Part shown: in pieces, positions 1 to 48,176 of the stretch
Position numbering within the stretch: position 1 is the stretch's first letter
How the letters are laid out: every line of letters starts with the position of its first letter
Virus record (IMG/VR): IMGVR_UViG_3300008113_000334
Coordinates: 1 to 48,176 of that record
Strand: one strand, 5' to 3'
DNA from: a virus
DNA: 48,176 bases
Notes under the pieces: generated by a model
Told to the model about the DNA's origin: nothing
What the model saw: the letters and a program-made list of their open reading frames with translations, nothing else
Database searches by the model: none
Translations under genes and position numbers: made by a program

Positions 1-2
1 AG

Positions 3-83
3 CTCCGTACAACTTGGTCATCTGCAACTCTTTTCAAAAGAGCAGCAGATACATGGGTTGTCTACGGCGACTTGATGGCATAA
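3..83 (+). CDS. C-terminal end of a virion structural protein, probably tail fibre (partial)
   Basis: Only the last 26 codons are inside the window, in frame 3, ending at TAA 81-83. The visible end contains TTWSSATLFKRAADTWVVYG. Short C-terminal tails pairing a Trp-Ser-Ala-Thr stretch with a Thr-Trp-Val-Val-x-Gly-Asp-Leu stretch are common at the ends of phage fibre and other surface proteins. The next gene begins 19 nt downstream with its own ribosome binding site and encodes an Fn3-type surface protein, which supports a structural role. Alternative frames also stay open for part of this short stretch, so the call rests on sequence character and context. Nothing can be said about the rest of the protein. 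Confidence 0.5.
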   Translation, partial: LRTTWSSATLFKRAADTWVVYGDLMA

Positions 84-102
84 TAGGATAAAGGAGAAAA
101 AA

Positions 103-996
103 ATGGCAGCAGGCAAGAAGTCAGGTAGAAAGTCTCAAGCATCAAATGACTTTTTGGAACCATCTAATGTAACTAGCTTAACAGCTACTGATGTTGGAAC
201 CGCTAGACCTTACCTATTGACAGCTAATACAACATCAGCAGCCTCTGCAGCAGGAACTGGAGCAGCAGCTTCACTTTCTTGGACACAACCAGGAACACTA
301 GCAGCAACCTCATATGTAATTACAACAACACCAGAAACATATACTTGGGATACTGGTTCTGCTACAACTTCTGCTACATTTCAAGGTTTAGCATCAAATG
401 TATCTTACACATTTACAGTAAAAGCAAAAAGTGCTGGTGGAACTGCATCAGGTACCACCTCTTCATCTGTAACGGTAACTACAGTTCCAGCACAAATGGA
501 TGCACCAGTCCCAACAGCTGGCCTTAATCAAAACTCTATTGCATTCACAGCACCAGCAAATGGCGGTAAGGTTATTACTGGATATACTGTAACTGGCAGC
601 GATGCAACTTCTGGAACAGGATCTACAAGCCCTATTCTTATTAACGATACTGGCGGAACATCTCAAACCTATACAGTCAAGGCAACAAATGCCAATGGAG
701 ATAGCGTTGTTTCTTCAGCATCTGGATCTATTACAACACTAGCTCCTTTCTTTCCACCATTCTTTCCACCATTCTTTCCACCGTTTTTCCCTCCAAGCTT
801 CCCATTTTTCCCTCCATTTTTCCCACCGTTCTTCCCACCTTCATTCCCGTTCTTCCCACCGTTCTTCCCACCTTTCTTCCCTCCAAGCTTCCCGTTCTTC
901 CCACCGTTCTTCCCACCGTTCTTTCCAAGCTTTTCGGTATGTAGACCAGCATGCGGTGGCAGTACTTACTGTTTTAATGGAATGTGTATAAGTTAA
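103..996 (+). CDS. Fn3-domain surface/fibre protein with Phe-Pro repeat stalk and Cys-rich tip
   Basis: This 297-residue protein looks like a virion decoration or fibre component. Residues about 20-128 and 132-212 resemble two fibronectin type III domains (repeated SYTFTVKAKSAGG-like and QTYTVKATNANG-like strands). Residues 215-275 are a low-complexity stalk of Phe-Phe-Pro-Pro units broken by Ser-Phe-Pro. The last 18 residues hold four cysteines (280, 284, 290, 295) that could form two disulfides. No signal peptide is seen. The start is set by AAAGGAG a few bases upstream of the ATG. The architecture of Fn3, proline stalk and Cys tip matches the end of the large fibre at 36339-40148, although the repeat unit differs. 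The stalk is a candidate substrate for the prolyl-hydroxylase-like enzymes encoded just downstream. The exact position on the virion is unknown. Confidence 0.75.
   Translation: MAAGKKSGRKSQASNDFLEPSNVTSLTATDVGTARPYLLTANTTSAASAAGTGAAASLSWTQPGTLAATSYVITTTPETYTWDTGSATTSATFQGLASNVSYTFTVKAKSAGGTASGTTSSSVTVTTVPAQMDAPVPTAGLNQNSIAFTAPANGGKVITGYTVTGSDATSGTGSTSPILINDTGGTSQTYTVKATNANGDSVVSSASGSITTLAPFFPPFFPPFFPPFFPPSFPFFPPFFPPFFPPSFPFFPPFFPPFFPPSFPFFPPFFPPFFPSFSVCRPACGGSTYCFNGMCIS
745..927 (+). repeat. 12-bp tandem repeats coding for a Phe-Phe-Pro-Pro stalk
   Basis: Imperfect 12-bp units of the type TTCTTTCCACCA encode FFPP. Ser-Phe-Pro interruptions create a larger periodicity, with PSFPFFPP recurring three times. 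Synonymous third-base changes between units indicate an older expansion kept under protein-level selection, but copy number could still change by replication slippage. The array codes for residues 215-275 of the Fn3 surface protein. Confidence 0.9.
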
Positions 997-1070
997 TTAA
1001 ATAAAATACACAGTAACATAAAAAGTTAAATAGGTGTATAATTTAATAACAAATGATTGGTGGTAACATT

Positions 1071-1496
1071 ATGTTATTTAATGAATATGCTCTTGCAGTT
1101 GAAATAGAATATAGTTTGTTTGAAATTTTTGATATTTTATATATTCCAAAAGATACAGAGGTAGACCTAAGATATAAAGCTGCTACTTCATATGGAGCAC
1201 ATGGAGTTTATGTCCCTATTAGTAGTGGCTTTGCAATAGGTGATACATTTGAAAACAATACAGTGGTTCATAACCTAGAAAGTGAATCTGTTAATATATC
1301 AGATGATCAAAATGCTTATTTGTTTATATCAGATAATAAAATTTTTGGTGTTACTATAAATCAAAAACTAGATTTTGCTGATAAAAAATATCAAGCTGCA
1401 TTTGAAAGCAATGTTATTTTAATTGATACATCTTTAGAAAATAAAGCAAATATTGGTGATCTTTGGGATGGACAAAAAATTATTCCAATGGTATAA
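1071..1496 (+). CDS. Hypothetical protein following the Fn3/stalk gene
   Basis: This 141-residue protein is not recognised with confidence. An ATG at 1053 is also in frame, but the ATG at 1071 has GGTGG about seven bases upstream and gives the more usual arrangement. The C-terminus contains a GDLWDGQKI motif; a short Val/Ile-Gly-Asp-x-Trp-Asp-Gly turn is frequent near the ends of phage fibre-associated proteins. The gene occupies the same relative position as 40165-40545, between a stalked fibre gene and a Cys-cluster gene, and that protein also ends with an Asp-Gly-Glu-Lys-Phe stretch. A possible -10 element TATAAT lies at 1037-1042. A fibre-associated role is inference from position only. 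Confidence 0.6.
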   Translation: MLFNEYALAVEIEYSLFEIFDILYIPKDTEVDLRYKAATSYGAHGVYVPISSGFAIGDTFENNTVVHNLESESVNISDDQNAYLFISDNKIFGVTINQKLDFADKKYQAAFESNVILIDTSLENKANIGDLWDGQKIIPMV

Positions 1497-1497
1497 T
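1489..1497 (+). promoter_or_regulatory. Extended -10 promoter TGGTATAAT for the gene at 1519
   Basis: TGGTATAAT matches the extended -10 consensus TGnTATAAT. It overlaps the end of the preceding gene, whose last codons are ATG GTA TAA. A start near 1504 would give a 15-nt leader carrying AAAGGAG. Confidence 0.6.
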
Positions 1498-1518
1498 TTT
1501 AAAAAGGAGCTTTAATTT

Positions 1519-1761
1519 ATGTCAAAGTGGAATGAATGGAAAAAAAATCTAGGTGATTCAAGGCCTTGGCACCTTTTAGATCCAGATAGAAAAATAAACA
1601 ATAAAGACATTATTGATAAAAGAATGCAATCTTGTTTAGGATGTGAGTTTTTTTTACAAACCAAACAATGCAGTAAGTGTGGATGCTTTATGCCATTAAA
1701 AACCCTTTTATCTAATGCAGAATGCCCTATTGGAAAATGGGGAAAAGAAGTAGATGCCTAG
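1519..1761 (+). CDS. Small Cys-cluster protein (DUF6171-like, predicted zinc-binding), copy 1
   Basis: This is an 80-residue protein with six ordered cysteines: C39-x2-C42, C51-x2-C54-x-C56 and C69-Pro, followed by a Gly-Lys-Trp ending block. The pattern CxxC...CxxCGCF...K...CP.GKW matches a family of small predicted zinc-binding proteins that I recall as DUF6171; its function is not known. AAAAGGAG precedes the ATG. The last bases overlap the start of the next gene by 8 nt, suggesting translational coupling to the DUF6065-like gene. A clear paralogue with the same cysteine order is at 40562-40792, also close to an oxygenase gene. A role as a metal-binding partner of that machinery is speculation. 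Confidence 0.75.
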   Translation: MSKWNEWKKNLGDSRPWHLLDPDRKINNKDIIDKRMQSCLGCEFFLQTKQCSKCGCFMPLKTLLSNAECPIGKWGKEVDA

Positions 1762-2518
1762 TAAGCCAAAAATTATATTTTGGACTAATGATATAGATGC
1801 CCCATATCCAAAAATTGAACCAGCATCTATTCGTAGAGAATGGATGGATAAAACACACAATAAATTAGCATATAAATGCACTCCACTATTAGATGCAATG
1901 TCAAACGGTTGGGAAATAAAACTTCCACAAGATGTTATTGTTAGTTGGGACGGAGTATCTGAAGGAATAGATGGAGAAGATCCTAATCATATCTCTATTC
2001 TTTCTGGAGAATTTTACAACGGTATTAAACTTGTATCTAAAGATACAGGAGTGGGAGCCATTACATTTGTTTTTGGATTAATTGCAGAAACAGACGATGA
2101 CCATTATTTAACTATTTCTGGACCCCCAAATTATATATTTAAAGATGCTCAAGCACTAACTGGACTATTAAGATCTAATCGTTTTATGGATCATCCATTG
2201 CAAGTAACATGGAAAATAAATACTGCAAACAAAGAAATATTGTTTCCAAAAGGAATGCCATTATGCTTCATATCTATACATAAAAAAAATACTACAGAGC
2301 TTACAGATGTAGAGATAAAATATGCAGACAAAGAAAAAAGAGAAAGTTTTGAAAAATATACAAATAAAAGATCACAACATTTTGGGGATAATGGACAGTA
2401 TGCATGGCCACAATTCTATAAAAATGGTATAGATTACAATGGAGATAAAGTTGATAAAACAATAACAAAAAGGATATTAAAACCAATTAAGTACACTAAA
2501 GATGATGGTATGATATAA
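1754..2518 (+). CDS. DUF6065-like protein, copy 1
   Basis: This 254-residue protein resembles the DUF6065 family, identified from recalled features: an early Arg-Arg-Glu-Trp-Met-Asp segment (about residues 27-32), an Ala-Tyr-x-Cys-x-Pro-Leu segment, a Gly-Trp-Glu segment, Trp-Asp-Gly, a central Gly-Pro-Pro-Asn strand, and later a Met-Pro-Leu-Cys strand. The biochemical role of the family is unknown. Four members occur here (1754, 3954, 4655 divergent, 44130), each next to a 2OG-type dioxygenase. This suggests a partner, for instance in substrate presentation, but no catalytic residue can be assigned. The gene overlaps the preceding stop by 8 nt, and its own stop overlaps an extended -10 promoter. 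Confidence 0.7.
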   Translation: MPSKPKIIFWTNDIDAPYPKIEPASIRREWMDKTHNKLAYKCTPLLDAMSNGWEIKLPQDVIVSWDGVSEGIDGEDPNHISILSGEFYNGIKLVSKDTGVGAITFVFGLIAETDDDHYLTISGPPNYIFKDAQALTGLLRSNRFMDHPLQVTWKINTANKEILFPKGMPLCFISIHKKNTTELTDVEIKYADKEKRESFEKYTNKRSQHFGDNGQYAWPQFYKNGIDYNGDKVDKTITKRILKPIKYTKDDGMI

Positions 2519-2519
2519 T
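2511..2519 (+). promoter_or_regulatory. Extended -10 promoter TGATATAAT for the gene at 2547
   Basis: TGATATAAT overlaps the ATG ATA TAA end of the upstream gene. The predicted start near 2526 leaves a leader of about 20 nt before the first 2OG dioxygenase gene. Confidence 0.6.
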
Positions 2520-2546
2520 TATTAAGAATACAGTTTGGGGTAAACT

Positions 2547-3260
2547 ATGTACAGCGAAGAAGAAAATCCTTGGTTTACTAAGGATAGATCAGAATCTTTA
2601 TCAACCAGAGTGCCAAGAAATCTAAACGGTATCAACATATCTAATCCAGCACTAGGACTAAATATCTATGAAGGTGCCATCAGTAAGGATGATGTTGACT
2701 GGGTTATAGATACACTTGAGAAAAATTTATCTAAAGGTTCAAGCTATAAGTGGAGCGAAGCACAGGTAACTAATTCTAATAAGCCAATAAAATCTGCACG
2801 AGACTGCTCAGACTTTAAGTTTAATGACAAAACTCTAGGACCAAGAACTGAACAAAACTCTGAACTTTTGAATATTTATGAAAAAATGTATGATATTGTA
2901 AAAAAGTGTGTTGATGATTATGCAAAATACTGGGGAATAAATGTAACTTACTATGAAGCATTTAACTTCGTTAAGTATGAAGGTGAAGGCCAAGAATTTA
3001 AAATACATGCTGACCACGGCCCACATTACAATACAACAGTGTCAATTGTTGTCTATCTAAATGAAGATTATGATGGTGGAGAAATACATTTTCCAAGACT
3101 TGACAAGCTAACATATACCCCAAAAGCTGGAGATATTGCAGTATTTCCATCAAATTATATTTATGAACATGCCTCGCTTCCAATGAAATCTGGAAGAAAA
3201 TACTGTATAGTTATCATGTCAGACATTAATCTTTTGGGTCATCCAGAACAAAAAATGTAG
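2547..3260 (+). CDS. Prolyl-4-hydroxylase-type Fe(II)/2OG dioxygenase, copy 1 (Lys type)
   Basis: This 237-residue protein carries the C-terminal catalytic double-stranded beta-helix of the P4H family (2OG-FeII_Oxy_3 type). The iron-binding triad appears to be H154-x-D156 and H208. The hallmark strand VYLNEDYDGGEIHFP follows the first histidine, and a Lys-Ala-Gly-Asp segment precedes AVFPSNYIYEH. The residue expected to bind the distal carboxylate of 2-oxoglutarate is K218 (GRKY) rather than Arg; collagen prolyl hydroxylases also use Lys. The reaction would be hydroxylation of a protein or small-molecule substrate with release of succinate and CO2. It is most like the neighbour at 3280 (both have an EAFNF motif), suggesting tandem duplication. 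The substrate is unknown; proline repeats in the fibres are candidates. Confidence 0.85.
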   Translation: MYSEEENPWFTKDRSESLSTRVPRNLNGINISNPALGLNIYEGAISKDDVDWVIDTLEKNLSKGSSYKWSEAQVTNSNKPIKSARDCSDFKFNDKTLGPRTEQNSELLNIYEKMYDIVKKCVDDYAKYWGINVTYYEAFNFVKYEGEGQEFKIHADHGPHYNTTVSIVVYLNEDYDGGEIHFPRLDKLTYTPKAGDIAVFPSNYIYEHASLPMKSGRKYCIVIMSDINLLGHPEQKM

Positions 3261-3279
3261 TAAAACAAAAGGAGAAAAT

Positions 3280-3954
3280 ATGAATGCAATCAATAATGAG
3301 TTGGTATCATGGAGCGGTGTTGAAGAAGTCGCACCAGGAATTTTAGTTTATCATGATGTTCTTCCAAAAGACCTAGATTTAATTAATAGGTTAGAGTCTG
3401 TGCTAGACACAAATAATGAAAATAATTATAATTGGCAAGAGGCATATGTTGGGTATAGACAAAGAATGCCTGAGTATAGGGACTGTGTAGATTTTAAGTT
3501 TAAAAAAACAGATATTGAGGGTGATACATCTGAGCATTCTCTAAAGCTACAAGCAATATGGCAAGATTGTTTTGATAGACAAAACCTTGCCGTACAGGAT
3601 TACTGTAAACGCTTTAACATTTATAACTTAAGATATTGGGAAGCATTTAATTTTATTAAGTATGAGCCAGGACATCACTTTATGGAGCACCACGACCATG
3701 GCTTTTCTTATAACTGTACCGTTTCATTAGTAGCTTATCTGAATGATGATTTTGAGGGCGGAGAACTATTTTTTAGATTGCAAGGTATTAACTATATACC
3801 AAAAGCTGGGGATGTTGTATTATTTCCATCAACATACATGTATCCCCATCAAGCAAAAGTAGTTCATTCTGGAACTAAGTATTCACTGGTTACAATGCTT
3901 GACTATAGCGATAAATTTCATAAGCCAGAATTTTATCAAGAAACAGGATCTTAA
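3280..3954 (+). CDS. Prolyl-4-hydroxylase-type Fe(II)/2OG dioxygenase, copy 2 (Lys type)
   Basis: This 224-residue P4H-like enzyme has the triad H137-x-D139 and H190, with K200 at the 2OG-carboxylate position (SGTKY). The strands VAYLNDDFEGGELFF and PKAGDVVLFPS are typical of the family. It shares a DCVDFKF/DCSDFKF segment and EAFNF with the preceding gene, so the two are probably tandem paralogues. The start is well supported by AAAGGAGAAAAT immediately upstream of the ATG. The stop overlaps the next start as TAATG, coupling it to a DUF6065-like gene. Length is about that of the bare catalytic domain, without the peptide-binding domain of animal collagen hydroxylases, as in short viral and algal P4Hs. 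Confidence 0.85.
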   Translation: MNAINNELVSWSGVEEVAPGILVYHDVLPKDLDLINRLESVLDTNNENNYNWQEAYVGYRQRMPEYRDCVDFKFKKTDIEGDTSEHSLKLQAIWQDCFDRQNLAVQDYCKRFNIYNLRYWEAFNFIKYEPGHHFMEHHDHGFSYNCTVSLVAYLNDDFEGGELFFRLQGINYIPKAGDVVLFPSTYMYPHQAKVVHSGTKYSLVTMLDYSDKFHKPEFYQETGS

Positions 3955-4658
3955 TGTCAATAGTCACATGCTATAAATTAAATAAAAAAGCTTTAAATAT
4001 ATCTCCAATGAGTATAAAGAGAGATTGGATGGATGAGACCCCGCAGGGTCATGCATATAGATGTCATCCAGTGACATCAGCTAATGTAATTGGCTGGTAT
4101 ATCTCTTGTCCAGTAGACATTAAGTTTATTTGGAATGGAATTAATGATACAACTCCAAACAATGTAACAGTATTGGAAGGTAACGATTATGTTTATACAG
4201 GTAGGGGTCAATCAACCGTTAGCTTCAACACTGGATTTATTTTAAGGACAGAAGAAAAGATGAGTGTTCTTACAATAACTCCACAAAACTATTTTAATAA
4301 AGATCTTGAGGTTATGTCTTCTCTTATTTCAACATCTTTTTTAGATTCTGATTTTCCACTGGCAGTTAAATGTATGACAGCAAATAAAGAAATTACAATA
4401 AAGGCAAACACTCCAATAGCAACAATTATTCCAATCTCTGTATCATCATTAAAAGATGAATCTATCACTATTGTAAATTTTGAAAATATTGCAGAAAGAA
4501 ATGCACAGATGCAGGCATATGGCGATGCAGCCCAAGAAATAAATCAATCAGGGGAATGGACTGATTGGTACCGTAATGCAGTAAATGAAAAAGGCGAGTC
4601 TATTGGATCACATGAGGTTAAAAATTTAAAGTTAAGTGTGATTGATAATACAATATGA
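3954..4658 (+). CDS. DUF6065-like protein, copy 2
   Basis: This 234-residue protein is clearly related to the protein at 1754: it has Lys-Arg-Asp-Trp-Met-Asp near residue 22-27, a Tyr-Arg-Cys-His-Pro segment, Gly-Trp-Tyr, Trp-Asn-Gly-Ile, a central Thr-Pro-Gln-Asn-Tyr-Phe strand and a later Thr-Pro-Ile-Ala segment. These correspond in order to the recalled DUF6065 family pattern. It is coupled to both neighbours by overlaps of TAATG upstream and ATGA downstream, so it is co-translated with a P4H-like enzyme and with a third, more distant relative. No catalytic motif is evident. The family may form a cupin-like beta fold, but that is a guess from the strand-rich sequence. Confidence 0.65.
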   Translation: MSIVTCYKLNKKALNISPMSIKRDWMDETPQGHAYRCHPVTSANVIGWYISCPVDIKFIWNGINDTTPNNVTVLEGNDYVYTGRGQSTVSFNTGFILRTEEKMSVLTITPQNYFNKDLEVMSSLISTSFLDSDFPLAVKCMTANKEITIKANTPIATIIPISVSSLKDESITIVNFENIAERNAQMQAYGDAAQEINQSGEWTDWYRNAVNEKGESIGSHEVKNLKLSVIDNTI

Positions 4659-5380
4659 AGGTTATAGAATTTATTAGCAATAGATACTGGTTGAGGTCAG
4701 ATAGCGAATCAATACCTAAGTCTATATCAAAGCTAATTCCATCTTGGTATAGACAGGCTGATAGATTTGCTAAGATGCCCAATGGAGAATATTGGGTTGG
4801 TCCAGATGCTGGAAAGATACCAACATGGAAAGCATGCCCAGCACTTTTAGATATAATGACAACAGGATATAGTCTTGTAACACCATGCGATATAACATTT
4901 TCAATTGATGATATTGGAAATATTTCAGCAAAGGTTAGTGATCCACTTTATCAAGATTTTGTTACAAGAAGAGAGCCAATGCCACAGTTTGAACAACCGC
5001 ATGGATATTACAAGTATCATTTTGCTTGGTTCCCAGAATGGGCTATAAAAGTTCCCTCTGGGTATAGTGTTTTATACTCTTCTCCATTTAATAGATATGA
5101 TCTGCCCTTTATGACAGTTGCTGGAATTATAGATAACGATAAAGTTAATCTTCCTGGATCTATGCCATTTTTTATTAAAGAGGGGTGGACTGGAGTTATA
5201 CCAGCTGGAACCCCATATGCTCAGATGATTCCTTTTTTAAGAGAAGATTGGAAATCACAAACAGTCATTCCAACAGTAAATGATATAATTATTAACAATA
5301 CACAAAATAGTAAAAAATATCGTATTCCAAATGGTGGTGTATATAAAAATAGTGTTTGGACTAAAAGGTCTTACGAATAG
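4655..5380 (+). CDS. Divergent DUF6065-related protein
   Basis: This 241-residue protein is beta-rich, without transmembrane segments. It resembles its neighbours in overall plan: a Cys-Pro-Ala-Leu-Leu-Asp segment followed by a Gly-Tyr-Ser segment and Thr-Pro-Cys-Asp, a central Ser-Ser-Pro-Phe-Asn-Arg strand, and a later Ile-Pro-Ala-Gly-Thr-Pro strand. The Trp-Met-Asp signature of the other copies is missing, and the N-terminal YRQADRF segment suggests a separate subfamily seen in other environmental phages. It begins with an ATGA overlap. Its last codons precede a TGGTATAAT promoter for the next gene. Function unknown; relationship to DUF6065 is moderate confidence and could be tested by structure prediction. 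Confidence 0.55.
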   Translation: MKVIEFISNRYWLRSDSESIPKSISKLIPSWYRQADRFAKMPNGEYWVGPDAGKIPTWKACPALLDIMTTGYSLVTPCDITFSIDDIGNISAKVSDPLYQDFVTRREPMPQFEQPHGYYKYHFAWFPEWAIKVPSGYSVLYSSPFNRYDLPFMTVAGIIDNDKVNLPGSMPFFIKEGWTGVIPAGTPYAQMIPFLREDWKSQTVIPTVNDIIINNTQNSKKYRIPNGGVYKNSVWTKRSYE

Positions 5381-5384
5381 AAAG

Positions 5385-5393
5385 TGGTATAAT
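5385..5393 (+). promoter_or_regulatory. Extended -10 promoter TGGTATAAT; predicted leaderless start at 5400
   Basis: TATAAT occupies 5388-5393. Counting the final T as -7 places +1 at 5400, exactly the A of the ATG of the next gene. There is no good Shine-Dalgarno sequence and no clear -35 box at normal spacing. Confidence 0.65.
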
Positions 5394-5399
5394 AAAAAT

Positions 5400-6065
5400 A
5401 TGACAGAAGAAATTCAAAATCGCAACATGATTCAATACGAATCAATTACCCCTGCTGGGTTTTTTGGTTCATCGCCAGAACATATTCAAGCAAGAGAAAA
5501 TTTTATGACCAAAGAAGAGCATGAGTTCTTGTTAGATGCTGCAAAAAGAATAACAGTATGGGATGTAACAGAAACTCACTATAATGAAGATGGGGTTGTT
5601 ACATATGATTCTGATTATTGGAAAGACAGAGTTGCAACAGCAAACACCTTAGATAAGCTAGATCCACAAATATCTATTGTTATTTCTAATATGGTTAAGC
5701 GTTTTAAAAAAGATGTAGATGCATATTTTGAAGTTGATGCTAAAGAAACAAGTCCAGCAATTGTAAGATGGCTTCCAGGTCAGCTTCAGATGCCACATGC
5801 TGATAAGCAACTACCAAGCGGTGAGCCAAATGATTTTCCATGGTTTGACCTAGCTGGATTATTCTACTTAAATGACGATTATGAGGGCGGAGAGTTATAC
5901 TTTCCAAATCAAGGTATAGAGTTTAAGCCAAAGCCAGGAGCAGCATATTTTTTCCCAGGAGATTTAAACTATGTTCACGGTGTTCGTGAAATTAAAAGCG
6001 GTATTAGATATGTAATACCATTTTTCTGGACAATTCAAAAGCATACAGGAGATAGACAGCCATGA
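5400..6065 (+). CDS. Prolyl-4-hydroxylase-type Fe(II)/2OG dioxygenase, copy 3 (Arg type)
   Basis: This is a 221-residue P4H-like enzyme starting at the ATG directly downstream of a promoter. An in-frame ATG at 5331 lies inside the previous gene and is less likely. The triad is H133-x-D135 and H193, with R203 (SGIRY) as the probable 2OG-binding residue, unlike the Lys in copies 1 and 2. Family strands LFYLNDDYEGGELYFP and PKPGAAYFFPGD are present. The end overlaps the next gene as ATGA. A change between Lys and Arg at this site separates known 2OG-enzyme subgroups, so this copy may have a different substrate or ancestry. Confidence 0.85.
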   Translation: MTEEIQNRNMIQYESITPAGFFGSSPEHIQARENFMTKEEHEFLLDAAKRITVWDVTETHYNEDGVVTYDSDYWKDRVATANTLDKLDPQISIVISNMVKRFKKDVDAYFEVDAKETSPAIVRWLPGQLQMPHADKQLPSGEPNDFPWFDLAGLFYLNDDYEGGELYFPNQGIEFKPKPGAAYFFPGDLNYVHGVREIKSGIRYVIPFFWTIQKHTGDRQP

Positions 6066-6811
6066 CAAACCTCAATAATAAAGTGAGACTAACTAAAGAT
6101 ATTATTCTTTATGAAAACTTTTTAACCAATGAAGAATCTGAACAAATTATTAAAGTTTTAGATAAACAGGTTGAAAATGAAAAAATTATCTGGTCTCCAA
6201 TATCTTTTTATGAGTCATACTCATCAGTACTTCCTAAAGATGGTGATCAAGAAATCATTGACTTTGGCCTTCCATCAGACATATTCTCAAAAATTAAACA
6301 AGGAATTATAAATGGAGTTGCCTCTATTCACGATCTAGATCCAGGCACCATTGTTGAGATAGGCTACCATACTCAAAAGTGGGAACCTGGTGCTTATGCC
6401 AGAATACATTCTGACAACACTGATGAGCATGGAAATACTGGACCATTTGAAAGAAGCAGGTATGCAGCATTTATTTATTTAAATGAAGACTTTGAAGGTG
6501 GCCTGCTACAGTTCCCAAGTCATGACATATCCATATCTCCAAAAACTGGAATGCTTGCTGTTTTTAGCGGAGGATATGAGAATATGCACGAAGTAACAAT
6601 GATTACAAAAGGTGTAAGATATACAATGGGCTCATTCTGGGACGATAGAGAAGAGTCAGCATATTCACAAGAAACAAGAGATATGTGGGCTGAAGAAATG
6701 AAAAAGGTAAGAGATGCACAAAAGATAGAAAAAGAAGAGTGGCAAAATCTTATAAAAGAAGGATATAAAATTGATATGAATGGTAATAAGTATAAGGTAG
6801 AAGACGTATAA
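6062..6811 (+). CDS. Prolyl-4-hydroxylase-type Fe(II)/2OG dioxygenase, copy 4 with charged C-terminal tail (Arg type)
   Basis: This 249-residue protein has H116-x-D118, H176 and R186 (GVRY). The strand FIYLNEDFEGGLLQFP differs slightly from the family, with Leu-Leu in place of Glu-Leu. After the catalytic domain there is an extra tail of about 55 residues, rich in Lys and Glu (from about residue 195), predicted helical. The tail is absent from the other copies and may mediate protein contact. The start is fixed by an ATGA overlap with the upstream dioxygenase. The HSDNTDEHGN stretch just after the first histidine is longer than usual. Substrate unknown. Confidence 0.83.
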   Translation: MTNLNNKVRLTKDIILYENFLTNEESEQIIKVLDKQVENEKIIWSPISFYESYSSVLPKDGDQEIIDFGLPSDIFSKIKQGIINGVASIHDLDPGTIVEIGYHTQKWEPGAYARIHSDNTDEHGNTGPFERSRYAAFIYLNEDFEGGLLQFPSHDISISPKTGMLAVFSGGYENMHEVTMITKGVRYTMGSFWDDREESAYSQETRDMWAEEMKKVRDAQKIEKEEWQNLIKEGYKIDMNGNKYKVEDV

Positions 6812-6814
6812 CAT

Positions 6815-7474
6815 ATGAGTAGTTTTTTAAAAGAAGAATTAGAAGAAAATGACTTTATAGTAAAAAATATAACAGATGATGTTTTAATAGTAGAAAACTT
6901 TTTATCTCAAGAAGAAATTGACGAAATATTCAATATTATATCCAACACCCCAGAAGAAGACTGGAACATTGAATACTATTTTAATGTGAAAATGTTTTGT
7001 ATGGAAAAGTTTGGTAGAGATGACATTGATAATCTTGTAGCTGAAGGCAAGTTTGAGATAACTCAAAACTGGAATGATAAAAATTTAAATATAGCTAATA
7101 AGAAAATCTATCGTTCTATTTATCGCAGACTAAGAGACATTGTTAGTTTTTCATATCCTGATCTTGAGCTAAGTGGTTTGGCCACTATTCAAAGAATGCA
7201 AGAAGGTGTTGAGTTAAAATCACATACTGACCAACATACAGACCCATCTATATCTTATGCTGCAATTGTTTATTTAAATGATGACTATGTAGATGGAGAG
7301 CTTTTTTTTAAACACATGAATATAGAACTAAAGCCCAAATCAGGCTCTTTGGTCTTGTTTCCAGGTAACGATAAGTATGAGCATGGAGTAAGGCATGTAG
7401 GAGCAGGCCCAGTCAGATATGTGCTTGTTGGATTTATAAAAAAGGTTAATTTTTATGAAAATAACAAGTACTAA
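6815..7474 (+). CDS. Prolyl-4-hydroxylase-type Fe(II)/2OG dioxygenase, copy 5 (Arg type)
   Basis: This 219-residue protein has the triad H137-x-D139 and H190, and R201 (GPVRY) as the likely 2OG ligand. Family strands are VYLNDDYVDGELFF (Val-Asp replaces the usual Glu-Gly) and KPKSGSLVLFPG. The N-terminus is acidic and helical. It starts three bases after the previous gene with little Shine-Dalgarno support, so it is probably translated by coupling. A TGGTATTAT promoter follows its stop, separating it from copy 6. As with its neighbours, the fold assignment is firm and the substrate is not. Confidence 0.83.
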   Translation: MSSFLKEELEENDFIVKNITDDVLIVENFLSQEEIDEIFNIISNTPEEDWNIEYYFNVKMFCMEKFGRDDIDNLVAEGKFEITQNWNDKNLNIANKKIYRSIYRRLRDIVSFSYPDLELSGLATIQRMQEGVELKSHTDQHTDPSISYAAIVYLNDDYVDGELFFKHMNIELKPKSGSLVLFPGNDKYEHGVRHVGAGPVRYVLVGFIKKVNFYENNKY

Positions 7475-7489
7475 TGTATTTTAAGAATG

Positions 7490-7498
7490 TGGTATTAT
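7490..7498 (+). promoter_or_regulatory. Extended -10-like promoter TGGTATTAT for the gene at 7521
   Basis: TGGTATTAT lies in the gap after the gene ending at 7474. The start near 7505 would give a 16-nt leader containing AGGAG before the ATG. One mismatch from TATAAT; a TATACT partly overlaps at 7498-7503 without a TG. Confidence 0.5.
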
Positions 7499-7520
7499 AT
7501 ACTAAAGGAGATGTGAGACC

Positions 7521-8297
7521 ATGAAACTAGAAAAAAAGCTAGAAGAGAATATATATTACTACACAGAGGTTATTCCAGACCCTGAGAAGTTGATATCTTT
7601 AATTAAAGAAACCGACGGTGATCCAGACATACTCAGTGTAATTCCCGCATGGACAAATTGGCTATCAAATTCTGGAGACGGTGTAGCATTCGGCGGTAAA
7701 AAAGATTTTAATGTAAGCAACCTAGACTCATTGTCTGGAGAAGCAAAAGAAAAGGCAACATACATTGTTTCTGCAATACAAAATGCTGTTAAAGATGTGG
7801 CATATGCTTTTGTTAAAGATAGAGGCTTAGACATAGAAGAACCAAACATATCTCCATTTGCGGGAGTGATGAAGTATATAGCTGGATTAGAAATGGGTGC
7901 TCACTATGATGCTCAAGCTGGAGATGATAGTCTTTGGTGGTCAATGGTAATTTATCTAAACGACGATTATGAAGGTGGAGAGCTATCTTGGATATTGCAT
8001 GATAAAGATTTGTTAGATCCACAGTATGCTCACCTTAAGCCAAGATCAGATCTTTATGATCCAGAAAATGAAAATCTAATTGATTTTTGGATTAAACCAG
8101 TTGCTGGATCAGCACTTATTTTTCCATCAACATTTCCATATCGTCATCAGGTTCATATTATGAAAGAGGGAGACAAGTATATGTTCCCAGGATTTATATT
8201 TAAGCCAGAGTATGATCCATCTGATCCAGAGTCAGTTAAAAAGTTTAATGCTGGTTCACTAGTTATTAAAAAAAATCCATACCTTGAAGATAAGTAA
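7521..8297 (+). CDS. Prolyl-4-hydroxylase-type Fe(II)/2OG dioxygenase, copy 6 (Lys type, long insert)
   Basis: This 258-residue enzyme has H128-x-D130 and H209, with K219 (GDKY) at the 2OG-binding position. The strand VIYLNDDYEGGELSW is canonical, but an insertion of about 30 residues (roughly 160-190) separates it from the Lys-Pro-Val-Ala-Gly-Ser and FPSTFPYRH strands. It is the longest of the P4H-like copies and has an extra C-terminal extension. An AAAGGAG ribosome binding site and its own promoter suggest expression separate from the preceding group. The insertion could reshape the substrate entrance. Confidence 0.85.
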   Translation: MKLEKKLEENIYYYTEVIPDPEKLISLIKETDGDPDILSVIPAWTNWLSNSGDGVAFGGKKDFNVSNLDSLSGEAKEKATYIVSAIQNAVKDVAYAFVKDRGLDIEEPNISPFAGVMKYIAGLEMGAHYDAQAGDDSLWWSMVIYLNDDYEGGELSWILHDKDLLDPQYAHLKPRSDLYDPENENLIDFWIKPVAGSALIFPSTFPYRHQVHIMKEGDKYMFPGFIFKPEYDPSDPESVKKFNAGSLVIKKNPYLEDK

Positions 8298-8309
8298 AAA
8301 GGGTATACT

Positions 8310-9188
8310 ATGAGAATAGTTAGTCCAACTGCTTTTGTATCAATAGAGGATATTAAGAATAATATAGAATATTATTCAAATCTTATTATTGATAATAGAA
8401 TAGTTTGTTTTCGTGATGCCAACTTGTCTGTAGAAGATCAAAGCTTGGTTAGAGAGATTTTTGGGGATTACTTTAATTGGTATCCTCAAACATCAGATAG
8501 GCATCGCAAAACATCAGATACTAATAAAATTAAAGAAAAGTATCAAGAGAATCATTCAAGACTAACTTCAAATCAAAAGAATAGTGAAAAAGATCAAGTT
8601 ATTCTTCCGTGGCACATAGAGCATACAGAATATAATATACCAATTGTAGCTAGTTTTTGGAATATGATAAAATTTTCTGCAGATCCAGAAACAGGTAAAA
8701 CACTTTTTGTTGATACAAGTGAGATATACGATAATCTAGATGAGGACTGGAAAGATTTCTTAAACAAAAGCAAATACTGCTCTTCCAAAGAAAATTATCC
8801 TAATTTTGTAAAACCAGCAATATCAAAACATTGGTGGATAGATAAAAAGGTAATTAGATTAGACCTTACACATCATACTGATGATGCAGACTACCTTTAT
8901 GAATTTGACGGTAGAGAACCAACAGATAGTGAAAAGAAACAGTTTTTAAAAATAAGAAAACACATCTTAGATCTCATTACTATCAATAACGAAGATCTTC
9001 TCTATGTCCATAAATGGAAAGAAGGAGATCTTTTGATATCAGACTTATTTGTTCTTGCTCATTCAATAACTGGAGGGTTTGACTCAAAAGATAGAGAGTT
9101 TGTTGGATTGTGGGCTAGAGATTATTATGACATAGAGAAAGATGGATACCAATGGCAACACTCAGGATTAAAAAATAATGAAGCATGA
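8310..9188 (+). CDS. TauD/TfdA-type Fe(II)/2OG dioxygenase-like protein
   Basis: This 292-residue protein belongs to a different 2OG superfamily branch from its neighbours. Features are an N-terminal Arg-Ile-Val-Cys-Phe-Arg-Asp strand (about residues 30-36), a Leu-Pro-Trp-His-Ile-Glu-His-Thr segment, a Gly-Lys-Thr-Leu-Phe-Val-Asp strand, and a late Leu-Ala-His strand. The probable iron ligands are H102-x-E104 and H251, with R262 a candidate 2OG-binding residue. Glu instead of Asp as the middle ligand is less usual but still a carboxylate, so it does not look like a halogenase, which has Ala or Gly there. The following gene starts within its last codons. Substrate unknown. Confidence 0.75.
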   Translation: MRIVSPTAFVSIEDIKNNIEYYSNLIIDNRIVCFRDANLSVEDQSLVREIFGDYFNWYPQTSDRHRKTSDTNKIKEKYQENHSRLTSNQKNSEKDQVILPWHIEHTEYNIPIVASFWNMIKFSADPETGKTLFVDTSEIYDNLDEDWKDFLNKSKYCSSKENYPNFVKPAISKHWWIDKKVIRLDLTHHTDDADYLYEFDGREPTDSEKKQFLKIRKHILDLITINNEDLLYVHKWKEGDLLISDLFVLAHSITGGFDSKDREFVGLWARDYYDIEKDGYQWQHSGLKNNEA

Positions 9189-9804
9189 AATATTAAAAGA
9201 TAAGATTGTTTATTTCCCTGGAGTTATAAAAAATAGCCAAGAGATCATTAATGCTATAGAGTCATTAAACTCAAAGGCAGTTACAGGGTGGGAAAATTGG
9301 TATGCTGGATCAGATGAAAAGCATATCTATGGCGATATAAAGTATATGGATAGATCTAGGTATAAAGAAGAGTCTGATCCTGTCACACTAGATAAGTGTA
9401 AGTTTGTTATAGAGTCATTGTGTGATTATATGGCTGAGTGTGCAAAGGTTTATGCTAATATATTTGATATTCCAAAAGATCATTTAGATTTTGCAATTTC
9501 TATTATAAAACAAGAAAATACTGTAATAGGAATAAATAAATATGGCACCAATATGCATATGGGCCCACATGTTGATTTAAATGAAAAAAATGATTATATT
9601 CAATACACAGTTGTTGTTTATTTAAATGATGACTATGAAGGCGGAGAACTTTACTTCCCAAACCATGATATAAAAGTAAAGCCAATTGCTGGAAGCATTG
9701 CTATGTATCCTTCTGGACACCCTTACATGCATGAATCGCTAAACCTTACAAGTGGACGAAAAATGTTAATAACACATCATCTTAGAAATAATGATGCAAG
9801 ATGA
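9178..9804 (+). CDS. Prolyl-4-hydroxylase-type Fe(II)/2OG dioxygenase, copy 7 (Lys type)
   Basis: This 208-residue P4H-like enzyme has H131-x-D133 and H185, with K195 (SGRKM) at the 2OG position. Family strands VVYLNDDYEGGELYFP and KPIAGSIAMYPSG are clear. The GRK context resembles copy 1 at 2547. The start overlaps the upstream TauD-like gene by 11 nt and the stop overlaps the next gene as ATGA, so all three are translationally linked. It closes the first oxygenase cluster. The short length means it is essentially the catalytic domain alone. Confidence 0.85.
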   Translation: MKHEILKDKIVYFPGVIKNSQEIINAIESLNSKAVTGWENWYAGSDEKHIYGDIKYMDRSRYKEESDPVTLDKCKFVIESLCDYMAECAKVYANIFDIPKDHLDFAISIIKQENTVIGINKYGTNMHMGPHVDLNEKNDYIQYTVVVYLNDDYEGGELYFPNHDIKVKPIAGSIAMYPSGHPYMHESLNLTSGRKMLITHHLRNNDAR

Positions 9805-10265
9805 GTGGAGAGCTAAAGCAAGAGCACACAGATTTAGTTAGTGCATACTTGCAAGGAGTTGCCTTAAAAAATCAAACAGCATATATGCTAACAATCTCAA
9901 GAGATGGCGAAGACCCAGTAAGGACCATCATTTTTTACAATAATGCAATAGAGGCAGCAGAAGCTTACAGCATGTATAGTGATTGGGGTTTTGCAAAACA
10001 ATACTTAACAGTCAAACTATATGAGCCATCTGGCAAAGTCAATGAAAAGGTTTTTAAAAGAAACCAAGCTGGGGATCCAACATTTTTAAGAAATAACTAT
10101 TACGATATAACTGAGGTTTTATTAAGGTTGAAGCCAGTACTTGAAAAAGATATATACGAAAAAGCATGCATTGATATAGCTACATCTTTTGCAAAGGACA
10201 ACTGGAGATTTAATCCAGAACGATTCTTGGAAAATCTTAGGGTATACCATAAAATAAATAATTAA
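9801..10265 (+). CDS. Hypothetical protein ending the first accessory operon
   Basis: This 154-residue mixed alpha/beta protein is not recognised. It contains a Glu-Ala-Ala-Glu-Ala-Tyr helix near the middle and a Lys-Leu-Tyr-Glu-Pro-Ser-Gly-Lys strand. No cysteine pair, metal-binding motif, signal peptide or membrane segment is apparent. The start overlaps the preceding dioxygenase gene as ATGA, which implies coupled expression. It is followed by a 153-bp noncoding stretch and then the reductase gene, so it is the last gene of this block. Function unknown. Confidence 0.6.
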   Translation: MSGELKQEHTDLVSAYLQGVALKNQTAYMLTISRDGEDPVRTIIFYNNAIEAAEAYSMYSDWGFAKQYLTVKLYEPSGKVNEKVFKRNQAGDPTFLRNNYYDITEVLLRLKPVLEKDIYEKACIDIATSFAKDNWRFNPERFLENLRVYHKINN

Positions 10266-10418
10266 TTGTAGCACTTTATAAAACATAAAGCTGTAACACT
10301 AAACTATAGATTGATAGAATAATTTTGAGCGTGTTTTTATTTCTAAATCTATGATATACTTAACACTACTTCAGAAAACATGAAGTACTCACTTAATTTT
10401 ACTTTGAAAGGTATATAA
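10266..10418. other. Noncoding gap between the accessory operon and the reductase gene
   Basis: This is one of the longer gaps without a gene. It contains a weak inverted repeat CTTTAT...ATAAAG near 10276-10291 without a T-tract, so it is not called a terminator, and an extended -10 promoter at 10352-10360. No tRNA or conserved riboswitch fold was recognised; a cobalamin riboswitch would be expected to be longer. Confidence 0.5.
10352..10360 (+). promoter_or_regulatory. Extended -10 promoter TGATATACT for the reductase gene
   Basis: TGATATACT predicts a start near 10367 and a leader of about 52 nt ending with GAAAGG before the ATG at 10419. A -35 box at 17-bp spacing is poor (TGTTTT). Confidence 0.6.
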
Positions 10419-12452
10419 ATGTCAGAAAGCGTATTCTCATTCCGTCTATCAGAGGACTTTGTAAACAAGTACTCTACCGTCCCAGCTCCATTTGGATTTT
10501 CAGATGCAGGCTCTAACTCACTGGGAGAAATTACATTTATTCGTACCTATTCACGTGTTAAAGAAGACGGAACTAAAGAACGCTGGCATGAAGTATGCCG
10601 TCGTGTAATTGAGGGTATGTACTCAGTTCAAAAGAACCATGCTAAGGATAACCGTCTTCCATGGAATGATAACAAAGCTCAGAAGTCAGCACAAGAAGCA
10701 TTCCAAAGAATGTTTGAGTTGAAGTGGACTCCTCCAGGTCGTGGTCTATGGGCATTTGGTACTCCAATGACTATGGAGAAGCGCAACTCTGCTTCACTTC
10801 AAAACTGTGCAATGGTATCTACTCGTGATCTTGATCGTAATGATCCAGGTGCTCTTTTTGCTTGGGTAATGGATGCACTGATGCTAGGTATTGGAGTTGG
10901 GTTTGATACTCTTGGACAAGATAAGCAGATGTCTATCTATGCACCTTCAGAGCCAGCATCTATTTATGAAATTCCAGATAACCGTGAAGGATGGGTAGAA
11001 TCAGTTCGTATTTTAGTAAACTCATTCCTTCGTCAAAATCAAGCGGTACAGGAATTTAACTATGACCTCATCCGTCCTCTAGGAGCACCTATTAAGGGCT
11101 TTGGAGGGGTCGCTAGCGGTCCAGCACCACTTATTGATCTACATACACGAATCAGAAATGTCATTGGTTCTAGAGCAGGAGAGCAGCTAGATAGCCGTGC
11201 AATTGTAGACATTATTAATCTTATTGGCACATGCGTTGTTTCAGGAAATGTTCGTCGTTCTGCAACACTTGCATTAGGTACTGCAAAAGACGAGGGCTTT
11301 ATTAATCTTAAGAATCCAGAAGTATTCCCAGAAAGAAATTCATACGATCCAGAAAAGCCAGGTTGGGCATGGATGAGTAATAACTCAATTGCTGCTGAGG
11401 TTGGAACAAAGTATGAAGATTATGTAGATTTAATTGCAGACAACGGAGAACCAGGTTTTATCTGGCTTGATGTTGCTCGTAATTATGGCCGTCTTGCAGA
11501 TGCTCCTGATTATAAGGACACTCGCATCATGGGCTTCAATCCTTGTGCGGAGCAGCCATTGGAGTCATACGAACTTTGTACACTTGTAGAGGTACACTTG
11601 AATCGCCATGAATCCAAGGAGGACTTCCTCAAGACATTGAAGTTTGCTTATCTTTATGGAAAGACTGTAACTCTTATGCCAACACATTGGCAACAGACAA
11701 ACGGTATTATGCAAAGAAACCGTCGTATTGGAACATCTTTGACAGGCATTGCTGCATTTGCTGACGAGCATGGTCTTCCAACAACCCGTGAATGGATGGA
11801 TGAGGGCTACAACACAATTCGTAAGCATGATCATCGCTATTCAGAATGGCTGTGTGTTCGTGAATCAGTTCGTGTAACAACAGTTAAGCCATCAGGTTCC
11901 GTGTCACTTCTTTCTGGTGCTACACCTGGAGTTCACTGGGGACCTGGTGGAGAGTTCTACCTTCGTGCAATTCGTTTTGGTGATCAAGATCCAATGCTCC
12001 ATCTTTTCAAAGCTGCAGGGTATAAGATTGAAGCAGACCTAGTATCAGCTAATACCTCAGTAGTCTACTTCCCAGTTGCATCAGGACACAAGCGTTCTGA
12101 AAAGCAGGTAAGTCTATTTGAAAAGATTGGACTAGCAGCAACTGCTCAGAAGTACTGGTCAGACAATGGTGTTTCTGTAACCCTGTCATTTGATAAGGAA
12201 GAGGAAAAGAAGTTTGTTGCTCCAGCACTTAATATGTATGAGGGACAGCTAAAGGCAGTGTCATTCCTTCCAATGGGAAATAAGACATATCCTCAGCAAC
12301 CATATACAGAAATCACACGAGAAGAATATAACTCCTATGTAGGCAAGATTGGTAAGATTGACTGGTCTGCCGTATATGATGGAGTTGAAAATCTTGAGGC
12401 AGAAGGTGAAGCATATTGCTCCACAGATGCCTGCGAGATCAAATTCTACTAA
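10419..12452 (+). CDS. nrdJ: Class II (adenosylcobalamin-dependent) ribonucleoside-triphosphate reductase
   Basis: This enzyme reduces ribonucleotides to deoxyribonucleotides for phage DNA synthesis, using adenosylcobalamin as radical source. The 677-residue sequence matches the monomeric Lactobacillus-type triphosphate reductase. The active-site cysteine pair appears as C130 (LQNCAMVST) and C387 (ELCTL), the thiyl-radical cysteine as C376 and the catalytic glutamate as E378 (FNPCAE), with the same 11-residue spacing between the last two cysteines as in that enzyme. The C-terminal re-reducing pair is C667 and C672 in CSTDAC. No intein is present. Arginine is mostly CGT here, whereas the flanking oxygenases mostly use AGA. 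No separate small subunit is needed for this class. Confidence 0.95.
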   Translation: MSESVFSFRLSEDFVNKYSTVPAPFGFSDAGSNSLGEITFIRTYSRVKEDGTKERWHEVCRRVIEGMYSVQKNHAKDNRLPWNDNKAQKSAQEAFQRMFELKWTPPGRGLWAFGTPMTMEKRNSASLQNCAMVSTRDLDRNDPGALFAWVMDALMLGIGVGFDTLGQDKQMSIYAPSEPASIYEIPDNREGWVESVRILVNSFLRQNQAVQEFNYDLIRPLGAPIKGFGGVASGPAPLIDLHTRIRNVIGSRAGEQLDSRAIVDIINLIGTCVVSGNVRRSATLALGTAKDEGFINLKNPEVFPERNSYDPEKPGWAWMSNNSIAAEVGTKYEDYVDLIADNGEPGFIWLDVARNYGRLADAPDYKDTRIMGFNPCAEQPLESYELCTLVEVHLNRHESKEDFLKTLKFAYLYGKTVTLMPTHWQQTNGIMQRNRRIGTSLTGIAAFADEHGLPTTREWMDEGYNTIRKHDHRYSEWLCVRESVRVTTVKPSGSVSLLSGATPGVHWGPGGEFYLRAIRFGDQDPMLHLFKAAGYKIEADLVSANTSVVYFPVASGHKRSEKQVSLFEKIGLAATAQKYWSDNGVSVTLSFDKEEEKKFVAPALNMYEGQLKAVSFLPMGNKTYPQQPYTEITREEYNSYVGKIGKIDWSAVYDGVENLEAEGEAYCSTDACEIKFY

Positions 12453-12483
12453 TGGTTTTAGTTGGTCATTATTGACATGATTG

Positions 12484-12492
12484 TGGTATACT
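12484..12492 (+). promoter_or_regulatory. Extended -10 promoter TGGTATACT; predicted near-leaderless start at 12499
   Basis: TATACT at 12487-12492 predicts +1 at 12499, one base before the ATG at 12500. No Shine-Dalgarno sequence is visible. A weak TTGGTC lies 19 bp upstream. Confidence 0.6.
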
Positions 12493-12499
12493 TATGGTT

Positions 12500-12907
12500 A
12501 TGAGTAGTGCTAAAAATCCATTAATTAATCAAAAGACTGGCTTGCCTATTGTTGGTAATGTCAGAAAAAAGGTCATTGAGAAGAGCTATGACTGGGGTCT
12601 ATATGTTTATAAGAAGTCTTCTGGAAAGTGGTTTACAGACGGAGAAGGCTCTGTTTTGAACATACCGTCAATGCGTGGTGATCTTACAAAGATTACAGAG
12701 CTAAAGAATGCAGCAAGACACTTTGGAGATCCAGGCGATGGTGAAGCAGTATTTGTTGCTGGACTAACTAGAATTAGTGAAGAAGAGCATTCAGAGCAAC
12801 TTGATCGTATGGTCAATGGTTTAATTCCATCAGTAAATGATTTGGGTGCATGGCATGCAGCTCAACAGACTTTGAAGACTCATGGAAAAGAGGCATTTGA
12901 TGAGTAA
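12500..12907 (+). CDS. Hypothetical protein upstream of portal
   Basis: This 135-residue protein is not assigned to a family. It contains a Trp-Gly-Leu-Tyr-Val-Tyr strand and a Gly-Lys-Trp-Phe-Thr-Asp-Gly-Glu-Gly turn near its middle, followed by helices. The ATG at 12500 is preferred over the in-frame ATG at 12494 because the -10 element at 12487-12492 predicts a transcript start at 12499. It overlaps the portal gene by 8 nt (ATGAGTAA). Its position suggests a head-module accessory, but no small-terminase motif was recognised. Confidence 0.55.
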   Translation: MSSAKNPLINQKTGLPIVGNVRKKVIEKSYDWGLYVYKKSSGKWFTDGEGSVLNIPSMRGDLTKITELKNAARHFGDPGDGEAVFVAGLTRISEEEHSEQLDRMVNGLIPSVNDLGAWHAAQQTLKTHGKEAFDE

Positions 12908-14507
12908 CGATGACTATACATATATTTCTGCCAGCCTAAATACACAGGCTGAAAAAGATAATCCATTTAAAGAACAAGATCCATTTAATAAATCTTGGGA
13001 TGTTTTAAAAGATTATGCTGGACTAGATCAAAACTTTCGTAGAAGAACTGCAAGAAATATTGGTAAAGCGTTAGATTTAAATAATCCAGCGTATCTTGAC
13101 TCAGCAAATGCAAACCCTGCTGGAGTAGATGCTGAATCAAAAGCCATAAATCCTGGAACGGTATATCGCAATGGATATGGAATCTATGACGTAATTACTC
13201 CACCTTATAATCTTTATGAACTTGCAAATTTTTATGACACCTCATTTGCTAACCATGCTGCTATTGATGCTAAGGTAGCAAACATTGTTGGTCTTGGATA
13301 TTCATTTGAAGTAACTGATCGTACAATGCTAAGTCTTGAAAATAAAGATGATGAGTTAGCAGTTGGTCGTGCTCGTAAGCGTATTGAAAGAATGAAGCTT
13401 GAAATGCGTGACTGGCTAGAAAACCTAAATGATGATGATTCTTTTACCAAGACAATGGAAAAGGTTTATACAGATGTTGAATCTACTGGAAATGGATACA
13501 TTGAAGTAGGTCGTACTGTTAATGGTGACATTGGATACATTGGACATATTCCATCAACTACCGTTCGCATTCGTCGCTTGCGTGATGGATACATGCAGAT
13601 CATTGGGCAGAAGGTTGTTTATTTTAGAAACTTTGGTGCAAAGAATGCTAATCCAGTTACAGCAGATCCTCGTCCAAATGAAATTATTCATATCAAGGAA
13701 TATTCTCCACTAAATACATACTATGGAATTCCTGATATTATTGCAGCACTTCCATCACTTATTGGTGATCAGCTTGCATCACAATATAATATTGATTACT
13801 TTGAGAATAAGGCTGTTCCACGATATGTCGTAACACTTAAAGGTGCAAAGCTATCTGGAGAAGCAGAAGATAAGATGTTCCGTTTCTTGCAGACAGGACT
13901 TAAGGCACAATCTCATAGAACTCTTTACATCCCTCTTCCTGGAGATACGGATCAAAACAAGGTTGAGTTTGATATGAAGCCAATTGAAAACGGTATTCAG
14001 GACGGATCATTTAAAGAGTACCGCAAGCAAAATCGTGATGATATTCTTGTTGCACATCAGGTTCCAATTTCAAAACTTGGCGGTACTGACTCAGCAGCAA
14101 TCGCAGCATCAATTGCACAGGATAGAACATTTAAAGAGCAAGTATCTCGTCCAGCTCAAGGCCACCTAAACAAAGTAATTAGCAAAATCATTAAGGAAAA
14201 GACAGATATCCTTGAACTTAAGTTTAATGAGCTTACACTAACTGACGAGATTACTCAGTCACAGATTCTTGAGAGATACGTCAAGACTCAGGTCATGATG
14301 CCAAATGAGGCTCGTGAAGCTATTGGTCTTCCACAGCATCCAGATGGAGACGCTCCATTTGTTATGTCTGCAAGACAGGCTACAGATGCTGCAGCCAACA
14401 GTGCTGGAAATAGATCAAGGGATTCAGAAAGAGCAAATAACCAATCCGATGGTCCTGCAACTACAACTGGGCGTAATGCACAGGGTGAAGGTAGATCGTC
14501 TCAATAA
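12900..14507 (+). CDS. Portal protein (HK97/PBSX-type)
   Basis: The portal forms the dodecameric ring at the capsid vertex through which DNA enters. This 535-residue protein resembles the HK97-type portal family in the segment VPRYVVTLKGAKLSGEAE, followed by a helix with LYIPLPGD, then GGTDSAAIAASIAQDRTFKE, and a late RYVKTQVMMPNEAREAIGLP segment. Long acidic and low-complexity tail after about residue 490. ATG 12900 has an AAAAGAGG upstream and lies in an ATGAGTAA overlap; an in-frame ATG at 12882 is inside the previous gene. Gene order portal, protease, capsid confirms the role. No terminase precedes it in the window. Confidence 0.9.
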   Translation: MSNDDYTYISASLNTQAEKDNPFKEQDPFNKSWDVLKDYAGLDQNFRRRTARNIGKALDLNNPAYLDSANANPAGVDAESKAINPGTVYRNGYGIYDVITPPYNLYELANFYDTSFANHAAIDAKVANIVGLGYSFEVTDRTMLSLENKDDELAVGRARKRIERMKLEMRDWLENLNDDDSFTKTMEKVYTDVESTGNGYIEVGRTVNGDIGYIGHIPSTTVRIRRLRDGYMQIIGQKVVYFRNFGAKNANPVTADPRPNEIIHIKEYSPLNTYYGIPDIIAALPSLIGDQLASQYNIDYFENKAVPRYVVTLKGAKLSGEAEDKMFRFLQTGLKAQSHRTLYIPLPGDTDQNKVEFDMKPIENGIQDGSFKEYRKQNRDDILVAHQVPISKLGGTDSAAIAASIAQDRTFKEQVSRPAQGHLNKVISKIIKEKTDILELKFNELTLTDEITQSQILERYVKTQVMMPNEAREAIGLPQHPDGDAPFVMSARQATDAAANSAGNRSRDSERANNQSDGPATTTGRNAQGEGRSSQ

Positions 14508-14529
14508 TTAAGAAAAGTTATAAAAGGTT

Positions 14530-14538
14530 TGGTATAAT
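14530..14538 (+). promoter_or_regulatory. Extended -10 promoter TGGTATAAT with 3-nt leader before the protease gene
   Basis: TATAAT at 14533-14538 predicts +1 at 14545, three bases before the ATG at 14548. No ribosome binding site fits in such a leader. The -35 position reads AAGAAA. Confidence 0.6.
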
Positions 14539-14547
14539 AGAAACGCT

Positions 14548-15744
14548 ATGAATATAAATAAAGCTCATTGGACAACTGATGGCGACAACGTTCGTTTATC
14601 CATGCCTTTAACAAAGGTTGATGAAGGACGTAGAATCGTTTCTGGTTTTGCATCTCTAGATAACCTAGACAAGCAAGACGACATTGTAACAACAGAAGCA
14701 TCTATGGAAGCCTTTGCAAAATTCCGTGGAAACATTAGAGAAATGCATCAGCCATCAGCAATAGGCAAGATGGTTTCATTTAAAGAAGAAAAGTATTTTG
14801 ATCCAGAGTCAAAGAAGTTCTATAAGGGCGTTTTTGTTTCAGCTTATATTTCAAAAGGTGCACAAGATGCATGGGAAAAAGTTCTAGATGGAACCTATAC
14901 TGGTTTTTCTATTGGTGGAAGAATGAACAAGTGGGACGATGCTTATGATGAAGATCTAGAGAAGTCAATTAGAGTTATTAAAGAATATGATTTGATAGAG
15001 TTGAGTCTTGTTGATTCCCCTGCAAATCAAGAGTCTGGACTTATAACTGTATCTGAAAACGAAACAGAGCTTAGCCCAATATCTGGCGAAGAAATGAAAA
15101 ATATTGGATTTGTTGAAAAAAATGATTCAGAAAAAACCACAATGATAAAGTTCTTAGTTGATAGTGCAAAAGGCATTAGAACAATTAAGATAGCAAAGGA
15201 GGATAATCCTATGACAGAAAACACAGATGTAGTTGCAGATGCAACTCCAGAAGTTGAAAAAGTTGAGGTTGCTCCAGAGGCTCCAGCAGAGATTGTCGCA
15301 GAAACACCAGAGGTTGCAGCAGAAGTTGTAACTGAAAAGTCAGATGCTGCAGTTGAAGAGGGTACTGCTCCTTCTATTGAAGAAGTAACAGAGAAGGCTG
15401 ATGAAGCAATTGTTGAGGTTGCGTCAGCAACAGCAGAAGTTGCTAAAGCAGTTTCTGATATTCAGAACTCTGTAACTAATGCCTTGAGCGATCTAGCAGC
15501 AACAGTAAAGGCTATGCAGGTCAATGTTGATGCAATCACAAAGTCTCTTGAGTCCGTAACCAATGAGGTTAAGGAAGTTAAGGGCAGCTTTAATGAGTTT
15601 GGAAAGACAGTTGATGCCGTAGTTGCAGATACAGCTTTCCGCAAGTCTGGCGATCTCGGCGAGATTGTACAGGAATCACCAAAAGTGATTCAGAAATCCC
15701 TATGGGGCGGACGTTTCCTCACAAATTCCGACCTATTTAACTAA
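14548..15744 (+). CDS. Prohead serine protease fused to scaffold domain
   Basis: This 398-residue protein combines a maturation protease and a scaffold. Residues 1-165 match the HK97-type caudovirus prohead protease: H67 in REMHQP, S121 in TGFSIGG, and the hallmark LIELSLVDSPAN. Residues from about 220 onward are acidic and Ala/Glu/Val-rich and then form a coiled coil (about 285-360), as expected of a scaffold; the C-terminal segment KSLWGGRFLTNSDLF may contact capsid. A strong internal ribosome binding site and ATG at 15211 would give the scaffold alone. Starting 3 nt after a predicted transcript start, the message is probably leaderless. Located directly between portal and capsid. Confidence 0.9.
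   Translation: MNINKAHWTTDGDNVRLSMPLTKVDEGRRIVSGFASLDNLDKQDDIVTTEASMEAFAKFRGNIREMHQPSAIGKMVSFKEEKYFDPESKKFYKGVFVSAYISKGAQDAWEKVLDGTYTGFSIGGRMNKWDDAYDEDLEKSIRVIKEYDLIELSLVDSPANQESGLITVSENETELSPISGEEMKNIGFVEKNDSEKTTMIKFLVDSAKGIRTIKIAKEDNPMTENTDVVADATPEVEKVEVAPEAPAEIVAETPEVAAEVVTEKSDAAVEEGTAPSIEEVTEKADEAIVEVASATAEVAKAVSDIQNSVTNALSDLAATVKAMQVNVDAITKSLESVTNEVKEVKGSFNEFGKTVDAVVADTAFRKSGDLGEIVQESPKVIQKSLWGGRFLTNSDLFN
15195..15202 (+). promoter_or_regulatory. Internal Shine-Dalgarno AAAGGAGG inside the protease gene
   Basis: AAAGGAGG lies 8 nt before an in-frame ATG at 15211. It is as strong as the capsid gene site and coincides with the boundary between protease and scaffold regions. Confidence 0.7.
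15211..15744 (+). CDS. Predicted nested scaffold protein (in-frame internal start)
   Basis: Translation from ATG 15211, in the same frame as the protease, would give a 177-residue acidic, Ala/Val/Glu-rich protein with a long C-terminal coiled coil. Scaffold proteins assemble capsids and are then degraded. An in-frame nested scaffold is the known arrangement in phage lambda, where Nu3 starts inside the C protease gene. The start is preceded by AAAGGAGG with 8-nt spacing, and begins MTENTDVV. Ends at the same stop as the full-length product. The internal start is inferred from sequence and has not been shown. Confidence 0.65.
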   Translation: MTENTDVVADATPEVEKVEVAPEAPAEIVAETPEVAAEVVTEKSDAAVEEGTAPSIEEVTEKADEAIVEVASATAEVAKAVSDIQNSVTNALSDLAATVKAMQVNVDAITKSLESVTNEVKEVKGSFNEFGKTVDAVVADTAFRKSGDLGEIVQESPKVIQKSLWGGRFLTNSDLFN

Positions 15745-15769
15745 ACAAAATCACTAGGAGGTGAACAAT

Positions 15770-16900
15770 ATGTCAGAACAAAATAATACAGATCTTCAAA
15801 AGTCTTTTAATCATCCCACAGGTGATGGCGTTGCCGTATCAGGTGGAATTGGTGGTGCAGTAGCACAAGGACCTGATGGAAATCTATCTCCAGCAGCTTC
15901 GCTTGGTAACATTGCCACAGCAAACTATGGACTAACAACTGGACCAAACGCAGTAAATCCAACTGGTACACCAGGTGGTATTCTAGCTCCAGAGCAAGCA
16001 CGTCGCTTCATTGATTACGTATGGGATGCAACTGTCCTCGCTAAAGATGGCCGTAGAGTCACAATGAGAGCTAACACAATGGAACTTGAGAAGGTTAACG
16101 TTGGAGAGCGTGTCATTCGTGCAGCAGCACAGGCACAGCCTACATTTGAAAATGCAGGTGCAACATTCTCTAAGGTTGAGCTTACAACCAAGAAGATTCG
16201 TCTTGATTGGGAAGTTTCAACAGAAGCACTTGAAGACAATATTGAAGGCGCAGCATTGGAAGATCATCTAGTTCGCTTGATGACAAATGCTTTTGCTAAC
16301 GACATTGAAGACCTTGCCATTAATGGTACAGGTTCAGGAAGCAACGCATTCCTTAATATCATGGAAGGCTTTGTTAGCAAAGTAACTACAGATGGAGATG
16401 CACACGAAGCAATTGTTACAGTTGCTGATAATGCATGGACACCAGAAGTTATGCAGGATATCATTCTTGCAATGCCACGTAAGTACCGTGCAATCAAGAA
16501 CAACCTAAAGTTCTATGCTGGTACAGATGCATTCCAAGGTATCGTTAAGAACAACGGTACACTTGCTGATGCAGTTGCAGAAGCATTTGCAGGACAGATC
16601 GCAGGATCAACACAAGCAAATCGTCAGGCTTACCTAGATGGTGGAGCTCAGACATTTGGTGGAGCACGTACAACACGTGTTCTTGGTGTTGACGTTCAGG
16701 AAGTTCCATACTACCCAGCAGGTTATGTAGACCTTACATTCCCTTCAAACCGTGTATGGGGATTCCAGCGTGATATCACTGTAAACCGTACCTACCAGCC
16801 AAAGAAGGACACAATTGAATACACAGTATTCGTCCGTTTTGGTCTTCAGTGGGAAGAGCTTGATGCAGTTGCTTACGCAGACGCAGCATCAGAATCATAA
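15770..16900 (+). CDS. Major capsid protein (HK97 fold)
   Basis: This is a 376-residue HK97-type capsid protein. Its Gly/Ala-rich N-arm (about residues 1-70) contains GGILAPEQARRFIDYVWDAT, followed by the E-loop and spine segments with VELTTKKIRLDWEVSTEALED, and a C-terminal RTYQPKKDTIEYTVFVRFGL strand typical of the P-domain end. ATG 15770 is chosen because AGGAGGTGA is immediately upstream; the GTG at 15761 overlaps this ribosome binding site. The gene lies after protease/scaffold and is followed by a strong hairpin terminator, the classic order. Arginine codons are mostly CGT, in line with high expression. Confidence 0.93.
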   Translation: MSEQNNTDLQKSFNHPTGDGVAVSGGIGGAVAQGPDGNLSPAASLGNIATANYGLTTGPNAVNPTGTPGGILAPEQARRFIDYVWDATVLAKDGRRVTMRANTMELEKVNVGERVIRAAAQAQPTFENAGATFSKVELTTKKIRLDWEVSTEALEDNIEGAALEDHLVRLMTNAFANDIEDLAINGTGSGSNAFLNIMEGFVSKVTTDGDAHEAIVTVADNAWTPEVMQDIILAMPRKYRAIKNNLKFYAGTDAFQGIVKNNGTLADAVAEAFAGQIAGSTQANRQAYLDGGAQTFGGARTTRVLGVDVQEVPYYPAGYVDLTFPSNRVWGFQRDITVNRTYQPKKDTIEYTVFVRFGLQWEELDAVAYADAASES

Positions 16901-16917
16901 TCTCTGATTATACGACG

Positions 16918-16946
16918 AGGAGGGTAGAGAAATCTGCCCTCCTTTG
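16918..16946 (+). terminator. Intrinsic terminator after the capsid gene
   Basis: An 11-bp stem pairs AGGAGGGTAGA (16918-16928) with TCTGCCCTCCT (16933-16943) around a GAAA loop, with one U-G pair. It is followed by a short TTTGT rather than a long T-tract, so termination may be partial. It lies 17 nt after the capsid stop. Confidence 0.8.
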
Positions 16947-16954
16947 TCATATTC

Positions 16955-16963
16955 TGATATAAT
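16955..16963 (+). promoter_or_regulatory. Extended -10 promoter TGATATAAT for the gene at 16980
   Basis: Located just after the capsid terminator. The predicted start near 16970 coincides with GGAGG, leaving a 10-nt leader before the ATG. Confidence 0.6.
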
Positions 16964-16979
16964 AGCAGTGGAGGTCACA

Positions 16980-17318
16980 ATGTCATTAATAGATGAATTA
17001 AATAACAAGACTGTATTTGAGCTAAGATCTTATGCAAAGAAAAACAATATTGACCTATTCGGGGTAAGCACAAAAAAAGATATATTAGAAGTAATTTTTA
17101 GTTTTGTACCAAGAGAAACAAAAGATCCAGTAGTTAAAGAAAAAACACCAACAGAAAAGGTTGCTATATATTCATTGCGTAACATGAGCTGGAATGGTGT
17201 TGGAGAGTTGACTAAGGGCTATAACATAGTCACTGTAGAGGAGGCTGAAAAATGGGTAACAAACAAGTCCGTTCGTACAGCCACCCCAGAAGAAGTGAAG
17301 AGAGCATACGGTAAATAA
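16980..17318 (+). CDS. Neck-region protein with SAP/Rho-N-like N-terminus
   Basis: This 112-residue protein has an N-terminal helix-extended-helix segment (about residues 10-40: VFELRSYAKKNNIDL then TKKDILEVI) typical of SAP- or Rho-N-like nucleic-acid-binding modules. The C-terminal half, with YSLRNMSWNGVGEL and EEAEKWVTNKSVRTATPEEV, resembles a small protein found after the capsid gene in other actinobacterial phages, by recollection. ATG 16980 has GGAGG five bases upstream; an earlier TTG at 16944 is inside the terminator region and is unlikely. Its place after the capsid suggests a head-tail joining or DNA-contact role. Confidence 0.65.
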   Translation: MSLIDELNNKTVFELRSYAKKNNIDLFGVSTKKDILEVIFSFVPRETKDPVVKEKTPTEKVAIYSLRNMSWNGVGELTKGYNIVTVEEAEKWVTNKSVRTATPEEVKRAYGK

Positions 17319-17321
17319 CCC

Positions 17322-18284
17322 ATGGAAGCTTTAAGAGTCCCACCATATCCTATTCTTATTACGTATACCGTCGCAGAACCAAATACGGAACATATAGTAG
17401 AAATCATGGATAAAGATAGAAATGATATTCTTGCAGAGTATGAGGTAGACTCTTCTGCAGATTCAAAGATTGCCATAGAGGTTTCTGGAGATCTTACTAA
17501 ATATGACGATAGCTACTACTTGGTTGTTTATCAGGAACTAAGAGAGCAAGATTCAATAGTAGTTGAAGATAACCTAGAAATTAAAAGACCTTACGTTAAT
17601 CCTCAAAAGCTTGGAACTACTGCATCAGAAATAGCTGAGTACGCACAGTATGAAAGAATAGCAAGAGCAATCATTGACTCTGTAACTGGTGGATTTTATT
17701 ATAAAGTAGAGTGGCTTGATACCACTGGACAAGCTACTGACTACCTACCTATCTGGGACAGAGTTTACAAAATCTTACAAGCTTATGAAAACTCATCTTT
17801 AGTTTATGATGCAAGCCTAGCAGAACCTGTTCTTGGTGAATGGTCATACGATCTAAGTAAAGATAAAACTGCCATTGTTAAAAATGCACAAACAACAGGT
17901 CTAATTGAAAATAGGTCTCAGCAAAAAGGTTTAAACCTTCAGGTTGCTCCATCAGATTCATTTAATGTTTACGATACAGACTACAGTGAAAACGCATATA
18001 CATTTTCTACTGGAGTAGCATTTCCAGAAGGATGGGACTACTTGTTCCTACTTGAAACGGGATATAAGGTTGTTCCACATGACATTTATGAAGCAGCAAT
18101 GATGCTAATTGAAGATATTAAATGTGGCAAAATAGATTATTATAAGAGATATGTAACTGCCTACAATACAGAACAATTTAAGATTCAGTTTGATAAGACA
18201 GTTCTAAGTGGTACTGGAAACATGCTAGTTGATAAGATCCTTGATAAATACACACAGTCTATTACAAGAATTGGTATTCTTTAA
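17322..18284 (+). CDS. Head-tail connector (adaptor-type) protein
   Basis: This 320-residue protein is assigned by position, as the first long gene after the capsid block and before head-closure and tail-terminator genes. The N-terminal part (1-90) is beta-rich and resembles an immunoglobulin-like module; the middle, with SEIAEYAQYERIARAIIDSV, forms the helical core typical of gp6-like adaptors, which also begin with helices that pack on the portal. C-terminal helices contain VPHDIYEAAMMLIEDIKCG, which also fits. It starts 4 nt after the upstream gene and ends in a TAATG overlap. It is larger than usual adaptors. Confidence 0.65.
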   Translation: MEALRVPPYPILITYTVAEPNTEHIVEIMDKDRNDILAEYEVDSSADSKIAIEVSGDLTKYDDSYYLVVYQELREQDSIVVEDNLEIKRPYVNPQKLGTTASEIAEYAQYERIARAIIDSVTGGFYYKVEWLDTTGQATDYLPIWDRVYKILQAYENSSLVYDASLAEPVLGEWSYDLSKDKTAIVKNAQTTGLIENRSQQKGLNLQVAPSDSFNVYDTDYSENAYTFSTGVAFPEGWDYLFLLETGYKVVPHDIYEAAMMLIEDIKCGKIDYYKRYVTAYNTEQFKIQFDKTVLSGTGNMLVDKILDKYTQSITRIGIL

Positions 18285-18730
18285 TGCAATGCGAAGCAAC
18301 AGATTTTATGTACCCTATGCTTGCAGACATCTACTATCCAATAGTTGATCAAGGAGCATACGGTAACTTAAAAAAGCAATGGATTCTTGATAGGTCTATA
18401 GCTTGTAATTTTGGTCCAACTGGTCAATCTGCTTCAGAAGAAGTAAAGCCAAATGTTAATATCAGCAAAGAAAATATTTTACTTGGTAGGACAAAGACTG
18501 ACCTTCGTATAGCCTCTAATAATGCAAGAAACTCAATTACAAATGTTGTAGTTACAAATCTTAGAACACAACAGCAAAGTAATATATACATGGAAACATC
18601 TGGAACAAGAGATGGAAAATCTACGCTTTATGAAATAGCATCAAGCGAGGCTGTAGTAGGTCCATTTGGAAATGTTGAATACTATAAGGTTGTATTGCGA
18701 AGATCAGAGAATCAGGCAAGTGATCTATAA
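18284..18730 (+). CDS. Putative head-closure (stopper) protein
   Basis: This 148-residue beta-rich protein has no unambiguous motif. Length, position between the adaptor and the HK97-gp10-like protein, and TAATG overlaps on both sides fit the head-closure protein that caps the connector and holds DNA. An early stretch (MQCEATDFMYPMLADIYYP) is unusual in carrying a Cys near the start. The assignment is by synteny; a structure prediction showing a SPP1 gp16-like barrel would confirm it. Confidence 0.5.
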   Translation: MQCEATDFMYPMLADIYYPIVDQGAYGNLKKQWILDRSIACNFGPTGQSASEEVKPNVNISKENILLGRTKTDLRIASNNARNSITNVVVTNLRTQQQSNIYMETSGTRDGKSTLYEIASSEAVVGPFGNVEYYKVVLRRSENQASDL

Positions 18731-19401
18731 TGAAAGTCATAATGAATGATACTATATTTAAACAAGAAATGAAAAATATCATAGATTACTCTGTTGGATT
18801 TTTAGACGGTATCAAAGCAGGAAAAACAAAGTTTTTGAACAATATTGGAATAATGACAAAAGAATTACTAGAAGAATATATTGACACAAATGCCAGGGTA
18901 AATCCAAGAGCACTACACCATATATATGAATGGTCTAAAGTGGGAAGTCCTGATGCACGTCTATATGATATAAACTACACAATAAGCAACCTTGGCCTTT
19001 CGTTTGTGTCAACGATGAAGCAATCAACATCAATTAAGGATGGCTCATCAGTACCTTTTTATAATAAGGCTAAAATTATGGAACAAGGAACTCCAGTAAC
19101 CATTAGACCAACAAGATCAAGCGTGTTGGTTTTTGAAGATGGTGGAGAAACATTCTTTACTAAAGGCGAGGTTGTAGTAGATTCACCTGGAGGAATAGAG
19201 ACCACAGGCTCTTTTCAAAAAGTTGTAGACACATTTTTTAATAGATATTTTACACAAGCATTTTTAAAAACAAGCGGTTTGTATGAATACTTAAGCAACC
19301 CACAAGTCTATAAAAGAAATTTAGCATCAGGAAAATCAATGGGCAGATCAAAAGGTTTGCAGGTTGGTTATAGATGGATAGCGAATGCGGGGATTAGATA
19401 A
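18730..19401 (+). CDS. Putative neck/tail completion protein (HK97 gp10-like position)
   Basis: This 223-residue protein has a helical N-terminus (residues 10-60) and a beta-rich centre containing a Val-Thr-Ile-Arg-Pro-Thr-Arg strand and an FFTKGEVVVDSPGG segment, followed by a helical stretch ending in a basic tail. Such a plan fits HK97 gp10-type neck proteins, though it is longer than those (about 140-170 residues). A second in-frame ATG at 18742 is possible, but ATG 18730 forms a TAATG overlap. It overlaps the tail terminator gene as TAATG. Assigned mainly by gene order. Confidence 0.5.
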   Translation: MKVIMNDTIFKQEMKNIIDYSVGFLDGIKAGKTKFLNNIGIMTKELLEEYIDTNARVNPRALHHIYEWSKVGSPDARLYDINYTISNLGLSFVSTMKQSTSIKDGSSVPFYNKAKIMEQGTPVTIRPTRSSVLVFEDGGETFFTKGEVVVDSPGGIETTGSFQKVVDTFFNRYFTQAFLKTSGLYEYLSNPQVYKRNLASGKSMGRSKGLQVGYRWIANAGIR

Positions 19402-20027
19402 TGGCTAATGATTCACTTTTAAATACACCTGTTTTATGGATTAATAAATATCTTGAAGACAAAATTACTTTACTAACCAATATTGAGATTCCCTTATTTC
19501 CATCAACCCCCTCAATACTAGATGACCTAACTGGGTCATTTCCAGCAGCTGGAGTTATGGGCACATGGGATAGACTTGTAAAGATGAACCGTAAAACTCT
19601 GCCACACATTAAAGGTGAGCAAATACTATATTATTTTTATGCTACTGCAGAAAATACCATAGAAAATATGGTTCAAATACAAGAGGCCGTTCTTAGACTT
19701 ATGGATCGCCTAGATGAAACAGCAGAAGAAGTAAACAATTGGTGCTCAAATAGAGCTATAAATATAGGTACAGAAGCAAACCCAGACTTAATAGAAAACA
19801 TGTTCTACTTTCATAACTTTAAAATATACCAACTTGAAGAGACAAGAGATATTATAGACTTTGGCACTGCCCGTACTTATGGTGGAAATAAGATAATTAT
19901 TGATTTTGAGTACCACCAGATGCCAGAACTAACCTCAAATAACTGGTCTCCAGAGACACCCCCTTCTAGTGGGCAGGGCTATGAGGTTGCATCAATAAAC
20001 GGAAAGACTAAAAGAATAGTTATATAA
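19401..20027 (+). CDS. Putative tail terminator protein
   Basis: This 208-residue protein lies directly before the tail tube gene, the usual place for the tail terminator that caps the tail and joins it to the head. The N-terminal half contains the helix-strand alternation expected of the terminator fold (NKYLEDKITLLTNIEI then LYYFYATAENTIENMVQIQE). The C-terminal extension after about residue 150 is longer than in minimal terminators. The start overlaps the upstream gene as TAATG. It is followed by a leader and promoter for the tail tube gene. Synteny-based call. Confidence 0.55.
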   Translation: MANDSLLNTPVLWINKYLEDKITLLTNIEIPLFPSTPSILDDLTGSFPAAGVMGTWDRLVKMNRKTLPHIKGEQILYYFYATAENTIENMVQIQEAVLRLMDRLDETAEEVNNWCSNRAINIGTEANPDLIENMFYFHNFKIYQLEETRDIIDFGTARTYGGNKIIIDFEYHQMPELTSNNWSPETPPSSGQGYEVASINGKTKRIVI

Positions 20028-20032
20028 AAGGC

Positions 20033-20041
20033 TGTTATAAT
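20033..20041 (+). promoter_or_regulatory. Extended -10 promoter TGTTATAAT for the tail tube gene
   Basis: Predicted start near 20048 leaves a 57-nt leader. The promoter end overlaps a small inverted repeat TTGTTT...AAACAA (20041-20057), so the transcript could begin within a weak hairpin. Confidence 0.55.
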
Positions 20042-20104
20042 TGTTTTGAGGAAACAAAACGCCGTACAACTTAATATATACCCTAATAGAAAGAGGTAAA
20101 ATAA

Positions 20105-20740
20105 ATGGCATACAGTCGTGGAACTAATACCAACATTATCGTTGGTGCAGCTGCACTTTTTATTGCAGATGGAGTTCTGACTCCAGCAACACTGGAGACA
20201 GCAGTATCAAATGAATCATTTAGAGAAACTCTCGCAGATGATGCATTTTATACAAACGTAGGTTACACCATGAACGGTCTTGAATTGCAGTTCCAACCTG
20301 ATTTCGGTGAAGTACAGGTTGACCAACTTCTTGACGTTGCTAAGCTTTACAAGCAAGGAATGCAGGTAAATCTTGCTACAGCATTTGCTGAAGCAACTCT
20401 AGAGAACTTGCTTTACGCATTGGCATCAAATGATACACAGCTTTCAGGAACCAAGTCATCATCAACAGGAAGAGCTCTTAACCTTTCTGCAGGTGAAATT
20501 GGAGAATGTCCAGTTGAGCGTGGTATCGTTGCAGTAGGACCAGGAACTGGTGACTGCGAAGATTCAGCATACGTAGAGCGTGTTTACACAGCTTATCGTG
20601 CACTCTCAATTGAGAATGTAACAGTATCTGCAAAGCGTGATGAGGCTTCAATGTTTGAAGTTTCATTCCGTCTTCTTCCAGATGACTCATCTGGTTCATA
20701 TGGTAAGATCGTTGATCGTACTTGGACACTAGGTTCATAA
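20105..20740 (+). CDS. Major tail tube protein
   Basis: This 211-residue protein is assigned as the tail tube subunit. It is located before the tail chaperones and tape measure, has an own promoter upstream, and is followed by a strong terminator, as expected for a highly expressed structural gene. The sequence is beta-rich, with GYTMNGLELQFQPDFGEVQVDQLLDVAK suggesting the long loop and helix of tube proteins and a C-terminal strand ending in RTWTLGS. AGAGG precedes the ATG. Codon use (mostly CGT for arginine) resembles the capsid gene. No additional Ig-like domain is seen. Confidence 0.8.
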   Translation: MAYSRGTNTNIIVGAAALFIADGVLTPATLETAVSNESFRETLADDAFYTNVGYTMNGLELQFQPDFGEVQVDQLLDVAKLYKQGMQVNLATAFAEATLENLLYALASNDTQLSGTKSSSTGRALNLSAGEIGECPVERGIVAVGPGTGDCEDSAYVERVYTAYRALSIENVTVSAKRDEASMFEVSFRLLPDDSSGSYGKIVDRTWTLGS

Positions 20741-20759
20741 TAACTTAATAATACGACTT

Positions 20760-20795
20760 AGCCCACCTCATAACGAGGTGGGCTTTGTTGTTTTT
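20760..20795 (+). terminator. Intrinsic terminator after the tail tube gene
   Basis: A perfect 10-bp stem AGCCCACCTC (20760-20769) and GAGGTGGGCT (20775-20784) flank a five-base loop ATAAC, followed by TTTGTTGTTTTT. This is the best terminator in the window. Confidence 0.92.
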
Positions 20796-20796
20796 G

Positions 20797-20805
20797 TGGT
20801 AAACT
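20797..20805 (+). promoter_or_regulatory. Extended -10-like promoter TGGTAAACT with 3-nt leader
   Basis: The element follows the terminator directly. It predicts +1 at 20812 and a 3-nt leader before the ATG at 20815. The hexamer TAAACT has two differences from TATAAT. Confidence 0.45.
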
Positions 20806-20814
20806 TAATATACT

Positions 20815-21531
20815 ATGGCTACAGAGATATATAAAACAAAAAATATTTACTTATTTGACGGTACAGAGGTAGAAACCATGCCGTTAAAAATTAAATATTT
20901 ACGAGAATTCATGGATGCTTTTAAGCATATAAAAGAAACTAAAAATGATGATGAGGCAATGCGGGTTTTATTAGAGTGCACAAGAATTGCAATGAAACAA
21001 TATTATCCAAAGATATCTTCTAGTATAGAAGATTTAGAAGATAATATAGACATGCCAACTGTACACGAAATACTAGACATTGCTGGAAATATTAAAATAG
21101 GCGATGATGAAGAGTCTGATGTTAAAGAGCAGGCACAAAAAGTTGATCCAGGCCCATCATGGGAAGAGTTTGATTTAGCAAAGCTAGAATCAGAGGTATT
21201 TTTACTGGGTATATGGAAAGACTACAAAGAGTTAGAAGCATCTTTATCTTTATCAGAAATAATGGCAATAATATCAAGCAAGAGAGAATTAGATTATCAA
21301 GAGAAAAAGTTCTTTGCAGCTATTCAAGGGGTAGATTTAGATGAAGCATCTGGGTCTGATCGTGGACAAAAAGAATGGGAAGATATGAAGGCTAGAATAT
21401 TTAGTAATGGAGCAACAAGTGATAGTAACGATGTCTTAGCACTACAGGGACAGAATGCTAAAAAAGCAGGGTTTGGAATTGGGATGGGTCTAGATTATGA
21501 AGATGCACGAGACCCATCTCTTATGGTATAA
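20815..21531 (+). CDS. Tail assembly chaperone, long form (G-T-like fusion in one frame)
   Basis: Tail chaperones coat the tape measure during tail assembly. This 238-residue protein has an N-terminal domain (1-100) homologous to the next gene product, sharing a DGTE start, a Pro-Leu-Lys-Ile segment and DNIDMPTVHEI near the end. It continues uninterrupted into a C-terminal domain (about 115-190) with FDLAKLESEVFLLGIWKDYKELE, which looks like the T-domain of lambda-type chaperones. Usually that long form needs a programmed frameshift; here it appears to be one continuous frame. Its message may be leaderless. The stop overlaps the promoter of the next gene. Confidence 0.75.
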   Translation: MATEIYKTKNIYLFDGTEVETMPLKIKYLREFMDAFKHIKETKNDDEAMRVLLECTRIAMKQYYPKISSSIEDLEDNIDMPTVHEILDIAGNIKIGDDEESDVKEQAQKVDPGPSWEEFDLAKLESEVFLLGIWKDYKELEASLSLSEIMAIISSKRELDYQEKKFFAAIQGVDLDEASGSDRGQKEWEDMKARIFSNGATSDSNDVLALQGQNAKKAGFGIGMGLDYEDARDPSLMV

Positions 21532-21532
21532 T
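21524..21532 (+). promoter_or_regulatory. Extended -10 promoter TGGTATAAT for the short chaperone
   Basis: Overlaps the ATG GTA TAA end of the upstream gene. Predicts +1 at 21539 and a 20-nt leader with GGGAGGG before the ATG at 21559. Confidence 0.6.
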
Positions 21533-21558
21533 TATCTAAACCTATGGGAGGGATCAAC

Positions 21559-21882
21559 ATGGCAACAACTGTGCATGAAGCGCAAAAGATCAAGCTAATT
21601 GATGGTACAGAAATAACTCTAAGACCGCTTAAAATTTCACTTTTGAGAAAGTTTATGGCAAAGTTTGAGGGTATAGCAGCAGTAGTAGATGATAACGAAA
21701 AGTCTATTGACCTGCTAATGGAATGTGTTCTAATTGCAATGGAGCAGTACAAGCCAGAGCTAGCTACAGACATTTCAGTACTTGAAGAGAACATTGATTT
21801 GCCTACCGTTTATGAGATTGTTGAAGTAGCTTCAGGAATTAAGATTTCTGATGCAGCAACAATGTTCAGCGGTAATGAATAA
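21559..21882 (+). CDS. Tail assembly chaperone, short form (G-like paralogue)
   Basis: This 107-residue protein is clearly homologous to the first 100 residues of the preceding gene product: both start MAT, then DGTE, PLKI, a LLMEC/LLECT segment and ENIDLPTVYEI/DNIDMPTVHEI. It stops where the long protein enters its T-like domain. No -1 or +1 reading-frame extension of useful length exists downstream, because the tape measure starts 24 nt later. The pair therefore looks like a duplicated gene supplying short and long forms separately. ATG 21559 has GGGAGGG upstream; the earlier ATG at 21544 lies within the ribosome binding region. Confidence 0.75.
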   Translation: MATTVHEAQKIKLIDGTEITLRPLKISLLRKFMAKFEGIAAVVDDNEKSIDLLMECVLIAMEQYKPELATDISVLEENIDLPTVYEIVEVASGIKISDAATMFSGNE

Positions 21883-21906
21883 TAACTAAATAAAGAGGTA
21901 TAGTGA

Positions 21907-24900
21907 ATGGCTGATACTCAGTCCAATATTCAAGTAAACATTGATACTGCTCAAGCACTTGCTAGTATCAAAAACTTGCAGAGACAGATATCAGCCTTTC
22001 ATTCCTCAATGGCTAAGGGTGGAGCTGCAGCTAATGCAGTTTCTACCCAGCTTCAGCAAACATTAATTAATTCAATAAACGCTACTGGTCAGTTTTCAGC
22101 AGGAATAAGAACAATAAGGACTACCACTGAATCTTTTACTAATAGCCTAGAAAAAAATAAATTCTCACTAGGAGAATATTTTAGATACGCTGGTGGTGCA
22201 ACAAAAACTTTCGGCAGACTATTTAAGACTGAACATGACACCATAAATAAAGTAGCAAGAGAAAATGTAAAAGATTTACAAACACAGTATATTCGTCTAG
22301 GTCGTGATGCTAGCGGAGCAATGAGGTCAATTGCTGTTAGACCTCTAGCTCTTGATATGACTGATCTTGGAACAAGAACACAGATAGCTGCTCAAAAGCA
22401 AGCAATCTTAAATCAACTTTTAAAACAAGGATCAACCAACCTTCTTAACTTTGGTAAAAATACCCAATGGGCAGGACGCCAGCTTATGGTTGGTTTTACA
22501 TTGCCACTTATTGCAGTTGGATCTGCTGCTTCCAAAACATTCATGGATATGGAAACACAGGCTATTAGATTTAAGAAGGTCTATGGAGATTTATTTACAC
22601 CCACTGGAGAATCACAGCAAGCATTAAAGGATATTCAAGAGCTGGGTAAAGAGTTTACTAAATATGGTATTGCAGTTTCAACAACCGTTGGTCTAGCAGC
22701 AGAAGCTGCAGCAGCAGGCTTTAAAGGTGTTGATCTACAAAGACAGACAGCAGCAGCAACCAGACTTTCTATTCTTGGTCAGGTAGAAAGCCAAAAAGCA
22801 CTTGAAACAACTATTGCATTACAAAATGCTTTCTCAATGTCTTCGGAAAATCTTGCGGAATCAATTGACTTTCTTAACGCAGTAGAAAACCAAACAGTAC
22901 TTTCTCTTGATGACATTTCAACAGCTATTCCAAAAGCAGCTCCAGTTGTTCAACAACTTGGTGGTGATGTTAAAGATTTAGCTTTCCTTATGACTGCTAT
23001 GAAGGAAGGTGGAATTAATGCATCAGAAGGTGCTAACGCACTTAAGTCAGGACTTGCATCTTTAATTAATCCAACTGGCAAAGCAAACGATATGCTTTTG
23101 AGTTTTGGAATTAATGCAAAAAAGATAGTTTTAGATAATAAGGGTGATCTTAAGAAAACTGTTGTTGAATTTGCAACAGCTTTGAACATGCTTGATCCAC
23201 TTAATAGAGCTCAAGCCATTGAGCAAATGTTTGGAAAGTTTCAGTTTGCACGTCTTTCTACACTATTTGCAAACGTAACAAAAGAAGGAACTCAAGCATC
23301 TCGTGTTCTTGATTTAGCTGGAGCTTCAGTTCAAGAACTTGCAGGTTTGGCAGAAAAAGAATTAGGCATGACTTCAGAGTCTGCTATGAATAAATTTAAG
23401 GGTGCTGTTGAAAATCTAAAGCTATCTCTTATTCCGCTTGGAGAACAATTCTTAAAAGCAGTAACACCAATTGCTGAATTTATTACAAAAGTATTAGACA
23501 AGTTTAATGGTTTTAGTGATAATACTAAAAAGATTATAGTTGTACTTACTGGAATAGTTGCAGGCCTTGGACCAGTCTTGTTGATGACAGTTGGTTTAGT
23601 CATGAACGGTCTTGCAAATATGATTAAACTTTTTGCATTTTTAAAGTCAGCATTTAATAGAACTGGGCAGGCAACTGCAATTCTAGGAACTGAAGTTCAA
23701 TACATGACTACTGAGCAAAGAAATGCAGCAGCAGTTGCAGCATCTCTTGATCAGGTTCACGTTAAACTTTCACAAACATTTACCTCTGAAGCAGCAGCAG
23801 TTAATGCACTAACACGAGCATATCAAAGAGCAATTGCTGCTCAGTCACAATTTGTTCCAGTAGCCCCACCAATTACTCGTGGACCAATTAAAAAGTTTGC
23901 AGACGGAAGACCATTAACCGTTGGCGGTACAGGAAATAGAGATTCTGAACTAGCACTCTTGATGCCTGGAGAGACAGTAATACCAACAAAGATGAGTAAA
24001 AAATATGGTCCACTTATTAATGCAATGATTGCAGGAAACATACCTGGATATGAATTTGGAAAAGAAGACGGAACCCCTGGAGCATTTTCTTTTGGTGGAA
24101 AAGAATTTCCAGTAAGACAAGCCTCAATTCCTTCAGTAAGAAGATTTATAGCAGAAATACAACAACTAGGCGCTGCAGTCTCTAACATTGATGATGTTAT
24201 ATTTAAAGTACTAGAAGATATGACATCGGAACTTGAAAAAGGTGCAACGATTACTAAGGACGGCCTTAAAAAAGCTATGGCGGCCACTAATGTAACTGAA
24301 TTAGCAAAAAGCACAAAGGCAGTACAAGGCAGTTTTGAAGGAAATGCTGGCGCAGTCATGGCTCATGGATTGCCTAAAATTACACTAACTCCAGAACAAG
24401 TAAGCGCATTTGAAGGTACAACAATGGGAACAAGACTGGAAAGAAGAATTCCAGGTGCACCAGTAACTGGATTAAGCAATATGGTGTTTCCAATGCCAGC
24501 TGCATTTAATCAAGACAGAATGACTGGAGCAGAAGGTGCACAGTGGATAGGTCAAAATAGAACAAGATTTACAGGAGATTTTGCTGCACAGGCAGGCCTT
24601 GATCCAAACGATCCAGACTTACTTAGATTTGGAACTGCAGTTGGAAAGGCGCTAAAGTCTGCAGCATATAGAGGTGTAGTTGTAACTCAAGAAGATTTTG
24701 AAAGAATAATTAGTCAGGCACTGGAAAAAGAAATATTTGATGTTGGAAAAAATACTTCTACTGCAGTTAAAACAGCTTTTGCAGATGCAAAAAAAGTTTC
24801 TACACTTATGTTCCCAACCATATCCAAATCTGGAAGAACGGGTTATGATAGAGTTGCTGTTCCAGAGGATATGCGAGGAACAACCGTAGCTGCTATACCA

Positions 24901-27900
24901 CTAGCACAAGGGTCATCTTATAAAAATAGAGGTGTTACTGACGCTCAGCATCAAGAAGCAGATAGATTTACAATGAAAGCTGTTAGAGCAAGAGTCCGAA
25001 GATTCTTTACTAGAATGCCTAAAGAGGTTGAACAAGAAGTAAAAGAAGTACTAGATATTACTTCACCATCAAAGGTTACTAAGCAACTTGGTAGTGATAC
25101 AGCAACTGGATTTGTTTCTGGTGTTAAGGAACTTAATGATGAAGCAAGGGCTGCTGGTAGACAGGTGGGCTCATCAGTAGTTTCTGGTGCTACACAAAGT
25201 GGAAGAGCACGTAGAGTAGCAACCAGACCACAAGGTCCTGCACCTATTGGAGCCACACCACAACCAGGCATGACAATATTGCCAATCGTTCCTCCAAATC
25301 CTAAAGGACCAATTCCTCCAGATCCTGATGGGCCAACTCCAACAACTTCAACAACAGGACAGTCTCTTGCTGCTAAAGCAAAGGGTCTTGGTGGAAAAAT
25401 GAGTAACTTTAGTGGAGGCATGGGTCTTTTGGGAGTCAATATGGGACTTTCAATGCTTCCAGATTTTGCTGGCAAGGGTATATTACAAGGAGGACTTGCA
25501 GGTGCCAATCTTGGCATGATGTTTGGCCCTCCTGGTATGGCAATTGGTGCAGCAATTGGAACTATAACTTCTGCTGTATCAGCATTAATTAATAAAACTA
25601 AAGAGCTTCAAGCTGTCACAAAAGCAACATTTACATCAAGTGCATCTTTAGCAACATTTTTTGGGAACAAGGTTGCTGAAACAACATTAAAAGTTGGAGG
25701 ATTTTCAGCCTCTATTACAGGATCCAAAGCAGCCTCAGATGATCTGGGACAGTCTTTGGGTTATACAAATGAAGAGTTGTCTAGATTTGTAGCACTTCTT
25801 CAGTCTCTTCCAGAAGACGATCCTTTAAAGCTAGTATCGGATAAAATATCTAAAGAAGGTAATGTAGAAAAGGTTAAAGAGTTAGCAAACCAACTTATCA
25901 CAACACAAGTTGCAATGGGTAACATTAAACCAGAGGAGGCTCAAAAGGCGTTAGATGTACTTTTAGCTGCTAGCGGTAAGCTTTCTATGGTTGGTATAAC
26001 ATTTATTAATCTTAAATCACAAACTGAGGCAATATCTATAACTTTAAAAAATGCTGCAAATAATTCAACAGCTTTAGGAGATACTCTTATTCAATTGTTA
26101 GGAATTGCATCAAATAGCACATCTTTAGAGGACGTAAGAACAATAATCGCTGGCATTGCTGCAGCAGGATATCAAGGTGCAGAAGCTTTAGACGCACTTG
26201 GTGCAGCACTTAAGCGAAATGGTGCTTCAGCAGATTATCAAAAAGGCTTTGCAATATTAAGCGATATTCCAGGAATAGCTATTGAAGAAGTTATGGAGCT
26301 TCTGGAAATAGCAAGCAAAGGTATTGACATTGATACCACAAGTCAAGACAAAAACCTTATTCTTGAAAAAGCAAGGGCAGAAAGAGCTAAAGTTAAAGAC
26401 ATAGTGGTTAGTTCATATTCTGATATTCAAACTAAAGCATACCAAGAAATAGAAAAACAAACAGCTGCAACAAAAAAGCAAATTGCTATATTAAAGGCAA
26501 AGAAAAAAATAATAGATAATGAAATTAAACAACAAGAAAAAATAAGCAGTGAACTTAAAAGACAAAATGATTATCTAGACAAACAAGCAGATCTAGATAA
26601 ACAAATTGTTGAAGCAAAACTAAGAGGAGACTATATTGGTGCAGCAAATCTTTTGCAAGCAAAGACTCAGAATACTGCAGAGTTTAATGCAGAAACAGAA
26701 AAATCTGCTCTTCAAGCAAAGGCTGATGCACTTCAAGAGAAGATAGATAAGCTAGAGCTAAAGAATGAAGAAATAGTTTCTGCAATTAATAAATCATCTC
26801 AAGCTCAAATAGAAGCTGCAAACATCAATGCAAATAAAATAGTTAAGGCTATACCAGGAATAATTTCAGGTCCAGTAGGGGAAAGAACATCAATAGAAAA
26901 TACAAGAAGAAACGCTACGCTAACACCTGTTGGACAACTGAGACAAGTTAAAGATAAGGATGGCAATGTAATAGGGGTTGAAACGGTAAAGCCAGATGAT
27001 CCAGGTGCTCAAGATCCAACTATACCATATCCTCCACCAAAAGGACTTGCACAGTTTACATGGCGTGAATACTACATGCCTGGCGAAACAGTTAGGTTTA
27101 AAAAGAACACAAAAATGAAGTTTGGCCTTAATAAAGGTGCAGATGGAAACTGGTATGAGTTCAATCCAGACATTATGAACTTCCCAGGCTTTGTTTATGA
27201 TACTGAAGAAAAAGATAATCTTATTGGCTACTGGTATAACAAAGATCCACAAGGATTGCCACGAGCTTACCAAGACGGTGGCAATGTATCTGGTCCAGGA
27301 ACTAAAACTTCTGATTCCATACCAGCATATCTTTCAAATGGTGAGTATGTAATCAAGGCGGACTCTGTTAAGAAATATGGAACAGAAACATTTGATGCAT
27401 TAAATGCTGGAAAGTTTGCAGAAGGTGGATTAGCTCAAAGATTTAAAAATGGAGTTCCAAAATTTGCTGATGGTGGTCCAGCTTGGCTCAGGCGTCTTAG
27501 AAAAATGAAAGCGTTTGGATTTTCTGGAGCACTTTACCAGATAATGGAAGAGGGAGAAAAGTGGCTAAGTCTTAAGCATGGTGCAAATGAAAACTCATCT
27601 GGTTTTCATAAATGGTCAAAAGCTATTGCCAGAACACTATACAATGTTCCACAAGGAGCAGTTGCAGGAGTTCCCTTTGGTTTTCCAGGACTAGTTGGTG
27701 GAGCAATTGCTGGAGGGCTTGAAGGCTTAGAAGGTCTGCGTAAGGATGGATCTCAGTATGGAGTAAAAGGCGGATCTAGATCAACTGAAAAAGGATTTAA
27801 CGCTAATAAAGAATTAAAAAATATGACTTTTGAAAGCTCTGCTGTAAATGCTATTAAAGCAGGTGGAATTTCAGCTATACTAGGTCCTCTAATCAATCTT

Positions 27901-30309
27901 CTTCCAAAGGGAGTGCAGAAGGCTATCACTACAAGGCTAGGTCAAAATGTAGTATCTTCAGCACTTATTGGTATGGCTCCTTTTAATCCTACTATGGGAT
28001 TTGGTACCCCCGTTAAACCATTAACATCTCTTAATCAAAAGTTTGGTGCATCAAAGCCTGGTTCTGCAGTAGAACAAAGAATTAGTGGCATGGGATCACG
28101 AACTTTTGCAGGATCAATCAATACAATAGAGAACCAGATACCAGTAGCAAGAACTTCTGATGATGTTTCCAAAGCACTTGTTGATGATATGTTTGCTTCA
28201 GCGATGAGCGTCGCCAATGCAGCAGGAAGATTCGCCCCAAACTTTTTGTCAAGAAATATGGAAGCAAGAGAGGGTCCTGCACAATTTGCAACTTTTGAAG
28301 AAATTGACCCACTTTTAGATGACGTGACAAAATGGCCATGGGAATCAAGCAAGCCTTCAGAATCTCCAGTGATAAATATTCCAACAATCGTAGATAAACT
28401 ATCACTAAAACAAAAAAGGATGATAGCCTACCTTGCTGGTAAAAAGTCTAGTCTTTTTGGTGTTCCATCAGTAACCAAAGACGAACTAGATTCAGGCTAT
28501 AACTGGTACTATAAACAATATGGCGATGAAGCATTAAGCTGGGATAAGTTTAAAGAACAGAAGTTGGCTTCTGTTGGATTAAGAAGTCCTGTTGACAAAA
28601 GATTTACGGGATATGTAACAGATACAAGAGCTTTTGAAACACTTCATGAAAATGATAGGATGACTCCTAAACAAGGACAAAATCCTGGCACTACTACTAG
28701 AAAGTTTTCAGTAGGAGAACAAAGACAATCAGATGAGTTTGATAAGATATTTGGTACAAGTAATGTCACACGTTATGAAACACCGCTTCTAGATGGATCA
28801 GACTATGGAGCAGCTCTTAGACAAAAGTTTGACAAAGTTTATGATGAATTAATACATAGAGGCTATATCAGAAAAGCTTGGTATGATGCTAAAGGAAAAA
28901 GACATGAACAAAAAGCTACAGCGCCACTTCCAGAAGATTTTTACAGACCTCAACCTTTTAGTCCTTTTCTGATTTCTTCTGGTGATGCTCTTCATGGTCC
29001 TTTTACCCCTTCTTATCGTGGAAAAGCATTAACACGTTATGAATTCTATAAGGCAATTGCTAAATCTCTTCCAGATGGTTTTACATCAAGCAAGCGAGCA
29101 AGCCAATATTCTGATGGAGCCATGAATTACTTAGATAGACCAACTGAGTTTACTAGATTAATTAATCAGATTTATGCAGAACAACATGGTATAGGTCCAG
29201 GAGAAAAAATAAAGTTTTGGAAGTATGACCTTTATGGGTCCCCGCTAAAAAATGATAAAGGTGAACCAGTCGCAGCTGGATACTACACACTAGACAAAGG
29301 TATGGCATATGCCTATGCTCGTGGGCGCTCAAGTAATGTAACCCAAGAAGAGCTTGATATGGGCTCATCACGTCTCTTTGGTGCACAAGGTGCAGAACAG
29401 GCAAGCACTCGTGGAGCATACTCTATTGAACTATACCCCCATGAAATACCACAAGTCCTTGGCCTTGGAGGTTTAAAAGATGAGATGGGTATTGTTATTG
29501 GAGAAACACTTGCTAAAGCAAGAGGTAAATTTGTTGGAATGGCTAAAGCAGATGAGTATAAGTATGATGTTGATCCAGGAGCTATTCGTGGACTTTCACC
29601 ATGGAAAATGTATGCACCAGGAGATCCATGGACCGTTGAATCACCTAAATCAGTCTTTGGAGTACCAATTGCTGACTCAGCAAGAATGGCATATTTATTA
29701 AACACTGAACAGTTAAGTCTTCGTGTAGGAGGAAAAAAAGATTGGAGCGACGCATCTGTATCTCAGGTACTTAAAGATGCTAAGCCTTATATCTCAATGG
29801 ATGGAACTTCTAGATTTGTGGCTCAAGATGCAATTCCACAAAACTGGGGAAGTGACGCTGAAGCAATACTAGAAAGAATGCTAAAAGCTCAAGAGATGTA
29901 TAATCTAATAAGAGTACATATTCAAAATCTTCCTAAAGTTGAGTTTCTTAAAACTTTATCAAAACGAGTTCCAGGGCTCGCAACTGGTGGACTTATCAAG
30001 GGTCCAGGAACAGGTAGATCAGACTCAATCAGGGCATCACTTGGCTATGCTGGTGGAGGATCAATCAGAGTTTCAAATGGAGAATATGTTGTAAAGGCAT
30101 CATCTGTTAGAGATTATGGTGTTAAGACAATGGATGCAATTAATAACGGTACCGCAACAGTTGGCACAGAATCTGGCGGTACAGTGTATAATATAAATAT
30201 GCCTGTTACAAGTAATAATGCAAATCCAGAAATTGTTGCAAATGAAGTTATGAGAAAGCTAAAGCTTGAAATAAGCAAGAATAATAAAACAAATAGAGTT
30301 GGTGGATAA
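21907..30309 (+). CDS. Tape measure protein (2800 aa) with embedded globular region
   Basis: The tape measure sets tail length and enters the cell with the DNA. At 2800 residues and about 0.15 nm per residue, it predicts a tail near 420 nm, by the known rule. The N-terminal 500 residues are helical with the TP901-type region (a TKYGIAVSTTVGLAAEAAAAGFKG segment and a KFKGAVENLKLSL segment). Hydrophobic segments occur near residues 541-580, 1166-1230 and 1922-1944. A coiled coil lies at about 1512-1632. Motifs of type GPGTxxSDSIP...GEYVIKADSVKKYG occur near residues 675, 1797 and 2699. Residues about 1945-2695 are less repetitive and appear globular. It ends in a TAATG-like overlap with the next gene. 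Confidence 0.93.
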   Translation: MADTQSNIQVNIDTAQALASIKNLQRQISAFHSSMAKGGAAANAVSTQLQQTLINSINATGQFSAGIRTIRTTTESFTNSLEKNKFSLGEYFRYAGGATKTFGRLFKTEHDTINKVARENVKDLQTQYIRLGRDASGAMRSIAVRPLALDMTDLGTRTQIAAQKQAILNQLLKQGSTNLLNFGKNTQWAGRQLMVGFTLPLIAVGSAASKTFMDMETQAIRFKKVYGDLFTPTGESQQALKDIQELGKEFTKYGIAVSTTVGLAAEAAAAGFKGVDLQRQTAAATRLSILGQVESQKALETTIALQNAFSMSSENLAESIDFLNAVENQTVLSLDDISTAIPKAAPVVQQLGGDVKDLAFLMTAMKEGGINASEGANALKSGLASLINPTGKANDMLLSFGINAKKIVLDNKGDLKKTVVEFATALNMLDPLNRAQAIEQMFGKFQFARLSTLFANVTKEGTQASRVLDLAGASVQELAGLAEKELGMTSESAMNKFKGAVENLKLSLIPLGEQFLKAVTPIAEFITKVLDKFNGFSDNTKKIIVVLTGIVAGLGPVLLMTVGLVMNGLANMIKLFAFLKSAFNRTGQATAILGTEVQYMTTEQRNAAAVAASLDQVHVKLSQTFTSEAAAVNALTRAYQRAIAAQSQFVPVAPPITRGPIKKFADGRPLTVGGTGNRDSELALLMPGETVIPTKMSKKYGPLINAMIAGNIPGYEFGKEDGTPGAFSFGGKEFPVRQASIPSVRRFIAEIQQLGAAVSNIDDVIFKVLEDMTSELEKGATITKDGLKKAMAATNVTELAKSTKAVQGSFEGNAGAVMAHGLPKITLTPEQVSAFEGTTMGTRLERRIPGAPVTGLSNMVFPMPAAFNQDRMTGAEGAQWIGQNRTRFTGDFAAQAGLDPNDPDLLRFGTAVGKALKSAAYRGVVVTQEDFERIISQALEKEIFDVGKNTSTAVKTAFADAKKVSTLMFPTISKSGRTGYDRVAVPEDMRGTTVAAIPLAQGSSYKNRGVTDAQHQEADRFTMKAVRARVRRFFTRMPKEVEQEVKEVLDITSPSKVTKQLGSDTATGFVSGVKELNDEARAAGRQVGSSVVSGATQSGRARRVATRPQGPAPIGATPQPGMTILPIVPPNPKGPIPPDPDGPTPTTSTTGQSLAAKAKGLGGKMSNFSGGMGLLGVNMGLSMLPDFAGKGILQGGLAGANLGMMFGPPGMAIGAAIGTITSAVSALINKTKELQAVTKATFTSSASLATFFGNKVAETTLKVGGFSASITGSKAASDDLGQSLGYTNEELSRFVALLQSLPEDDPLKLVSDKISKEGNVEKVKELANQLITTQVAMGNIKPEEAQKALDVLLAASGKLSMVGITFINLKSQTEAISITLKNAANNSTALGDTLIQLLGIASNSTSLEDVRTIIAGIAAAGYQGAEALDALGAALKRNGASADYQKGFAILSDIPGIAIEEVMELLEIASKGIDIDTTSQDKNLILEKARAERAKVKDIVVSSYSDIQTKAYQEIEKQTAATKKQIAILKAKKKIIDNEIKQQEKISSELKRQNDYLDKQADLDKQIVEAKLRGDYIGAANLLQAKTQNTAEFNAETEKSALQAKADALQEKIDKLELKNEEIVSAINKSSQAQIEAANINANKIVKAIPGIISGPVGERTSIENTRRNATLTPVGQLRQVKDKDGNVIGVETVKPDDPGAQDPTIPYPPPKGLAQFTWREYYMPGETVRFKKNTKMKFGLNKGADGNWYEFNPDIMNFPGFVYDTEEKDNLIGYWYNKDPQGLPRAYQDGGNVSGPGTKTSDSIPAYLSNGEYVIKADSVKKYGTETFDALNAGKFAEGGLAQRFKNGVPKFADGGPAWLRRLRKMKAFGFSGALYQIMEEGEKWLSLKHGANENSSGFHKWSKAIARTLYNVPQGAVAGVPFGFPGLVGGAIAGGLEGLEGLRKDGSQYGVKGGSRSTEKGFNANKELKNMTFESSAVNAIKAGGISAILGPLINLLPKGVQKAITTRLGQNVVSSALIGMAPFNPTMGFGTPVKPLTSLNQKFGASKPGSAVEQRISGMGSRTFAGSINTIENQIPVARTSDDVSKALVDDMFASAMSVANAAGRFAPNFLSRNMEAREGPAQFATFEEIDPLLDDVTKWPWESSKPSESPVINIPTIVDKLSLKQKRMIAYLAGKKSSLFGVPSVTKDELDSGYNWYYKQYGDEALSWDKFKEQKLASVGLRSPVDKRFTGYVTDTRAFETLHENDRMTPKQGQNPGTTTRKFSVGEQRQSDEFDKIFGTSNVTRYETPLLDGSDYGAALRQKFDKVYDELIHRGYIRKAWYDAKGKRHEQKATAPLPEDFYRPQPFSPFLISSGDALHGPFTPSYRGKALTRYEFYKAIAKSLPDGFTSSKRASQYSDGAMNYLDRPTEFTRLINQIYAEQHGIGPGEKIKFWKYDLYGSPLKNDKGEPVAAGYYTLDKGMAYAYARGRSSNVTQEELDMGSSRLFGAQGAEQASTRGAYSIELYPHEIPQVLGLGGLKDEMGIVIGETLAKARGKFVGMAKADEYKYDVDPGAIRGLSPWKMYAPGDPWTVESPKSVFGVPIADSARMAYLLNTEQLSLRVGGKKDWSDASVSQVLKDAKPYISMDGTSRFVAQDAIPQNWGSDAEAILERMLKAQEMYNLIRVHIQNLPKVEFLKTLSKRVPGLATGGLIKGPGTGRSDSIRASLGYAGGGSIRVSNGEYVVKASSVRDYGVKTMDAINNGTATVGTESGGTVYNINMPVTSNNANPEIVANEVMRKLKLEISKNNKTNRVGG

Positions 30310-30758
30310 TGGCTTATTCAATTCAATCAGGTATACAGGTATCCCTAGATAATGTTAATTGGCAAAAAATTACAGATCATAATAGAGAGCCAATTTCAGT
30401 GTCTACAGAGCTTATTGAAACCCAGGCTAGAATGGCTAACGGTAGAATGAAAAAGTATGTAGTTTCTCAGAAAAATACAATATCAGCATCATGGACATAT
30501 GTCCCATCAAAAACATCTGAAACAGCAGACCTCAACCATGGTGCTGCTTGGCTTGAATCATTTTATAGATCTAATGTAGGATCTCCAATTTATGTTAAGG
30601 TAGTAGAGTCTGGACTAAATGGGTCTGGAGATTTTGTTACTGCACAACATACCTCTAAGGTATATACTGTATTTATGACTAACTTTTCTAAAACCATTAT
30701 TAACAGAACGAAGGTTTCAGATTACGTTAGTATGAGCATTGACTTTACGGAGATCTAA
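30309..30758 (+). CDS. Putative distal tail or tail-tip protein
   Basis: This 149-residue beta-rich protein follows the tape measure directly with a TAATG overlap. The plan, with a VSLDNVNWQKITD strand, an ISASWTYVPSK strand and a final DYVSMSIDFTEI strand, resembles tube-like or distal-tail folds. Distal tail proteins normally follow the tape measure and form the ring that receives the hub. It is shorter than usual for the family, so a tail-tube-like accessory is an alternative. It overlaps the hub gene. Confidence 0.5.
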   Translation: MAYSIQSGIQVSLDNVNWQKITDHNREPISVSTELIETQARMANGRMKKYVVSQKNTISASWTYVPSKTSETADLNHGAAWLESFYRSNVGSPIYVKVVESGLNGSGDFVTAQHTSKVYTVFMTNFSKTIINRTKVSDYVSMSIDFTEI

Positions 30759-33700
30759 TGCTAGGTAATGTCAGCTCTTCAGTCTTTACAGGCTCAGACT
30801 CAATCACTTTGACACCAGTAGTTTCTGCAGAGTGGAATCATAATCTATTTAATGCCCCATATATTACTACCGCTGGAATTGGTGAAGAGTTAACGGTAAC
30901 TGCAATATCACCTTTGCCAACAGATGTTGAACCTACGCTTAAGCCGCCTAACTTTGTAACTAAAAGCTTTGCTATGTTACGACCAGTTAATGTTCAACCA
31001 ATTACCACATCAACACCAAGCGCAAGTGCTTTTGCTATAACAAATTCAGTTGTATCTTCATCTAGTATTAATGTTTCTTGGTCTAATCCACCAACTGGAA
31101 CTGTATTATATAGGGTGCAAACAAGTGGTCAGTCCGACACAATTTCAACGGGAACAAGCTATACTTTTTCTGGACTATCATCAGGTCAATCATACACTGT
31201 AAGCATTGATGCGTGTAATTCTTCATTTGGTGTTCTTGGTAGTATTAGTGAAATTTTTACAACTCAGTCATCCCCACAAGATATGATTAGTCAAGGAAAA
31301 GTATCATATACTATATCTGGAGGATCTAGTTCTGCATATAAAGTAGTCACATATGTAAAGACTAGTAGTCCTATTCCAGTAATGATAAATGCATCAGGAA
31401 GAGGAACAGGCGTTCAGTACGGCTCTGAGTACGTTGAGGCAGACTCTTTAGGATGGACTAAGGTTGTCACCTACGTAGGCTCCCAAAGCTCTGATAACAC
31501 CTTTGCAGGCTTTGTATACACTATCGCAGCCAACTCCATAAGTGGTGAAACAAATAATCCAATAGTATATTTTACAGAACCTAAAGTATACGCTACCACT
31601 TATTTTGATTATCAAAACCACTCCTTATTTCCAACAGAGATGCCATTTACATATTTTAGGCCAGGGGAGTCATATGTAGGATCAGGCAATATAAAGTCAA
31701 CCTTTCCATCTGCATTTAGAAAAATTACCTCTCCAGTACTTAGCGGATACACTACTCCTACATATTTTCCAGTAACTCCAATTTTACAAAATCCAAAGTT
31801 TTGTCTTGCCTCTAAGCCTGTACCAATACTAAAAAATGTTTTACCAACAGATACATCTGCATATAGATATTTTGTTTCAGATGAATCATCAAGAAGCATT
31901 ACATCTATTTATGAAAAGCCAATTACAACAAACAAGTTAGTTATTAAATTTAATACATTAATGACTGTGCCAGTTGTTAACATAGCTATTGATGGAACTA
32001 ACATTACAGTTGACGGTAGTCAAAATATATCACCTCCAGCTAACTTAGAGGGTGGAAGAAGTACTGGAGTCCTAATTCTATACTGGAATGGTTCTGCTTG
32101 GACTAAAACAAAGTGGTCATCAATGCCACAATTCAGCTCTACTGGATCATTATATTTATCTACATCATTTAGCAAGATAACTATAACTCAGATAGATCAA
32201 ACAACTAATCCAGAATTTTTATCTTTAACAGGAGAGACCGCACCACCTTCATCAGGACCAACAATCAACTCATTTTCTGCCCAATGCCCTAACCCAGATA
32301 CTGGAAGATGCTCAACATTAACTGGTGCACAAAAACAAACTATCTGGGCATTATTTAGTTATTCTAATGCATCCTCTTATAAAATAACAATGTCCCCTTC
32401 AACAGATATTGGAAGCATAAAGACAAGCAATGCAAACTCAGCTACAGAATCCTACCTTGGATTTGGAAATTGTGGAACAACCTATGCACTAACTTTAACT
32501 GTATACGCAGCAGATAATCAGCAAGGAGCTTCTGCATCTCAGACAATAAACTATACAGTAAACTGCACTTCAACACCAACAGAAATTCCTTCAGCTTCAT
32601 TAAATGTAGTATCTGATTTAAAAAGAATGCACGTAGTAGAAATTTCTCCAAGACTTGAGATTGATTTGACAGATTTTGTTCAGTCTGTATCTATTGATAA
32701 ATCTTTAGATGCAAGCAATAGCCTACTTCCCATTTCTTCTCTAAATTCCAACGATGCCCGAATTACTTTATCTGGAATACCAGCTATGATTGGATCAACA
32801 ATAGTTCCAATTTTTTCTAGTCAAAGTGATCAGTCATCTACAATATTGGCAAACATGCTAAGAAAAAATATTAAGTTTTATATAAACTTTCATCTTAAAG
32901 AATACGCATCACCTAACTCAAAAATATCGTCAGACACCTATATTCCTGGCGGAGTTTTTTATTCAGACTCTTGGGCTGAAAATGATATTAAGGATATTAC
33001 AGTTCAATGTTTTGACATTTCTAGGTACTTACAATCAATAGCAGTAGCAGACTATGTTGTGAATTTAAAGAGGCCATTTGAAATTATAACAAATATTTTA
33101 GATTTATCTGGATTTACAGACTATGACTATGACTCTATTTATAGAATATTTGACTCATCAGAAGCTCCAGTAAATCTTTATTATTATTATTGTAATTCTA
33201 AAGATTCAACCATTATGGAATGCTTAAATGAATTGTTTATAGCTTATCAAATTGGCGCATATATTGATGAGTATGGAGTTATGAAGTTTTTAAGTTTACA
33301 CGACATATTATCATCTTCAGGATCTAACCTTGCTTTGACAGATGGCAACATTATGAAAGATGGATTTAATATATCAAATAATGCTAAACCAGGAAAAATT
33401 TCTTTAAAATATCAAACACCAAAAATTAAACAATCACCACCTGTTCAGAATGTAAAAAATGTTGATATAAAAAATTCCCCATCTTATATATACACAACTT
33501 CAAATGATGTTGTTTGGAGCCAGCAAACCGTTGACTCTGTTGGATTTAATTATCTTAAATCAGATATGCTAGAAAATTCCAATATATTTGAGATTAACAC
33601 TAGTGATTTACTAGATATTTTTTATACATTTGATATGAGTAATGATGGCTTTGCATTTATTGAAAATGAAATTGTTTCTTTTGCATATAAAGAATACAAG

Positions 33701-35752
33701 CTGTCAACTCTTAGTGGCAGCAAAGAAAAATTTATATCTATTAAAAATAATCTTGATCTTACTTCATATATAGATACATTTATTAAAGAACAAGGTATTG
33801 GGCTTAGACTATCTACTGCTAAAATTACCTCTGTCTCTGGTAATGGAACTGAGATTACTTATACATCAGCGAATACCTTTAAAGTTGGTGACAGAGTAAT
33901 GATTGCTGGAGTTGTTCCATTTCTTTATAATATTCAAGGTATTATTAGTGAAAGAACAGCAACATCATTTAAGATATTAGGAAAACAAACAGGAACATAT
34001 GTATCAGGTGGGGAAGCCTATATATCTGCAGACTATGACGTCCTTGTAGAACTAACAGGAAAAATTACAAATGTAGAACGTGGTCTATTTGGAACCGTAC
34101 CTATTGAGCATAAAAAGATAACAGATCTAGCAAGCAAGGGTTTGTCAAAAATAGCTGTAGTTTCAGGTTTTGAAATATCTAATACACAACCTACAACATC
34201 AATTGTTAATAGTAAGGCGGCATACCCTAAACTGCCAGAGGTAAAAAGCATTGCATTAAGTCCAACAGATAATGATTCAGCACTTATATTTCCAACATCT
34301 GAAGTAGATATTGGCTATAAAACATATTCTGTTAAATTTAAATTAGATGAAGAAGGTGGAGCAGCAGCAGGTTTATTTTTTAATATGACAAGTGCAACTG
34401 ATCTTACAGGCACATACTTTGTAGAACTTGCAAGGTATAATAAGCTTAATCCAAAAACTCAGGAACTCTATGATCCACCAGCATATAATTACACCCTAAA
34501 CATTTATGATCATACAGGAGCAACTCAGTCATGGGCAGATGTTACTGCTGAGTGTGTTAATATAATTGATAATTTTTCTAAAGTATTAAAGAAAGAAGGT
34601 ACAGAAGATGCACCTATATATTCTTATGAAAGAGATCAGTGTTTCAATTTAAAGGTGGTTCATTATTTAACAGATGGTAAAGATGGAGAAGATGCAACAG
34701 TTGAAGATCCAAAAAACTGTTTGTTAGTGTTTATAAATAATGTTGAGATAACTGGCTGGCAAATTCCTGGAACACAATATAATGCAACCACTGCTCCGTC
34801 AGCAACTGGATGGCAAGCATCAAAAGTTAATCAACTTACGGGTTTGGGACAAAAGCCAACCATCTCAGATAACATTGAAGTTGGTACAAAATTTGGTTTT
34901 TTTGCTTCTTGTGTTCCACAGACCATAACTAATCTTTTTCCAGCAAAATCAAATCCTACTCCAGCCTCTACTACTCCAGCAACGCTGAGAGAAATACACG
35001 CTACTGTAAAACCATTAAAAGAAAGAAGTGTAAATTACTTCTATCAAGATAGAGAATTTTTAAATGGATTAGTTCAAAAACAACCGCTGTATACAAAGTC
35101 TCCCACATATCTTATGCAAACAACTCCAGAAGTATCTGGAATTAATTATTATGATGTTGAGTATCAAACCCCAGCTGCTGTTTCTGTAGACGTTTTTCCA
35201 GTTAGCTATATGATGAAATATTTTCCAGGTAATAAGCCAATAGATAAACAACAAGTTCAGAAGAAAATAGTTGATGAATATTCTCTAGCTTATTCAACAC
35301 CAATAAATACTGGGTTCAGATCAAGAATGGCAATAGCCAATGGATCCCCACATATGGTGTACCTTAAAAAAGACTCTGATGATGTAAACAAGGCTACTGT
35401 ATTTCTAAATCTATTTACACAGGAAATAATTGCACCTTCAGATCCAGAAATTATTGAAAGCATTATAGATTATTCTAACTTGTCAGAAACAGTTCAGGTA
35501 GACTCAGAGTGGATACAGTCTAAGCAAGCAGCCTATAAAACACTAAAGGTTGTTCAAAGAGGTATTGAGGGTTTTTCTAAAAATGTATCTTTAAGTATAT
35601 TTGGCAACCCTTTAATTCAGGTGGGAGATATCGTAACCCTGTCTTACTCCTTAAATGGCATTGTTGGTCAAAGATATCTAGTACACTCAGTATCTCACAG
35701 CTTTAGCCAAGGACTATCAACATCTCTAAATCTTAAAAGGATTCAAGAGTAG
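30758..35752 (+). CDS. Tail-tip/hub protein with Fn3 and lectin-like insert (1664 aa)
   Basis: This large protein is likely the tail hub. Residues about 85-170 form an Fn3 domain (SSSINVSWSNPPTG and SGLSSGQSYTVSI-like strands). Residues 500-606 form a small Cys-containing Ig-like domain. Residues about 620-1010 resemble the hub or gpD-like core: a DLTDFVQSVSIDKSLD strand and a YYYYCNSKDSTIMECLNEL helix. Residues about 1150-1400 include a jelly-roll-like insert (KTYSVKFKLDEEGGAAAGLFF). The C-terminus, IQVGDIVTLSYSLNG and YLVHSVSHSFSQG, resembles the end of baseplate hub proteins. No lysozyme or peptidase motif was noticed. Located directly after tape measure and distal tail. Confidence 0.75.
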   Translation: MLGNVSSSVFTGSDSITLTPVVSAEWNHNLFNAPYITTAGIGEELTVTAISPLPTDVEPTLKPPNFVTKSFAMLRPVNVQPITTSTPSASAFAITNSVVSSSSINVSWSNPPTGTVLYRVQTSGQSDTISTGTSYTFSGLSSGQSYTVSIDACNSSFGVLGSISEIFTTQSSPQDMISQGKVSYTISGGSSSAYKVVTYVKTSSPIPVMINASGRGTGVQYGSEYVEADSLGWTKVVTYVGSQSSDNTFAGFVYTIAANSISGETNNPIVYFTEPKVYATTYFDYQNHSLFPTEMPFTYFRPGESYVGSGNIKSTFPSAFRKITSPVLSGYTTPTYFPVTPILQNPKFCLASKPVPILKNVLPTDTSAYRYFVSDESSRSITSIYEKPITTNKLVIKFNTLMTVPVVNIAIDGTNITVDGSQNISPPANLEGGRSTGVLILYWNGSAWTKTKWSSMPQFSSTGSLYLSTSFSKITITQIDQTTNPEFLSLTGETAPPSSGPTINSFSAQCPNPDTGRCSTLTGAQKQTIWALFSYSNASSYKITMSPSTDIGSIKTSNANSATESYLGFGNCGTTYALTLTVYAADNQQGASASQTINYTVNCTSTPTEIPSASLNVVSDLKRMHVVEISPRLEIDLTDFVQSVSIDKSLDASNSLLPISSLNSNDARITLSGIPAMIGSTIVPIFSSQSDQSSTILANMLRKNIKFYINFHLKEYASPNSKISSDTYIPGGVFYSDSWAENDIKDITVQCFDISRYLQSIAVADYVVNLKRPFEIITNILDLSGFTDYDYDSIYRIFDSSEAPVNLYYYYCNSKDSTIMECLNELFIAYQIGAYIDEYGVMKFLSLHDILSSSGSNLALTDGNIMKDGFNISNNAKPGKISLKYQTPKIKQSPPVQNVKNVDIKNSPSYIYTTSNDVVWSQQTVDSVGFNYLKSDMLENSNIFEINTSDLLDIFYTFDMSNDGFAFIENEIVSFAYKEYKLSTLSGSKEKFISIKNNLDLTSYIDTFIKEQGIGLRLSTAKITSVSGNGTEITYTSANTFKVGDRVMIAGVVPFLYNIQGIISERTATSFKILGKQTGTYVSGGEAYISADYDVLVELTGKITNVERGLFGTVPIEHKKITDLASKGLSKIAVVSGFEISNTQPTTSIVNSKAAYPKLPEVKSIALSPTDNDSALIFPTSEVDIGYKTYSVKFKLDEEGGAAAGLFFNMTSATDLTGTYFVELARYNKLNPKTQELYDPPAYNYTLNIYDHTGATQSWADVTAECVNIIDNFSKVLKKEGTEDAPIYSYERDQCFNLKVVHYLTDGKDGEDATVEDPKNCLLVFINNVEITGWQIPGTQYNATTAPSATGWQASKVNQLTGLGQKPTISDNIEVGTKFGFFASCVPQTITNLFPAKSNPTPASTTPATLREIHATVKPLKERSVNYFYQDREFLNGLVQKQPLYTKSPTYLMQTTPEVSGINYYDVEYQTPAAVSVDVFPVSYMMKYFPGNKPIDKQQVQKKIVDEYSLAYSTPINTGFRSRMAIANGSPHMVYLKKDSDDVNKATVFLNLFTQEIIAPSDPEIIESIIDYSNLSETVQVDSEWIQSKQAAYKTLKVVQRGIEGFSKNVSLSIFGNPLIQVGDIVTLSYSLNGIVGQRYLVHSVSHSFSQGLSTSLNLKRIQE

Positions 35753-35759
35753 TCCTTTG

Positions 35760-35768
35760 TGGTATAAT
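35760..35768 (+). promoter_or_regulatory. Extended -10 promoter TGGTATAAT for the fibre genes
   Basis: Follows the hub stop. Predicts +1 near 35775 and a 13-nt leader with AGGAG before the ATG at 35788. Confidence 0.65.
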
Positions 35769-35787
35769 TAATTGACAGGAGACAAAA

Positions 35788-36339
35788 ATGCCATATGTTA
35801 AAATATCAGACCCTAATATTATAGATCTTGCTGCTTGGCACCAAGTTATTAATGTTATTAATCAACACAGCGATACTCTTTCTGCTATCACAAATAATTT
35901 TGGTATTAAAGGAACTGCTGTTACAGACTGGAATGGCGAAACAGAAGTTTATGAAGAATTTAATTCTGGCTCACAAAAAATACTTTATGGAAAGTTTAGA
36001 ATTAATACCACAGATACTGAAGCAAATGGCACCAAAGATTTAAGTACAAATGGTGGTCGTATGTTTTATCAAACAGTAGATTTTGACAACTCTTCAAGTG
36101 GGTCAGCTAGCTTTAAAGCAAAGCCTATTGTAACCGTTACACCAGCTCTAGTTGGCTCAACTGTTACATCAGATAGAAACGTTGGTCTTGTTTGTACCGT
36201 AATTGCAACAACTGATAAAGGTTTTACAGTTCGTGTTATTAATGCAAGAGAGCTGACTGCAGAGTCACCTTCAACAGTTGCCGATCCAAAGCCCGTTAGC
36301 TATTTTAATATAAACTGGATTGCTATAGGACCAAAGTAA
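35788..36339 (+). CDS. Minor tail protein, H-type-lectin-like C-terminus
   Basis: This 183-residue protein has a helical N-terminus (DPNIIDLAAWHQVINVINQH) of the kind that trimerises in fibres, a Glu/Gly-rich middle, and a beta-rich C-terminal domain. The last 90 residues (FKAKPIVTVTPALVG..., a DKGFTVRVINARE strand and a final INWIAIGPK) resemble the H-type lectin-like plan, in which a Gly-Phe-Thr-Val strand and a final Trp-Ile-Ala strand are typical. This would suit a receptor-binding tip, but similarity is moderate and recognised by eye. It overlaps the large fibre gene as TAATG. Confidence 0.55.
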   Translation: MPYVKISDPNIIDLAAWHQVINVINQHSDTLSAITNNFGIKGTAVTDWNGETEVYEEFNSGSQKILYGKFRINTTDTEANGTKDLSTNGGRMFYQTVDFDNSSSGSASFKAKPIVTVTPALVGSTVTSDRNVGLVCTVIATTDKGFTVRVINARELTAESPSTVADPKPVSYFNINWIAIGPK

Positions 36340-39300
36340 TGGCTAAGGTACCGCCTAAGTCTGTTTATAAAAGTCCCAAGTCAGTTGCTAGAAATCAACC
36401 CGTAACAATAAGTGTTGATGATCCAAGAGCAGCTTGGGATAAGATTGGACAGACTAGAGCAAGGGTAGGAGCTGAACTTGAACTTGTTGGATTAGATGAT
36501 ATTCCTTTAATTGGTGGAGGAAAAAGTTTAACAGCATCAGTTGGTCCACCAACAGCAGGCCATCCTAGCGAACCACAAAGATTTATAATTCCTGGAATCA
36601 ATGGTGGAGAAGCTTCTATTCAAGTTGGCTATGGTGCTATAGTACCAACAGATATTACTAATGTTTCAACAGCTTGGTCAGGATCAAGCCTTGTGGTTAC
36701 ATTTGATTGGGACTATGCAGACCATGCCAATAGAACTGTTACAGAATTTATTTTAGAGATCACTGCTGATGGAGTTACGAGACAAACACCATATGGTTCA
36801 TTTCCAGTAAATAGAACACAGACTGGACAAACAGCAACAGTTACTGAATCTATAATGCAAACAACAATGGGGGAGCTTACTAAAAATGTTACAAAGGTTT
36901 GTGTTTATGTAATTGATGCTTTTTATAATAAAAGTACTAGCGTTTGTGACAATACCGTCCCAGAACACATTTTAGATCTGCCAATTCCAGTTATTACAGT
37001 AAGTCAGGCTGTAGATGGCTATAATGTTGCATATACTATACCAACTCAGTCAAGTTTTGATGCTATTGATATTGTTGAATATGAGTCAAACTCTTCTACA
37101 GAACCAACAGGTGTTACATACTCAAGAGTATATTTTAGTGGTATCTCTCCAGCAAATATTCTTACATTAACTTTAAACTCTAGATGGGTAAAGGCACGTT
37201 TTTCATCAAGATCTCGTCAATATACAGCCTTTTCTGCTGCACAAAAAGTAACACCACTATCTCCAGTTACAATTGATAACGAAGGACCTGCTGCTCCAAC
37301 TGGATCAGTAACTGGTGGAATAGAAACTTCTGGAACGATAGGATTTAACGCTTTCTTAAATATATCTTGGACGGCAGTATCAGATGCTACTTTACGAGGA
37401 TATAGAATTAGGTTTAGACCAGTAACTACTCCAGCATCAAATTACTCTTATGTAGACTCCCCAGGAAATGGAACAACTTTTAGAATTACAGGTCTTGCTT
37501 CAGGCACAAGCTATGAAGTTCAAATTGCATCATATGATGAATTTAATAACACCTCATCAGAATACCAAACACTAACTAATAGCCCAGTGTCAACTGCTGG
37601 ATCTCCTTTTATAGGAACAAATGTTTCTACAACTGGATATTTTGAAGCTGGAGTTTCTGGAACAGATACAGGAGTTTTTAGATTTGGCTACGGGGTAGCT
37701 ACTGGTAAAAGAGGCTTATCATTTAATACAAACAATTATTGGTATATAGATTCATCTCAGTCAGCGTCTTTAAAGGTTGGTGGAGCAGACAACTATGTTA
37801 CTTGGGACGGCGCATCTCTTGTAGTGGCTGGAGACCTACAGGCTAAAAAAGGATCTTTTAGCGGAAATGTAAGTATTGCAAGTGGTGCATCTTTATATAG
37901 TGGAACTTTAACTGGCAATACAGTTACTTCTAGTGGAGATACTGGTGGATCTTTATCTGGATCAGGTTATATACTAAATAATGGTGGTCTTATATTTAAT
38001 TCACCAACAGTTAATGGTATTACAAGAATAGATTCAGATACAGGACGCTTGACAACAAAAGAGGCAAATATTGGTGGATGGATTGTAAACGATAATTCAA
38101 TATCAAAAACACAATTTATAGACGATGTAGCACAAGGAACAATATCTTTAAACTCTACAGCAGGATACATATCAGTATCCAATGATAATGTTTCTGGAAA
38201 AACTGCAGGAATAAATAGTTCATCATCTCCAACAGATTTAGCTTTTTGGTCTGGCGGTACAGGACCAACAAATGCATCATCAAACTCTTTTAGAGTACAA
38301 CTAAATGGAGATCTATTTGCAAGCAATGCAACAATTAAAGGAATTATAAGAGCTAGAGAAGGTGGTTTTGGAACATTTAATGAAACTACTAATGTTGTCA
38401 CAGATGGTTGGACTATTGAGACCAATGGAATTAAAGCAGTAGGAGAAGGTGCAATAAGATTAGGCAATTATTCAATAGAAACAGTAACTGCTAACGGAAC
38501 TGATTTTTCAATCAAGGAGCGCATTACTGGTCAAACTCCAACCACAATTATAAGAACAGATTCAGCTTCTAATGCGACCACTGATGCAAAGAGAATCTTT
38601 TTAGGTGATGGTACAAGACAGGTGGAAGTTGCTAAATCAGCAGGTGTTTGGCCTTCTGGAACGACAGAAACACTTCCATCATCAAATACAACAGTTGTAA
38701 ACCAGTATAGATCTGGTGGTTTAAGAAACATGTTTACTGTAACAAAACCCAATCTTCTTCTTAATCAAGGAGATGAACAGACAGTAACACTTTTTCCATC
38801 AGCATTTAAAGGTGATGTTTTAATTGTTTGGGACCCAAGCACTGGTGGCGGTGGTGACTGGAAAAAGGCAGAGATTTGGTTAAAGGCTGATGGTACTCTT
38901 CCACCAACACCTGTAACCCCACCTGTCACTCCACCTCCTGTAACTCCTCCTGTAACCCCACCTCCTGTAACTCCACCTCCTGTAACCCCACCAACAGTTT
39001 TTGATATAGACAGTATATCTGCAACCTCAGCAGCAATAACTTATTCTTGGATTAACCCACCAGCAACAACTGCAAGCTATGATGTTTATTACGTTCAAGG
39101 AAGTACACAGTCTGGTATAACTACCGTATCTGATACATCTCATACTTTTACGGGACTTAATCCAGATACTGATTATACCGTTTTTGTTATCGCAAGAAAC
39201 TCAATAGGCATATCTCTAGCAACAGATAGTGCTGTAATTAGAACAGACGTAGCTCCGCAAAATACATACTACTTTGCCTGTGAAGATTCAACTTGTGGCT

Positions 39301-40148
39301 CAGTTGTTGCTTCATCAGCTGAGGAAGCAGTTATTCTTGCAAACCAATATTGTCAGTCAGTAGCAGATCCAGGAGTTCCTAATAATATGGTAGGTGGAGT
39401 ATCATTAGTACAGTCAGAAATTCCTGGTTGTGCACCAACTCCTCCTGTAACCCCACCTGTAACCCCACCTGTAACCCCACCTGTAACCCCACCTGTAACC
39501 CCACCTGTCACTCCCCCTACAATTCAATATACAATTACATGGAATACTAATGGTGGAAACACAATATCACCAACAACTGTTAATGCTGGCAACACTGTTA
39601 CAGTACCAACAGCAACAAAATCTGGCTATACACTTAGCTACTGGAGATACCCTGATATTGGAACTGCTATTTACATATATGATGCAGGCGATGTATTTAC
39701 CCCATCAGAAAGCTTTACCCTTTATGCTAATTGGGTAGAAGATGTAGTGTCTTATAGCCTAACTTATGATTGCAATGGTGGTACTGGATGTCCAGCAAAT
39801 ACAAATCATACAGGATCATTTACAATTCCTACTACAGCACCAACAAGATCTGGATATACCTTTAGCAGCTACTATGCATACATTAATTATAGTACATTCA
39901 TAGGTGCATATGGTCTTGGCGCATCAGTTAACGTTAGTGCTAATGTAGTACTTGTAGCTCAATGGAATGCAGCACCTGTCACTCCACCAGTGACCCCTCC
40001 TGTAACTCCGCCTGTCACTCCACCAGTGACCCCTCCTGTAACACCTCCTGTCACTCCACCTGTAACCCCACCTGTAACCCCACCTGTAACCCCAGGATGT
40101 TCATCTGGTGCATCATGTTCACCAATAAATGGACAAGCATGTCAATAA
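36339..40148 (+). CDS. Large tail fibre with Fn3, InlB-type repeats, Pro-Val-Thr-Pro stalks and Cys tip
   Basis: This 1269-residue fibre is probably receptor-binding. By eye it contains two Fn3-like domains (about residues 101-205 and 316-417), a Gly/Ser-rich repetitive beta region (430-830), stalk A (858-885), another Fn3 domain (888-970), a four-Cys module (972-1031), stalk B (1036-1059), two InlB B-repeat/Flg_new-like modules (1064-1136 and 1139-1211, each with a NGG start and a SGYT strand), stalk C (1213-1252) and a terminal Cys tip (C1254, C1260, C1268). Stalks are runs of PVTP. No chaperone domain or peptidase signature is seen. Stalk proline repeats are the best candidates for modification by the encoded P4H-like enzymes. 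Confidence 0.85.
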   Translation: MAKVPPKSVYKSPKSVARNQPVTISVDDPRAAWDKIGQTRARVGAELELVGLDDIPLIGGGKSLTASVGPPTAGHPSEPQRFIIPGINGGEASIQVGYGAIVPTDITNVSTAWSGSSLVVTFDWDYADHANRTVTEFILEITADGVTRQTPYGSFPVNRTQTGQTATVTESIMQTTMGELTKNVTKVCVYVIDAFYNKSTSVCDNTVPEHILDLPIPVITVSQAVDGYNVAYTIPTQSSFDAIDIVEYESNSSTEPTGVTYSRVYFSGISPANILTLTLNSRWVKARFSSRSRQYTAFSAAQKVTPLSPVTIDNEGPAAPTGSVTGGIETSGTIGFNAFLNISWTAVSDATLRGYRIRFRPVTTPASNYSYVDSPGNGTTFRITGLASGTSYEVQIASYDEFNNTSSEYQTLTNSPVSTAGSPFIGTNVSTTGYFEAGVSGTDTGVFRFGYGVATGKRGLSFNTNNYWYIDSSQSASLKVGGADNYVTWDGASLVVAGDLQAKKGSFSGNVSIASGASLYSGTLTGNTVTSSGDTGGSLSGSGYILNNGGLIFNSPTVNGITRIDSDTGRLTTKEANIGGWIVNDNSISKTQFIDDVAQGTISLNSTAGYISVSNDNVSGKTAGINSSSSPTDLAFWSGGTGPTNASSNSFRVQLNGDLFASNATIKGIIRAREGGFGTFNETTNVVTDGWTIETNGIKAVGEGAIRLGNYSIETVTANGTDFSIKERITGQTPTTIIRTDSASNATTDAKRIFLGDGTRQVEVAKSAGVWPSGTTETLPSSNTTVVNQYRSGGLRNMFTVTKPNLLLNQGDEQTVTLFPSAFKGDVLIVWDPSTGGGGDWKKAEIWLKADGTLPPTPVTPPVTPPPVTPPVTPPPVTPPPVTPPTVFDIDSISATSAAITYSWINPPATTASYDVYYVQGSTQSGITTVSDTSHTFTGLNPDTDYTVFVIARNSIGISLATDSAVIRTDVAPQNTYYFACEDSTCGSVVASSAEEAVILANQYCQSVADPGVPNNMVGGVSLVQSEIPGCAPTPPVTPPVTPPVTPPVTPPVTPPVTPPTIQYTITWNTNGGNTISPTTVNAGNTVTVPTATKSGYTLSYWRYPDIGTAIYIYDAGDVFTPSESFTLYANWVEDVVSYSLTYDCNGGTGCPANTNHTGSFTIPTTAPTRSGYTFSSYYAYINYSTFIGAYGLGASVNVSANVVLVAQWNAAPVTPPVTPPVTPPVTPPVTPPVTPPVTPPVTPPVTPPVTPGCSSGASCSPINGQACQ
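38910..38993 (+). repeat. Pro-Val-Thr-Pro stalk A (irregular 12- and 15-bp units)
   Basis: Tandem units such as CCTGTAACCCCA encode PVTP with extra Pro codons, giving PVTPP and PPPVTPP patterns. It separates the beta region from the third Fn3 domain and codes for residues 858-885. Confidence 0.9.
39444..39515 (+). repeat. Pro-Val-Thr-Pro stalk B (six 12-bp units)
   Basis: Five identical CCTGTAACCCCA units followed by one variant, coding for residues 1036-1059. Perfect repetition implies recent expansion or gene conversion and possible length change by slippage. Confidence 0.92.
39975..40094 (+). repeat. Pro-Val-Thr-Pro stalk C (ten 12-bp units)
   Basis: Ten PVTP units code for residues 1213-1252. 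The first six vary (CCTGTCACTCCA, CCAGTGACCCCT, CCTGTAACTCCG-type, a three-unit 36-bp period used twice), the last three are CCTGTAACCCCA as in stalk B. A Cys-rich tip follows. Confidence 0.92.
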
Positions 40149-40164
40149 TAAAAAAGGAGAAAAA

Positions 40165-40545
40165 ATGTTAACAGATAACAGTATGATATTTAATTTTGCA
40201 GGAACCCCAGGGGTACCTTTGGTTTGGGTTATTGAACAAGATTGTTTATATGATCTTCCATTGTCACAAGAACATGCATCAATATTTTTAGATTCTGAAG
40301 AATGTATAGATATTAGTGAAGAGTACCCAGACCATGACGGAATAACTGTTAGATTTATTAAAAATGGAGAAACCTTAGAAGAGTTGCAAACAACAGAATA
40401 TTTTGGTAGTATATTACTAAGCAATCCAACTGTATTAAATTTAAAAGATTATCCCTATGGCAGATATGTGGAATCACCACATGCTAGTTTTGACGGGGAA
40501 AAATTTATAATAACGAATAGGGATGTTACTGGCTTTATGCCATAA
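40165..40545 (+). CDS. Hypothetical protein following the large fibre
   Basis: This 126-residue protein is not recognised. It begins with FNFAGTPGVPLVWVIEQDC and ends with HASFDGEKFIITNRD. The position after a stalked fibre and before a Cys-cluster gene matches the gene at 1071, and both end with an Asp-Gly-x-Lys-x-Ile stretch, a feature also seen in some phage fibre-associated proteins. ATG 40165 has AAAAAGGAGA upstream; an earlier in-frame ATG at 40129 lies inside the fibre gene. A small fibre-associated or assembly role is inference. Confidence 0.55.
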   Translation: MLTDNSMIFNFAGTPGVPLVWVIEQDCLYDLPLSQEHASIFLDSEECIDISEEYPDHDGITVRFIKNGETLEELQTTEYFGSILLSNPTVLNLKDYPYGRYVESPHASFDGEKFIITNRDVTGFMP

Positions 40546-40561
40546 TTGGGGTAAAATATAT

Positions 40562-40792
40562 ATGTCAAAGTCAAGGTGGGAACAGTACAAAGAAAAAAAT
40601 GGAGTAACTCCATTAGACCTATTAAATCCTGCCACAAAAAAATCTAGTGAAGAATTAGCAGAAACTAGGATAAATATTTGTTTAGAATGCCCAGAGTTAA
40701 TTAAGTTAACTACACAATGTAAAAAGTGTGGATGTTTTATGTCAGCAAAAACAAAGATGCAAGCAGCAAGATGCCCATTGGGTAAGTGGTAG
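40562..40792 (+). CDS. Small Cys-cluster protein (DUF6171-like, predicted zinc-binding), copy 2
   Basis: This 76-residue paralogue of the protein at 1519 shows the same six-cysteine arrangement: C40-x2-C43, C53-x2-C56-x-C58 and C71-Pro, then Gly-Lys-Trp at the very end. It lacks the seven-residue extension of copy 1. It is followed after one base by a P4H-like gene, as copy 1 is followed by the DUF6065 gene and oxygenase cluster. ATG 40562 is chosen over an earlier in-frame ATG at 40523, which lies inside the preceding gene. A GGGGTAAAAT element upstream could be a ribosome binding site or a promoter. Confidence 0.72.
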   Translation: MSKSRWEQYKEKNGVTPLDLLNPATKKSSEELAETRINICLECPELIKLTTQCKKCGCFMSAKTKMQAARCPLGKW

Positions 40793-40793
40793 A

Positions 40794-41390
40794 ATGAAAA
40801 GACAAGCCTTCCTTATAGATAACGTTCTTTCAGAAGAAGATTTTGAGTATGGTAAAAATTATTTTTTAAATCATACAACTCTTAGATCTAACAATGTTGA
40901 TGAAAATGGAAGATGGTTAATTGGGAATGAAGACCCAGTTATTAAAAAGTATCACGAACAGCTTTTGCCTATTGCTAGAAAAATTTTTAAAAGCGAAACC
41001 TTGCTTCCAACAAATGCTTTATTTGTTGAGTATTCTAAATCTGGAGCAAACCTTCCTCCCCATTACGACGCAAATGCTTGCACGTACACGATAGATCTTT
41101 GTTTTTATGAAAGCCACAATTGGCCTTTATGGGTAGACAATCAAAAATTTGAGTATAAAGAAAATCAGGCAGTATGTTTTTTTGGAGAAGAGCAGGAACA
41201 CTGGAGAGAAACACTTTATCAAGATAATATAAAAATAGGATTAGCATTTTTTCACTACGTAGAACCAACTCATTGGTATTTCACAGAAGGTTCAGATTAT
41301 GTTGAAACAGTAAGAAATGACTATAGATCTAAAGGCTACTCTTATAATAGAGTAGACAATACTGGAATGGCGCCACTGGGAGGTGTGTAA
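40794..41390 (+). CDS. P4H-like Fe(II)/2OG dioxygenase, copy 8 (divergent, Lys type)
   Basis: This 198-residue protein has the fold signatures of 2OG dioxygenases: H90-x-D92 (PPHYDANA), H136 (EEQEHW) and K147 (NIKIGLAFFHY). It lacks the YLNDD-EGGEL strand of the other eight-member group, so it is a more distant branch. An N-terminal helical segment precedes the catalytic domain. The start at ATG 40794 is two bases after the Cys-cluster stop. It is directly upstream of a GT60-like glycosyltransferase and separated from it by no intergenic sequence, which suggests a paired action: hydroxylation followed by sugar transfer. Confidence 0.75.
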   Translation: MKRQAFLIDNVLSEEDFEYGKNYFLNHTTLRSNNVDENGRWLIGNEDPVIKKYHEQLLPIARKIFKSETLLPTNALFVEYSKSGANLPPHYDANACTYTIDLCFYESHNWPLWVDNQKFEYKENQAVCFFGEEQEHWRETLYQDNIKIGLAFFHYVEPTHWYFTEGSDYVETVRNDYRSKGYSYNRVDNTGMAPLGGV

Positions 41391-42386
41391 ATGTCAAAAA
41401 TAATGATATCAATAATTGCTTATAGAGAAAAAAATTTAAAAGAAACAGTTTTGAGTGCATACAACAATGCCAGCAATAAAGAAAACATATATTTTTCTAT
41501 AGTTGAAGAGGATAATAAAGAAAATTATTCTGATCTAAGCTTTATTCCAGAAAATCAAATTATCTATAGAAAGTTTGATCTTTCCGAATATAGAGGAATT
41601 TTATGGGCAAGAAATTTAACTACAGAAGTAGGGTTTGACTATGACTATATCCTATACATATGTGGTCATACAATTTTTACTGAAAACTGGGATACTATAT
41701 GTTTAGATGAATATAATAAAGCATTGCTAAAGTCAGAAAAGCCAGTACTTACATATTGTGGTCCAGATTATGAAATATCAGAAGATGGCTCTGTGAGGCT
41801 GCACAATACACAATTAAATTTAGAAGAAAATTTATATCATAGCCAAATATCTCCAGGCTTTACTCCTGGATTTTGGTTTCCTAGCTCATCACATCCACCA
41901 AAAGATGACGATGTTCACGAGGGATATTGGGTTCACTTTACTTGGTGTTTTGCCAGTAAAGATTTTGTCAAAGAAGTTCCCTTAGATCCAGAAATGAATT
42001 TTAATGGAGAAGAGCCTTATGTTACAGTTCAGGCATGGTGCAGAGGATGGAGATTTTATGCTACATCTAAAATATTATATTGGCACAATACAGTTAAGAA
42101 GTATCCAGGAGAAGAAAAACCTAGATATATGACTCATAGACCATGGATGGACAAGAACAAAAAAGCATATTGGGAAAATTCAGATAAATCTATGATAAAG
42201 TTAAACATGCTTCTTTCTGGAAGGCTGACAGGAAAGTATGGGGATATTTCAAAAGAAAAGGTAGTAGAATTTTGTTTGGCAAGCGGAATGGATTCTAAGT
42301 TTACAGAGTATAATCCAGATTATCACAAAACAGAGGGGTATCAGCATTGCGTAGCTCATAGGAATGATGATCCAGTAGAGATATGA
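41391..42386 (+). CDS. GT60/Skp1-type GlcNAc-transferase-like glycosyltransferase
   Basis: This 331-residue protein has the plan of the GlcNAc family (GT60) that adds GlcNAc to hydroxyproline in Dictyostelium Skp1. Visible landmarks are ISIIAYR (6-12), YRGILWARN (67-75), a YILYICGHTIF strand (86-96), EVPLDP (195-200), NGEEPY (205-210), WCRGWRFY (216-223) and a following Trp-His (231-232). The family normally has Asp-Ser-His where this protein has C91-G92-H93, so metal binding may be altered. It directly follows a P4H-like enzyme and overlaps the SGNH-like gene as ATGA. The donor could be UDP-GlcNAc. Other GT2-like specificities remain possible. Confidence 0.7.
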   Translation: MSKIMISIIAYREKNLKETVLSAYNNASNKENIYFSIVEEDNKENYSDLSFIPENQIIYRKFDLSEYRGILWARNLTTEVGFDYDYILYICGHTIFTENWDTICLDEYNKALLKSEKPVLTYCGPDYEISEDGSVRLHNTQLNLEENLYHSQISPGFTPGFWFPSSSHPPKDDDVHEGYWVHFTWCFASKDFVKEVPLDPEMNFNGEEPYVTVQAWCRGWRFYATSKILYWHNTVKKYPGEEKPRYMTHRPWMDKNKKAYWENSDKSMIKLNMLLSGRLTGKYGDISKEKVVEFCLASGMDSKFTEYNPDYHKTEGYQHCVAHRNDDPVEI

Positions 42387-43300
42387 TATTAGATGGGCTA
42401 ATAGAATCTGATTTAATATTTTTTGGTTCTGACAACCTTTTAACTTTCGGATTTAAAACAAGGTATGGTTTTGAAACAATAAGAGAAAGCAAGCCTTTTA
42501 TAGCTAGTCCAAAAATTCATTATTCTTATAATACTCTTGGATATAGGTCAAGTGAATTAACGTCCAACTGCAATACACTTGTATCTGGCTGCTCACATAC
42601 TTTTGGATTAGGCATTCCCCAAGAAGAAGTCTGGGCAAATGTTTTATGCAAAAGCCTAGATGTAGAATATCAAAACATATCAATGGTTGGGGGAGCAGTA
42701 AATACAATAGTTCAAAATATATTTGCTTATATAAAATTGTTTGGAAATCCAAAAAATATTTTTATTTTATTTCCAGATATATCAAGAATACATTTACCAA
42801 ATGTCAATAAAATATTAGAAAATGAAAACGGCTTTGGCTTTAACTTCTGCTACTCAGTTGCATCTGGATCAGATTTAATTTCTAATAGACCAAAGTTCTC
42901 AAAAGCTCCACATAAAGTTTCTGATGTTCTGCCAAACGAGTCAGTAATGTATATAAATCTTCACTCTATATTAAACTTAGAAATGTACTGCCTAGCCGCT
43001 GGAATTAACCTAAAATACTCTATTTGGAATAGAGACTCTGTTGATATAATTAAAAAAATAAAAAGTAGCAATAAAAGCTCCTTTTTAAATTTTATAGAAA
43101 CTGATATAGATAATTTTAAAAGATATAGGTATTTAGAAAAAAGCACCATAGATGATCCAGAATGTCATCAGGAATATAAGAAATCTTGGGAAGATAGATA
43201 TTATTATGCCGAAGACCATAACGATAAATATATCGGACATTTTAATTCTCATATGCATAAACATATTGCTGATTCGTTTTATAGAGAGTTGTTATTGTGA
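42383..43300 (+). CDS. SGNH/GDSL-like hydrolase or acyltransferase
   Basis: This 305-residue protein resembles SGNH hydrolases. The nucleophile block is Ser-Gly-Cys-Ser-His-Thr-Phe-Gly-Leu-Gly (S71 as likely nucleophile in GCS rather than GDS). A second block follows with NISMVGGAVNT (Gly103/104, Asn107). The C-terminal H286-x-N288 ... H292-x-x-I-A block resembles the His block of the family, though the usual Asp three residues before is not obvious. Family members remove or add acyl groups on glycans. It is coupled to the glycosyltransferase by an ATGA overlap, so it may modify the same glycan. Confidence 0.65.
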   Translation: MILDGLIESDLIFFGSDNLLTFGFKTRYGFETIRESKPFIASPKIHYSYNTLGYRSSELTSNCNTLVSGCSHTFGLGIPQEEVWANVLCKSLDVEYQNISMVGGAVNTIVQNIFAYIKLFGNPKNIFILFPDISRIHLPNVNKILENENGFGFNFCYSVASGSDLISNRPKFSKAPHKVSDVLPNESVMYINLHSILNLEMYCLAAGINLKYSIWNRDSVDIIKKIKSSNKSSFLNFIETDIDNFKRYRYLEKSTIDDPECHQEYKKSWEDRYYYAEDHNDKYIGHFNSHMHKHIADSFYRELLL

Positions 43301-43377
43301 TATTAAAATATTTTTTTGAAAGACTTATTAGGGCTATTTTTAAGAAAAACAAAAAAAAGAAAGACTACATCTATTGA
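43297..43377 (+). CDS. Possible micro-ORF 1 (26 aa, basic)
   Basis: A GTG start overlaps the stop of the SGNH-like gene (GTGA). The 26-residue product starts MILKYFF and is rich in Lys and aromatic residues, with no recognised domain. It could be a real coupled peptide or a chance reading frame. Confidence 0.3.
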   Translation: MILKYFFERLIRAIFKKNKKKKDYIY

Positions 43378-43451
43378 TGATAATTTTAGCTATTAATGAA
43401 ACTTCAAAAGTTCAGGCTGTAAATAAATATAAAAGGCCAGCCAATGCTTAA
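43377..43451 (+). CDS. Possible micro-ORF 2 (24 aa)
   Basis: The ATG shares a base with the stop of the previous micro-ORF (TGATG). The 24-residue product begins MIILAINE. No Shine-Dalgarno sequence; translation would depend on coupling. Confidence 0.25.
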   Translation: MIILAINETSKVQAVNKYKRPANA

Positions 43452-43509
43452 TGACCTAAATGATATTTTCCTATGGCAGCAAGAATATGACAATGAAATA
43501 TGTATATGA
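43444..43509 (+). CDS. Possible micro-ORF 3 (21 aa)
   Basis: Overlaps the end of micro-ORF 2 by 8 nt and ends in the -10 element for the cupin gene. The 21-residue product starts MLNDLND. It may be noncoding. Confidence 0.25.
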   Translation: MLNDLNDIFLWQQEYDNEICI

Positions 43510-43515
43510 TATACT
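43507..43515 (+). promoter_or_regulatory. Extended -10 promoter TGATATACT for the cupin gene
   Basis: Predicted +1 near 43522 gives a 14-nt leader containing AAAGGAG before the ATG at 43536. Confidence 0.6.
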
Positions 43516-43535
43516 AAAGGAGCAAAGGAGTAAAT

Positions 43536-44111
43536 ATGACAATAGATTTATCTTTAATAGAGCAAGCAAGACAAAAAAACAGAATTCATATATTTAAAAA
43601 TGCATTTCCAAATCTCCCATCATGGGACACACTTTTAAAAGTTATTGCTGGATATGTAGAGGAAGATCTAGAAAAATACCCAGATAGATCTTACTTAGAT
43701 ACAAACAATTTAGAAGAAGAATATTTAAGCTTTAAGTTAAAATGCAGATTTTGGTCACGCTTGGCATTTCAGCTAAATGATCCATCTGACCCATACATGG
43801 AAATTATTCCAGAGCTAAAGCCAATAACCGAATGGGGACTATCAGTCTATCCAAAAGATATATATACTAACAATTTTGGTTTAGTGACATTTATGAAAAA
43901 CAAGGGTGTAGTAGGAAAACATCATTACGACTTAGTAGATCAATTTCAGTGGGTTGCTCAAGGAGAAATGATTTGGAGAACTGGACACAACCTTGAAAAT
44001 GAATATTATGTCAAGGCTGGGGATTTCCTGTTTATTCCAAAGTTTCTGGAACATGAAATTGAAACATTTAAAGCTCCAAGAGCATGTATAAATCTAGCAA
44101 TTAGAAACTAA
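43536..44111 (+). CDS. Cupin/JmjC-type Fe(II) oxygenase-like protein
   Basis: This 191-residue protein has a C-terminal cupin barrel. The first conserved motif is Gly-Lys-His-His-Tyr-Asp (H130-x-D132), followed by a QFQWVAQGEMIW strand, and the second is AGDFLFIPKFLEHEI with H173. R182 lies beyond the second motif and may bind 2OG. The layout is typical of JmjC-like or cupin_4 hydroxylases, which often act on proteins (including ribosomal protein hydroxylases). It has its own promoter and AAAGGAG site, and it precedes a DUF6065-like gene, keeping the pattern of a dioxygenase next to such a protein. Confidence 0.7.
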   Translation: MTIDLSLIEQARQKNRIHIFKNAFPNLPSWDTLLKVIAGYVEEDLEKYPDRSYLDTNNLEEEYLSFKLKCRFWSRLAFQLNDPSDPYMEIIPELKPITEWGLSVYPKDIYTNNFGLVTFMKNKGVVGKHHYDLVDQFQWVAQGEMIWRTGHNLENEYYVKAGDFLFIPKFLEHEIETFKAPRACINLAIRN

Positions 44112-44129
44112 TGTTTAAGGAGAAGTCTA

Positions 44130-44885
44130 TTGTCTACTAACTATATTAATGATCCAGGATACGAAGTTCCAGATAATAAAATTTTAGTAATACCTCATCA
44201 TATTGATTCTTTGACATATTTTGATGAAATAATTGAGTCACTTGCAGGTAGTGTAAAACGTGAATGGATGAATCCCCATGCATACTATTGCCTCCCATTA
44301 ACAGTTGGTAATCAGTATGGATTTATTATAAAGTCAGTCCGTGATTTTGATATTGTTTGGGATGGGTCACGAGGTAATGCGGAGATTACATTTTTAAATG
44401 AAGATAATAGTCATAAGCAGATTATAAAAACTGGTTTTGGTGATGGTATAATTACTATACAAAACATGTTTGCTTTAAAAACTCCAGTGGGAATAAATAT
44501 TATGACTATTCAACCTCCAAACCACTTTATTCCTGGATGCTTTGCTTTAACTGGTATTATTGAGTGTGACAACATTAGAAGAGATTTTACTTTTAATTTT
44601 AAAGTCACTGTGCCAAATATAAAGATTGAAGTAAGGAAGGGTGATCCAATAGGTGCATTCATACCAATTCAAAGGTATTTTGTTGATAAGTTTAAGGTTG
44701 AGTCAGCACTTGATCATTTTGATAGAGAAACAGTAATGAATGATATTAATGAATCTTCCAATCTAAGCACAGAAAGAAACACAGTAGATAAAGAAAAAAA
44801 TCATATGTCTGGAAGAAGATATTTTAGTGGAACGCATACAGATGGGTCTACATATTTAGATCATCAAAAACGTGTTTATGAGTAA
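44130..44885 (+). CDS. DUF6065-like protein, copy 3 of the canonical type (TTG start)
   Basis: This 251-residue protein matches copies 1 and 2: Lys-Arg-Glu-Trp-Met-Asn, a Tyr-Tyr-Cys-Leu-Pro-Leu segment, a Val-Trp-Asp-Gly segment, a central IQPPNHFIPGCFALTG strand and a later Lys-Gly-Asp-Pro-Ile-Gly segment. The start is TTG at 44130, chosen because AAGGAG lies seven bases upstream. The C-terminal 50 residues are basic and polar, with HMSGRRYFSG near the end. It closes the second accessory block, next to the cupin dioxygenase-like gene. An internal TGGTATAAT at 44444-44452 is probably accidental. Confidence 0.7.
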   Translation: MSTNYINDPGYEVPDNKILVIPHHIDSLTYFDEIIESLAGSVKREWMNPHAYYCLPLTVGNQYGFIIKSVRDFDIVWDGSRGNAEITFLNEDNSHKQIIKTGFGDGIITIQNMFALKTPVGINIMTIQPPNHFIPGCFALTGIIECDNIRRDFTFNFKVTVPNIKIEVRKGDPIGAFIPIQRYFVDKFKVESALDHFDRETVMNDINESSNLSTERNTVDKEKNHMSGRRYFSGTHTDGSTYLDHQKRVYE

Positions 44886-44890
44886 CTGTG

Positions 44891-44899
44891 TGATATAAT
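44891..44899 (+). promoter_or_regulatory. Extended -10 promoter TGATATAAT for the regulatory/replication block
   Basis: Predicted +1 near 44906 leaves a 19-nt leader containing AAAAGGGGA before the ATG at 44925. It marks the shift from accessory to early genes. Confidence 0.6.
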
Positions 44900-44924
44900 T
44901 ATTGAGGGATAAAAAGGGGAAACA

Positions 44925-45056
44925 ATGACTACAAAGCATGATCTGGTAATAACTGCATTACAGCAAAGAATAGGCGAGCTTGTGACTCACTATGAGACGC
45001 AGATGGCTATTCTTAGAGCAGACATCACGTTGCTTGCTGAGGAAAAAGAAGACTAA
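44925..45056 (+). CDS. Small coiled-coil protein (43 aa)
   Basis: ATG 44925 with a purine-rich AAAAGGGGA site encodes a 43-residue helical protein, with a heptad-like pattern of Leu/Ile in ALQQRIGELVTHYETQM, ending in Glu-Glu-Lys-Glu-Asp. It is preceded by a clear extended -10 promoter. Function unknown; a short dimeric helix is a plausible structure. Confidence 0.6.
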   Translation: MTTKHDLVITALQQRIGELVTHYETQMAILRADITLLAEEKED

Positions 45057-45063
45057 CTAATTA

Positions 45064-45255
45064 ATGTTAAAGTGCAGCAAGTGTCATGGTCGTGTATTCG
45101 TTGATAGACAATATACGAGTACTGACCATATAGAAACATCTTGTCTTATATGTGGTAATAGAAAGTTTTATCACCCAGTAGGAGCAACAAAAGAGGGACA
45201 ATGGATACTTCAAAAGGAAAAATCCAGAGCCAAGCATACAATAACGAACCTGTAA
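45064..45255 (+). CDS. Small zinc-ribbon-like protein
   Basis: This 63-residue protein has two CxxC pairs, C4-x2-C7 and C27-x2-C30, as in a zinc ribbon. Its basic C-terminal tail could contact nucleic acid. There is no good Shine-Dalgarno site; coupling to the preceding small gene is possible. The last 55 nt overlap the next gene in another frame. Confidence 0.6.
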   Translation: MLKCSKCHGRVFVDRQYTSTDHIETSCLICGNRKFYHPVGATKEGQWILQKEKSRAKHTITNL

Positions 45256-45743
45256 TTAAGGGTAAGGTTAAAGTATGGTTTTTGAATGATGATCTGGTCA
45301 GGGTATATCATAACTCCCGTTCAACTGGAATGGTTACGTTTTACAATATAACTAAAGATCGTTTAGAGACATGCTTGCTTTCTGACTTTAAAAAGAATAG
45401 AGAAAGAGCATATAGTGTAGCAGAGACTGCTAAGCTTGTCAATAGGCATAGGAAGTATATGCCAAGTTTAATTAAACGAGGAGTTATTCCTCCACCAATA
45501 GGTGCAAAGCTTAATGGTGAAAGAGGTTTTACAATTAGATCTTATTACTCTGAATCACATGTAAAAGAGATACGTGCTATACTTGCAAGTATACATATTG
45601 GACAACCAAGAAAAGACAAATTAATAACAAACAACATGACTCCAACTAGCCAAGAATTGACAAGGCGAATGGGAGACGGTATACTTACATATACGAAGAC
45701 AGAAGATGGACGATTTATTCCAGTTTGGAATGAGTCCATTTAA
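45201..45743 (+). CDS. Putative DNA-binding protein with MerR/excisionase-like helix-turn-helix
   Basis: This 180-residue protein begins with AGAGGG upstream of ATG 45201. The central segment (about residues 70-130: YSVAETAKLVNRHRKYMPSLIKRGVIPPP) resembles a winged or MerR/excisionase-type helix-turn-helix, with a positive C-terminus after it. The N-terminal 60 residues form beta strands (KVKVWFLNDDLVRVYH). It sits in front of the replication genes and may control them or the host response, but no operator was identified. It overlaps the zinc-ribbon gene in a different frame. Confidence 0.6.
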   Translation: MDTSKGKIQSQAYNNEPVIKGKVKVWFLNDDLVRVYHNSRSTGMVTFYNITKDRLETCLLSDFKKNRERAYSVAETAKLVNRHRKYMPSLIKRGVIPPPIGAKLNGERGFTIRSYYSESHVKEIRAILASIHIGQPRKDKLITNNMTPTSQELTRRMGDGILTYTKTEDGRFIPVWNESI

Positions 45744-45760
45744 AATGAAATGGGTGGATA

Positions 45761-45967
45761 ATGGAAAACGATTCAACAAGGGTAAACGTAACATTGGGTT
45801 ACACACTTAATCTGGGTAACTTTCAGTCACTAAGACTTGATCTTGGTGTGGTAGATAGCAAGCGTGATGGAGAGACTACAAACGAAGCTTTTGAGCGTGT
45901 TTATAAGTTTGTAGAAGATAAGCTAACTGAGAAGATTCAAGAAGCAAAGTCTGAAATCTCAGAGTAA
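45761..45967 (+). CDS. Conserved small phage protein (68 aa)
   Basis: This 68-residue protein has a beta hairpin (VNVTLGYTLNLGNFQSLRLDLGVVD) followed by a long helix. Similar small proteins with a Gly-Asn-Phe/Tyr strand and a helical tail are seen, by recollection, near replication genes of actinobacterial phages. GGTGG lies upstream of the ATG. Its stop overlaps the next start by one base (TAATG). Function unknown. Confidence 0.6.
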   Translation: MENDSTRVNVTLGYTLNLGNFQSLRLDLGVVDSKRDGETTNEAFERVYKFVEDKLTEKIQEAKSEISE

Positions 45968-46275
45968 TGGCTGAGCGCAAAGACCGAATGGCTTTGCTTA
46001 GTAGATACTCAAAATTGCATACAGCAAGATATGAGCAAAAGCCATCTTTAAATCTAAATGTTGAGCAGTGGGCATCAGACGGGCTTATTGAGTCATACGG
46101 TATTTCTCAATGCTATGACTTGCTTGAGTATTACTTTTCTGTTGCACAAGATCCGACCTGGAATTACTTTGCATATAATGCAGAAAAAATTCTTAATGGT
46201 AAACTAGATGTAGAACAAGATATAAAAGAGAGACAACAACGCAGGGCTAAAGCAAGGGAGTGGCTAAATGAATAA
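45967..46275 (+). CDS. Helicase-associated small protein, possible loader
   Basis: This 102-residue helical protein ends in a basic segment (ERQQRRAKAREWLNE) and overlaps the helicase gene by 8 nt, so it is translated together with it. Small helical proteins directly before DnaB-type helicases are often helicase loaders or replication accessories, but no loader motif (AAA+ ATPase) is present. The N-terminal basic stretch (MAERKDRMALLSRYSK) could bind DNA. Overlaps the preceding gene as TAATG. Loader activity is inference from position. Confidence 0.5.
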   Translation: MAERKDRMALLSRYSKLHTARYEQKPSLNLNVEQWASDGLIESYGISQCYDLLEYYFSVAQDPTWNYFAYNAEKILNGKLDVEQDIKERQQRRAKAREWLNE

Positions 46276-47491
46276 TACTGAGGCTAAAGTAATTTCAGCG
46301 GTATTGCAAGATAAACAACTCCATGTACTACTGCAAGCCAATGTAGAGACACTGCTAAGAACACATAACGATGTATGGAACTTCATTCGTCTGTATGCTG
46401 AAAACAATGGAACAGTCCCACCTTCATCTCTTGTGGTAGAAAAGTTTAGAGACTTTGAGATTGTTAAGGATGTTGGTGCAACAAAGCATCACCTTGAAGA
46501 GCTAAAGGTTGAGTATGTTAATGATAGTATGAAGGACATACTAAGGTCTGCTGCAACTGAAGTTCAAAGTGGTCAGGGTGCACAGGCACTTGAAGAGTTA
46601 ATTACTAAAACATCTGCACTCAAGAAAAACACATCTTCTATTCGTGATATTGATGCAACAGATATTGATTCTGCTATTGCATACTTTGAAAATGTAAAAG
46701 AACAGCAAGCTCTTGGTCAGCGTGGAATTAAAACAGGCTTGCCAGGTTTTGATAACTACCTACCATCTGGAATTATGCCAGGACAGCTTGGGGTATTCCT
46801 TGCCTATCCTGGAATTGGTAAGTCATGGATGGCATTGTACTTTGCTGTGCAGGCATGGAAGCAAGGAAAGACACCACTAATTATTTCTCTTGAAATGAGT
46901 GAGACAGAAGTTCGTAACCGTGTATTTACAATTATGGGCGAAGGTCTTTGGTCACACAGAAAACTATCAAATGGTGAAGTAGAACTTGACATGATGAAGA
47001 AGTGGCATACTAGTAAGATTGAGGGTCGTCCACCTTTCCATATCATATCTAATGATTCTGGAGGAGAGGTAACTCCATCAGTAATTCGTGGAAAGCTTGA
47101 TCAGTATAAGCCAGACTTTGTTGTGGTTGACTATCTTCAATTGATGAGTCCAAATCAGAAGGCTGATAATGAAACGGTAAAGATGAAGAATCTTTCTCGT
47201 GAACTTAAACTTATGGCTATTAGCGAAGAAGTTCCTATCATTGCTATCTCATCTGCTACACCTGATGATGTCAAGGATATGTCTACTGTACCTACCCTTG
47301 CACAGACAGCATGGTCAAGACAGATTGCATACGATGCTGACTGGGTAATGGCACTTGGTCGTGCTAGCAATAGCGATATTATTGAGTGTGCTTTTAGAAA
47401 GAATCGTAATGGTTTTATGGGAGACTTCTTAGTCCAGTGTGATTTTGACAAGGGATACTATCGTTATAAGGATTTTGAAGATGGCAAGTAA
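46268..47491 (+). CDS. Replicative DNA helicase (DnaB-like)
   Basis: The helicase unwinds DNA at the phage replication fork. This 407-residue protein has an N-terminal helical domain (1-140) and a RecA-type motor. Walker A is P181-G-I-G-K185-S186; Walker B is VVVDYLQLM with D288. A downstream TPDDVKDMSTVPTLAQTAWSRQIAYDADWVMAL region carries the later DnaB motifs. The length is a little shorter than bacterial DnaB (about 470), typical of phage forms. It overlaps the primase gene by 11 nt, so they are coexpressed. Confidence 0.92.
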   Translation: MNNTEAKVISAVLQDKQLHVLLQANVETLLRTHNDVWNFIRLYAENNGTVPPSSLVVEKFRDFEIVKDVGATKHHLEELKVEYVNDSMKDILRSAATEVQSGQGAQALEELITKTSALKKNTSSIRDIDATDIDSAIAYFENVKEQQALGQRGIKTGLPGFDNYLPSGIMPGQLGVFLAYPGIGKSWMALYFAVQAWKQGKTPLIISLEMSETEVRNRVFTIMGEGLWSHRKLSNGEVELDMMKKWHTSKIEGRPPFHIISNDSGGEVTPSVIRGKLDQYKPDFVVVDYLQLMSPNQKADNETVKMKNLSRELKLMAISEEVPIIAISSATPDDVKDMSTVPTLAQTAWSRQIAYDADWVMALGRASNSDIIECAFRKNRNGFMGDFLVQCDFDKGYYRYKDFEDGK

Positions 47492-48176
47492 AGAGATCTA
47501 TACAGAAGAGCAGATACGTCGTGTTCTTAATGGTGCAGGCTTAGATATTGAGGCTGAGTTTGGCAATGACTTTATTATCTATTGCCCATACCACAACAAT
47601 ACAAGAACACCAGCTGGAGAAGTAGCTAAAGATAGTGGTTTGTTCTTTTGCTTTGGATGTCAAACAACAAAAAATATTGTTGAGCTAATTATGTTTACTT
47701 CTAGCAGATCATATTTTGAAACTGTTCGCTATATTAAAAGTAAAGAGCAGCAATCAGACATTCAAGAGATAGTTGGAAAAGCATTGTACGCACCACCTGA
47801 TTTTGTTCAATATGATGAGCTTCTTATTAAAAGACTAAACAAGCAAGCACTTGATGCGCCAAAAGCAATGAACTATTTTAATGGTCGTAGAATCAACAAG
47901 GATTCTGTTATTAAGTTTGATTTAGGATATTCTGAAAAGCAGGGGTCTGTAACTATACCAGTGCATTCTCCTGACGGAATGTGCATAGGATTTGTTGCAA
48001 GAACTATTGAGGGTAAAGATTTTAAGAATACTCCAGGACTTCCAAAAAGTAAGGTGCTATTCAACTTACATAGAGTCAAGAGTTCTAGTATAGTATATGT
48101 AGTGGAATCATCATTTGATGCAATCCGCTTAGATCAAGTAGGTTTTCCAGCAGTTGCAACGCTGGGTGCTAATGTG
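47481..48176 (+). CDS. DNA primase (DnaG-type), truncated by window end
   Basis: The primase makes RNA primers for DNA synthesis. Only the first 232 codons are in the window. The N-terminal zinc-binding module shows C35-x2-H38 (CPYH) and C57-x2-C60 (CFGC). After a helical linker, the RNA-polymerase (TOPRIM-fold) region begins, with E209 in VVESSFDAIRLDQ, which resembles the conserved Glu-x-x-x-Asp-Ala of TOPRIM enzymes. Translational overlap with the helicase gene suggests co-regulation. The rest of the catalytic core lies outside the window. Confidence 0.9.
   Translation, partial: MASKEIYTEEQIRRVLNGAGLDIEAEFGNDFIIYCPYHNNTRTPAGEVAKDSGLFFCFGCQTTKNIVELIMFTSSRSYFETVRYIKSKEQQSDIQEIVGKALYAPPDFVQYDELLIKRLNKQALDAPKAMNYFNGRRINKDSVIKFDLGYSEKQGSVTIPVHSPDGMCIGFVARTIEGKDFKNTPGLPKSKVLFNLHRVKSSSIVYVVESSFDAIRLDQVGFPAVATLGANV

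Follow-up and report, generated by a model that had tools for sequence, protein, structure and literature searches.

The repeat type of a phage stalk protein predicts whether a cassette of 2OG-Fe(II) oxygenase genes follows its gene, and this pairing is strict in both directions. The window, our name for the whole 48,176-base IMG/VR virus record analysed here, carries at 103..996 (+ strand) a gene for a protein with a Phe-Pro stalk and a cysteine-bearing tip; by Pfam search, the 9 kb after this gene encode seven PF13640 oxygenases, whose active sites are intact, together with one TauD-type oxygenase and two DUF6065 proteins. The adjoining cassette and its tracking of stalk type are our main result, one that goes beyond what the first-pass annotation had claimed for the stalk protein. 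We favor the possibility, at a probability of roughly 0.6, that the phage-encoded cassette supplies prolyl hydroxylases that mature the Phe-Pro stalks of a tail-associated spike with an exchangeable disulfide tip.

Architecture of the stalk protein and its relatives

The stalk gene encodes 297 residues. At residues 52-118 there is an fn3 match (PF00041, E 1.1e-9; 38.8 bits against the Pfam cut-off of 25), and an AF2 model built on an alignment of 31 is all-beta at residues 21-210 with a block pLDDT above 80; the anchor can thus be assigned with confidence to the fibronectin type III/Ig-like domains, on both an above-threshold profile and a beta-sandwich model. The 61-residue stalk (745..927, +; residues 215-275) is made of 29 Phe, 29 Pro and 3 Ser and has no secondary structure in the model (pLDDT 50-60). 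The 22-residue tip (928..993, +) is modelled as a small hairpin (pLDDT 72-77) and contains the only Cys of the protein, at residues 280, 284, 290 and 295. The first-pass annotation had described a 61-residue Phe-Pro stalk and a four-Cys tip, which a residue count reproduces exactly, and had suggested that the stalk is extended; the structure prediction it named as a check finds no fold for this segment, which gives that suggestion good support. A collagen or collagen-like fibre was rejected, as the stalk consists of F, P and S only and has no Gly with which to form Gly-X-Y triplets. A chance repeat was likewise ruled out as the origin of the stalk DNA array by its Tandem Repeats Finder score of 222 (period 45 bp, 3.7 copies).

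At least 356 viral contig stretches in IMG/VR contain relatives confirmed by tblastn; 79 loci were kept from these, and the stalk family is widespread among IMG/VR phages. Among 50,697 phage records, tblastn with the low-complexity filter on found nothing related to the stalk protein, and megablast with window positions 1-12000 gave no match. The first search for relatives used a peptide pattern that carried FFPP, and its loci therefore favour Phe-Pro stalks; two later searches used queries without FFPP, and the contrasts between stalk types given below (within 9 kb, for DUF6065 and for the reductase) rest largely on loci from these queries. Only exact duplicate proteins were removed, and near relatives remain. 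Among 159 unique proteins typed, 116 have Phe-Pro stalks, 38 have [FY]xFxP stalks, three have Pro-poor Gly-Ala-Phe stalks and two were not callable. The Pro-poor stalks belong to sister phages (L102, L088 and L123) in which the 9 kb after the stalk gene contain no oxygenase. Across the relatives compared the anchor is conserved and stalk length and tip differ, so that the general design of stalk plus tip put forward from the window alone is borne out by proteins with the same plan and interchangeable tips. One relative, L025, has an extra domain flanked by two separate Phe-Pro tracts.

We give hardly any credence to the idea that the stalk is just a hydrophobic linker, unmodified and lengthened by replication slippage, with the tip as mere decoration. 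Slippage would account for the low complexity of the stalk DNA, with its repeat periods of 12 and 45 bp, and for the wide variation in Phe-Pro stalk length (median 83 residues, maximum 191), but the stalk codons differ at their third positions while the residues are kept, and the spacing of the repeat is narrow: among the eight commonest step classes, steps of four residues (1201 cases) and three residues (881 cases) make up 2082 of 2136, the other listed steps 54. Strict pairing of the stalk with a cassette, described below, also argues against a passive linker.

The unique tips of Phe-Pro stalks comprise 49 Cys caps (at least three Cys), 28 short tips with fewer Cys and 21 long tips; those of other stalks comprise 2 Cys caps, 7 short and 27 long tips. 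Of the 86 unique tips no longer than 80 residues, 29 lack Cys and 57 have it, and in 56 of these 57 the number of Cys is even (2, 4, 6, 8, 10 or 12). The sole odd tip, with a single Cys, is that of L110, whose tail appears frameshifted. Related tips differ in Cys count by twos, and 95 of the 98 Phe-Pro proteins with unique tips have no Cys outside the tip. We take this parity as the signature of paired disulfides, while noting that a simple p value for it would be too strong, the tips being related. Cys residues restricted to the tip and even in number suggest a disulfide-rich mini-protein and, together with the AF2 hairpin, give good support to the disulfide-bonded tip that the first-pass annotation had proposed.

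Self-processing Hint domains have a Cys at their start and HN or HNK at their end. Many relatives (L085-L087, L060, L079, L006 and L014) have Hint/intein-like C-termini, several of which show these same end residues, and on that basis such tips might cleave themselves off the stalk. Five long tips were scanned with Hint/intein profiles, and three gave weak matches (3e-6, 6.5e-4 and 2e-3), all below cut-off. The window protein itself has no Hint/intein-like tip.

An oxygenase cassette that tracks stalk type

The genes that follow the stalk gene in the window, all on the + strand, were compared with 33 Phe-Pro loci and 34 loci of other stalks by counting homologues of each. A DUF6171 protein (1519..1761; PF19668, E 2.2e-6) comes first and, being found near both stalk types, is not specific to the cassette. 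It is followed by a first DUF6065 protein (1754..2518; PF19541, E 1.2e-30) and by a prolyl-hydroxylase-like 2OG-Fe(II) oxygenase (2547..3260; PF13640, E 5e-13) whose top PDB matches are prolyl 4-hydroxylase and procollagen hydroxylases. A second PF13640 oxygenase (3280..3954) has homologues in 33/33 Phe-Pro and 4/34 other loci, and the second DUF6065 protein (3954..4658; PF19541), present in 33/33 against 0/34, serves as the marker of the cassette. Beyond a conserved protein of unknown family (4655..5380), which has no Pfam match and lies near both stalk types, there are four further PF13640 oxygenases, at 5331..6065 (33/33 against 12/34), 6062..6811 (33/33 against 0/34), 6815..7474 (31/33 against 1/34) and 7521..8297 (31/33 against 0/34). 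The TauD-type oxygenase (8310..9188; PF02668) is particular to the window, with homologues in 0/33 and 0/34, and the last PF13640 oxygenase (9178..9804) is not cassette-specific, as its homologues occur in 3/33 and 4/34.

Seven window ORFs score above the PF13640 cut-off and, with their active sites intact, belong to the 2OG-Fe(II) oxygenase superfamily, whose mark is an HxD...H facial triad with K/R. Phe-Pro loci gave 515 aligned PF13640 domains, of which 493 keep the complete H, D, H triad; site by site, H is kept in 513, D in 515, the distal H in 494 and K/R at the 2OG position in 492. The PDB matches for a profile of the seven oxygenases are headed by prolyl 3-hydroxylase 1 (6e-12) and prolyl 4-hydroxylases (3e-11). 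The PDB E value is about 1e-11 for the profile and 2e-4 for one protein, which makes this a remote sequence match, and we infer prolyl hydroxylase activity of the cassette enzymes from this remote similarity; PF13640 enzymes are not all protein hydroxylases. The oxygenases also match phrog_61 (E 5e-31). A predicted structure of DUF6065, with a mean pLDDT of 73.6, found a dUTPase-like fold as a weak match (E 1.7e-4, TMq 0.39), which we take only as a lead; no DUF6065 relative was found in 50,697 phage records. Besides the two cassette copies, the window has a third DUF6065 at 44130-44885.

Among loci with at least 9 kb of downstream sequence, 5-10 PF13640-type genes lie within 9 kb after the stalk gene in 33 of 34 Phe-Pro loci, compared with 0-2 in 34/34 loci of other stalks. 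The sole Phe-Pro exception comes from L118, a locus with two stalk genes, the other of which has seven oxygenases. DUF6065 gives the same division (33/33 Phe-Pro and 0/34 other loci, the window left out). As a flanking control we used the class II ribonucleotide reductase found by domain search at 10419..12452 (+), which follows the stalk gene in many loci of both types and, compared across loci, is 81-89% identical to that of the window. Between stalk gene and reductase there are 6-8 oxygenases in 22/22 Phe-Pro loci, with a median gap of 7.7 kb, and none in 27/27 other loci, with a median gap of 2.2 kb; the pairing is unbroken in 49 loci.

Stalk type has changed repeatedly. On the reductase tree it changes 11 times, at least five of them on supported branches, and all five supported independent pairs agree (5/5, two-sided p 0.0625); on the anchor tree it changes four times, at least three with support. 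Loci L154, L158 and L161 are of Phe-Pro type inside the FxFxP clade and have five oxygenases, and L162-L166 are of FxFxP type inside the Phe-Pro clade and have no oxygenase in the available sequence, which for L165 is only 2 kb downstream.

Within the Phe-Pro loci the number of prolines and the number of oxygenases are not correlated (rho 0.13, p 0.48), and the idea that proline count drives oxygenase number was rejected on the lack of correlation within stalk types. This result could also be turned against the stalk as substrate. The oxygenases might instead have the tip, other fibres or the Ig domains as their targets, stalk type merely marking the type of virion, and six to eight different oxygenases do seem a large number for a stalk in which only two residues alternate. 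We consider this improbable, given that tips vary widely among Phe-Pro phages (Cys caps, long Hint-like tips and short ones) while their cassettes are alike, and that the cassette tracks the stalk repeat, also on a second anchor.

Linkage, a second anchor and the converse test

The stalk gene adjoins the cassette, and some of the pairing is therefore due to linked transfer. Linkage might even be the whole explanation: stalk type and oxygenases would be exchanged jointly between two conserved recombination points, the anchor and the reductase, with the enzymes acting elsewhere, for example by shifting 2-oxoglutarate levels or by modifying DNA or metabolites. The cassette does sit directly between the conserved anchor and a reductase that is 81-89% identical, and roles in 2OG or nitrogen metabolism and in DNA repair have been proposed for cyanophages in the accessible part of PMC3037559. 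We nevertheless think it unlikely that linkage is all there is, since: (i) the pairing holds without a break in all of the 49 loci bounded by the reductase; (ii) a non-homologous, PASTA-like anchor that bears a Phe-Pro stalk is also accompanied by oxygenases and DUF6065; (iii) stalk genes several kb apart agree in type and (iv) the FxFxP pattern is absent from whole records of the Phe-Pro type.

Regarding the second anchor, a DNA-pattern scan located Phe-Pro tracts on anchors other than FN3, and 40 records with such tracts were chosen by hand, 9 of the 25 PASTA-like Phe-Pro loci being left out. The designation PASTA-like refers to a PF03793 match in one of three scanned, at 21.3 bits and just below the cut-off of 23.2. 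PF13640 genes are present in 14 of 16 PASTA-like anchored Phe-Pro records, 11 of these 14 having at least four, and the two records without are fragments of 9-11 kb; DUF6065 is present in 11 of 15 PASTA-like Phe-Pro loci. Compared with their best FN3-phage matches, the oxygenases of PASTA-like loci show only 41% identity (median). Over the 40 records with non-FN3-anchored tracts, PF13640 is absent in 10 and single in 6; these are fragments, but one is 53 kb, and mostly the tract lies inside another kind of protein. Large proteins of other kinds contain Phe-Pro tracts as well. At least in fragments, then, a Phe-Pro tract is not always accompanied by oxygenases. PASTA-like-anchored Phe-Pro stalk genes were also seen in L381, L383 and L387, binned as Verrucomicrobiales or Gammaproteobacteria MAGs, which are perhaps phage contigs.

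The converse question was put to the best 80 of 592 DUF6065 matches, which gave 58 unique loci. All 40 of those with at least 4 kb of upstream sequence have a Phe-Pro stalk gene and none has an FxFxP stalk; the 18 with less than 4 kb upstream show a stalk gene in 7 cases and do not in 11. Loci with two or more stalk genes have a single stalk type each (29/29 unique sets), several of these being duplicated genes. Across 48 long records, the Phe-Pro pattern occurs in 24/25 Phe-Pro records and 0/23 others, and the FxFxP pattern in 0/25 and 17/23, respectively. Over whole records the contrast in oxygenases is less sharp, with PF13640 totals of 0-6 in the non-Phe-Pro records.

Proposed stalk maturation and comparison with known systems

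Our working model is that ORF 103-996 encodes a stalked spike, probably of the tail region of the virion, in which the N-terminal pair of Ig/FN3 domains would serve as anchor and the Phe-Phe-Pro(-Pro) stalk would hold a small cap away from the particle. As a mini-domain closed by disulfides, which presumably form after lysis, the cap would be exchangeable and is most likely the part that touches the host surface. The Phe-Pro stalk would need modification in trans, with the PF13640 oxygenases and DUF6065 as a dedicated maturation cassette; the oxygenases most likely hydroxylate stalk prolines, and perhaps other stalk residues, which by analogy with the prolyl hydroxylases of collagen and of the plant cell wall would make the stalk stiff and soluble. 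Sister phages would have swapped stalk and cassette jointly for a five-residue repeat that needs no modification. What we observe is the architecture, the Cys parity, the intact active sites and the strict pairing; the role of the stalk as substrate, proline as the modified residue, a place for the protein in the virion and host binding by the tip are inferred. Against the stalk-hydroxylation reading, [FY]xFxP stalks contain proline, yet come without a cassette.

The genomic setting includes the 3' end of a tail-fibre-like gene directly upstream of the stalk gene (1..83, +), whose C-terminal residues match the fibre genes of L178, L209 and L163. In these three loci the fibre gene lies directly before the stalk gene, with an Mtd_N domain in L178 and L163, which represent both stalk types. 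The neighbouring Mtd_N gene makes incorporation of the stalk protein into the virion, and binding of the host surface, plausible. Elsewhere in the window, a second Pro-repeat protein (36339..40148, +) carries Val-Thr-Pro-Pro arrays between FN3 and List_Bact_rpt domains. The first-pass annotation had attributed to it the same plan of stalk and tip; the Pro-repeat arrays and a Cys-bearing tail are there, but the tail has three Cys rather than four (1254, 1260 and 1268, the last of 11 in the protein). An extension of the system to this protein was dropped, as records G068, G069 and G075 have repeats of a similar kind but no cassette. A conserved pathway of GlcNAc addition to hydroxyproline was dropped as well. 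It would have rested on a PF11397 glycosyltransferase at 41391-42383, of a family that we take to include a hydroxyproline GlcNAc transferase, and PF11397 was found in only 4 of the 50 stalk records covered by a whole-record domain search (out of 80 possible, the window plus 79 loci).

More broadly, and as a tentative suggestion, aquatic phages may switch between two stalk chemistries, building particles either with hydroxylated Phe-Phe-Pro-Pro stalks, matured by 6-8 prolyl hydroxylases of their own plus DUF6065, or with cassette-free [FY]xFxP stalks. Stalks on non-homologous anchors would switch together, and the disulfide or Hint-like caps would form a diversifying library of receptor contacts. 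Were this so, many phage 2OG oxygenases of unknown role would gain a function in virion building, bacteriophages would modify their spikes by hydroxylation, much as animals treat collagen, and in the tips nature would have provided a collection of disulfide mini-binders mounted on stiff stalks. The strict two-way pairing with one stalk repeat in any case offers a concrete, testable substrate for phage oxygenases.

Judged by titles and the starts of abstracts, searches of the open-access literature turned up no proposal of phage stalk hydroxylation. Several 2OG-Fe(II) oxygenases in one phage are a frequent finding in aquatic phages: most cultured T4-like cyanophages have 1-5 and S-SCSM1 has 24, according to the accessible part of PMC9602691, where the functions of phage 2OG oxygenases are called "not specifically investigated" and nitrogen metabolism is among the proposals. 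Metabolic or DNA-repair roles are proposed in what is accessible of PMC3037559 and PMC9602691, and a structural resemblance of phage oxygenases to the human prolyl hydroxylase EGLN3 is reported in the accessible text of PMC12774648. Like these PHROG 61 cyanophage enzymes (PMC3037559, PMC9602691, PMC12774648), the oxygenases described here belong to one family with several copies per phage; unlike them, for which the accessible portions of those papers propose no virion substrate, they are tied to stalk type. Cyanophage S-SCSM1 has Pro-rich stretches (RPQP, TPSP) in two annotated virion proteins (L389 23417-31270 and L392 20255-23014), an observation on one phage, without a control, that proves nothing.

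The stalk protein shares the fibre context of Mtd_N (PF18454) tail-fibre proteins, which adjoin it in relatives, but has no Mtd_N match itself. Prolyl 4-hydroxylases (3itq/5hv0, 2jig) and prolyl 3-hydroxylase 1 (8k0e) act on Pro-rich extended chains. The cassette enzymes resemble them in sequence family and in the HxD...H...K/R site; they differ in that the match is remote and the stalk a putative substrate only. L230 of Mimivirus, a lysyl hydroxylase/glycosyltransferase, is a 2OG-Fe(II) enzyme that acts on viral collagen. Among known systems, a close counterpart in a virus is that of the Mimivirus collagens and the hydroxylase L230 (PMC5802723 and PMC9546862, in their accessible parts). As in Mimivirus, one viral genome carries genes for a repetitive structural protein that contains Pro and for 2OG-Fe(II) enzymes, modification of the one by the other being what we propose here. 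The present case differs in that the virus is a phage rather than a giant virus, the repeat is Phe-Phe-Pro-Pro rather than Gly-X-Y, and in place of L230 there are 6-8 PF13640 enzymes together with DUF6065, with proline rather than lysine as the proposed site of modification.
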